Position numbers and translations under genes: made by a program
Source of the DNA: Acidimicrobiales bacterium
GTDB lineage: Bacteria; Actinomycetota; Acidimicrobiia; Acidimicrobiales; RAAP-2
Direction of reading: 5' to 3'
NCBI GenBank assembly: GCA_017883025.1
Contig: JADGOH010000044.1
Span: 1 to 35,787, forward strand
DNA length: 35,787 bases
Part shown: positions 1 to 35,787 of the stretch, piece after piece
How positions within the stretch are numbered: the stretch's first letter is position 1
Layout: each line of letters begins with the position of its first letter
Notes under the pieces: generated by a model
What the model was told of the DNA's origin: nothing
Seen by the model: the letters and a program-made list of their open reading frames with translations, nothing else
The model's database searches: none

Positions 1-1871
1 AGCGGACTCTGCGGCGTGGCACCGCTGAGGCCCTTGGCGACCTCGGTCAGCGCCGTCACCGTGTTGGGCTGGAAGATGACCGGCAGCTGCTCGGCCAGGT
101 AGTTCTCGTACTGGGTCAGCGGTGCCTGGGTCTGGTTGGTGGCCAGGATGTTGGCGTCGTTGGTGGCGTCCGAGTAGCTGCCCGAGTTCGAGCCGGCCCC
201 GGTCTGGAAGATCGACTCGCCGGTCGGGTAGTAGTCCGGCGCGAAGATCCATCCGGCGCCCCAGTTGCCGAGCTGCCAGGCACATTCCGTTCCCGTGGTG
301 CACGGGACCGTGTTGCCGATGACGGTGTTGAACGACTGCTGCGACAGGGTCATGTCGATCCCGGCCGTTGCCCACGAGGCCTTTTCGGCATTCATGAGCT
401 GGACCAGGTTGTCCGAACCGCTGGCATAGGGCAGGTCGAAGGCGAGCTTCGCCCCGGCCGGGATGCCGGCGCCGCACTGGTTGGCCGCCGTGCCCGGCGA
501 TTCGCAGGTGGTGGTCCCGTTGGGAACGACCTTCCAGCCGTGGTCCGTCAGCAGCGACACGGCCTTCGTCGGGTTGTACGGATACGGGTTGTTCTTCACC
601 TCGGCCGACACGAAGGAGTTGGCCGGCTCGCTCGGAACGGGCCCGAAGGTGCCGACGCCGTAGCCCTTGTCGATCTTCTTGATGTAGAGCGGCTGGTCGA
701 CCAGCAGCTGGATGGCTTGGCGGACGTACAGCTGGCTGAAGATCTTGCCGGCGTTGCCGCCGTCACCGTTCGAGTTGAAGTTGTACGGGAAGTAGTTGAT
801 GGCCCAGGTGTAGAGCGGGTCCATGTTGTACGTGCTCGACAGGCGGGGATTGTTCGGACCGGCCTTGAGGGCGTCGGTCGTCGGCGACGTCACGTCGCCG
901 GTCGGCAGGTAGCCCACGTCGACCTTGCCGCCGACCAGGGCGTTGAACTCGGCTGCGTCCGACGTGTACGGCAGCTCCTTGAAGGTCGTGATCGTCGGCT
1001 TGACCGGACCCGAGTAGGACTTGTTGACGTTGAACGTCACGTTGCCGCTGGCATCGAAGTTCGTCAGCTTCCACGGGCCGTCGACGACGCCCCACAGTGG
1101 GTTGGTGGCGTAGGTCGACAGCGAGTTGTTCGCCGACTTCGGGTTGGCGGGGTCGTAGCCGGACTGCTTGGACAGGAACGTGTAGACGGCGGTGCAGGCC
1201 GCGTCGGCGGTCCCGTAGGCGGCTGCGGCGCAACCGCCCGAGTTCGGGGCCCCGCCGGTGGCGGTCACGTCCCACGCATTCGGCATGGGGGTGATCTGCG
1301 ACAGCTGGTTGTAGGTGAACCAGTAGGAGTTCACCGCACCGGTCAACGTCATGGTGAGCTGCGTAGGACTGTCGACCGTCATGCTCTGGATGTTGTCCGG
1401 AATGGTGCCCGGCGCATAGCCGGCCCAGTTGGCCTTCTGGGCGTGCAGCATGTTCATCCAGAACATGACGTTCTGCGCCGTGACGGTCTCGCCGTTCGAC
1501 CACTTGTACGGCTTCAAGGTGAGGGTGACCGTCGTGCCATTGGCGGAGTAGGCCGGCGGATCGGCCAGCGAGAGCGACGGGTTCAGATTGGGGGTCGCAC
1601 CCTGACCGAACCAGTAGAGCGGCCGGTACATGAGGTTCTGGAACTGCTCCGTGTTGGAGACGCTGAAGAACGCCAGGCTCATGAACGGGAAGATGAAGTT
1701 GGGCGGTGTCTGCGGCGCCTCGGCCCAGGTGGCGGTGGTCTGGGTGGCCGAAGTGTCGGCGGCCGTTCCGCTCGACCCCGAACTGCAGCCTGCGGCCAGA
1801 GCGCCGGTGGCCAGGACGACGACGACCAGTCCCACTCGGACGCCATTGCGGAGCTTGCCCACTGGCTTCAT
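1..1871 (-). CDS. ABC transporter substrate-binding lipoprotein, peptide/nickel family (SBP_bac_5), C-terminus cut by window edge
   Basis: Extracytoplasmic solute-binding lipoprotein of the DppA/OppA type, which captures peptides or similar solutes for an ABC importer. The frame starts at ATG 1871 behind a good ribosome site (GGTGAGG) and stays open to base 1, giving 623 residues without a stop. The N-terminus is a lipoprotein signal peptide: basic MKPVGKLRNG, a Val/Leu core, then lipobox ALAAGC with Cys29. Family-typical stretches follow: NLMYRPLYWFG near residue 80, LKPYKWSNGETVTAQNVMFW, and LYVRQAIQLLVDQPL near residue 400. These match the cluster 5 binding-protein fold. At over 620 residues it is already long for the family. 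No permease or ATPase gene is visible, so the rest of a transporter could lie to the left. The ligand cannot be predicted. Confidence 0.88.
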   Translation of the reverse strand, partial: MKPVGKLRNGVRVGLVVVVLATGALAAGCSSGSSGTAADTSATQTTATWAEAPQTPPNFIFPFMSLAFFSVSNTEQFQNLMYRPLYWFGQGATPNLNPSLSLADPPAYSANGTTVTLTLKPYKWSNGETVTAQNVMFWMNMLHAQKANWAGYAPGTIPDNIQSMTVDSPTQLTMTLTGAVNSYWFTYNQLSQITPMPNAWDVTATGGAPNSGGCAAAAYGTADAACTAVYTFLSKQSGYDPANPKSANNSLSTYATNPLWGVVDGPWKLTNFDASGNVTFNVNKSYSGPVKPTITTFKELPYTSDAAEFNALVGGKVDVGYLPTGDVTSPTTDALKAGPNNPRLSSTYNMDPLYTWAINYFPYNFNSNGDGGNAGKIFSQLYVRQAIQLLVDQPLYIKKIDKGYGVGTFGPVPSEPANSFVSAEVKNNPYPYNPTKAVSLLTDHGWKVVPNGTTTCESPGTAANQCGAGIPAGAKLAFDLPYASGSDNLVQLMNAEKASWATAGIDMTLSQQSFNTVIGNTVPCTTGTECAWQLGNWGAGWIFAPDYYPTGESIFQTGAGSNSGSYSDATNDANILATNQTQAPLTQYENYLAEQLPVIFQPNTVTALTEVAKGLSGATPQSP

Positions 1872-2172
1872 GCCTCACCCGATTTCTCTTGAGCGGTCGG
1901 TACCCCGTGCGTTTACCGGGAGTTCAGCCGCTGTTCACCTGTTGGTTGGGCACACTAAACCACGCACAGAGGCAACTCAACTACATCGCCTCGGGAGCTT
2001 TTCCGCACCTGAACCGTTGTCTGACTCGCGGTCTCACCAGGCAATCGACCGAAACGCGCTGGATACAGAAACCGGTTCCTTTTTCCACCTCCCTGCGCGA
2101 AGATTGCCCTACGGGTCCCGTCCGGGACCGGTCCGGGGGTGGCGCGTGGATGCCGCTCCGTAAGGGGGAGAC
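1872..2172. other. Divergent intergenic region
   Basis: This 301-base gap separates two divergent genes and is visibly less GC-rich than its surroundings near 1940-2090. It holds the candidate leftward promoter at 1952-1980. It also holds a short inverted repeat, GGTCCC (2114-2119) and GGGACC (2124-2129), that would lie in the leader of the CBS gene. No convincing coding sequence is seen. Confidence 0.4.
1952..1980 (-). promoter_or_regulatory. Candidate sigma70-type promoter for the substrate-binding lipoprotein
   Basis: Reading the minus strand, TTGAGT (1980-1975) and TAGTGT (1957-1952) are separated by 17 bases. They lie about 80 bases upstream of ATG 1871, leaving a leader of roughly 75 bases. 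Spacing and hexamers fit a vegetative promoter. The call is visual only. Confidence 0.35.
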
Positions 2173-2604
2173 ATGCTGGTTTCGGCGATTCTCGAGACCA
2201 AGGGGGACGTGGTCGCCACCGTTCAACGGACGGCCACGCTGGGTGACGCGGTCTCCGATCTGGTGCGCCACCGCGTGGGCGCCCTGGTGGTCTCCCCGGG
2301 CGACGGGACCATCGACGGCATCGTGTCCGAGCGTGACATCGTCCGCTGCCTGAGCGAACTCCGCGCGGATGTGCTCGACCAGCCGGTATTCACCGTCATG
2401 TCCTCGTCGGTCCACCTGTGCGCGCCGGGCGACACGGTCGACTCGATCATGAACCTCATGACCGAGCAGCGGATCCGCCACGTCCCGGTCGTCAGCGACG
2501 GACTCCTCTGCGGGATCATCAGCATCGGCGATGTCGTCAAGAGCCGGATGGGCGAGCTGGAGAAGGACCGCGACGAACTCATGGAGTACATCACCGCTCG
2601 CTGA
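2173..2604 (+). CDS. Tandem CBS-domain protein
   Basis: A 143-residue stand-alone CBS pair (Bateman module), cytoplasmic, with no signal or membrane segment. CBS1 covers about residues 8-60 and contains VGALVVSPGDGTIDGIVSERD. CBS2 covers about 72-130 and contains IRHVPVVSDGLLCGIISIGDVV. The paired G-I-V/I-S-x-x-D motifs are typical of adenosine-nucleotide-binding CBS pairs, which act as energy or redox sensors. Single CBS-pair proteins of this length are common in actinobacteria and are often linked to stress or dormancy. Start ATG 2173 has a strong ribosome site (AAGGGGGAG) seven bases upstream. It stands alone and converges with the two-component operon, 32 bases away. Its partner protein is unknown. 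Confidence 0.9.
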   Translation: MLVSAILETKGDVVATVQRTATLGDAVSDLVRHRVGALVVSPGDGTIDGIVSERDIVRCLSELRADVLDQPVFTVMSSSVHLCAPGDTVDSIMNLMTEQRIRHVPVVSDGLLCGIISIGDVVKSRMGELEKDRDELMEYITAR

Positions 2605-2636
2605 GCGACCGACGGTCGGCCGGACGGTGACCCCGG

Positions 2637-3353
2637 TCAGTCCACGCGCTCGGGTTCCGCAGCACCGGCGTCCGAGGTGTCGTCGGCGAACCGGTATCCC
2701 GCGCCCCGCACGGTGACGAGCAACGGTTCGAGTTCGGGCTTGTTCAGCTTGCGCCGCAGGTAGCCCACGTAGACGTCGACGACGTTGCTCCCGGTCTCGA
2801 AGGTCTGGTCCCACACGCTGGAGAGGATCTGGGCCCGCGACAGCACCTGGTGGGGGTGGCGCATGAACAGCTCGAGCAGCGCCCACTCGCGCGGGGCGAG
2901 CTCGATGCGTTGGCCGGCGCGCCACGCCACCTTGGTCAGGAGGTCCAGTCGGAGGTCCCCCACCACCAGTTCCGACGAGCTCGGCTGCTCGGCGGTGCGC
3001 AGGGTGGCCCGCACCCGGGCCAGCAGCTCGTCGAAGGAGAACGGCTTGGTCACGTAGTCGTTGGCCCCGGCATTGAGGCCCTGGACCTTCTGCTCGACCT
3101 CGGCCCTCGCGGTCAGGATGATCACCGGGGTGGCCAGTCCCCTGCCGCGCATCCAGGACAGCACGTCGCCCCCTTCGCCACCGGGCAGCCCGAGGTCGAG
3201 CAGCACCAGGTCGGCCGGTGGGTCGGCGATCTCCACCGCCAGCCGGGCCTCGTCGGGCGTCCCGGCCACGGTTGTCGCATACCCCTCGGCCCGCAGCCCC
3301 TTCTCCAGGAACGAGGTGATCCCCCGGTCGTCCTCCACGATCAGGATGTGCAT
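2637..3353 (-). CDS. OmpR/PhoB-family response regulator
   Basis: DNA-binding output of a two-component system, 238 residues. The receiver domain (about 1-115) has acidic residues E7-D8-D9, phosphoacceptor Asp53 (VLLDLGLPG), the switch Thr in VIILTARA and the conserved Lys in TKPFSFDELLARV. The C-terminal winged helix (about 127-225) carries LAPREWALLELFMRHP, VVDVYVGYLRRKL and TVRGAGYRF, the standard OmpR-type signature. ATG 3353 overlaps the stop of the kinase gene by one base (TGATG), so the two are translationally coupled. Targets are unknown. The closest candidates are its own operon and the adjoining electron-transfer operon at 5354-9801. Confidence 0.95.
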   Translation of the reverse strand: MHILIVEDDRGITSFLEKGLRAEGYATTVAGTPDEARLAVEIADPPADLVLLDLGLPGGEGGDVLSWMRGRGLATPVIILTARAEVEQKVQGLNAGANDYVTKPFSFDELLARVRATLRTAEQPSSSELVVGDLRLDLLTKVAWRAGQRIELAPREWALLELFMRHPHQVLSRAQILSSVWDQTFETGSNVVDVYVGYLRRKLNKPELEPLLVTVRGAGYRFADDTSDAGAAEPERVD

Positions 3354-4801
3354 CAGACCCCCACGGGCGAGCGCTCCGCGCCCATCGTCACGCGGGACGC
3401 CGGCAGCGAGATGGCCGCCCGACAGCCACCGAGCTCGGAGCGACCCAGCGTGAAGGTCCCGCCATGGGCCTCGGCCACCGCGGTCACGATGGCGAGGCCG
3501 AGGCCGCTCCCCTCGCGGTCGGCACTGCCCAGCCGGCCGAATCGGGCCAGCACGGTCAGGAGTTGCTCGTCGGGGATACCCGGGCCCGAGTCCTCGACGG
3601 ACAGGACCAGCGAGCCGTCCAGAGGCGACCGGATGGCACGGACCTCGACAGCGTCGTCGGGGGTGGTGGCGCCCACCGCATTGTCGACGAGGTTGAGCAG
3701 CGCGCCCCGCAGCTTGGCGACATCGACCTCGAGCACCACGTCGGGCACCGGTGCGAGCGACCAGTGGCGGGGAGCGAGCACGCGTGCGGCGTCGGACAGG
3801 TCGGACAGGAACGTGCGCAGGTCGAGCCGCTCCACCTGCAGGAAGTCGGGCTCGAGGGCGCGCCCGAGCAGGAGCAGGCGCTCGACCAGGGACCGCATGT
3901 GGTCGAGCTCGTCGACCACCACCGCCACCGTCTCCCGGACCTCCTCCATGTCGGCGTGCGGCTGGCGGGCCAGGACCTCGAGGTGGCCTCGGGCGACGGT
4001 CAACGGGGTCCGCAGCTGGTGGGAGACGTCGGACAGGAGGCGCCGCTGGACCACCATGGCCGCCTGCAGCCGGTCGAGCATCGAGTCGAAGGTGGCGGCG
4101 AGCTTGCCGACCTCGTCGTCGGTCCCCTGGTCGCCCAGGCGGCGGTCGAGGTCGCCGTTCTCGATCGAGGACGCCGTGTCGGTGATGCTGCCCACGGTAC
4201 GGAGCAGTCGGCGGAGCAACAGGTAGGCGCCGGCGACCGCGGCGAACAGGGCCACCAGGGCCTCCCCCACGCCCAGCACCAGCACCCGCTGCTGATCGGC
4301 GTGCAGCTGGGACAGGTCGGCAGCCACGATGAGCGTGCCGACGGTGGCGGCCCCCTGATGGATCGGACTGGCCAGGAGCAGGGTGTCGGCACCGTCGAGC
4401 GTCAGCCGTCGGGTGCTGGTCGCGGACGGGGGCGAGTCCAGCAGTCGGCGGACCCGGGGGTCGCCGAGCAGGGCTGCGGAGCCGGCCGACCCGAAGCGCC
4501 TGCCCGAGTCGAGCCCGATCATGAGCGACTCGCCCTGCACGAGCACCCTGCCCTGCAGGTAGGCGACCGTGGCCGGCTCGAGCGATGACGTGCTGGCCTT
4601 CGCCGTGGCCCGGCTGAAGCTGTCCACCTCGGAGCCGAGGTTGCGCGTCGTCGACGCGATCGACTGGTTGGTGAACGCCCGCTCGGTCTCGTATGCGGTG
4701 ACCGAGAGGATCACCGCGAGCAGGATGGCCAGGAACGCGGCGAGGCGGCTCGCCGAGCCGAGCCGCCGGCGCCGGTTCGCGCCGGTGCCGGTTGCGGTCA
4801 C
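3353..4801 (-). CDS. Two-component sensor histidine kinase
   Basis: Membrane sensor kinase of 482 residues that phosphorylates the regulator encoded just downstream. TM1 lies about 20-37 and TM2 about 173-196, enclosing a 135-residue extracytoplasmic sensor region with no recognised domain. A HAMP linker follows (about 197-250), then the H-box VSHQLRTPLT with His261, N-box LLNLVDNAVGA (about 368-378), G1 EDSGPGIP and G2 GSGLGLAIV. All catalytic boxes look intact. I chose GTG 4801 as start because it overlaps the TGA of the upstream exported protein by four bases (GTGA). A longer open frame upstream has no membrane-protein character. The order exported protein, kinase, regulator suggests that the small protein may take part in signal input. 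Confidence 0.93.
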   Translation of the reverse strand: MTATGTGANRRRRLGSASRLAAFLAILLAVILSVTAYETERAFTNQSIASTTRNLGSEVDSFSRATAKASTSSLEPATVAYLQGRVLVQGESLMIGLDSGRRFGSAGSAALLGDPRVRRLLDSPPSATSTRRLTLDGADTLLLASPIHQGAATVGTLIVAADLSQLHADQQRVLVLGVGEALVALFAAVAGAYLLLRRLLRTVGSITDTASSIENGDLDRRLGDQGTDDEVGKLAATFDSMLDRLQAAMVVQRRLLSDVSHQLRTPLTVARGHLEVLARQPHADMEEVRETVAVVVDELDHMRSLVERLLLLGRALEPDFLQVERLDLRTFLSDLSDAARVLAPRHWSLAPVPDVVLEVDVAKLRGALLNLVDNAVGATTPDDAVEVRAIRSPLDGSLVLSVEDSGPGIPDEQLLTVLARFGRLGSADREGSGLGLAIVTAVAEAHGGTFTLGRSELGGCRAAISLPASRVTMGAERSPVGV

Positions 4802-5277
4802 GTGTCCCCTGGCTCGTGTCCCGGACTGGTGGTGGTGGTCGTCAGGGGCGTCGGGGGCGTCGTGATCGTGCCGGCTTCGGTGGTGTCTGTCGTCCCGCCC
4901 ACCGGGCTGGCGGACGGCTCCGTGGCGCCGTTGGCGTCGGCCGGGAGCTGCGGAACGGCCGCGCCCCCCTCGCCGGAGGTCGAGGCGCCACCTCCGGAGG
5001 ACGAGGTGGAGGCCGCAGCGGAGCTGGCCGCCTCGGTGACCACGGCGTGCACCGGTGCCACGACCGTGACCGCCGGCGCGGGCCGCGTCCCCACCGTCGC
5101 CGGCGTGCCGACGGCTGGTGCCAGGCGGGGGCCGACCGGGAGTACCACATGCCCGCCGGCGAGGGATCCCTGGGCAGCGACCGCGATGATGCCGGCACCC
5201 AGCAGGGCCCCGAGGCCGGGCGCCACCCACCAGGGGCGTCTGGTCCGCATCCTCGTCATCGGTTTGACCGTCGGCAT
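4798..5277 (-). CDS. Exported or membrane-anchored low-complexity protein upstream of the kinase
   Basis: A 159-residue protein not recognised by family. Basic residues (MRTRRP) precede one hydrophobic segment (about 16-34), followed by a long tail rich in Ala, Thr, Ser, Gly and Pro that ends in a Thr-run and PGHEPGDT. This layout indicates a signal anchor or signal peptide with an unstructured outer tail. Start ATG 5277 is inferred: upstream codons in the frame lack protein-like content, and GAGGT lies about ten bases before it. Its stop overlaps the kinase start (GTGA), so it is co-translated with the sensor. Two proteins of the same style occur at 8745-9326 and 9319-9801, suggesting a shared location or role. 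Confidence 0.65.
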   Translation of the reverse strand: MPTVKPMTRMRTRRPWWVAPGLGALLGAGIIAVAAQGSLAGGHVVLPVGPRLAPAVGTPATVGTRPAPAVTVVAPVHAVVTEAASSAAASTSSSGGGASTSGEGGAAVPQLPADANGATEPSASPVGGTTDTTEAGTITTPPTPLTTTTTSPGHEPGDT

Positions 5278-5353
5278 GACGGGCGACCTCGTTGTCGTCG
5301 GGTACACCGGGGTCCGGCAAGCCGACCCGGCAGCGGTGCCGTACGACCTGAGG

Positions 5354-5608
5354 TTACCAACCGGCCGTGTCCGTGGGGTGGTCGGCACCCACGGGCACCG
5401 CCTCCCCGTGCTCGGTGACGACGACGGCACCGTTGGGGCAGGCGGCCGCTGCCCGCAGCGCCTTGCGGACCGCGCGCCTGGTCGTCAGCGTGGGCTCGAC
5501 GACGCGCCCGAACCCCCACTGGTCGATCTCCACGCCGTCGGAGAAGTAGAGGGCGCAGATGGCGTGCCCACGGCAGAGGGTGGGGTCGATGCGGACGACG
5601 GTGGTCAT
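5354..5608 (-). CDS. Ferredoxin of the CxxHxxC...CP type
   Basis: A small cytoplasmic electron carrier of 84 residues. The cluster-binding motif is Cys12-R-G-His15-A-I-Cys18, with Cys57-Pro58 near the C-terminus. The second cysteine of a normal set is therefore His. Such CxxHxxC(x)nCP ferredoxins are known in actinobacteria, often as partners of cytochromes P450, and usually carry a 3Fe-4S cluster. Here the gene ends a six-gene operon. Its ATG overlaps the stop of the NuoF-like gene by four bases (ATGA), so the likely partner is that flavoprotein. A P450 is encoded about 7.4 kb away (13031-14263) and could also use it. Confidence 0.88.
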   Translation of the reverse strand: MTTVVRIDPTLCRGHAICALYFSDGVEIDQWGFGRVVEPTLTTRRAVRKALRAAAACPNGAVVVTEHGEAVPVGADHPTDTAGW

Positions 5609-6990
5609 GAGAAGTGCTCCTGGGGTCGGGGGCCGGCACCGGCCGGGTGCGGGACCGGCACGGGCAGCACCGGCGGATGGTCCGCCCCCCGGCACTGCTC
5701 GCCGGCCAGGTGGCGGACGACGTCGTCGCGGAACACCTCGAGCGTGGACCGCACCAGGCGGACCACACCGTCCGGATGGGCGCAGGCCCCGCTGCCCAGC
5801 AGCTCGTCGCCCAGGGTCTCGATGCGCCGGAGCCCGCGTCGGCGGAAGGTGCCGTCGGCCAGCGACGACATGGCGGATGCCAGCCGCGGCAGCCCGGCCA
5901 CGCAGGTCCCGCACTGTCCCGCCGACTCCCCCGCCAGGTAACCGACGATGCGGGCCGTCTCGACCAGGGCGCAGGCGCCGTGCGGCAGCACGCCGAGCAG
6001 CCCGCATCCCGGACCGGCCCCCAGGCATGCGAGCGCGGACCGCTCGTAGGGCGCCTGCCATGCCTCGTCACCGGACAGCCAGGTGCCGGCGAACCCACCG
6101 ACGAGCACGGCGGCCGGCGCGGCCGTGCAACCCGTGCCCGCCAGCACGTCCCCGACGGTGCCGGGCCCGACCAGCTCGACCACCCGGCCGGGGCGGTCCA
6201 CGGCGCCGGCCACGGTCAGGAGCCGTGGACCGGGCGAGCCGCCCGTCCCGAGGGCCGCCCATGCCCGCGGCCCGATCCGGGCCATGACCCCGAGCTGGGC
6301 GACGGTCTCGGCGTTCACCACGACGGTCGGCCGACCGGTCGGGCCCTCGACAGCCAGGGGGGCCATGGCGAACCGCGGCCTGGCGTCGCCGTCGTGCACG
6401 TAGCCGGCGATGGCCGAGGCCTCACCCGAGACGTACCGGTCGGGCCCGAGCGACACGGTCCAGGCCACGACGTCGTGACCCCCGCCGCGGCGCTCGGCGA
6501 CGGCCCGGGAGATGCCGTCGACCGGTGCGCCCGCCCCGCGATGGAGGTGCACCACGACATGATCCACGCCGAGGGCAGCTGCCACCAGCGCCGCACCGTC
6601 GAGCACGAGGTGTGGCCGGCATGCGCACAAGGTGGCGTCCTTCGCGCTGGCGGGCTCGCTTTCGCTGGCGTTCACGAGCAACACCGGCGGGCCACCGGAA
6701 GCCAGTGCGGCCGCCACCTTGCGGGCCAGGGGGAACCCGCCGCCGCCCCGGCCGTCGAGTCCGCCCGCCCGCAGCAGCGCCAGGACCTGCGCGCCGTCGA
6801 GCACGGGGAGCCCGGCCCAGCGGTCCAGGTGGGCGTCGAGGGACTCGGGCCCGGACCCGGTCCCCGGGCCCGAGAGCAGGACCGTCCCGGGGTCCCCGAG
6901 CCCACCGACGGCCACGGCGTCGGGCGCACGCCCACCGGGCGCCGCCGACACCTGGGCCGATGCCGCCAGGAGGTCGGCCAGGTCGATCAC
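5605..6990 (-). CDS. NuoF-like NAD(P)H-binding flavoprotein (51-kDa subunit family)
   Basis: A 461-residue relative of the complex I 51-kDa subunit, which takes hydride from NADH onto FMN. Family motifs in order: GRGGGGFPLARK (about 80-91, nucleotide loop), NASESEPASAKD (about 107-118), RYVSGEASAI (about 185-194), VVNAETVAQL (about 224-233), an SLBB-like stretch (about 256-300), then the Fe-S region ESAGQCGTC. In canonical NuoF this reads ESCGxCxPC. Position 357 is Ala instead of the first Cys, while Cys360, Cys363 and Cys403 remain, so the N3 cluster may be absent or 3Fe-4S. GTG 6990 overlaps the membrane protein's stop (GTGA) and is preferred over upstream starts in non-coding frame. No other complex I subunits are near. 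Its likely job is to feed electrons to the membrane heme protein or the ferredoxin. Confidence 0.9.
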   Translation of the reverse strand: MIDLADLLAASAQVSAAPGGRAPDAVAVGGLGDPGTVLLSGPGTGSGPESLDAHLDRWAGLPVLDGAQVLALLRAGGLDGRGGGGFPLARKVAAALASGGPPVLLVNASESEPASAKDATLCACRPHLVLDGAALVAAALGVDHVVVHLHRGAGAPVDGISRAVAERRGGGHDVVAWTVSLGPDRYVSGEASAIAGYVHDGDARPRFAMAPLAVEGPTGRPTVVVNAETVAQLGVMARIGPRAWAALGTGGSPGPRLLTVAGAVDRPGRVVELVGPGTVGDVLAGTGCTAAPAAVLVGGFAGTWLSGDEAWQAPYERSALACLGAGPGCGLLGVLPHGACALVETARIVGYLAGESAGQCGTCVAGLPRLASAMSSLADGTFRRRGLRRIETLGDELLGSGACAHPDGVVRLVRSTLEVFRDDVVRHLAGEQCRGADHPPVLPVPVPHPAGAGPRPQEHFS

Positions 6991-7790
6991 TCGAGCACCG
7001 CGGCAGCACCGTGCCCGGCACGCCCGCCGATCCACCGGGTGGCCTGCAGAACCAGGACGACCCCGCCCGTGGCGACGTACACCCAGCGCAGGGAGTACGC
7101 GTCGCTGCCGGCCAGGATCCCGTGGGCCAGCGTCAGGCAGAACACGAGCACCGACACCGTGTGGATCGGGAACCAGATCCGGCGGCCGATCGACCCGGCC
7201 AGGGCGGCCGTGCCGGCCACGAGCAGGAGGGCATAGAGGGCCAGCGTGCCGAGCGCGGTCGGTGTCGGACGGTACTGGGCACCCCACGGCACGAAGACCC
7301 CGGTCCAACCGACCCCGGCGTACGTATCGGCGGCCAGGGCGGTCAGATGGCCGGCCAGCAGCGTCACCGTGGCTGCAGCCAACGTGACGTGGGCCCAGAG
7401 GATCGACGACGCCGCCGGTCGCCGGAACCGGGCCCGCCACGGGTGCCGGAGCCACAGCCCCAGGACGACGAGTGCGGCCAGCGCAAGGTACGAGGCGACG
7501 CCCAGGCTCCGTCCGAGGATCCACGGGAGCATCTTGTTGTGCACGAGGGTCCGGCCGTGGACGCCGAGGAGGGAGCCGAGCACCACCGAGGCGCCGAGCA
7601 CCACGGCCAGGACCGCAATGGTCCGCGCCGCCTCACGTGCCCGTCCCGGGGTGACCCCGGGGTCATCCGTGGCAGCGACGGCGCCGGACCCGTCGATGCG
7701 GAGGTCAGCGGCACGTCGGTCGGCCAGCAGCTCGTCGAGGTCGGGGACCGGCTGGGGGGCGCGACCGGACGGTCGGGTCACCATTGTCAT
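6987..7790 (-). CDS. Ferric-reductase-like transmembrane b-heme protein
   Basis: An integral membrane protein of 267 residues with about six hydrophobic helices after a 55-residue cytoplasmic N-terminus. Two pairs of histidines sit on two helices: His134/His148 (WAH...AGH) and His210/His223 (PIH...LAH). This spacing coordinates two stacked b-hemes in the ferric reductase/NOX/MsrQ superfamily and lets electrons cross the bilayer. There is no fused FAD/NAD domain, so it needs a separate cytoplasmic donor; the NuoF-like protein encoded next fits. ATG 7790 overlaps the ApbE stop (ATGA); a second ATG lies six bases further in. ApbE as upstream neighbour suggests that the outer acceptor carries covalently bound FMN. 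Confidence 0.88.
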   Translation of the reverse strand: MTMVTRPSGRAPQPVPDLDELLADRRAADLRIDGSGAVAATDDPGVTPGRAREAARTIAVLAVVLGASVVLGSLLGVHGRTLVHNKMLPWILGRSLGVASYLALAALVVLGLWLRHPWRARFRRPAASSILWAHVTLAAATVTLLAGHLTALAADTYAGVGWTGVFVPWGAQYRPTPTALGTLALYALLLVAGTAALAGSIGRRIWFPIHTVSVLVFCLTLAHGILAGSDAYSLRWVYVATGGVVLVLQATRWIGGRAGHGAAAVLE

Positions 7791-8731
7791 GATGCCCGCC
7801 AGACGACGTACCGGTCCATGCGCGCGCTGGTCGACACCGATCCGTCGGCGTCGACCCACAGTGCGGCCACCGAGCGCCGGCGCGCCTCGGCGGCGATCCC
7901 GTTGGTCCCGCACAGGAACAGTGCCTTGGTCGACACCTCGGCTTCTGCCGGGTCGGCGTCCACGACCGTGACCGCGGACAGGCCGTCGCCGCCCGGGAGC
8001 CCGGTGCGCGGGTCGATCAGGTGGTGGGCGGGCACCCCGTCGGCCGTCCACCGGCGCAGCCGGGTCGACGACGTGGCCACAGCGCGGTCGCGGAGCGCGA
8101 GGACTGCGACCGGGTCACCGGGCCCGGCCGGGTACTCGACACCCACCCGCCAGCCGTCGACCTCGGCCCCCGGACCCCGGCACAGGCAGTCGCCACCGGC
8201 ATCGATGAGGAACGAAGGCAGCGTGGCCAGGCGGTCCCCGGCCCATCGCAGGGCGAGGCCCTTGCCGATGCCGCCGAGGTCGACGGGTTCGCCCCCGAGG
8301 TGAAGCTCGGGTCGGCTGCCACCCCGAAAGCGCGGGCGCCACCGGCCGCGGGCATGGCGGGCGCGGGCGGTGTCGTCGGTGGCCACCGGGCCGTCCTCGA
8401 ACTCCAGGCTGCGGTCGTACCCGAGGCGCTCGAGGTCGCCGATCACCCGGGGGTCGAACCGGCCGCGGGTGCGCACGTAGGCACCGTGTGCCTCCCGCAC
8501 GGCGTCGTACAGGACGGTCGGGACCGGGTGCCACCGGTCGGGCGCGGCGTTGGCCCGGCACAGCGGGCTGTCCTCGTCGAAGCGGGTGCAGGCCCGGTGG
8601 ACGGCCCGGAACACGCGCAGGGCGGCTTCGACCGCAACGTCGGCCCCGCGCCCCACCTCCCCATCGGGGACGTGGACGGTGACGTCGCAGGCCATGGCAC
8701 GCACGGTGCCGGCAACGGCGGTCTCGGTCAC
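7787..8731 (-). CDS. apbE: FAD:protein FMN transferase (ApbE family)
   Basis: Moves FMN from FAD onto Thr or Ser of exported acceptor proteins. 314 residues, the usual length. Motifs: AMACDVTV (the family's A-M-G-T start region), TRFDEDSPLCRAN, GRFDPRVIGDLERLGYD, VDLGGIGKGLA, FLIDAGGDCLCRG, ATSSTRLRRW with HHLIDPRTGLPG, and AEVSTKALFLCG near the end, where many homologues have ADxxxT. No signal peptide is visible, although many ApbE proteins are exported; this start may therefore miss part, or the enzyme may work inside. GTG 8731 is chosen because it keeps the complete N-terminal strand and lies 13 bases after the preceding stop. No FMN-binding-domain protein is encoded nearby, so its substrate is unclear. 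Confidence 0.92.
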   Translation of the reverse strand: MTETAVAGTVRAMACDVTVHVPDGEVGRGADVAVEAALRVFRAVHRACTRFDEDSPLCRANAAPDRWHPVPTVLYDAVREAHGAYVRTRGRFDPRVIGDLERLGYDRSLEFEDGPVATDDTARARHARGRWRPRFRGGSRPELHLGGEPVDLGGIGKGLALRWAGDRLATLPSFLIDAGGDCLCRGPGAEVDGWRVGVEYPAGPGDPVAVLALRDRAVATSSTRLRRWTADGVPAHHLIDPRTGLPGGDGLSAVTVVDADPAEAEVSTKALFLCGTNGIAAEARRRSVAALWVDADGSVSTSARMDRYVVWRAS

Positions 8732-8744
8732 GACGGCGGCCGGA

Positions 8745-9326
8745 TCAGGCCTTCGCCCCCGACGCCCCGGTGGTCGCGGTGACGGGCGGCGGAGGCGCGG
8801 TGACCGGGGTCGTCGCGGGCGGGGCGGTGGGGACGGGCGCCGGCGAGGTCGCGGGCGGGGCGGTGGGTGCCGGGGCCGATCCCCCGGTGGCGGGGACGGC
8901 GACCGCCGGGGCTGGGGCGGAGCCAGCCCCGGCGGCCACCGTCGAAGTGCCGCCGGAGGCGCCGTTGCCGCCGGCCGATGCCCCGGTGGCCGGCACCCCC
9001 GGCACCCCCGGCGCCCCGGGGACGGTCGAGCCGGGGGTGCCCGCGGTGACCGGCGGCGACGTGCCGTCGGTGGCGAACGCGGCGAGCTGCCGGTCCGTGG
9101 TGGAGATGGATTGGCGCAGCCGGGTGATGGCTGCCTGGTCGGCGGCGATCTGCTGGGCGACCTGGGACGCGGCACCGGCGGCCGAACCCGTGGACGGGGC
9201 GGTGGTGCCCACCGCCCACGAGAGGGTCAGTCCGGTGACGCCGACCGTGGCCGCGGCAACGACTGCCGACGAGACCACATGACGCGAGCGCCGACCCGGC
9301 CGGCGCGACGTGGCGCGCTCAGTCAT
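8745..9326 (-). CDS. Exported protein with coiled coil and Ala/Pro/Thr-rich tail
   Basis: A 193-residue protein of no recognised family. A basic N-terminus precedes a hydrophobic stretch (about 17-38), then a short helical region (about 52-86, SQVAQQIAADQAAITRLRQS) that could coil. The rest is low-complexity Pro, Ala, Thr, Gly and Ser. TGAS occurs twice (114-117 and 186-189), which resembles the [ST]GA[ST] flavinylation site used by ApbE, but such matches are easily produced by this composition and no FMN-binding fold is visible. ATG 9326 overlaps the upstream gene by eight bases and is preferred over the frame's earlier ATG at 9341. It belongs to the ApbE operon. Confidence 0.7.
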   Translation of the reverse strand: MTERATSRRPGRRSRHVVSSAVVAAATVGVTGLTLSWAVGTTAPSTGSAAGAASQVAQQIAADQAAITRLRQSISTTDRQLAAFATDGTSPPVTAGTPGSTVPGAPGVPGVPATGASAGGNGASGGTSTVAAGAGSAPAPAVAVPATGGSAPAPTAPPATSPAPVPTAPPATTPVTAPPPPVTATTGASGAKA

Positions 9327-9801
9327 TGGTCCCGTGGCCACCGTTGTCGTCGGGATAGGTGGTGGTCGTGGTGGGGCCCGTCGTGGTGGTGGTCGGGCCC
9401 GTGGTGGTCGTGGTGGTGGTCGGCTCGGGCTCGGTGGTCGGCTCGGTCAGCACGGTGTGGTCACCCCCGGAGCCGGCGGGTGCCGTCGACGGGGCGGTCG
9501 TCGACTCCCACGAGGACGAGCCGGTGGCGACCTGCGAGGCCCCCTCACCCTGGACGGCGGTGGCCCCCGGGGCCACGACCGTCGTCGGGGGTGCGTGGTG
9601 CTTGGCGCGCAGTGTGGCCTGGAGCGCCTGCTCCTTGTCGGTCAGTCCGACCACCAGGGTGTGGAGCCTGGCTTCTTCGGCCGACGTGGCGGCCACCGGC
9701 GACGACGTGCGCAGCGGCGCGGCCGAGGCGGTGGCGACCCCGGCGACGATGCCGCCGGTGGCGAGTGCGGTGATCACGATCTTCTTTGCGGTGCGTGGCA
9801 T
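9319..9801 (-). CDS. Exported protein with Thr-rich repetitive tail, first gene of the electron-transfer operon
   Basis: A 160-residue protein of no recognised family. MPRTAKK plus a hydrophobic core ending near TASAA forms a signal peptide. A short helical stretch follows (about 42-65, EEARLHTLVVGLTDKEQALQ), then a linker, then repeated Thr blocks separated by Gly-Pro (about 130-150) and an acidic end. The Thr blocks are encoded by an imperfect GTC/GTG-rich repeat near 9357-9425 that may vary by slippage. ATG 9801 is chosen because it places the signal peptide at the terminus; the frame also has ATG 9885. The layout (signal, short helix, low-complexity tail) mirrors the next gene. It may be a surface scaffold for the redox operon (inference). 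Confidence 0.68.
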   Translation of the reverse strand: MPRTAKKIVITALATGGIVAGVATASAAPLRTSSPVAATSAEEARLHTLVVGLTDKEQALQATLRAKHHAPPTTVVAPGATAVQGEGASQVATGSSSWESTTAPSTAPAGSGGDHTVLTEPTTEPEPTTTTTTTGPTTTTTGPTTTTTYPDDNGGHGTND

Positions 9802-9959
9802 TTCGTGTCCGTTCCACTGTTCGGCGGGCGCCCCTGCGGTCACCCTCGTGCCGATGAGTGTGACGGCGGTATCTAAGCGGGCCATGAACTGGTGATGAGA
9901 GACCTCTCACGCCGCCCGCGCCCGGAGCTCGGCCCCGGGCCGTCCGCCGTCCGGCTCGG

Positions 9960-9971
9960 TAGAGTCCCCGC
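9960..9971 (+). promoter_or_regulatory. Leaderless-type -10 element for the reductase gene
   Basis: TAGAGT (9960-9965) lies exactly six bases before ATG 9972. This TANNNT-N6-ATG arrangement puts the transcription start at or next to the start codon. No ribosome site is present, which agrees with a leaderless mRNA. Confidence 0.55.
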
Positions 9972-11138
9972 ATGCCCTCCGATCCCCGTGACCTCGACAT
10001 CGTGCTGCTGGGAGCCACCGGATTCACCGGCGGGCTCATTGCCGCCTATCTGGCCGACCGGGCGCCGTCATCCGTGCGGATCGGGCTCGCCGGCCGCGAC
10101 CGGGCGAAGCTCGAGGGCGTCCGGGACCGGACCGGCGGGGACCACGAGCTGGTCACCGTCGACGCCGGCGACGCAACCGCGCTGCGGGCACTGACCGCCC
10201 GCACCCGGGTCCTCATCACGACGGTCGGGCCCTACATCGTCCACGGCGACCCCGTGGTGGCGGCCTGCGCCGACACCGGCACCGACTACCTCGACCTCAC
10301 GGGCGAGCCCGAGTTCGTCGACGTCAGCTACCTCAAGCACCACGCCCGCGCCGTGACCACCGGGGCCCGGCTGCTCCACGCCTGCGGCTTCGACTCGGTG
10401 CCCCACGACCTCGGGGCCCAGTACACCGTCGACCAATTGCCCGAAGGCGTGCCGCTCACCGTCCGGGGCTACGTGCGCATGCAGGGCACCTTCTCGGGCG
10501 GTACCGCCGCGTCCGCCCTCGAGATCATGGGACGGATGCGCCAGGGCCGGGCCGTCCACGACATCCGCCGCCAGGTCGAGCCCGACCCCGTGGGTCGGCG
10601 GGTGACCGTCGACACCGGCAAGGTCGGACACGACCGCGGGACCGGATGGTGGGTGGCCCCGATGCCGACCATCGACCCGCTGATCGTGGCCGAGTCGGCC
10701 CGCCAGCTCCCGCGCTACGGACCCGACTTCCACTACGGCCACAACTGGGCGGGCGACAGCCCCGTCGCGCTCGCCGCCCTGCTCGGCGGGGTCGGCGCAC
10801 TCGTGGCCGTGGCTCAGGTGCCGGCCGCCCGCCGGGCACTGGCCAGGCTCCGCCCCTCCGGCAGCGGACCGACAGCCGCCCAGCGCGAGGCCGCATGGTT
10901 CGCCGTGCGCTTCGTCGGCGAGGGCGGAGGCGCACGGGTGGTGACCGAGGTGGCCGGCGGCGACCCCGGTTACACCGAGACGTCGAAGATGATCAGCGAG
11001 GCCGCCCTCTCCCTCGCCCTCGACGACCTGCCCGACACGGCCGGGCAGGTCACCACGGCGTCCGCCCTCGGCCCGGCACTTCGCACCCGTCTCCAGGCGG
11101 CCGGGATGGCCTTCAGCGTGCTCGACCGGGCGCGCTGA
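9972..11138 (+). CDS. Saccharopine dehydrogenase-like NAD(P)-dependent reductase (trans-acting enoyl reductase family)
   Basis: A 388-residue Rossmann-fold oxidoreductase. The dinucleotide loop is near the start (VLLGATGFTGG, about 11-21), followed by IGLAGRDRAKLEGV. Conserved pieces include TTVGPYIVHGDPVVAACADTGTDYLDLTGE and HACGFDSVPHDLGA, typical of the saccharopine dehydrogenase-like group that includes mycobacterial trans-acting enoyl reductases acting on polyketide-derived lipids. No membrane anchor is evident, though hydrophobic residues near 255-275 could associate with membrane. Start ATG 9972 is supported by the leaderless signal. A membrane-protein gene follows after 13 bases with its own -10-like element. 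The actual substrate is unknown; no polyketide synthase gene is in the window. Confidence 0.88.
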   Translation: MPSDPRDLDIVLLGATGFTGGLIAAYLADRAPSSVRIGLAGRDRAKLEGVRDRTGGDHELVTVDAGDATALRALTARTRVLITTVGPYIVHGDPVVAACADTGTDYLDLTGEPEFVDVSYLKHHARAVTTGARLLHACGFDSVPHDLGAQYTVDQLPEGVPLTVRGYVRMQGTFSGGTAASALEIMGRMRQGRAVHDIRRQVEPDPVGRRVTVDTGKVGHDRGTGWWVAPMPTIDPLIVAESARQLPRYGPDFHYGHNWAGDSPVALAALLGGVGALVAVAQVPAARRALARLRPSGSGPTAAQREAAWFAVRFVGEGGGARVVTEVAGGDPGYTETSKMISEAALSLALDDLPDTAGQVTTASALGPALRTRLQAAGMAFSVLDRAR

Positions 11139-11139
11139 C

Positions 11140-11151
11140 TACGGTGGACCG
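11140..11151 (+). promoter_or_regulatory. Leaderless-type -10 element for the membrane protein gene
   Basis: TACGGT (11140-11145) is followed by six bases and then GTG 11152. The short gap after the previous stop (11138) could also allow read-through, so this may be an internal promoter. Confidence 0.45.
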
Positions 11152-11925
11152 GTGATGAGTGAGCTCCCGCCGGTCTCCCCTGGTGGCAACGGCGTGCCGG
11201 CCTACGGGCCGGCCGACGTCCCGGACTGGTGGGCGACGGGGTCACCCGGGCACGAGCGTGACGACCGCGTGGCGTGGGGCGTGCAGTCGGACAGCGAGCC
11301 GCGGTGGCCGGCCGTCCTGGCCGTCCTCGTCGCCATCGGCTTCCAGGTCGCCCTGCCGGAACGGGTGATCCGTGGCCTCGGGCCCCGGTGGCTGATCCCC
11401 GTGCTCGAGGGTGTGCTCCTGGCTGCCCTCCTGATCGCCCGGCCGCACAGGGTCGACCGCGAGGAGTCTGCGCTGCGGTGGCTCTCCCTCGCGCTGATCG
11501 CCGTCATCACCGCCGTCAACATGGTCGCGCTGGGCGAGCTCATCCGGGCGCTCCTCCTCCATACCTCGACCACCGGGGGCCGGACGCTCGTATTCGCGTC
11601 GGTCCCCATCTGGCTCACCAACGTGATCGTGTTCGGGCTGTGGTTCTGGGAACTCGACCGGGGCGGCGTGACCGCACGGCTGCAGCCGACCCACCGCCGG
11701 CCCGACTTCCTCTTCCCCCAGATGACCGTGCCCGGGTCGGCGCCGAACTGGGCGCCCCAGTTCCTCGACTACCTCTACACCTCGTTCACCAACGCCACGG
11801 CGTTCAGCCCGACCGACACCATGCCGCTCTCCCCGTGGGCGAAGCTGCTGATGATGGTGCAGTCGCTGGCCTCGCTGCTGACCGTGGCACTCGTGATCTC
11901 GCGGGCGGTCAACATCCTCAATTGA
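11152..11925 (+). CDS. Conserved membrane protein, DUF1345-like
   Basis: A 257-residue protein with a roughly 50-residue hydrophilic N-terminus and four to five hydrophobic helices: about 56-75, 84-98, 108-135, 145-167 and 222-250. The stretch YLYTSFTNATAFSPTDTMPLS near residue 203, followed by WAKLLMMVQSLASLLTVALVISRAVNIL, resembles the C-terminal pore-like end of DUF1345 proteins. The match is from memory and not certain. Function is unknown. The start may be GTG 11152 or the adjacent ATG 11155; GTG fits the leaderless spacing. It converges on the Coq4-like gene, whose stop is only 20 bases away. Confidence 0.75.
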   Translation: MMSELPPVSPGGNGVPAYGPADVPDWWATGSPGHERDDRVAWGVQSDSEPRWPAVLAVLVAIGFQVALPERVIRGLGPRWLIPVLEGVLLAALLIARPHRVDREESALRWLSLALIAVITAVNMVALGELIRALLLHTSTTGGRTLVFASVPIWLTNVIVFGLWFWELDRGGVTARLQPTHRRPDFLFPQMTVPGSAPNWAPQFLDYLYTSFTNATAFSPTDTMPLSPWAKLLMMVQSLASLLTVALVISRAVNILN

Positions 11926-11944
11926 GGGCTCGGGGGCCGGGGGC

Positions 11945-12925
11945 TCAGGCCTGACGGGGTTCCTGGCCCTGCATCTCCTCGAGGATCCACGCCGGGTAGG
12001 GCGAGTCGTAGGCGACGACCCCGAGCCGGTCCCGGATCTCGGGGATGGGCAGCGCCCACAGCGACTCCCATTCGACCCCCAGCAGCGGCGGGGACTCGCG
12101 GCCGTGCCGGTACCCGGTGAGGATCGTGTCGAGGGTGAACGTCGTGATCTCGGGCGGCTGGGTGAAGGCCATCTTGGTCAGGAGCATGCCGAGGAACATC
12201 GAGGAGTACTGGTGGCCGAACTGGGCCATCTGGAATCCGGACACCGAGACCTCGTGCAGCCCGGACGTCGCGTGGCCCGCCACCAGGTGCCAGATGTCGT
12301 GGCACTGGAGGATCCGGACGTTGCAGTAGTCGAGCGGCGGCGGCAGTTCCTGCAGGCCCAACGAGTCCCGGTCGAGCACCTCGAGGTCGAAGCCGTTGTC
12401 GACCACGAACGCGTGCATCGAACCCCCGAGCGAGTCCCGGGGGCAGACGGCGAGCTCGTCGAGCGTGAACCGGGGCGGGATGCCGTCGGCCGCCGCCTCG
12501 GCCACGCCCGGATAACGCAGGGCCATGTCCGCCACCCGCTCATGGAATTCCGGCGAGAGGAACTCGGTGAGGGCGGCCGTCCGCACGGTGATCAGCGCGG
12601 GATCGCGCCCGGCGTCGGGGTCGAACACCAGTGCCCACAGTCCATCCCACAGCTGATCGGACACGGTTCCGGGCTGCGCGGCACCGGTGACCGCCGGGCC
12701 GTCGGGCGCCATACCGAGCCATCCTTCGGTGAGCCCGTCGTAGACCTCGACCACCAGTTCGGGGGCCACCACGGCCACGGAGAGGGCGAGGGCCGCCACC
12801 TCGTAGCGCGCGGACACGTCGCCGGCCCGCAGCGCCGAGGCGGCCCGGACGGCGTCGGCCCGGTCGCCCCCGGACAGCACCCGGACCTGGTAGTCGTCCG
12901 TCGCCGATTCGGTCGTCGTCATCAT
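11945..12925 (-). CDS. Coq4-family protein
   Basis: A 326-residue protein with the Coq4 signature HDxxHx11E complete: His209-Asp210-I-W-His213, then Glu225. Coq4 proteins bind a metal through these residues and serve in ubiquinone biosynthesis, where they hold the polyisoprenoid tail and take part in removing the C1 carboxyl group of the ring precursor. Actinobacteria normally make menaquinone, so the substrate here is open. ATG 12925 is preceded by AAGGGGGAC; the adjoining ATG 12922 has slightly better spacing. The gene is divergent from a cytochrome P450 with 105 bases between starts, suggesting shared control and possibly a shared lipid or isoprenoid substrate. The N-terminal 120 residues match nothing I recognise. 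Confidence 0.82.
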   Translation of the reverse strand: MMTTTESATDDYQVRVLSGGDRADAVRAASALRAGDVSARYEVAALALSVAVVAPELVVEVYDGLTEGWLGMAPDGPAVTGAAQPGTVSDQLWDGLWALVFDPDAGRDPALITVRTAALTEFLSPEFHERVADMALRYPGVAEAAADGIPPRFTLDELAVCPRDSLGGSMHAFVVDNGFDLEVLDRDSLGLQELPPPLDYCNVRILQCHDIWHLVAGHATSGLHEVSVSGFQMAQFGHQYSSMFLGMLLTKMAFTQPPEITTFTLDTILTGYRHGRESPPLLGVEWESLWALPIPEIRDRLGVVAYDSPYPAWILEEMQGQEPRQA

Positions 12926-13030
12926 GTCCCCCTTCGATGCGTGCCCCCGCGACCACCGTACTGCGGGGCCGGCGCACGACGCAGCCGGACGGGTGCGGCG
13001 CCGACCGGGCCGATGTGGAATCCTGCGGCG

Positions 13031-14263
13031 ATGAGCACCTCCGGCGGCGCACTCGACCCGGCAGCGTGGGACCCGACCGACCGGGCCTTCCGCGACGACC
13101 CCGTCCCCTGGTACCGCGTGCTTCGCGAACAGGCACCGGTGTTGACGCACCCCGACATCGGCGTCGTCCTGTCCCGCTACCGGGACATCGATGCCGTGCT
13201 GCGTGACCGGCGGTTCGGCGTGGCGACGCCGTCACCGTGGCGCGAGGTCTTCGCCGCCGGCGCGCCGCCCTCGATGCACCTGTTATCGGAGAACTCGCTC
13301 CTCTTCGTCGACCCGCCCCAGCACCGCCGGGTGCGTGGGCTCGTCGCCCAGGCATTCACCCCCCGGCGCATCGAGGCCATGCGGCCACGCATCGAGGCAT
13401 CGGTCACGGCGATCCTCGACCGGATCGAGGACGTACCGACCTTCGATGTGCTCGAGGAGATCGCCTGGCCCGTCCCGATCACGGCCGTCACCGACCTCCT
13501 CGGGGTGCCCGCCACCGACCAGGGCCTGCTGCACTCGTGGACCCACGCGATCACGGCGGTGGACGAGCTCCCGCTCGACTTCGAGGTGCTGCCCGCCGCC
13601 GGCGTGGCCGCCGACGAGTTCCTGGCCTACGCCGGCGACCTGGTCGACGCCAGGAAGCGGAGCCCGGGCGACGACTTGATCTCGGGACTCATCGCCGCCG
13701 AGGAGGACGGCGAGCGCCTGACCCGGGACGAGCTGCTGTCGATGATCGTGCTCATCCTGCTGGCCGGGCACGACACCACGGCCAGCCTGATCTCCACCGG
13801 CCTCTGGCTCCTGCTGGCCCACCCGGATGCGGCCGCGGAGGTGCGCGTCGACCCGGGTGCCGTGGGCAACGCCGTCGAGGAGGTGCTCCGGTACCTGGGT
13901 CCGCTCCAGGTGGCGTCCGGGGGCGGGCGCTGGCCCGACGAACCGGTGACCATCAGGGACACCGTGATCGAGCCGGGTACCCCGGTGCGGCTCCTGCTCG
14001 GCTCGGCCAACCGCGACCCCGACCAGTACGGCGACCCGGACCGGTTCGACATCCACCGCGGGTCGATCCGCCACCTGGCCTTCGGTCGGGGCCTGCACGT
14101 GTGCCTGGGCGCGGCGCTGGGCCGACTCGAGGCCCAGGTGGTGCTTCCCGCCGTGCTGCAGCGGTTCCCCGACCTGGCTCTCGTCGACGACAGGCCGACC
14201 TGGCGCCCGTCGTTCGTGGTGCGCCAGCTGGCCACGCTGCCGGTGGCGACGGGCCGCAGCTGA
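13031..14263 (+). CDS. Cytochrome P450
   Basis: A soluble bacterial class I P450 of 410 residues. I-helix AGHDTT at 245-250 (oxygen activation), K-helix ExxR at Glu284-Arg287, and heme loop FGRGLHVCLGAALGRLE with proximal Cys358 are all intact. It also has the usual DPPQHRRVRGLV C-helix. It would need a ferredoxin and a reductase; the CxxHxxC ferredoxin at 5354-5608 is the nearest plausible donor, and no ferredoxin sits directly beside it. Start ATG 13031 is preferred because the long open frame upstream overlaps the divergent coq4-like gene. AATCCT lies six bases before the ATG, a weak leaderless-type match. Substrate cannot be assigned. Confidence 0.95.
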   Translation: MSTSGGALDPAAWDPTDRAFRDDPVPWYRVLREQAPVLTHPDIGVVLSRYRDIDAVLRDRRFGVATPSPWREVFAAGAPPSMHLLSENSLLFVDPPQHRRVRGLVAQAFTPRRIEAMRPRIEASVTAILDRIEDVPTFDVLEEIAWPVPITAVTDLLGVPATDQGLLHSWTHAITAVDELPLDFEVLPAAGVAADEFLAYAGDLVDARKRSPGDDLISGLIAAEEDGERLTRDELLSMIVLILLAGHDTTASLISTGLWLLLAHPDAAAEVRVDPGAVGNAVEEVLRYLGPLQVASGGGRWPDEPVTIRDTVIEPGTPVRLLLGSANRDPDQYGDPDRFDIHRGSIRHLAFGRGLHVCLGAALGRLEAQVVLPAVLQRFPDLALVDDRPTWRPSFVVRQLATLPVATGRS

Positions 14264-14299
14264 CGGGCCACACGTCGATGGGCCGGGCCGGAGGAACGG

Positions 14300-14318
14300 G
14301 ACCGACCGGCGATCGGTC
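14300..14318. terminator. Candidate hairpin between convergent genes
   Basis: GACCGA (14300-14305) and TCGGTC (14313-14318) form a six-base stem with a seven-base loop, 36 bases after the P450 stop. A second small stem (GCGGC/GCCGC) lies at 14387-14399. There is no U-tract, as is common at high GC. Confidence 0.3.
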
Positions 14319-14434
14319 ACCGTGCAGGGGGCCGGGTCGTCGGACCACCCGCCAGGGGACCGGGTCGGGTCGGGATCAGGACCCGGGCGGCGATGCCGCT
14401 GCCGGGACCTGAACCCGTTCCCACTCGAAGTCCG

Positions 14435-15577
14435 TCAGCTCTTGGAGCCGCCGCCGGTGCGGAACCGGATGACCTGGCCCGCTCCGGCCGTCGTGCTGTC
14501 CGACATGTTCGACACGTAGACCGCACCTGCGTCGTCGACTGCCACGCCGTTCGGAAGGGCGAGTTGGCCCCGACCGATCACGGTGCGCCCGGTCGCCGGA
14601 TGCGAGAACGGAGCCTTGACCACGTCACCGACGAACATCTCGGCGGCATAGAAGTTCCCGTGCTCGTCGAACGTGCAGCCGGTGATGGTGCTGAATCCGG
14701 TGGCCCATACGGTCGCCACGTTCAGGACGCTCCGCAGGTTCCCCGGATTCGTCGCAGCGGGGTCCACCCGGTAGACCTTGGCCGTTCCCGGACCGGCGGC
14801 GAAGAAGTCGGCGAGGGCCAGGATCCCGACGTACAGCGCACCGTCAGGTCCCTGCGCCACGCAGGTCGGCACGGAGTCGCTGAACGGGGTATTGGGGAAG
14901 TACGCCAGGATCTTCACGGTTCCGTTGGGGAGCACCTGGTCCAGGGTGTTCGACGCAGCATCTGCCACGTAGGTGCGGCCGTTCGCGACGAGGACGCCGT
15001 AGGGGTCCGAGTCGGGGAACTGGCCGACGGGGGCCCAGGGTGCGTTCTTGTACTTGCCGCTCCAGGCGAGGTCGGCGGCGCCGACGTCGCCCAGCACGAC
15101 GGGTGCATGCCCGCCGGAGACGCCGAGGAGCTGACCGAGGCCGGGTCCACCGGCCGCGCCGATGACGGTGTCGAACCCGGAATTGGAACCTCCGCCCCAC
15201 GCGGCCACGCCGTCGGGACCGAGCGCCTCGAGTTGGCCCTGCTCGACCTGGGCGGCGGACGGCAGGCCGGTGACCACACGCGTCGGGCTCGGGCTCGACG
15301 AGCCGGAGCGACTGATGGCAGTGACGGAACCGGTGGCCCCGATCCCTGGCTGGACGCCGGCGGACGCGCTGCCGGCCCCGAGGCCTGCCTCGGCGACGTA
15401 GAGGGTGTTCTTCGCCCCGAGTGACAGACCACGCGGGTTGTTGAGTCCGGACGCGATCACCACGCCCTTGGCAGCGGGGACGCCCGACGCCTGGGCGGCG
15501 GTCGAGACCCCTACGGCCCCTCCGATCATGGCCAGTGATGCCGCAGCCGAGACGACTGCCATCCGGTGACGTGACAT
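14435..15577 (-). CDS. Secreted beta-propeller protein, ScyD/ScyE-like
   Basis: A 380-residue exported protein. The signal peptide runs about 1-30, with a cut expected near AQASG. The mature part repeats NHL/propeller-like blades: NPRGLSLGAKNTLYVAEAG, DPYGVLVANGRTYVADAASNTL, QGPDGALYVGIL, FDEHGNFYAAEM and NGVAVDDAGAVYVSNM. This matches the ScyD/ScyE family, named after cyanobacterial scytonemin clusters but widespread in actinobacteria with unknown role. No scytonemin genes are present, so pigment synthesis should not be inferred. ATG 15577 has a strong ribosome site (AGGAGG). The leader just upstream carries three 17-base tandem repeats. It stands alone. Confidence 0.85.
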   Translation of the reverse strand: MSRHRMAVVSAAASLAMIGGAVGVSTAAQASGVPAAKGVVIASGLNNPRGLSLGAKNTLYVAEAGLGAGSASAGVQPGIGATGSVTAISRSGSSSPSPTRVVTGLPSAAQVEQGQLEALGPDGVAAWGGGSNSGFDTVIGAAGGPGLGQLLGVSGGHAPVVLGDVGAADLAWSGKYKNAPWAPVGQFPDSDPYGVLVANGRTYVADAASNTLDQVLPNGTVKILAYFPNTPFSDSVPTCVAQGPDGALYVGILALADFFAAGPGTAKVYRVDPAATNPGNLRSVLNVATVWATGFSTITGCTFDEHGNFYAAEMFVGDVVKAPFSHPATGRTVIGRGQLALPNGVAVDDAGAVYVSNMSDSTTAGAGQVIRFRTGGGSKS

Positions 15578-15593
15578 GGGGACCTCCTGGTGC

Positions 15594-15644
15594 CTGGTCG
15601 GAACTGGTGGCTGGTCGGAACTGGTGGCCGGTCGGAACTGGTGG
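15594..15644. repeat. Three tandem 17-base repeats in the leader of the propeller gene
   Basis: Copies at 15594-15610, 15611-15627 and 15628-15644 read CTGGTCGGAACTGGTGG, CTGGTCGGAACTGGTGG and CCGGTCGGAACTGGTGG. They lie 17 to 67 bases upstream of the ATG of the minus-strand gene. They could be regulator sites or a slippage product. Confidence 0.9.
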
Positions 15645-15856
15645 AACCGCCCAGCCGAGCGGCCTCACCCATCACCTCCCAATTTGCCGGAAGCCCTGCG
15701 CTCCGATCGTCCCCAGAATTGACGAACTTTCGCACTGGAGCGGCGGCGACCTCCCGCCGTGGGGCCATTCGTGCGCTTGGCACCACTGAGTGTGACCGGA
15801 CCAGCTCGGGGAGTGTCAACCGGTCCGTCGTATGCGTGGTCGACGGGTCGGGCAGA

Positions 15857-16273
15857 TCAGGTCGATGCGGTCCCGGTCAGCAGACGCCGCGAGCGCTTCA
15901 CCTTCGGGCACGAAGCGGCCCGGTTGCCGTCCGCGGCCGCAGCGCACACCCGGCACGTCCAGTCACCATCGGCGACCCGCCACAGCACCGAGCCGCAGGA
16001 CGGGCACACCTGTCGGCCCTCGCTGCACTCGGTGCCGGCGTACCGGCTCGACGACAGCGGGCACCCGCGGCCGTGGCATACGGCCCAGTCGGCATCGGGC
16101 ACCAGCCCGTCGACCGGACAGACCACGAGGCACTTCTGGCAGTCGTTGCAGAGCAGCGGGTCCACCTCGTAGACGACGGGGAATGCGCCGCCCTGGGTGA
16201 CGGCCCCCTGCGGGCAGGCCGACTCGCAGGCGCCGCACCCGAGGCACTCCTCGATGTCGATCTCGAGTGCCAC
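15857..16273 (-). CDS. 2[4Fe-4S] ferredoxin with C-terminal zinc-ribbon-like extension
   Basis: A 138-residue iron-sulfur protein. The first half is a bacterial-type double-cluster ferredoxin: Cys10/13/16/20 followed by Pro, and Cys42/45/48/52 followed by Pro. The second half adds eight cysteines, with a C90-P-S-C93 and C107-R-V-C110 pair spaced like a zinc ribbon or rubredoxin knuckle, and further Cys at 66, 71, 83 and 122. A normal ferredoxin of this type ends near residue 60-80, so the extension is unusual. It could hold zinc or a mononuclear iron. GTG 16273 is one base after the stop of the upstream gene. It is the last gene of the diiron operon and is the obvious electron donor for it. 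Confidence 0.88.
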   Translation of the reverse strand: MALEIDIEECLGCGACESACPQGAVTQGGAFPVVYEVDPLLCNDCQKCLVVCPVDGLVPDADWAVCHGRGCPLSSSRYAGTECSEGRQVCPSCGSVLWRVADGDWTCRVCAAAADGNRAASCPKVKRSRRLLTGTAST

Positions 16274-16274
16274 G

Positions 16275-16733
16275 TCAGACCGTCCCGACAGGGACGGGAC
16301 TCTCCGATCCGGCCGCGTCGAACACGGCCTGCAGGGTGCCCATGAACCGGTAGAACTTGTCGCTGCCCATGGCGTCGGACGACCGGGCCTCGAAGGGGAT
16401 CCCGGCGATCGAGAGGCCGTTCAACGAGTGGGCGCTGTCTGCGGGCCCGTGGGCCTCGATCCACCGGATCATCTCGGTCCAGGCGTCGAGCTGGCCGCTG
16501 AACACCAGCTCGGGCGCGAAGGTCCCTTCATCCATGGGGCCGACCGCGGTGATGTCGTAGCCGTCGAGCACGAGCCCGAACAGTGGGCGGGTGCCGTCGG
16601 GCAGCACGATCTCCATGCCGAACCGGAACTCGGCGATCCCGAGCCGTTCGATGGCGCCCGTGTCGGCGGTGGCTCGGGCGACGAGCTCCTCGAACCAGGG
16701 GCCCGACGGGAACGGTGCGCTGATGGCCGGCAT
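16275..16733 (-). CDS. Small SCP2-like protein (tentative)
   Basis: A 152-residue soluble protein that I do not firmly recognise. It has alternating strand and helix, with the stretch FGLVLDGYDITAVGPMDEGTFAPELVFSG... followed by an amphipathic helix (WTEMIRWIEAH). This is reminiscent of SCP2/sterol-transfer folds, which bind fatty acyl or sterol ligands. No cysteine-rich motif, signal or membrane helix is seen. ATG 16733 shares a base with the preceding stop (TGATG); GTG 16736, just before it, is equally possible. Position between a diiron oxygenase-like gene and a ferredoxin gene suggests a substrate-carrier or accessory role for that oxygenase. Confidence 0.6.
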   Translation of the reverse strand: MPAISAPFPSGPWFEELVARATADTGAIERLGIAEFRFGMEIVLPDGTRPLFGLVLDGYDITAVGPMDEGTFAPELVFSGQLDAWTEMIRWIEAHGPADSAHSLNGLSIAGIPFEARSSDAMGSDKFYRFMGTLQAVFDAAGSESPVPVGTV

Positions 16734-17821
16734 CACGCCGCTGCCCCGGCCATCGCCCCCGGCACGCCCTGGACGATGGCGTCGGGCAGATGGAGGCGTC
16801 CCCGCCGATCGAGGCCTGCGTGGTCGCAGCGCTTCAGGTAGTCGCCGACGATCTGCAGGCGCAGGACATCCCCTGCCGCAGCGCCCAGATCACGGGCCGC
16901 CTCGACGCTGCCGGCGGCCAGGATGGCGGTGGGCTCGACGATTTCGGGAGTGGTGAAGATCATGGCCATGATCTCCTCGCCCTTGTCGAGGTAGGCGTGG
17001 AAGTCCTCGGCCATCGACGGGTCCCGCTCGAGTCGGTAGCGCAGGTGCATCGTGCCGTAGGCGACGTGGCGTGCCTCGTCCTGCATGCACAGCCGGAAGA
17101 TCTGCTGCTCGACCGGCGACGGCGCCAGGGCGGCGCCTGCCCGGAACAGTGACAGGACGATCCCTTCCCCCAGCAGGTGCATGAGCGCGGAGCCCTCGTC
17201 GTACGAGTCGGCGTCGAGGATCAGCTGGAGGAACCGCTCGACCACCGCGGTGGCCTTCCCGAGCCCGCCGCCGTTGGCCAGGGCCCGCTTGCGGAACACC
17301 TCGGTGTGGCGCGCCTCGTCCATCACCTGTGTGCAGAGGAACATCTTCGCCTCGACGAAGTCGTGGTTGATCCGCCACAGCCACTTGGCCGGGAAGTCGG
17401 CGGCGACCATCTCGACCTCGGACAGGACGGTGGCCAGCTGGCACATGGCGTGCTCGACATCGGGGTCGAGCGGGGCCAGGTCACCCCAGGGGATGTCACG
17501 GGTGGCGCTCCACTGGCGGCTCACCGCCTCCTCGTAGAGGTCGAGTACGTTGTCCGACCACACCTCGGACTTGTCGTTGATCGTGTACCCCATGTCCGGC
17601 ACGTCGGGGGCCACGTCGGAGCCGCGGGGCGCCATCGTGCGCAGCGGCGCATGCTCGGGCACCTCGCCGTAGGAGCCGATGAAGATGTCCCGCATCGTGA
17701 GTCCGGTCTTCGACGGCACGGCCCGCACGCCCCATTCGGTGTCGGTGTCCCGCAGCCATCCCAGATCGAACTCCCCACGGGCGGAGCGCTCGAGATAGCT
17801 CAGGTCCAGTCCCAGTGACAT
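16733..17821 (-). CDS. Ferritin-like diiron oxygenase, AurF-type motif
   Basis: A 362-residue helical protein carrying two copies of the diiron signature E-x28-37-DExxH: Glu137 with Asp168-Glu169-A-R-His172, and Glu219 with Asp248-Glu249-A-R-His252. The same motif defines AurF-like N-oxygenases and related non-heme diiron enzymes that activate O2 with outside electrons. Length (AurF about 340) and the all-helical pattern fit. ATG 17821 has AAGGGGG upstream. The next gene overlaps its stop, and the operon ends with a ferredoxin, a natural reductant. Substrate is unknown: the mix could hydroxylate, desaturate or N-oxygenate. This is a family-level assignment; a desaturase-like or R2-like relative is an alternative. 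Confidence 0.78.
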   Translation of the reverse strand: MSLGLDLSYLERSARGEFDLGWLRDTDTEWGVRAVPSKTGLTMRDIFIGSYGEVPEHAPLRTMAPRGSDVAPDVPDMGYTINDKSEVWSDNVLDLYEEAVSRQWSATRDIPWGDLAPLDPDVEHAMCQLATVLSEVEMVAADFPAKWLWRINHDFVEAKMFLCTQVMDEARHTEVFRKRALANGGGLGKATAVVERFLQLILDADSYDEGSALMHLLGEGIVLSLFRAGAALAPSPVEQQIFRLCMQDEARHVAYGTMHLRYRLERDPSMAEDFHAYLDKGEEIMAMIFTTPEIVEPTAILAAGSVEAARDLGAAAGDVLRLQIVGDYLKRCDHAGLDRRGRLHLPDAIVQGVPGAMAGAAA

Positions 17822-18000
17822 GCTGTACCCCCTTCGTCTGCCATGCATTGATGAGACACATTGTGCCTTCGTGTACCAGCACGTCCCAGGATGCAGAACC
17901 GGGCTGCACGGGACCAGGGTCCAAAGTCCCTACGTGGCGTGGGTGGGATGCCGACGGCTCGTCGTCGGCCCGCATGCGGAAACGGAGCCGACAGGCATGC

Positions 18001-18930
18001 TCAGGTCCCGTCGCCGTCTCCGGAAGAAGTCCGAGCGCGGTAACTGAGCCCGTAGACCGAGCCGCGGAGCTGCAGGATCTCGTCGTCCGGGTCGACGGCG
18101 ACGCCGGTGACCACGTTGTTCGGGTCGAAGATCATCGGCCCGGCGTCGGCGGCCAGGGCGTCGAGCTGCAGGCGTCCCACCACCAGGCCCGGGCGCTCGG
18201 GCCAGAGGGCGGTCGGATCACCGGTCGGGTCCCCGGGTGTCCCGAGGTGGACGACGAGGTCGAAGGCGACGCGCTCGGGCGGCCCGGCCAGGCGCCCTGC
18301 GAGCTCGACGGCCAGATCGAAGCCGTCGGGCGGTTCCTCGAGGAACTGCTCGCCGCCCACCGGCACCCACGAGTAGCGGAATGGCTGACGGGCCCCGGCG
18401 CTGTCCACCAGGAAGAACGTGTGCAGTCCGTTGTAGGTGAGGGTGGCGTAACTTGCCGGCACCCGGGCGGCCATGGCGGCCTGCACCGCCGGGAGCGACT
18501 CCGGATGGGACTCGACGAAGGCGAGCATGCGGGCCGGGTCCGGTGCCCCGGTGTCCGGGTCCGGTGCCCGGGCGGCCAGCAGCTCCAGGAACGAGGCGCC
18601 ATCGCGCACGAGGAAGGCCGGCGAGCTGACCGCCACCAGGTCGTGGCTGCCCGTGGGCGTGCGGAGCTTGACCGCGATGCCCCGTCCGCTCGGGACGGCG
18701 TCGGCTACGTCGGGATCGCCCCCGGGATGGGAGAACCGGACGACGGCCGGGATCGACCCCTCGACCAGATGGGGCGCCGATGTCCGACCGGTGAGCGCGC
18801 CGGTCGCCGTGAACCTCCCCTGGGCCAGCACGCCCTTGGCGTGCAGCGCCCGGTGGGAGGGCGAGCTGGTGGGCGCGGAGCGGAGCGCGGCGTGGATGCG
18901 GGCCGCCGTGGCGTCGAGGTCGGTGCTCAT
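18001..18930 (-). CDS. Catalase-like heme protein (small SrpA-type)
   Basis: A 309-residue member of the heme catalase superfamily, far shorter than the roughly 480 residues of true catalases, as in the SrpA-like minimal catalases that reduce organic peroxides. Distal region HAKGVLAQGRF contains His30; PAVVRFSHPGG and GRGIAVKL follow. Near the C-terminus FDPNNVVTGVAVDPDDEILQLR leads to Arg289-x3-Tyr293, the proximal heme ligand motif. No signal peptide. The start is ATG 18930, which sits seven bases after TACCCT (leaderless pattern). It follows the extradiol dioxygenase gene by 56 bases on the same strand and could also be read as the last gene of that operon, perhaps limiting peroxide damage. 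Confidence 0.85.
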   Translation of the reverse strand: MSTDLDATAARIHAALRSAPTSSPSHRALHAKGVLAQGRFTATGALTGRTSAPHLVEGSIPAVVRFSHPGGDPDVADAVPSGRGIAVKLRTPTGSHDLVAVSSPAFLVRDGASFLELLAARAPDPDTGAPDPARMLAFVESHPESLPAVQAAMAARVPASYATLTYNGLHTFFLVDSAGARQPFRYSWVPVGGEQFLEEPPDGFDLAVELAGRLAGPPERVAFDLVVHLGTPGDPTGDPTALWPERPGLVVGRLQLDALAADAGPMIFDPNNVVTGVAVDPDDEILQLRGSVYGLSYRARTSSGDGDGT

Positions 18931-18943
18931 GGAGGCGAGGGTA
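18931..18943 (-). promoter_or_regulatory. Leaderless-type -10 element for the catalase-like gene
   Basis: On the minus strand TACCCT (18943-18938) is followed by seven bases and ATG 18930. No ribosome site is visible between them. Confidence 0.4.
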
Positions 18944-18986
18944 CCGGCGGTGCGCCGCCTGCGCAGCTGACCGAACGTCCCCAGGG

Positions 18987-19874
18987 TCAGGGGCGGAGCG
19001 GGATCGGCTGGTGACCCCAGCGGCTGATCCGGTCGTAGCGGCGGTTGTCCGTCCATGGCGCAGTGATCACCCGGGTGCCGTGACCAACCTCGACCAGGAA
19101 GCCGGCCGCGCTGGCCACGTAGAAGCTGAAGGCCCCCTCGTTGTCATGCACGCCGATGCCGTTGGCGAAGCGCAGTCCGGCGTCCCACGCTCGGTCGAAG
19201 GCCCGGCCCACGTCATCGCGTCGGTTGGTCTCGAACTGGACGTGATGGAGTGCCTTGCCGATGTCGAAGGGGACCTTGGCCACGGCCACCGAGTGGTGCC
19301 GACGGTTGCAGTGGTAGAAGCGGACCTCGAGCGGGACGCCCTCCATGAGCTCCGCCTCGATCCAGTCCGACTGGACCATGCCCAGCCCGTCGAGCAGGAA
19401 GCGCTCCGTGTCGGCGAAGTCGAGCACGGCGAACACCGCATGGCCGAACCCCACGCCATCGGTCTGGAACCCGCCCGGCACGAGTGGCGACTCGAAGGGA
19501 ACGGCCGCCGCCTGGTCGAGGGCCAGCTCGAACCGGGGCACCCACGGGGTGGTGCCGTGGGCCAGCCGGCCCACACCACGGGTGGCAGCCTCGCCGGCCG
19601 TGCCCTCGGTCAGCGGGAACCCGGCACTGTCCAGCCTCGCTGCCACCGCGTCGAAGGTGGCCGCGTCGCTGGCGATGAACCCCAGGAGCGTGCAGTCGTC
19701 GGCCGGCCCCTCCTCGATGAACACGCGTGCGGCGCGGTCGTCGTTTCGGTAGGCAGCGGCCCCGAACGCAGCGCCGGCGGGCACCAGGCCCACCACATCG
19801 GTCAACAGGGCACCGAGCCCCGCCGGATCGGCGACCTCGAGGCCGACGTAGCCGATCTCCAGCTCATGGTCCAT
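18987..19874 (-). CDS. Type I extradiol ring-cleavage dioxygenase (BphC/HsaC-like)
   Basis: Cleaves catechol-type rings next to the hydroxyls using Fe(II). 295 residues with two vicinal-oxygen-chelate modules, about 5-130 and 140-270. Metal ligands are His145 (GFGHAVFAV), His211 (ALHHVQFE) and Glu262 (GFLVEVG), nearly the same spacing as BphC (146/210/260). Second-shell residues are also present: His193/194 in NRRHHSVAV, His243, and Tyr252 in FSFYV. The N-terminal module lacks ligands, as expected. ATG 19874 has a strong ribosome site (GGAGGAG). It lies 47 bases after the FAH-family gene in a MarR-led operon. The exact catechol (biphenyl, steroid or other) cannot be told. Confidence 0.93.
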   Translation of the reverse strand: MDHELEIGYVGLEVADPAGLGALLTDVVGLVPAGAAFGAAAYRNDDRAARVFIEEGPADDCTLLGFIASDAATFDAVAARLDSAGFPLTEGTAGEAATRGVGRLAHGTTPWVPRFELALDQAAAVPFESPLVPGGFQTDGVGFGHAVFAVLDFADTERFLLDGLGMVQSDWIEAELMEGVPLEVRFYHCNRRHHSVAVAKVPFDIGKALHHVQFETNRRDDVGRAFDRAWDAGLRFANGIGVHDNEGAFSFYVASAAGFLVEVGHGTRVITAPWTDNRRYDRISRWGHQPIPLRP

Positions 19875-19921
19875 CGGGTGCTCCTCCTGCTCGTCGGGTC
19901 GCTGCTCGTCCACGTGCGTGC

Positions 19922-20779
19922 TCACAACGCCAGCGGCCCCCGGCCGGGCACACAACGGTTGCGCAGCTCGCCGATGACCTCGGCACCGGTCACGACGACC
20001 TCGCCCGGGGCGAGGTACCGCCCACGGGCCATCCCGACCCCGGACGGCGTCCCGGTGAAGATGAGGTCGCCGGGGTAGAGCGTCGTGACCGAGGACAGGT
20101 AGGCCACCAGCGTCGGGACGGTGAAGATGAGGAGGCTGCTGCGGGACTCCTGCATGCGCTCGTCGGCCACCTCGCACCACAAGCCGATGTCGTCGGGGTC
20201 GGCGAAGCTGTCCACCGACACCAGCGCGGGACCGGTCGGTCCGTAGGCGGCGAAGCTCTTCCCCAGGCAGAACTGGGCGGGACTGCCCGTGAGCTGCACC
20301 TCCCGATCGGAGATGTCCTGGCCCAGCATCAACCCGGCCACCGCCTCCCAGGCCCCGTCGACGGGGACGGCCGACACCTCGGTGCCGATGACCGCCACCA
20401 GCTCGGCCTCCCAGTCGACCAGCGCGCCGGACAACGGGACCTCGTCGTGCGGACCGGCGATGCAGCTGGGGAACTTCGTGAAGGTCAGCGGCGCCGGGGG
20501 CAGGTCCATGCCGCTCTCCCCCGCGTGGGCGCGGTAGTTGAGCCCGATGCCGAACACCTGACGCGGGGTCGGGACCGGTGGCCCGAGGCGCGCCCCGGCC
20601 ACCGGCCCGCCCGGCTCGGTCGACGCGCAGCGCTCCGACAGGTCGTGGAGCTCGGCGGACCGGGCGACCGCGGCCATCGGGTCAGCCAGGGTCGGGTCAT
20701 CCGACAGGTCGGCGAGGTCGAACCAACTTGCCTCGTCCTCGAGTGCGGCTCGGCCGTCGACGTTCAGCAGTCGGTACAT
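19922..20779 (-). CDS. Fumarylacetoacetate hydrolase-family protein
   Basis: A 285-residue FAH-family enzyme. This family hydrolyses or decarboxylates C-C bonds in products of aromatic ring cleavage (for example 2-oxo-hept-3-ene-dioate or acylpyruvates). The signature FGIGLNYRAHAGE lies near 76-88. Metal ligands are Glu124 and Glu126 (DWEAELVAV) and Asp155 (GQDISDRE). The substrate loop contains KSFAAYGPTGPALV, and the C-terminal core contains LYPGDLIFTGTPSGVG. Start is ATG 20779, with the regulator gene ending 51 bases upstream. Placed directly before the extradiol dioxygenase, it probably handles a later step of the same ring-cleavage route. Hydratase/decarboxylase relatives are possible. 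Confidence 0.93.
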   Translation of the reverse strand: MYRLLNVDGRAALEDEASWFDLADLSDDPTLADPMAAVARSAELHDLSERCASTEPGGPVAGARLGPPVPTPRQVFGIGLNYRAHAGESGMDLPPAPLTFTKFPSCIAGPHDEVPLSGALVDWEAELVAVIGTEVSAVPVDGAWEAVAGLMLGQDISDREVQLTGSPAQFCLGKSFAAYGPTGPALVSVDSFADPDDIGLWCEVADERMQESRSSLLIFTVPTLVAYLSSVTTLYPGDLIFTGTPSGVGMARGRYLAPGEVVVTGAEVIGELRNRCVPGRGPLAL

Positions 20780-20830
20780 CGTGCTCCTCGGTTCGGTGGG
20801 CGGACGGTCATGGATGGCGTCGGCAGCAGG

Positions 20831-21304
20831 TCACGCCGGGGAGCCGGGCGCACCGGCCAAGCGGGCCGTGTTCAGCAGCCGGGTCAGTTCCCGCAGCTCT
20901 TCGAGGGTGAGCCCGCTCCACTGGGTGCGGTGCAGAGCCTTGATCCGCGCGGTCAGGCGCTCGAAGATCGCACGGCCGCGGACCGTGGGGGCGACGAGCA
21001 CCACCCTGCGGTCACCGGGGGCCGGCTGCCGGGTGACCAGTCCGGCCGTGAGCAGGCGGTCCACCAGCCGGGTGGCATCGGCCGCCCGGTTGAGCAGCCC
21101 GTCGGCCAGTGCGCCCATCGGCAGCCCGTCCGGGGCATCGGCCAGGCACAGTACCCACAGCACGGTGTACTGCGGGTGCGAGACCCCCTCGGTCCGGCAG
21201 CACTGCTCGATCTGTTCGGTGAACCGGTTGCTCGCCAGGAACAGGGAGATGAACGCATCACGTCCGAGCCGGTCCCGGCGGTCCTCGGGCTCCCGTTCGC
21301 ACAT
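20831..21304 (-). CDS. MarR-family transcriptional regulator
   Basis: A 157-residue winged-helix regulator. Core pieces are HPQYTVLWVLCLADAPDG, MGALADGLLNRAADATRLVDRLLTAGLVTRQPAPGDRRVVLVAPT (the MarR recognition helix and wing with the conserved D-R-R) and a C-terminal dimer helix (LTLEELRELTRLLN). MarR proteins usually bind short palindromes and are released by phenolic ligands. ATG 21304 is chosen for its ribosome site (GGGGG about nine bases upstream); ATG 21346 is an alternative. It heads the operon with the FAH-family and extradiol dioxygenase genes. A clear promoter with an embedded GTTGCAAC palindrome lies about 130-160 bases upstream. Confidence 0.92.
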   Translation of the reverse strand: MCEREPEDRRDRLGRDAFISLFLASNRFTEQIEQCCRTEGVSHPQYTVLWVLCLADAPDGLPMGALADGLLNRAADATRLVDRLLTAGLVTRQPAPGDRRVVLVAPTVRGRAIFERLTARIKALHRTQWSGLTLEELRELTRLLNTARLAGAPGSPA

Positions 21305-21434
21305 GGCCGTCCCCCCTGCGTCACGTGATCGGTCCGGAGGGCTCATCGAGCGGCCACGCCCACAGGAAACACCGGGACTGGTACTTCGGTCGCGGTCATC
21401 GGACTGCCTCCCCCATGCGTTGCGGTCGCCGACA

Positions 21435-21464
21435 GTTATACCGTGCCCCGATGTTCGTTGCAAC
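21435..21464 (-). promoter_or_regulatory. Promoter of the MarR/ring-cleavage operon with candidate MarR operator
   Basis: On the minus strand TTGCAA (21463-21458) and TATAAC (21440-21435) are spaced by 17 bases, one of the best sigma70-like matches in the window. The -35 lies inside the perfect palindrome GTTGCAAC (21457-21464), which is a plausible regulator site. Confidence 0.55.
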
Positions 21465-21486
21465 ACCTAACCTCACCCGGCCGGGG

Positions 21487-21506
21487 CCCGGGCGGTTGGG
21501 CCCGGG
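21487..21506 (-). terminator. GC-rich hairpin after the DUF1330 gene
   Basis: CCCGGGC (21487-21493) pairs with GCCCGGG (21500-21506), a seven-base stem with a six-base loop, ten bases after the stop of the TetR/DUF1330 operon. It lacks a U-tract. Confidence 0.4.
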
Positions 21507-21515
21507 TCGGCGGGC

Positions 21516-21830
21516 TCAGCCTCGGGTCGGCGGACCGTGCAGGAAGTAGACGGCGTGCGTCGTGGTACCGGCGTGCCGGTGCTCGGCCAGGGCACGGTAC
21601 TCGGGCGACTCCCACCACCCCATCAGGGCATCCTCGGAGTCGAATTCGATCATCACCGTGCGCCCGTCGGCGCGGGCGCCCTCGAGCACCACCGGCGCGT
21701 CGTCATAGGTGAGGAACCGGCCACCGTGCGCACGGAGGATGGGGAAGAACCCCTTCTCGTAGACGCGGTAGCGCTCCGGATCGTCGACGGTGAAGTGGGC
21801 GATGAACCGCACGGGCTGTGCGTCACTCAT
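21516..21830 (-). CDS. DUF1330 family protein
   Basis: A 104-residue single-domain protein with the ferredoxin-like fold of small dimeric alpha-beta barrels. Family features are IAHFTVDDPERYRVYEKGFFPILRAHGGRFL at the start, the central VVLEGARADGRTVMIEFDSEDAL and WWESPEYRALAEHR near the end. The molecular function of DUF1330 is not established; members often sit beside catabolic genes. ATG 21830 overlaps the TetR gene by eight bases, so the pair is co-translated, and the regulator that likely controls the dehalogenase also sets its level. Confidence 0.9.
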   Translation of the reverse strand: MSDAQPVRFIAHFTVDDPERYRVYEKGFFPILRAHGGRFLTYDDAPVVLEGARADGRTVMIEFDSEDALMGWWESPEYRALAEHRHAGTTTHAVYFLHGPPTRG

Positions 21831-22455
21831 GGGAAGGGTTCCTTTCGGTTGGGGCGGTGTTGCGGTACTGGTCGGACGGGAAGCAGGCGGTCAGCAGTTG
21901 GTCGACGGCTGCGACCAGACCGGGCCGTCCGGTACGGGCGAGCACCAGGAGCCCCTCGAACGCGAGGAGCAGGGCACCCGCCAGCGTGTCGGGATCGGTC
22001 CCGGCAGCGGTGCGGCCCATGGCGACGGCCCGGCCGACCTGGACCCGAAGGGCGGCTTCGACGGACCCGAGCCCGGCGTCGACCGCGGTCCGCACCCGGG
22101 GGGTGGTGGTGGCGACCTGCCCGGCGGTCACCGTCAGCAGGCAGCCGCGCGCGATGGACTCGCCCTGCGCCGGTTCGAGGGCGGAGATGAAGAACGAGCG
22201 CAGGCCGGCCACCGGGTCGGCGGCGCCGTCGAGGTGGCGGCGGATGCGGCCGCCCACGACGCGTTCGACGTAGCGGTCGACCGAGCGGGCGATCAGCTCC
22301 TCGCGGCTGTGGAACCGCCGGTAGATGGAGGGCGCCTTCAGGTCGAGCGCCTCCTCGAGGTCCCGGATCGACACCGCGTCGCAGCCGTCGCGCCACAGCA
22401 GGTCGTAGGAGCGGTCGAGGAGGTCGGTGTCGTCGTACTTCGCCGGTCGGGACAC
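21823..22455 (-). CDS. TetR-family transcriptional regulator, divergent from the haloalkane dehalogenase
   Basis: A 210-residue regulator. The N-terminal helix-turn-helix reads YDLLWRDGCDAVSIRDLEEALDLKAPSIYRRFHSREELIARSV, with the usual recognition helix and the F-x-S-R/K-E-E-L ending. The ligand domain has CLLTVTAGQVATTTPRV, seen in a common TetR subgroup that acts on DUF1330 or reductase neighbours. GTG 22455 is backed by GGAGAGGAG; the frame upstream overlaps the dehalogenase promoter and gene. The divergent 94-base gap contains a perfect TAGCA-CT-TGCTA palindrome, a candidate operator that would control both directions. Confidence 0.9.
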   Translation of the reverse strand: MSRPAKYDDTDLLDRSYDLLWRDGCDAVSIRDLEEALDLKAPSIYRRFHSREELIARSVDRYVERVVGGRIRRHLDGAADPVAGLRSFFISALEPAQGESIARGCLLTVTAGQVATTTPRVRTAVDAGLGSVEAALRVQVGRAVAMGRTAAGTDPDTLAGALLLAFEGLLVLARTGRPGLVAAVDQLLTACFPSDQYRNTAPTERNPSHE

Positions 22456-22511
22456 GGTCGCTCCTCTCCTGTGGTGGTTCCTGCGGTCGGTCGTCCTCGG
22501 AGCCGGATGGC

Positions 22512-22538
22512 TTGACGAATGATAGCACTTGCTACTAA
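22512..22538 (+). promoter_or_regulatory. Dehalogenase promoter with candidate TetR operator
   Basis: TTGACG (22512-22517) and TACTAA (22533-22538) are 15 bases apart, and ATG 22550 follows closely with no ribosome site. Between them lies the perfect inverted repeat TAGCACTTGCTA (22523-22534). On the other strand TATCAT (22524-22519) could be the -10 of the tetR gene and touches the same palindrome. Confidence 0.5.
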
Positions 22539-22549
22539 ACACGGGCGCC

Positions 22550-23431
22550 ATGGACACCGCACCGCTCACCAAGACGTTCCGGACCGTCGCGGGGAGGCAG
22601 ATGGCCGTCCACGACGTCGGCACCGGCGATCCGGTCGTCTTCCTCCACGGCAACCCCACCTCGTCCTACCTGTGGCGCAACGTGATCCCCCACGTGTCCG
22701 GCCGGGCCCGCTGCGTCGTACCCGACCTCATCGGCCACGGCGACTCCGACAAGCTCGGCGATCCCGGCCGGAATTCGTACACCTTCGTCGAGCACCGGCG
22801 GTACCTCGATGGCCTGCTCGACCAACTCGACCTCGGCGACCGGGTCACCCTGGTGCTCCACGACTGGGGCTCGGCCCTCGGGTTCGACTGGGCCAATCGC
22901 CACCGCCACCGCGTCGCCGGCATCGCCTACATGGAGGCGATCGTCCGTCCGGTCAGCTGGGACGACTGGCCCGAGTCGGCCCGGTCGATCTTCCAGGCGA
23001 TGCGCTCCGACGCCGGCGAGCAGATCGTCCTCGAGAAGAACCTCTTCGTCGAGGCCATCCTGCCCTCCTCGATCCTCCGCACGCTCGACGAGGCCGAGCT
23101 CGCAGAGTACCGGCGTCCGTTCGCCGACGCCGGCGAGGACCGCCGTCCCACGCTCACGTGGCCGCGGCAGATTCCCATCGACGGCGAGCCGGCCGACGTC
23201 GTGGCCATCGTCGCCGGCTACGCGGCCTGGTTGGCGGCGTCGCCCGTTCCCAAGCTCTTCGTGAATGCCGACCCGGGCTCGATCCTCGTCGGCGCTCAAC
23301 GGGAGTTCTGCCGGATGTGGCCGAACCAGACCGAGGTCACGGTCCCCGGTCTGCACTTCGTCCAGGAGGACAGCCCGGACCTGATCGGTGCCGCCGTGTC
23401 GGACTGGCTCCGCGACCGAGCCGGGGCCTGA
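22550..23431 (+). CDS. dhaA: Haloalkane dehalogenase, HLD-II type
   Basis: Hydrolyses carbon-halogen bonds of haloalkanes to alcohols. 293 residues, alpha/beta-hydrolase fold, cytoplasmic. The HLD-II (DhaA/LinB) catalytic set is complete: HGNPTSSYLWR with halide-binding Asn35, nucleophile Asp105 followed by halide-binding Trp106 (LVLHDWGSALGF), catalytic acid Glu129 (YMEAIVRP) and base His269 (GLHFVQED). ATG 22550 matches the usual N-terminus; a TTG at 22529 would add seven residues and overlap the operator. Divergent from a TetR/DUF1330 pair, which suggests substrate-linked induction. The dehalogenase assignment is strong by motif. The natural substrate in this organism is unknown. Confidence 0.93.
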   Translation: MDTAPLTKTFRTVAGRQMAVHDVGTGDPVVFLHGNPTSSYLWRNVIPHVSGRARCVVPDLIGHGDSDKLGDPGRNSYTFVEHRRYLDGLLDQLDLGDRVTLVLHDWGSALGFDWANRHRHRVAGIAYMEAIVRPVSWDDWPESARSIFQAMRSDAGEQIVLEKNLFVEAILPSSILRTLDEAELAEYRRPFADAGEDRRPTLTWPRQIPIDGEPADVVAIVAGYAAWLAASPVPKLFVNADPGSILVGAQREFCRMWPNQTEVTVPGLHFVQEDSPDLIGAAVSDWLRDRAGA

Positions 23432-23452
23432 GCGGGCCGCCGGGCCGCCGGT

Positions 23453-24037
23453 TCAGCGACCGGCGACGCCACCACGAAGCAGCGCCAGCAACCGGTCTCG
23501 CACCACAGCCACCGGCGAACCGTGCGCGCACTGCCTCGCCCCTGCGTCGACCAGCGCGGACACGAGCTCGGCCACCGGCTCGGGGTCGACGACACCGAGG
23601 TCGGCCAGCGCAACCACGAGCGGGGCCCGTTGGACGCGGCGCAACTCCTCCAGGCGGGCCGCACACATCCGCGGCAGCTCGGCGTGGTCGAGGGCGCGCA
23701 TCGCCCGCGCCGGCGTGCTCGAGGCCGTCGTGAGCACGGCGGTGACATAGGCGCCGATCGTGGCCTCGGGTCCGTCCGCTGCCGCTGCCGCGGCCGCCCG
23801 GGCCACGGCGCCCTCGACGTCAGCCTGGGCCGCCTCGACCGCCGTGGCCAGGAGGGCGGCGCCCGAATCGAAGTACTGGTAGGTACTCGAGCGGGCCAGT
23901 GATGCCCGGCTCCCGGCCGACGCCGGCGTCAGCGCGGCCACGCCCTCGTCGGCCAGGATCTCGATGGCCGCAGCCACCAGGGCGTGCCGCTGGTAGGCCT
24001 GGTGTTCGGCGAGCGTCGGGGCGTTGATCTTGGGCAT
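23453..24037 (-). CDS. TetR-family regulator of the adjacent exporter
   Basis: A 194-residue TetR regulator. The DNA-binding part is ALVAAAIEILADEGVAALTPASAGSRASLARSSTYQYFDSGAALLATAV, with Tyr-Gln-Tyr-Phe in place of the usual Tyr-x-His-Phe. The C-terminal ligand domain is Ala-rich. It lies 38 bases after the MFS exporter gene on the same strand, so the two are probably one transcript and the regulator would control itself through the palindrome upstream of the exporter. It converges on the dehalogenase gene with 21 bases between the stops. Confidence 0.9.
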   Translation of the reverse strand: MPKINAPTLAEHQAYQRHALVAAAIEILADEGVAALTPASAGSRASLARSSTYQYFDSGAALLATAVEAAQADVEGAVARAAAAAAADGPEATIGAYVTAVLTTASSTPARAMRALDHAELPRMCAARLEELRRVQRAPLVVALADLGVVDPEPVAELVSALVDAGARQCAHGSPVAVVRDRLLALLRGGVAGR

Positions 24038-24075
24038 CGCGCCCTACCGGTCCCGTCCGACGGGCACCGTCCGGG

Positions 24076-25758
24076 TCACGACGTCCCGTCCCCGGTGGCG
24101 GAAGGTGCGTCGTCCACCGGCACCGGGCCCGCCGCCTCGAACTCCGGCGGGATCGGGGGCAGCGCCAGGGTGGCCGCCAGTCCGATGAGGATGAAGGCCG
24201 CGGCCACGAACGAGACGTCCCGGGTGGCTGCCACCACCGAGTCGGCCGCCGCCAGCACGATCGCCGGGCCGTGGGGCAGGGCGGCGAGGGAGTGCAGCGC
24301 GGCGCCGCCGCTGGCCCGCACGACGCCGGCCGCCCGGCCGGCGTCCTCGGGCGAGACCCCGGGGATGGAGCTGACCGCAGACTTGGTGCGGGTGCCGATC
24401 TGGGTGACGAAGATGGTGCCGAGGACGGCGATGCCCAGTGCGGAGCCGACCTGCCGCGAGGTGCTCTGGATGCCGGAGGCCTGGCCGCTCTGGGCCACCG
24501 GGACGTCGGTCAGGATGACCCCGGTGAGCTGGGCCGTCGCCATGCCCACGCCCAGCCCGTAGACGAACAACCAGGGCACGAGGTCCCATGCGCCGACCGT
24601 CGCCGACACGAATACGCCCAGTCCCACGATGCCGACGGCCTCGAGCGCCAGGCCGAGGCGGGCCACCCCGCGTGCACCGATCCGCTTCGCCAGCTGCGGG
24701 GTCGCCCCGCCGGCGACGAACGTGCCGATGGCCAGCGACAGCAGGAGGACCCCGGTGCGCAGCGCGCTGTAGGCCAGCACGCCCTGGAGGAAGAGGGGCA
24801 GGATGAACAGCAGCCCGAATTCGCCCAGCGCCACCACCAGGGCGGCCACGTTGCCGACGCCGAAGCTCCGGATCCCGAAGAGCCGGAGGTCGACCAGGAC
24901 GACCTGGTCGCGCCGACGCCGGGACGACTCGACGACCACGAAGAGGACGAGGCTGGCGACCCCGACCGCGCAGATGACCGGGATCGGCGAGATCCACCCG
25001 CTCGGCCAGGTGGCGCCGCCGAGCGCGAACGGCTCCGTCTGGGTCCACCAGCCGTAGTGGACACCCTCGATGAGCGAGAACACGAGTGCGCCGAAGCCCA
25101 CGACGACGAGCAGGTTGCCGGGGACGTCCACGCCCCGCCGCACCGACGGGTCCGACGTCTCGGGGATGAACAGGACGATGCCCACCACGATCAGCACCCC
25201 GATGGGCACGTTGACCAGGAATGCCCACCGCCAGCTGGCGTCGGTGGTCAACCAGCCCCCGATCAACGGGCCGATGGCAGCGAACCCGCCGATCGTCGAC
25301 CCCCAGATGGCGAAGGCCACGGCGCGCTCCTTGCCCACGAAGAGGGCGTTGACCGTGGACAGGGTGGCGGGCAGGATCATCGCCCCGCCGATCCCCTGGA
25401 GGAACCGGCCGAGGATGAGGACCGACCCGGTGGGCGCAGTGGCCGCCACCAGGCTCGCCCCGACGAAGACCACGACACCGGTGAGGAAGAGCCGGCGACG
25501 GCCCCACCGGTCGCCGACGTGGCCGAGGGTGATCAGGAGGGCGGCGAACACCAGCGAGTAGATCGAGTTCAGCCACTCGGCCTCGGTGGCCGTGAGGTGG
25601 AGCTCGCGGATGATCGTCGGGACGGCGACGTTCACGATGGTGGCGTCCACGATGATCATGGCCACGCCCATGGCGATGAAGGGCATGGCGAGCCATCGGC
25701 GGCTGGTGTCGGGACCAGTAGCCGGCGGAGCGTCCGACGTAGGGGTGTCCGCGTGCAT
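24076..25758 (-). CDS. MFS drug exporter, DHA2 family (14 TM)
   Basis: A 560-residue proton-driven exporter. It has about fourteen hydrophobic helices. DHA2 hallmarks are the first helix FIAMGVAMIIVDATIVNVAVPTI, the loop GHVGDRWGRRRLFLTGV (motif A), GRFLQGIGGAMILPATLSTV (motif B) and GSTIGGFAAIGPLIGGWLT (antiporter motif C). The tail after helix 14 is short, acidic and Pro-rich. ATG 25758 is close behind TATGCT (leaderless spacing), with a 16-base palindrome next to it. Co-transcribed with the TetR gene downstream. Substrate unknown; such pairs typically export toxic compounds that also bind the regulator. Confidence 0.93.
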   Translation of the reverse strand: MHADTPTSDAPPATGPDTSRRWLAMPFIAMGVAMIIVDATIVNVAVPTIIRELHLTATEAEWLNSIYSLVFAALLITLGHVGDRWGRRRLFLTGVVVFVGASLVAATAPTGSVLILGRFLQGIGGAMILPATLSTVNALFVGKERAVAFAIWGSTIGGFAAIGPLIGGWLTTDASWRWAFLVNVPIGVLIVVGIVLFIPETSDPSVRRGVDVPGNLLVVVGFGALVFSLIEGVHYGWWTQTEPFALGGATWPSGWISPIPVICAVGVASLVLFVVVESSRRRRDQVVLVDLRLFGIRSFGVGNVAALVVALGEFGLLFILPLFLQGVLAYSALRTGVLLLSLAIGTFVAGGATPQLAKRIGARGVARLGLALEAVGIVGLGVFVSATVGAWDLVPWLFVYGLGVGMATAQLTGVILTDVPVAQSGQASGIQSTSRQVGSALGIAVLGTIFVTQIGTRTKSAVSSIPGVSPEDAGRAAGVVRASGGAALHSLAALPHGPAIVLAAADSVVAATRDVSFVAAAFILIGLAATLALPPIPPEFEAAGPVPVDDAPSATGDGTS

Positions 25759-25786
25759 GCCCCCAGCATACCGACACAAGTGTCGG
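25759..25786 (-). promoter_or_regulatory. Leaderless promoter and perfect 16-base operator of the exporter/TetR operon
   Basis: On the minus strand TATGCT (25770-25765) is followed by six bases and ATG 25758. Directly upstream, 25771-25786 reads CCGACACAAGTGTCGG on the plus strand, a perfect seven-base inverted repeat around two bases. A dimeric regulator bound there would cover the promoter spacer. Confidence 0.65.
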
Positions 25787-25832
25787 GAACGGAACCGCAC
25801 GCCGCCCGCGGCCGCTGTGGTCAGATGGGCCG

Positions 25833-26433
25833 ATGGACGCCGTCGGCCGATGCCGGACGACCGTGCGTGGTGGTGCCGCGCTCGTCGTGGCCGCCCTCCT
25901 GAGCAGTGCCTGCTCGACGTCGACCATCGGTCCCCCACTGCAGCCGGCACCCTCCCGCATCCGACCTCGGTTCCGGGTGGTCGCCCGCGTCCGTCGCGTC
26001 CGTCGCGTCCGTCCGGTGCGCCGGGTTCCCGTCCGCCGGGTCGATGATGGGAACCGGCGTGACCTCCGCCCGGTTCGACCGGCCCGGCGGCAGCCCGTCG
26101 ATGGCCGAGTACGCCCTGCATGCCCGGAACGTCAGGACGGCGTATGCCTCGACCGTCGGCTACCTGCAGCGCACGGGGTCGTGCCGGCAGACGACGTCGG
26201 GCCGCTCCGGCGGTCCCACCTTCGTGGGGGTACTCCCCCTCCCCCGTTCGGGCGCTCTGAGCGTGTGCATGCTGTTCGACGACTCCGTCGCCGGCGTCAC
26301 GTCCCAATCGGGCTACGAGGTCGTCCGACAGGGGTCCATCGTGCTGGTGGTCGGCTATGCCAACCCCGGCACGCTCGACGTCGCCGCGCTGCAGCACACC
26401 ACGGCCATGGCCGTGCAGAAGCTCGGTGGCTGA
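25833..26433 (+). pseudogene. Probable lipoprotein gene interrupted by a frameshift
   Basis: Two frames share one gene-like unit. From ATG 25833 the first frame gives a lipoprotein-like N-terminus (VRGGAALVVAALLSSAC, Cys27) and a short Ser/Pro linker, then turns into Arg/Val repeats with no protein-like character. From about 25960 the +1 frame carries normal-looking sequence to TGA 26433, including MAEYALHARNVRTAYASTVGYLQRTG, ALSVCMLFDDSVAGVTSQSGYEVVRQGSIVLVVGYANPGTL. The switch lies near three copies of a nine-base repeat (25987-26013). Either one base was gained or lost in the organism, or there is a sequencing error. A separate protein starting inside the second frame (ATG 26044 or ATG 26047) is also possible. 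No family recognised. Confidence 0.5.
25987..26013. repeat. Three tandem copies of GCGTCCGTC
   Basis: Exact nine-base repeats at 25987-25995, 25996-26004 and 26005-26013. The sub-structure (CGTC repeated) makes single-base or four-base slippage plausible at the point where the lipoprotein frame breaks. Confidence 0.85.
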
Positions 26434-26546
26434 GGCGCCCGAAACGGGTGAGCCGGCGACCCCGAGGCACCCGTGCCTTCGAGTCCGCCGCGGCGTGACC
26501 CGCCATCGACGCCATCGCGTCGGCGGCATCGACCGGGCTGCCCGCG

Positions 26547-26558
26547 TAGGGTGCCCGC
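26547..26558 (+). promoter_or_regulatory. Leaderless-type -10 element for the TMEM175-like gene
   Basis: TAGGGT (26547-26552) lies six bases before ATG 26559, with no ribosome site. Confidence 0.5.
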
Positions 26559-27155
26559 ATGACGCCGGGACGGATGGAAGCGTTCAGCGACGGCGTGCTC
26601 GCCATCATCATCACGATCATGGTGCTCGAGTTGCGCCTACCAGACGGCTCGTCGTTCGCGTCGTTGCGCAGCGTGGTGCCGGCGATGCTGGCCTACGTGC
26701 TCAGCTTCGCCTTCATCGGCATCTACTGGGCCAACCACCATCACCTGCTGAAGACGGTGGACCATGTGACCGGCGGCATCCTGTGGGCGAACCTCGACCT
26801 CCTGTTCTGGCTGTCGCTCTTCCCCTTCGCGTCCCGGTGGATGGCCGTCGAGCACTTCGCCCGCGCCCCGGTCGTCGTCTACGGGGTCGTGCTGTTCCTG
26901 GCCGGCGCCGCCTACTTCATCCTCCAGCAGGTGATCATCCGCTCCCAGGGCCCCGACTCGGCGCTGCGGGCCGCCATCGGTCGCGACGTCAAGGGGAACC
27001 TGTCGGTCGTGCTCTTCGCCGCCGGGGTCGCCCTGGCCTTCGTGGCCACGTGGCTGGCGCTCGCCGTCTACGCCACGGTGGCCGTCATGTGGCTGGTGCC
27101 GGACCGGCGCCTGGAGCGGGTGATCGGGGGGCAGGATCCGGAGCCGACCGGCTGA
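26559..27155 (+). CDS. TMEM175-like (DUF1211) potassium channel family protein
   Basis: A 198-residue six-helix membrane protein. It begins with the family hallmark R-x3-FSDGVLAIIITIMVLEL (residues 5-25), in which the FSD motif lines the pore-forming first helix of bacterial TMEM175 channels. Further conserved parts are FAFIGIYWANHHHLL (about 50-64) and LLFWLSLFPFASRWM. One six-helix unit fits the bacterial form, which assembles as a tetramer and conducts K+. Start ATG 26559 is supported by the leaderless signal. There is no evident functional link to neighbours. Confidence 0.9.
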   Translation: MTPGRMEAFSDGVLAIIITIMVLELRLPDGSSFASLRSVVPAMLAYVLSFAFIGIYWANHHHLLKTVDHVTGGILWANLDLLFWLSLFPFASRWMAVEHFARAPVVVYGVVLFLAGAAYFILQQVIIRSQGPDSALRAAIGRDVKGNLSVVLFAAGVALAFVATWLALAVYATVAVMWLVPDRRLERVIGGQDPEPTG

Positions 27156-27198
27156 CCCCCTGATCAGGGCCCGTGAATGGTCGAGTGACCATCACTTG

Positions 27199-27211
27199 TA
27201 ATGTTGTAACT
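27199..27211 (+). promoter_or_regulatory. AT-rich leaderless promoter of the RHH-like gene
   Basis: TAATGT (27199-27204) is seven bases before ATG 27212. The area is strikingly AT-rich for this genome and holds TTGTAA twice (27198-27203 and 27205-27210, fused by the TAATGT core), possibly a direct-repeat binding site. Confidence 0.5.
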
Positions 27212-27700
27212 ATGATTACTCACTCAGACCACACGAAGCTCGAGGAGCATGTCTCCCCGATGATCCCCGGCGGGTGGTTCGACGGTCCGCCCCGACTGAC
27301 CGTCGACGACGACGAGATCCTGATCGTCGGCACGCTCGCAGCGGGCGGACCCGGTGAGGGCGATCCCGCGGCCTTCCGCGAGGCGACCCGTGCCGCCCGC
27401 ATGGAGATCGCCGACCGCGTGCAGCCGGCGACGGGACGTTCGGTGGCCTGGGGCGTCCGCTCGGGCGACGCCACGACGGTCTTCACCAGTCTGGGCGTGC
27501 CGGTCATGACCCGGCTGCGGATCGGCGAACGCGAAGTGCTGGACACGCTGCTCGCCGCCGGCGTGGCCAAGAGCCGGAGCGAGGCACTGGCGTGGTGCGT
27601 GCGCTTCGTCGGCCAGCGCGAGGCGACCTGGCTGCAGGAGCTCCGCACCTCGATCGAGAGTGTCTCGAAGGTGCGGTCCGAGGGCCCGGCGCTCGACTAG
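27212..27700 (+). CDS. Uncharacterised protein with C-terminal ribbon-helix-helix-like segment
   Basis: A 162-residue soluble protein, not recognised as a family. The N-terminal half has DDDEILIVGTLAAGG and a charged helix (FREATRAARMEIADRV). The C-terminal part, VPVMTRLRIGEREVLDTLLAAGVAKSRSEALAWCVRFVGQREATWL (about 107-152), has the strand-helix-turn-helix pattern of RHH proteins, with S-R-S-E-A-L resembling the sharp turn before their second helix. This suggests DNA binding, possibly autoregulation at the direct repeat in its promoter (inference). I chose ATG 27212 over ATG 27173 because TAATGT-N7 precedes it; the longer start would lie upstream of that promoter. Confidence 0.7.
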   Translation: MITHSDHTKLEEHVSPMIPGGWFDGPPRLTVDDDEILIVGTLAAGGPGEGDPAAFREATRAARMEIADRVQPATGRSVAWGVRSGDATTVFTSLGVPVMTRLRIGEREVLDTLLAAGVAKSRSEALAWCVRFVGQREATWLQELRTSIESVSKVRSEGPALD

Positions 27701-27725
27701 CTGCGTGGGCCCGGGAGCCGGGCAC

Positions 27726-27749
27726 GGCGGTGGGTGATCGGCCACCGCC
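27726..27749 (+). terminator. Strong GC hairpin after the RHH-like gene
   Basis: GGCGGTGG (27726-27733) and CCACCGCC (27742-27749) form a perfect eight-base stem with an eight-base loop, 26 bases after the stop. No U-tract follows. Confidence 0.45.
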
Positions 27750-27832
27750 ACCACCCCGGTCGCCGCCACCCGTGGCGTCACCGAGCACGGTGCCACCGAC
27801 GAGGGCGGGCCGCCTGTCGTCGGTCAGCTCCG

Positions 27833-27844
27833 TAACCTGGCCCG
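27833..27844 (+). promoter_or_regulatory. Leaderless-type -10 element for the phosphodiester glycosidase-like gene
   Basis: TAACCT (27833-27838) is six bases before ATG 27845, and no ribosome site is present. Confidence 0.5.
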
Positions 27845-28930
27845 ATGGCCGCCCCCACCCATCGCCCTGGCACGACAGTCGCCGGTGCACTGGCCGTGGT
27901 CGTCCTGGCGACGGCGCTGGCCTCGTGCAGCACCACTGGAGCCCCGGGACCGTCCGCCGTCACGACGACGACGCCGAAGGCGCGGCCCGCTGCGACGGGA
28001 CCGTCCCGGACAGTCCGACCGGTGTCGGGCGGCCTCGGCACCCCACTGCGGGCGCCGGCGGCCCTCGCCCCGTTCACCGCCCTCGCTGTTCCGGGCGAGG
28101 GCGAGTGGCACGGTGCCGGGCGGCTCGTCGACGGGGTGCCCGCCGTCTACGAGACCGCACTCGCTCCCCCCGGCGGGTCCGAACCCGCCGCAGTGGCCTG
28201 GATGGACACCCATCTGCTGGCCGCCCGGCTCTACTCCGGCTCGGGGAGCCCCGGCGGCGGTCCGTACCGGTACACCGCCCCGGTCCTGCCGGCCGAGGCC
28301 ACGTCGCTGGTGGCGGCGTTCAACGGCGGGTTCCTCATGGACACGGCCGGCGGGGGCTACTACACCGAGGGCCGCGTGGTCGTCCCGCTGGTCCCCGGCG
28401 CGGCGTCCCTGGTGATCCGGGCCGACGGGACCGTCGACGTGGGTGCCTGGGGGGCAGACGTCTCGATGACCCCGGGCGTCGTGGCGGTGCGCCAGAACCT
28501 CCAGCCGCTGGTCGCCGGCGGCCGACCGACCGACGCGGCCACGGGCCCCGACTGGCAGGCCTGGGGAAACACCTGCGGCGCCACGTCGTGCGCCCACTCG
28601 GTACCCGGCGTCGAGCAGCAGTGGCGATCGGGCGCCGGGGTCACGGCGGACGGGGCCCTCGTCTACGCCACGGGTCCCCTCCTCGCCCCGGCACAGTTGG
28701 CCCAGCTCCTGATCCACGCGGGCGCGGTCCGGGCCATGGAACTCGACATCAACCCGTCGTGGACGGTGCTCGCCACCTACGACCCGCCCGTCCCGGGCGG
28801 TCCCGCGAGCCCCGACAACGGCAGCCGCCTGCTGCCCACCACCGTCCAGGGCCCGGCCACGTTCTTCGAGCCGACGTGGGCGCGCGACTTCGTGACCCTG
28901 TCGACGCGGCCGCCGGCGACCCGGGGCTGA
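27845..28930 (+). CDS. Lipoprotein with phosphodiester glycosidase-like (NAGPA/DUF2233) domain
   Basis: A 361-residue exported lipoprotein. Signal peptide with lipobox ALASC (Cys28), then a Thr/Pro/Ala linker to about residue 60. The catalytic-type domain shows AAFNGGFLMD (about 158-167), the hallmark N-G-G-F, followed by LVIRADGTVDVGAW, a central insert WGNTCGATSCAHS, and GAVRAMELDINPSW near 295, at the place where relatives carry a LDGGGS-like motif. This fold removes GlcNAc phosphodiester caps in animals and acts on cell-envelope or exopolysaccharide glycans in bacteria. The D-I-N-P-S variant seems typical of an actinobacterial subgroup but is unproven. Start supported by TAACCT-N6-ATG. 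Confidence 0.8.
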   Translation: MAAPTHRPGTTVAGALAVVVLATALASCSTTGAPGPSAVTTTTPKARPAATGPSRTVRPVSGGLGTPLRAPAALAPFTALAVPGEGEWHGAGRLVDGVPAVYETALAPPGGSEPAAVAWMDTHLLAARLYSGSGSPGGGPYRYTAPVLPAEATSLVAAFNGGFLMDTAGGGYYTEGRVVVPLVPGAASLVIRADGTVDVGAWGADVSMTPGVVAVRQNLQPLVAGGRPTDAATGPDWQAWGNTCGATSCAHSVPGVEQQWRSGAGVTADGALVYATGPLLAPAQLAQLLIHAGAVRAMELDINPSWTVLATYDPPVPGGPASPDNGSRLLPTTVQGPATFFEPTWARDFVTLSTRPPATRG

Positions 28931-29043
28931 CCCGGCGGCCCTCCCCGCCAGACCGACAGCCCCTTGATCTCCGGCCCTCCGAGGCGCACGATGTCGGGTG
29001 GGCGGGCCGCCCCGTGACGGGCCCGCGCCGAGGAGGGTGCGCC

Positions 29044-29244
29044 ATGTACGCAGAAGTCGGTGACCGGTTGGTCAAGGATGGGCTGCAGGCCGGGCTCGGC
29101 CAGCAGCTGGGCGTGATCGTCGAGGTCCGCAACAGCGACGGCAGTCCCCCGTACCTCGTCCAGTGGGATGCGGACGGGACCGAGTCCCTCCACTACCCCG
29201 AACCGGGTACGTTCGTCATGCGGGGTCGGAACATCGAGGTCTAG
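29044..29244 (+). CDS. DUF1918 protein
   Basis: A complete 66-residue single-domain protein: VGDRLVKDGLQAGLGQQLGVIVEVRNSDGSPPYLVQWDADGTESLHYPEPGTFV matches the DUF1918 pattern (GDxLVV...G.IxEVxG.DG.PPYxVRW..GHE...PGPDa). These small SH3-like proteins are widespread in actinobacteria and of unknown function. ATG 29044 is preceded by GAGGAGGG. It lies 113 bases after the lipoprotein gene and converges on the fucosidase gene 43 bases away. Confidence 0.9.
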   Translation: MYAEVGDRLVKDGLQAGLGQQLGVIVEVRNSDGSPPYLVQWDADGTESLHYPEPGTFVMRGRNIEV

Positions 29245-29287
29245 CCAGCTCGCACGACCCACGCGTCACGGTCCCGGACAGGCCCGA

Positions 29288-30739
29288 TCAACCACCGCGT
29301 GCCTCGACCCGCTCAAGGACCACCACGGCCGGCTCGTCCGCCCGCGTGTCTTCGGGCAGGTCGACCGACAGCCCGGCCGCCGTGTCGGCCCAACGCAGCG
29401 ATCGGCCCCCGGCGGTCGTGACCGCCGTGGTGGGCGTGGGGCGCACGTCGCCCAGCACGACGGCGCCCGGCGCGGCGCGGACGAGTGCGAACACCGCCTC
29501 GCCACGGGCGGTGTAGCGCACGGGCGCTCCCTCGGCGGTCGTCGTTCCCGGACGGATCCAGGGCCGGGTGCCCAGCAAGGCGCGGTGGTGGGGCACGACC
29601 CACTCCCCCAGCCACCCGAGGCGGTCGAGCTGCTCCTCGGGGATCGCCCCGTCGACGCCACGGGGGCCCACGTTGAGGAGCAGGTTGCCCCCCTTGGCCG
29701 CGATGTCGGCCAGCAGCCACAGCAGGTCACCGCGGTCGATGAAGTCCTCCGGACGGGACGCGGCGTTGAAGCCGAAGCTGTGATCCATACCCCGGACGCA
29801 CTCCCACGGGGTGGCCTGGACCTCGTCGAACACCACGTACTCGGGAGTGCGAACGTCGAAGTGGGGCGGCTTGGGCGGCACGATCCCCCCGTCGGCCGCA
29901 GTCATCCGGCCGACGCCGGCATCGATGGCCCGCCGGACCACCGACGACTGTGCTGCGGCCAGCAGCGGGGTCCACGGCATCCACCGGTCGTTGACCACGC
30001 CGTCGGGCACGGTGGCGTAGTAGTGCGCGAAGAGCGGCCACAGCCGGCTGCCGCGGGTGGGCCAGGCGATGTCGTTCCACAGGACGCTCGGACGGTAGCG
30101 GTCGATCAGCTCGCGCACCTGGGCCTCGGCGTACGCCGGGTAGTCCCCCCGGGGCACGGCGGCCAGCATGTCGGCGAGTGACCCCATCGGACGGTCGTCG
30201 AACGTCCAGTCGAGGCCGCCGCTGTAGTAGATCCCGAAGCGCATGCCGGCACGCCGGACGGCCTCGGCCAGCTCGCCCACCACGTCACGACGGCTGTGCC
30301 ATCCGGGTCGGCGGGGGTTGGCGACGTCGGTGGGCCACAAGCAGTACCCGTCGTGGTGCTTGGCCACCAGCACGACGTACCGGGCACCGGTGGCGGCGAA
30401 CGCGGCGGCCCACGCCTCGGGGTCCCACTGGTCGATCCCGGCCTCGAACGGCTCGCGGAACGCGGTGTACGGCTGGTCGCCGTAGGTGGCCCGGTGGTGA
30501 CGGCCCGCAGGGCTCCCGGGGAACCGGATCGAGTTCTCGTACCACTCCGTGTACGGCGACCAGGCGAACGCATCCCGCCGATGCGACCCGATGAGGTCGC
30601 CCATCTCGTCGCCGACCGGGGCGAAGGCGGGCACCGCGGCCATCGTCCAGTGGACGAAGACGCCCAATTTGGCGTCGAGCCACCATGCGGGCACGGCGTG
30701 GCGGTGCAGTTGCTTCAACCGGCTGTCCCGAGTCGCCAC
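29288..30739 (-). CDS. Alpha-L-fucosidase-like glycoside hydrolase, GH29
   Basis: A 483-residue retaining glycosidase. The fucose-binding motif is VAKHHDGYCLW (126-136), the N-terminal barrel strand is KLGVFVHWTMAAVPAFAP, and the expected nucleophile is Asp223 in SVLWNDIAWP. GGNLLLNVGPRGVDG (about 350-364) closes the barrel, followed by a beta-sandwich. No signal peptide, so it appears to be cytoplasmic. I chose GTG 30739, seven bases after TAGGTT, because the frame upstream overlaps the divergent lipoprotein's leader and gene. The divergent neighbour is a solute-binding lipoprotein, so uptake and hydrolysis of an oligosaccharide or glycoconjugate is possible but not shown. Confidence 0.92.
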   Translation of the reverse strand: MATRDSRLKQLHRHAVPAWWLDAKLGVFVHWTMAAVPAFAPVGDEMGDLIGSHRRDAFAWSPYTEWYENSIRFPGSPAGRHHRATYGDQPYTAFREPFEAGIDQWDPEAWAAAFAATGARYVVLVAKHHDGYCLWPTDVANPRRPGWHSRRDVVGELAEAVRRAGMRFGIYYSGGLDWTFDDRPMGSLADMLAAVPRGDYPAYAEAQVRELIDRYRPSVLWNDIAWPTRGSRLWPLFAHYYATVPDGVVNDRWMPWTPLLAAAQSSVVRRAIDAGVGRMTAADGGIVPPKPPHFDVRTPEYVVFDEVQATPWECVRGMDHSFGFNAASRPEDFIDRGDLLWLLADIAAKGGNLLLNVGPRGVDGAIPEEQLDRLGWLGEWVVPHHRALLGTRPWIRPGTTTAEGAPVRYTARGEAVFALVRAAPGAVVLGDVRPTPTTAVTTAGGRSLRWADTAAGLSVDLPEDTRADEPAVVVLERVEARGG

Positions 30740-30752
30740 GGCAGGCAACCTA
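30740..30752 (-). promoter_or_regulatory. Leaderless-type -10 element for the fucosidase gene
   Basis: Minus strand TAGGTT (30752-30747) precedes GTG 30739 by seven bases. There is no ribosome site, which supports this GTG as the start. Confidence 0.45.
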
Positions 30753-30938
30753 CCGGCACCATGCCGCCCGTGCCGGTACGGGCGTCGGGGCGCGTATCCG
30801 TGGCACACGACCCCTCGGGCTGGCATGCTGCTGGCACGACGCCGGCCCCGGGGGAACCGCCCGGTCGTGACCACGTGGCCCCGGCCACCGGTGACGACCC
30901 ACGGCGGACGGGGCGGGCAGACAAGGGGGAGGACCGGA

Positions 30939-32588
30939 ATGGCAGCACGCGGCATGGACCGCCGGACATTCCTCGGCCGGAGCGCGGCGGCGGGTGGCGT
31001 GCTGGCGCTGGGGGGCACTGCGGCCACCGCGTTGTCCGGCTGCTCGTCGGACACCGGTGCGACACCTGCCACGACGGGGGCGTCCGCCGCGGGCAGGCCC
31101 ACCCGCGGCGGCTCCCTGACGGTCGCGACCATGGCCGAGATCGACGGCTTCTCACCGTCGCAGAACCGATGGGACACCAACGGACTGCTGTACGCCAACA
31201 CCGTCTACGACCCCCTGATGGCCGTGGCCGTGGACGGCACCATCCAGCCGTACCTGGCGCGGTCACTGACGCCCAACGCCACCTACGACCAGTGGACGCT
31301 CACGCTCCGGCCGGGCGTCGTCTTCCACGACGGCTCGGCGCTGACCGCCACGGTGGTCAGGAACAACTTCGCCGCCCTGCAGTCGTCCGCCCTGACCGGC
31401 GGCGCGCTCAAGGGGGTGTCGTCGGTCACCACGCCCGACGACCGCACCGTGGTGTTCGCCCTGACGGCGCCGACGACCGGGTTTGCCGCAGCGCTCACCA
31501 CCCAGGCCGGCTACATCGTCGCCCAGTCCACGCTCGACCGCCCGACGGCGCCGCCGGTCGGGACCGGACCGTTCGTGTACGTCGAGTGGCAGCCCAACGG
31601 GCACTTTTCCGCGACACGGAACCCGCACTACTGGCAGGCCGGGCTCCCCTACCTCGACCGGATCACCTTTCGGCCGGTCCCCGACACGACCCAGCGCGAG
31701 GACTCCCTCAAGACGGGCGCCGTCGACGCCATCGTGTCGATCGACCCGCAGACCTACCAGCAGTTCCACGGCACCCCCGGCTACGAGGCACTGATCCAGA
31801 CGTCGCCCGTGGTCGGCTCGCCGACCATGGGGTTCATCCTCCTGAACTGCGCGCGGCCGCCAACCGACGACGCCCGGGTCCGCCTGGCGCTGGCCAAGGC
31901 CACCGATCAGCGGGCCGTCCAGAAGGTGTTCGGCGACGGGACGATCGAGACGATCAACGGGATGTTCCTGCCCGACTCGCCCTACTACAGCCCCACCGGC
32001 TATCCGGCCCACGACCCGGGCGGGGCAGCCTCGCTCATCCGCGAGTACACGAGCCAGCACGGGCCGCCGGTCATCGAGCTGAGCACGACACCCGACCCCC
32101 GCATCACCCAACTCGTCCAGGTCATCCAGCAGATGTGGTCCCGGGTGGGCGTCCAGTCGACCATCACGATCGTCCAGCAGGCCGACGCCATCGTCAACCT
32201 GTTGACGGGCAAGTTCCAGGCGGTCCCCTCGGCGCAGTTCGGCGCGGTCGACCCCGGCCTCAACTATCCGTGGCTCAGCACGACCACGGTCCAGCCGATC
32301 GGAACCATCGGGCTCAACTTCGCCCGCAACTCCGACCCGGCCGTCGAGGCGGCGCTGCTGGAGGGGCGGTCGACGACCGATCGCTCCGCCCGGGTGAACG
32401 CCTATCGGACGGTCAACGAGCGCCTGGCGAGGGATCTGCCGTACCTGTGGATCGGACGGGACGTGTTCCCCTTCGCCGCCTCGACCCGCGTCCGGGGGAT
32501 CACCCAGCGGCGACTGCCCGACGGCAAGCCGGGCTACGCCTACAACGAGGGCGTGTTCTTTCCTGCGGTGCTCTGGCTCGGGAGCTGA
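30939..32588 (+). CDS. Tat-exported ABC substrate-binding lipoprotein (SBP_bac_5 family)
   Basis: A 549-residue solute-binding protein. The N-terminus has a twin-arginine signal (MDRRTFLGRS, residues 6-15) ending in lipobox ALSGC with Cys35, so it is exported folded and lipid-anchored. Family signatures: ANTVYDPLMAVAVDGTIQPYLARSL (about 85-110), WTLTLRPGVVFHDGSALTATVVRNNF (about 117-142) and VGTGPFVYVEWQPNGHFSATRNPHYW (about 207-232). ATG 30939 sits behind AAGGGGGAGGA; ATG 30954 is a possible start too. As with the protein at 1-1871, no permease or ATPase gene adjoins it. Ligand unknown (peptide or oligosaccharide). Sequence similarity to the first binding protein is only at family level by eye. 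Confidence 0.92.
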   Translation: MAARGMDRRTFLGRSAAAGGVLALGGTAATALSGCSSDTGATPATTGASAAGRPTRGGSLTVATMAEIDGFSPSQNRWDTNGLLYANTVYDPLMAVAVDGTIQPYLARSLTPNATYDQWTLTLRPGVVFHDGSALTATVVRNNFAALQSSALTGGALKGVSSVTTPDDRTVVFALTAPTTGFAAALTTQAGYIVAQSTLDRPTAPPVGTGPFVYVEWQPNGHFSATRNPHYWQAGLPYLDRITFRPVPDTTQREDSLKTGAVDAIVSIDPQTYQQFHGTPGYEALIQTSPVVGSPTMGFILLNCARPPTDDARVRLALAKATDQRAVQKVFGDGTIETINGMFLPDSPYYSPTGYPAHDPGGAASLIREYTSQHGPPVIELSTTPDPRITQLVQVIQQMWSRVGVQSTITIVQQADAIVNLLTGKFQAVPSAQFGAVDPGLNYPWLSTTTVQPIGTIGLNFARNSDPAVEAALLEGRSTTDRSARVNAYRTVNERLARDLPYLWIGRDVFPFAASTRVRGITQRRLPDGKPGYAYNEGVFFPAVLWLGS

Positions 32589-32634
32589 CGCGGCGGGGGC
32601 GACCGGGCGCGTCCCGCTCGACGGGGGTTCGCCG

Positions 32635-32646
32635 TACGCTGGACCC
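32635..32646 (+). promoter_or_regulatory. Leaderless-type -10 element upstream of a short ORF pair
   Basis: TACGCT (32635-32640) is followed by six bases and ATG 32647, exactly as at several annotated gene starts in this window. Confidence 0.4.
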
Positions 32647-32673
32647 ATGAGGCGACAGGACCAGCCACGATGA
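32647..32673 (+). CDS. Possible 8-residue leader peptide
   Basis: ATG 32647 opens an eight-codon frame (MRRQDQPR) whose TGA overlaps ATG 32670 of the next small ORF by ATGA. The leaderless -10 before it and the stop-start overlap suggest a translated leader coupled to the downstream gene. With so few codons this could be chance. Confidence 0.25.
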   Translation: MRRQDQPR

Positions 32674-32825
32674 GCGGATGCGGGGCGGCCGACGCCCGGA
32701 AGCTGGACCAGTGTGAGTGCGACCTGCCTCCGGGTCACCCGCCGCCCCACCGGTGTGAGGACTGCGGGCGGTCCTGGCTCGAGCCGGGCGCACCGGCCGC
32801 ACGGGCCGCAGAACTGCAGCCCTGA
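32670..32825 (+). CDS. Small zinc-ribbon-like protein
   Basis: A 51-residue ORF with Cys and His in knuckle-like order: CECDLPPGHPPPHRCEDCGRSW (Cys15, Cys17, His22, His26, Cys28, Cys31). The C-x-C...H...C-x2-C layout suggests one bound zinc. The rest is Ala/Pro-rich. It is too short for codon statistics to decide, but the arrangement is hard to get by chance and is preceded by a coupled mini-ORF and leaderless -10. It has no visible link to the binding-protein gene 81 bases upstream. Confidence 0.4.
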   Translation: MSGCGAADARKLDQCECDLPPGHPPPHRCEDCGRSWLEPGAPAARAAELQP

Positions 32826-33452
32826 CGAAGTCGGCGGGCTGCCGGGTCCGTCGCGCCGCCACGACTCGACGACCGGTTGGGAAGTGGTGGGCCATGACGA
32901 CGCCCAGGCACCCGCCCACCGCGCCTCACCGGAACGCATGATGACGGCGGCCCGCGGGAACTTGCCTCCCAGCCGCCTCGATGAGCGCCTCCGAGCCGGC
33001 GCTGCGGGAGATCCTGGCGATCCGCGCACGGCCGCAAACGTCGACGCCACGGTGATCAGGCGGAGCTGCCGATCCGCCGCGCGCCGGCACGGGACCTGGA
33101 GGGAACTGGTCCGGCACCCGTCGCCGGCGGTGCGCGCACCGGCCCGGAACCAGAGGTCTCGGGCCGCGGTCGTCGTCGTCCTCGACAGTGCCGGCCCCGG
33201 GACAGCGATCGGGAACGTGACCACGTCGCACCACCGTGGCTGCGTCCGAGGACTCCTCAGCGTGGGGAGCACACCACCTGGGGTCACTGCCCGTGACTGC
33301 TCGCAACTCTCCCTCCGATCAGTACCAGGCCCGCCCGTGCAATTGGTCCTGCCCCGAGTGCACCGATGGTGGTTCAGCAGTCGCTTCTGATCGGAATCAA
33401 TGCAAGGCTGGGGATCCGGCGGGAGCGGCGTCCCGACGAGGGGAAGGCGTGC
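32826..33452. other. Gene-poor stretch with no confident coding sequence
   Basis: Roughly 630 bases in which all frames lack protein-like composition: Arg/Pro/Ser-rich translations, no ribosome sites, no domain motifs. A plus-strand frame (32713-33390) stays open but reads as non-coding and overlaps the small zinc-ribbon ORF in another frame. It may be a decayed gene or a long leader for the phosphoesterase. Base composition becomes less GC-rich after about 33280. Confidence 0.4.
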
Positions 33453-34664
33453 ATGAGGATTCCGAAGAGCATCGTCCTGGTGGTCGTCGCCGCGCTCGCC
33501 GGTGCCACGCTCGCCACCGGCGGGGTCGCCGGAGCGAAGGGCACCAGGCTCAAGAAGCCCGGTGCACCCACGTCGCTCGTCGTCACGCCCCTCGATGCGG
33601 CGATCACGGCGTCCTGGTCGGCCCCTGCCTCTGACGGGGGTTCTGCCGTCATCGGCTATCGGGTGGCCGCCACCCCCGGCAGCGCGACCTGTATCACCGC
33701 GGCGACCACCTGCACGGTGACCGGACTCACCAACGGCAAGAAGTACACCGTGAAGGTCAGCGCAGTCAATGGTGTGGGCCAGGGCAAGGCAGTCAAGCAG
33801 ACCAAGGTCGTTCCGGTTCCAAGGAACACGTACTGCGGCACGAAGCACGGCGCTCCGACCACCTCCAAACTGATGGTCATCTACGAGGAGAACACCGACG
33901 CCACCTCCATCTACGGCTCACGACTGGCCCCGAACATCAACAGGTACGCCGCTGAGTGTGGATCGGCCCAGAACTATCAGACACTGACCCATCCGTCGCT
34001 GCCGAACTACCTGGCCTCCACCTCTGGACTGCCCTACGCCGCGTCCCCCTGGACGAGTGACTGCGACCCCGGTGGCACCTGCCTCACCGGCAACGACAAC
34101 ATCTTCCATCAGGTCGGGGCATCGGGCTGGAAGGCGTTTGCGGAATCGATGTCGGGCGACTGCTCCACCAGCGGCACCGCCTACGCCTCCAAGCACAACC
34201 CCGCCGAGTACTACACCGACGTGAGCCCCCAGTGCCCCGTGAACGACGTGCCGATGGGGACGACGGCCTCAGGTGCCCTGCACGACGACGTGGTGAGGGG
34301 CGCACTGCCGACATTCGCAACGGTCACGCCGAACCTCGGCAACGACATGCACGACGGGACGAGACGGCACGCCGTCCGGCAGGGCGACACGTGGCTGGCG
34401 GGATGGATGGACCAGATCGTCGCCGGACCCGACTACCAGTCAGGGCGTCTGACGGTGCTCATCGTCTGGGACGAAGGGGGGGGCGGTAGCGCCCCCAACA
34501 CCGTGGCGATGATCGCGATCTCCCCCTACGTCGTCCCCGGCACCACGTCATCGACCTACCTCACCCACTACTCCGTGCTGAAGGCCGCCGAGGACGTGGC
34601 TCACGTGCCTGAGCTTGGTGGGGCCGCCACCGCCGACAGCCTGCGGGCGGCGTTCGGATTCTGA
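33453..34664 (+). CDS. Secreted fibronectin type III plus phosphoesterase-domain protein
   Basis: A 403-residue exported protein. Signal peptide about 1-28. A fibronectin type III domain spans about 37-122 (GAPTSLVVTPLDAAITASWSAP to VSAVNGVGQG). From about 138 a phosphoesterase/AcpA-like domain follows, with KLMVIYEENTD, THPSLPNYLASTSG (about 179-192), VTPNLGNDMHDG (about 291-302) and LTVLIVWDEGGGG (about 333-345); the E-E-N, H-P-S, N-D-x-H-D-G and D-E residues are the expected metal and active-site positions. Start ATG 33453 follows GGGGAAGG. It is paralogous to and convergent with the next gene. A phosphatase or phospholipase C-type action is likely; substrate unknown. Confidence 0.85.
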   Translation: MRIPKSIVLVVVAALAGATLATGGVAGAKGTRLKKPGAPTSLVVTPLDAAITASWSAPASDGGSAVIGYRVAATPGSATCITAATTCTVTGLTNGKKYTVKVSAVNGVGQGKAVKQTKVVPVPRNTYCGTKHGAPTTSKLMVIYEENTDATSIYGSRLAPNINRYAAECGSAQNYQTLTHPSLPNYLASTSGLPYAASPWTSDCDPGGTCLTGNDNIFHQVGASGWKAFAESMSGDCSTSGTAYASKHNPAEYYTDVSPQCPVNDVPMGTTASGALHDDVVRGALPTFATVTPNLGNDMHDGTRRHAVRQGDTWLAGWMDQIVAGPDYQSGRLTVLIVWDEGGGGSAPNTVAMIAISPYVVPGTTSSTYLTHYSVLKAAEDVAHVPELGGAATADSLRAAFGF

Positions 34665-34743
34665 TTGGTACCGGCCGGCGCCGAGGAGGCCCACGGTCGG
34701 CGATGTGCTGCGGTGGCCGCCCGAGCGCTCACCTGGACCGGGG

Positions 34744-34771
34744 CGGTTCGGGCCTGGCCCCAGCCCGACCG
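34744..34771. terminator. Candidate hairpin between the convergent phosphoesterase genes
   Basis: CGG-T-TCGGGC (34744-34753) pairs with GCCCGA-CCG (34763-34771), a nine-pair stem with one bulged base and a nine-base loop. It lies in the 236-base convergent gap, where no gene is seen, and could serve both strands. Confidence 0.35.
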
Positions 34772-34900
34772 TTCGACCGGAACGGAGTAGCTCACCACGA
34801 TCGAGCGCGACGGCCGGAAGGCGCACGTAGCGAGTGCGGAGGACGGCGACGATCAGCAGCCATACGGCCACCAACCAGACGCCCGCCAGCGGAGCGGACC

Positions 34901-35787
34901 TCAGAGCCCGAACGCGCTGCGCAAACCGGGAGAGGCGGCGGCGTTGTTCAATGGCGCCACCCCGGCATTGTCCGACAGCCACCGCGACAGGCTGTAGTGG
35001 TTGAACGCCCCGGTCACGACCTTGCCGCTGAGTGCCTGGTTGACGACGACGAAGGCGACATTGTTGCCTGCGGAGAAATCGTCTTCGTCCGTCGTGATGA
35101 CGATGGTGAGATTGCCCGAGGCGTAGTCGGAACCGGCCTGCAGCTTCGGAATCCAGTTCTGCAGAAACGCATCGGCCTGGGCGTCCGTGCCCTTGTCCCC
35201 GTCATCGTTCAGGTTCGGGGTGATGAGTCCGGTCACCGGGAGGTTGCCGGTGGTGATGTCACCCTGCAGGGCGGTCAGGGGCACGTCGTTCGCCAGGCAA
35301 TTGGCGCGGCTGACGCCGTTCGTCCAGTAGGGCCACGGGCCGTGCCTCGGGACGTAGGCAGTCGACCCCTGCGTGGTGGTGCAGTTCTTGGGCATCGACT
35401 CCTCGTAGGCCTTGGCCGTCTTGCCGGCATCGAGTGTCTCGTCCCACACGGTGCGGCTGGTGGCCGCAGTGGGACCACAACCGACCGGGCAGTAGCCGGG
35501 GACTCCGTAGGTACTGCCCCCGAAGACCGCCAGGTAGTTCGGCAGGCTCGGGTGTCCGACCGACTTGTAGTTGGTCGCCTTGCCGTAGGTGGCTCCGAGG
35601 CTGGCGAGGTACGGCATCTGGGAGAACGTTTCCGCCTGGGAATCGTTCTCCTCCATGATGACGATGACCTTGCCCACGGCCGATGCATCGGTGCCACGTG
35701 GCGTGTCCGAAATCGCCGCTCGGGCTGACGAGGCAGCCGGGACACTCCACAGGGTTGCCGCCACGACGGCCACCGCCAGACCTGATG
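34901..35787 (-). CDS. Secreted phosphoesterase-domain protein, N-terminus cut by window edge
   Basis: At least 295 residues. The frame is open to the right edge: the signal peptide (SGLAVAVVAATLWSVPAASSARA) is only partly inside, and GTG 35773 need not be the true start. The domain matches that of the convergent gene: GKVIVIMEENDSQ, GHPSLPNYLAVFGGSTYG, NDVPLTALQGDI, ITPNLNDDGDKGTDAQAD and LTIVITTDEDDFSAGNNV. There is no fibronectin domain. Differences from the paralogue are the D-D-G-D-K-G-T loop in place of N-D-M-H-D-G and D-E-D-D in place of D-E-G-G, suggesting changed metal binding or substrate. Likely an exported phosphatase-like hydrolase. Confidence 0.85.
   Translation of the reverse strand, partial: SGLAVAVVAATLWSVPAASSARAAISDTPRGTDASAVGKVIVIMEENDSQAETFSQMPYLASLGATYGKATNYKSVGHPSLPNYLAVFGGSTYGVPGYCPVGCGPTAATSRTVWDETLDAGKTAKAYEESMPKNCTTTQGSTAYVPRHGPWPYWTNGVSRANCLANDVPLTALQGDITTGNLPVTGLITPNLNDDGDKGTDAQADAFLQNWIPKLQAGSDYASGNLTIVITTDEDDFSAGNNVAFVVVNQALSGKVVTGAFNHYSLSRWLSDNAGVAPLNNAAASPGLRSAFGL

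Follow-up and report, generated by a model that had tools for sequence, protein, structure and literature searches.

Gram-positive flavin-based extracellular electron transfer in Listeria uses FmnB and an exported flavoprotein. It follows an Ndh2/quinone route and relies on folded FMN-binding domains. The locus described here resembles that system in its predicted cytosolic donor, membrane step and outside flavin. The Ndh2/quinone route and the folded FMN-binding domains belong to Listeria.

Clusters with ApbE, an MsrQ/ferric-reductase-like protein and a NuoF-like protein have also been reported, 31 in all (Meheust et al. 2021, eLife, PMC8238504). That paper describes MsrQ-like clusters as broadly conserved in Actinobacteria and typically accompanied by an FMN-binding-domain gene. 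Its survey retained a cluster only when an ApbE, FMN_bind, DUF2271 or DUF3570 gene in it encoded a signal peptide or a lipid site. Short attachment motifs are treated in a review (PMC12052999). There, 7 residues are motif enough for ApbE labelling, which is most effective at a terminus; ApbE prefers Thr as the acceptor, and exchange of the Asp for Ala has a minor effect. The review also covers Flavin-tag (Tong et al. 2021), an engineered tool. In FMN_red proteins, the C-terminal extension that bears the flavinylation motifs is unstructured (PMC11334425, mSystems 2024).

We analyzed a window of 35,787 nucleotides from an Acidimicrobiales bacterium (GenBank assembly GCA_017883025.1, contig JADGOH010000044.1, positions 1 to 35,787 of the forward strand). 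The window is the whole stretch of DNA that was examined. The initial annotation had described six co-directional genes followed by three more; all nine were found on the minus strand, with the same overlaps and gaps. They contain the following features.

g1, 9319 to 9801, minus strand: exported "far" tail, with an N-terminal hydrophobic helix and a Thr/Pro-rich arm that ends in DDNGGHGTND
g2, 8745 to 9326, minus strand: exported "near" tail, with an Arg-rich N terminus, one helix and an Ala/Pro/Thr/Gly/Ser arm; candidate substrate of ApbE
C-terminal TGAS motif of g2, 8760 to 8771, minus strand: residues 186 to 189 of 193; Ser189 is the predicted site for FMN
g3, 7787 to 8731, minus strand: ApbE-family FAD:protein FMN transferase (PF02424, 4.4e-40)
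g4, 6987 to 7790, minus strand: four-His membrane protein with two predicted b haems; start at ATG 7790 or 7784
g5, 5605 to 6990, minus strand: NuoF-like flavoprotein (Pfam Complex1_51K, 1.5e-23; NADH_4Fe-4S, 9.2e-16)
g6, 5354 to 5608, minus strand: small CxxHxxC ferredoxin (Pfam Fer4_15, 2e-7; 8amp match, E 0.0009)
g7, 4798 to 5277, minus strand: exported low-complexity tail upstream of the sensor kinase, without the attachment motif
g8, 3353 to 4801, minus strand: sensor histidine kinase (Pfam HAMP-HisKA-HATPase)
g9, 2637 to 3353, minus strand: response regulator with a Trans_reg_C DNA-binding domain (Pfam)

Genes g1 and g2 overlap by 8 bases, and a 13-base gap separates g2 from g3. The junctions are ATGA for g3/g4 (if g4 starts at 7790), GTGA for g4/g5 and ATGA for g5/g6. 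After a 76-base gap between g6 and g7, they are GTGA (g7/g8) and TGATG (g8/g9). Third-position GC is 0.88 to 0.94 across all nine genes. The Pfam scan returned no family for g1, g2 or g4, and for g2 neither Pfam nor NCBIfam gave a match with E up to 0.1. The sole Pfam match of g7 was DUF5989, below the cutoff. DUF3570 did not come up in the Pfam scan of any of the nine.

The initial annotation did not recognize this layout. It is already in print as the 31 clusters with ApbE, an MsrQ/ferric-reductase-like protein and a NuoF-like protein (PMC8238504). As in MsrQ-like clusters, ApbE, a ferric-reductase-like membrane protein with two predicted haems and a PF10589 NuoF-like protein (g5, 9.2e-16) occur together. 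The locus differs from those clusters in that its ApbE shows no signal peptide and the cluster contains no known substrate domain; the tails fill that slot. The export or lipid signals that the survey required were not seen in this cluster: neither FMN_bind nor DUF2271 turned up in the window's own genome, none of the nine genes matched DUF3570, and the window's ApbE shows no signal-like stretch. Domain-based surveys that seek FMN_bind or an ApbE signal peptide can miss such clusters.

The order ApbE, haem protein, NuoF-like protein and ferredoxin recurs in many genomes across Acidimicrobiales and is therefore not due to chance. The sequences themselves establish this order. Together with the family content, it gives good support to the earlier reading of a transmembrane electron-transfer operon. 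By the initial annotation, it would have been refuted if no relative had kept the order, or if the NuoF-like protein had belonged with other complex I or hydrogenase genes. Neither outcome arose: relatives keep the order, and the NuoF-like protein stands apart from complex I NuoF.

The haem protein g4 contains four His (132, 146, 208 and 221, counted from ATG 7784) that are invariant across the aligned homologues, the mis-extracted row L054 set aside. These are candidates for haem ligands, and we read g4 as a two-haem protein because they are conserved. An AlphaFold2 model from a three-row alignment shows six long helices, with a pLDDT of 54 and a pTM of 0.33. A phmmer search of g4 against the PDB gave no match. 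Four of the five type-B proteins scanned pass the PF01794 (Ferric_reduct) cut-off, and the fifth reaches 27.8 against 28. None of the five type-A proteins, g4 included, passes it (one weak match, 19.9 bits); surveys may therefore miss this clade.

Judged by its sequence, the NuoF-like protein g5 is a member of a family separate from complex I NuoF. It scores 146.6 bits, below the curated NuoF cut-off of 558.65. Its FMN-binding region carries the motifs GRGG.GFP and N..E.EP..KD, a likeness to complex I NuoF and RnfC. It differs from both in its cluster site, AGQCGTC...CAHP, in which Ala replaces Cys-1 of N3. The form A-x-Q-C-G-x-C is found in all 42 aligned NuoF-like proteins (the window and 41 others, the mis-extracted row L066 set aside), and two complex-I-level control loci have SCGxC. 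Further subunits of complex I or Rnf are missing from the operon. The PPFP segment of complex I NuoF, which has a role in NADH binding, is not kept. NAD(P)H had been named as the donor; with N3 lacking Cys-1 and PPFP not kept, that assignment is unproved.

The ApbE g3 has its catalytic His within an H-[IVL]-[IVL]-D-P segment, as do 63 of 64 aligned ApbEs, the window included. The metal-site pair was located by alignment to T. maritima ApbE, whose D..T pair belongs to the metal site. This pair is not kept. It is E..K in 18 of the 64 (including the window), N..T in 37 and otherwise composed in 9; the sister clade has mostly N/T. By hydrophobicity, with 70 codons upstream allowed, no signal-like stretch was found in 34 of 36 ApbEs, the window's among them; one was flagged in L050 and L064. 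An ApbE without a signal peptide would attach FMN before export, or would leave the cell in another way.

The low-complexity proteins had been regarded as an unexplained extra. The near tail g2, directly upstream of apbE, turns out to carry a conserved C-terminal ApbE attachment motif. It contains one membrane helix and a low-complexity arm ending in TGAS. All 16 type-A near tails (the window and 15 testable close relatives) have (S/T)GA(S/T) in their last 12 residues, against a shuffling expectation of 0.17 of 16. Internal 12-residue blocks of near tails contain it in 2 of 137 cases. These 16 tails are the discovery set, in which the motif was recognized. The looser pattern [ST]G[AGQS][ST] was fixed before additional loci were fetched. 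It was found in 19 of these 24 held-out tails (1.86 expected), and it terminates 1 of 183 other operon proteins. The canonical SGAS/TGAS occurs in 4 of the 24 and in none of the 15 type-B near tails of the first set. A prediction of SGGS as the ending of type-B tails proved too narrow, with SGAS, TGAS, SGGT, SGST, SGQT and TGSS also seen. The acceptor residue in these tails is mostly Ser.

Positions 1 and 2 of the type-A T-G-A codons are invariant, and position 3 has 1.25 to 1.68 bits. The motif Ser is encoded as TCN or AGC. Codon changes are mostly silent, a pattern that places the C-terminal motif under selection at the protein level. The Asp position of the motif, three residues ahead of the core, is Thr in the window and His or Gln in most relatives. 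The tails are like Flavin-tag, as the review presents it (PMC12052999), in having a short terminal motif for ApbE labelling and no flavin-binding domain. They differ in that Flavin-tag is engineered; the motif here would be a natural one, carried without the Asp by an arm anchored in the membrane. They share with FMN_red proteins (PMC11334425) a motif on an unstructured C-terminal stretch. In FMN_red proteins that stretch adjoins a folded flavin-binding domain, and none was found here.

The near-tail protein is the likely ApbE substrate, in place of an FMN-binding-domain protein. No earlier description of disordered ApbE substrates was found in the literature searched (outside bioRxiv preprints and most subscription papers). 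As far as found, this likely role of the low-complexity tails is new; the layout itself is known (PMC8238504).

The operon probably encodes a flavin-based transmembrane electron exporter, with its extracytosolic flavin on a disordered arm where other systems have a folded FMN-binding domain. Electrons would reach g5 from a donor in the cytosol, either NAD(P)H or reduced ferredoxin. Together with the ferredoxin g6, g5 would then deliver them to the two-haem protein g4, whose haems would bring them to the outer face. At that face the predicted acceptor is an FMN that ApbE would have attached to Ser189 of the C-terminal TGAS of g2. The Ala/Pro/Thr-rich arm would be membrane anchored, with an N-in/C-out topology predicted from charge, and its composition suggests disorder. 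By a swinging motion it may carry the flavin across the cell wall towards an acceptor, which may be ferric iron, quinone or a partner enzyme. The initial annotation had assigned the operon its own sensor system, and g8 and g9 may control it. The pair is present in the window; close histidine kinase and response regulator relatives occur in 8 of 18 close-relative loci, several of them short, and are missing from the two nearest, L031 and L032.

Such tails may represent a new class of redox protein, a proposal about as likely to hold as to fail. Members would have natural terminal flavin tags, with FMN on a membrane-anchored disordered arm, free of any flavin-binding domain, acting as a swinging carrier across the cell wall. 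Arms of this kind would be the substrates of many Actinomycetota ApbEs that lack a known one, and their motifs would be loosened to [S/T]-x-[A/G]-S. If true, ApbE enzymes without a recognizable substrate would gain a partner, and an extracytosolic flavin carrier would need no folded domain. Engineers would also gain flavin tags of natural origin, and uncultured Acidimicrobiales a testable electron-export route.

It is unlikely that this is an ordinary MsrQ-like flavinylation cluster with its FMN-binding-domain substrate encoded elsewhere, the tails being structural stalks with a motif unrelated to ApbE. Published MsrQ-like clusters do typically include an FMN_bind gene (PMC8238504), and of 298 genomes from the order, 75 have FMN_bind genes. 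Motif-ending tails also occur in four loci with no ApbE found on either strand (L071, L075, L096 and L109). However, no FMN_bind (PF04205) was found in the window's own genome (71.65% complete). None was found either in 13 relatives (genomes 88 to 97% complete) whose only ApbE match (E <= 1e-10) sits in the cluster. Three other substrate families, DUF2271, NqrB/RnfD and Flavodoxin_4, were found in none of these 14 genomes. The motif is also under protein-level selection and adjoins ApbE.

Slightly less likely again, ApbE may modify the tail to some end that does not involve electron transfer, or be an FAD pyrophosphatase or flavin exporter. The tail C termini would serve in anchoring or sensing, for example of metals by Asp/Gly/His tips beside the sensor kinase. 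The altered ApbE metal site is consistent with this, as is the acidity of the type-A far tails, each of the 15 having 2 to 4 acidic residues among its final 12. The tail gene g7 and the two-component pair adjoin the operon. Against a role outside electron transfer, the tails accompany the two-haem protein. Of 20 other ApbE loci, 14 have a haem-protein homologue, and 13 of these yielded a near tail; of the 6 that lack the homologue, 1 did.

It is improbable that the tail C terminus is cytosolic and the flavin arm works inside, among the NuoF-like protein, ferredoxin, haem protein and a cytosolic ApbE. ApbE, the NuoF-like protein and the ferredoxin all appear cytosolic, but the charge pattern is of the positive-inside kind: 15 of 16 near tails of type A, and 14 of 15 of type B, have more positive charge on the N side. 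Pro/Thr/Ser-rich arms are moreover typical of exported stalks. The N-side charge bias is weaker in far tails (10/15).

An origin of the motif as a by-product of the apbE Shine-Dalgarno sequence or start-stop overlap, read in frame as Gly-Gly or Gly-Ala plus Ser, is very improbable: many tail genes stop a few bases from apbE, some motifs contain GGAG (GGA GCx) and some tail stop codons run into the next start as GTGA or ATGA, but codon variation largely refutes it, with Shine-Dalgarno-like 4-mers in just 7/16, 3/8, 3/12 and 8/24 cores, the conserved Gly encoded as GGA, GGC, GGG and GGT three times each (B set), Ser alternating between TCN and AGC, and far tails carrying the same TGAS 11 to 18 codons ahead of their end.

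The attachment motif is absent from g1 and g7 of the window. Type-A far tails contain (S/T)GA(S/T) 11 to 18 residues before the end in 8 of 15 cases, with the window counted among those without. In clusters at a greater distance the motifs become looser. The strict pattern was found in 2 of 14 tails from ApbE clusters without NuoF. Outside the order it was found in 1 of 3 tails, there away from the tip. The generalized pattern [ST]x[AG][ST] is post hoc. A Cys-containing tail ending occurs in 6 loci. Some large actinobacterial genomes encode the haem-NuoF pair without ApbE.

The nine genes of the operon (9801 to 2637, minus strand) were re-found with the overlaps and gaps initially described. 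GC content at codon position 3 was 0.88 to 0.94 in all nine. Pfam identified g3 as ApbE, g6 as a small ferredoxin, g8 as a histidine kinase, and g9 as a response regulator. Matches in g5 cover both the FMN-binding and 4Fe-4S regions of a NuoF-like protein. The same search gave no family for g1 (the far tail), g2 (the near tail, upstream of apbE), or g4 (the predicted two-haem membrane protein), and the sole match of g7, a further exported tail, was a below-cutoff DUF. The genome containing the window is 71.65% complete.

The initial annotation read this operon as an electron exporter of unfamiliar layout. That reading is partly supported, and the layout is partly known. ApbE, a haem protein, and NuoF already appear together in the account of MsrQ-like flavinylation clusters by Meheust et al. 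(PMC8238504), where 31 clusters include a NuoF-like PF10589 protein and an FMN-binding-domain gene is typical. In that account every previously characterised system pairs ApbE with an FMN-binding-domain substrate, and the survey filter required a target gene with a signal peptide or lipid site. The clusters described here differ. No FMN_bind match was found in the window's own genome, and 34 of 36 ApbEs, including the window's, have no signal-like stretch as judged by hydrophobicity only. The proposed flavin-tagged arm is the new, testable part.

The substrate families searched were FMN_bind, DUF2271, NqrB/RnfD, and Flavodoxin_4. Of the order's 298 genomes, 75 gave an FMN_bind match and 166 an ApbE match (E <= 1e-10). 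Thirteen genomes, 88 to 97% complete, have a single ApbE match and none for FMN_bind (G021, G050, G061, G069, G074, G081, G125, G137, G168, G193, G216, G237, and G279). Their loci show ApbE in this cluster, cut at the contig end in G193. DUF2271, NqrB/RnfD, and Flavodoxin_4 each gave 0/14 in these genomes plus the window's own; at least one control genome gave a match.

The usual product directly upstream of apbE is a small protein. It has an Arg-rich start, a single hydrophobic helix, and a 59- to 188-residue arm in which Ala, Pro, Ser, Thr, and Gly are abundant. In a tree of 64 ApbEs the window falls in the type A clade, separate from type B. All 16 type-A near tails (the window and 15 loci; the region is missing in L033, L039, and L053) carry (S/T)GA(S/T) within the last 12 residues. 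Shuffled arms predict 0.17 of 16 (P about 2e-33), a test that assumes independent loci; the sequences are related, which exaggerates the P values both here and in the held-out set below. Internal 12-residue blocks contain the core in 2 of 137 cases.

In the first type-B set, a near tail lies upstream in 15 of the 19 loci whose apbE and NuoF-like gene share a strand. None was obtained at L035 or L050, and L060 and L064 have their tail, which ends SGGTSW, downstream of apbE. The canonical core is found in 0/15. The ends are exact [ST]G[GQ]S (9/15), SGGSGH (1/15), or a Cys-containing form (5/15). At L061, L062, L067, L068, L072, and L104, CxxxPSGxxxC replaces the Ser motif, and the ApbEs of these loci cluster in the tree.

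The strict pattern, [ST]G[AGQS][ST] within 12 residues of the end, was fixed before further loci were collected. The held-out set contained 30 new NuoF-family loci, and two loci added later are complex I controls. Twenty-four were usable, having apbE with an upstream tail. The exclusions were L096 and L109 (without apbE), L098 (apbE, no tail passing the filter), L103 and L112 (apbE running off the contig), and L122 (truncated). The pattern was present in 19 of the 24, against 1.86 expected. It was missed at L104 (the Cys form, foreseen), L111, L116, L118, and L121. Of 183 other operon proteins, only 1 ends with it. Canonical SGAS or TGAS occurs with type-B enzymes at L097, L101, L117, and L119. 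A narrower forecast, SGGS as the type-B ending, did not match in detail.

A wider sample comprised 20 ApbE loci from genomes lacking both FMN_bind and this NuoF-like family. A near tail is present in 13/14 loci with a haem-protein homologue versus 1/6 without. The strict pattern occurs in 2 of these 14 near tails; a looser, post hoc pattern, [ST]x[AG][ST], occurs in 12 (1.59 expected). The looser pattern is found in 15/16 type-A, 9/15 first-set type-B, and 18/24 held-out tails and in 3/183 control proteins. Outside the order, the full gene set is present at L073, L081, and L090, whose tails match the loose pattern in 3/3 and the strict pattern in 1/3 (L090, away from the tip). At four NuoF-family loci with motif-ending tails, L071, L075, L096, and L109 (SGAS, TGGS, SGGTGW, and SGGS), no ApbE was found on either strand, so the model must invoke action in trans or another role.

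Codon usage indicates that the motif is under selection at the protein level. In type A, the Thr, Gly, and Ala codons are invariant at positions 1 and 2 and free at position 3 (1.25 to 1.68 bits), and Ser, encoded by TCN or AGC, closes the core apart from one Thr. Each of the four Gly codons occurs three times at the conserved Gly of the B set, whose third core residue varies (Gly, Gln, or Ser). A ribosome-binding-site by-product is not supported, with SD-like 4-mers in 7/16, 3/8, 3/12, and 8/24 cores.

According to PMC12052999, a 7-residue motif suffices for ApbE and termini label best; changing the motif Asp to Ala had a minor effect, and Thr was favoured over Ser. Because a short terminal motif suffices and motifs on unstructured extensions are known, g2 is interpreted as a naturally occurring flavin tag carried by a predicted disordered arm. 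It differs from the proteins described in PMC11334425, where the unstructured C-terminal extension bearing the motif adjoins a folded flavin domain.

Of 64 aligned ApbEs, 63 retain the catalytic His. The metal-site pair was placed by alignment to T. maritima ApbE, where it is Asp..Thr. The residues are Glu..Lys in 18 sequences, the window's among them, Asn..Thr in 37, and other in 9. Glu..Lys belongs to one ApbE group and mostly Asn..Thr to the other, with the catalytic His kept. These ApbEs, the window's (7787 to 8731) included, are possibly metal-independent or metal-shifted.

Matches to g5 were found in 95/298 genomes of the order (E <= 1e-30). The strong matches make up a distinct family; in the weaker group (~1e-31 to 1e-33), the two loci tested encode SCGxC, like complex I NuoF. 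Two named loci are from Acidimicrobiaceae MAGs. A search for conserved gene order, suggested initially as a check, showed ApbE, haem protein, NuoF-like protein, and ferredoxin in this order in most of the first 42 longer loci (L031 to L072). The window's genome contains three further NuoF-like copies:
G000:C8:8-1114 (L033), type A, 69% identical to g5, at a contig edge
G000:C9:2255-3397 (L034), type B-like, ApbE and haem protein also present
G000:C52:613-1851 (L035), likewise type B-like, ApbE and haem protein also present

The family keeps GRGG.GFP-like and N..E.EP..KD segments; the complex I PPFP segment is not kept in window g5, so NAD(P)H is only a candidate donor. Ala replaces the first Cys of N3 in 42/42 aligned sequences, and the last Cys usually lies in CxHP, except in L053 and L063. 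The cluster site has three Cys and the mostly conserved CxHP His, which may be the fourth ligand. The haem protein retains its four His in every aligned row except the mis-extracted L054. The haem-NuoF pair also occurs by itself. In actinobacterial genomes of 7 to 10 Mb (L078 to L080 and L082 to L084), the haem protein is followed by the NuoF-like protein and no ApbE was found.

The operon's own sensor system holds for the window, where the kinase and regulator lie beside it, but among the type-A loci, several of which are cut short, close relatives of the pair occur in just 8 of 18 (L036, L038, L039, L043, L044, L046, L048, and L053; kinases 46 to 58% identical). L033 and L053 were assigned to type A via NuoF or the kinase because their ApbE is off contig. 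The window's two nearest relatives, L031 and L032, have no close relatives of the pair.

Far tails (window 9319 to 9801; L125, L134 to L136, L140, and L142) have acidic, Gly- or His-containing ends, often strongly acidic in NuoF-less clusters, which are possible metal-binding tips. Among type-A far tails, the canonical core is present in 8/15, window g1 being among those without it, and 2 to 4 of the last 12 residues are acidic in 15/15.

Immediately past the operon, the window encodes a two-CBS-match protein (2173 to 2604, plus strand) and a putative exported no-Pfam protein (763 to 1878, minus strand). Elsewhere it contains saccharopine-dehydrogenase-like, Coq4-like, cytochrome P450, weak AurF-like, MFS transporter, alpha-L-fucosidase, and phosphoesterase/fn3 genes (9972 to 14263, 16733 to 17848, 24076 to 26529, 29288 to 31201, and 33366 to 34664).
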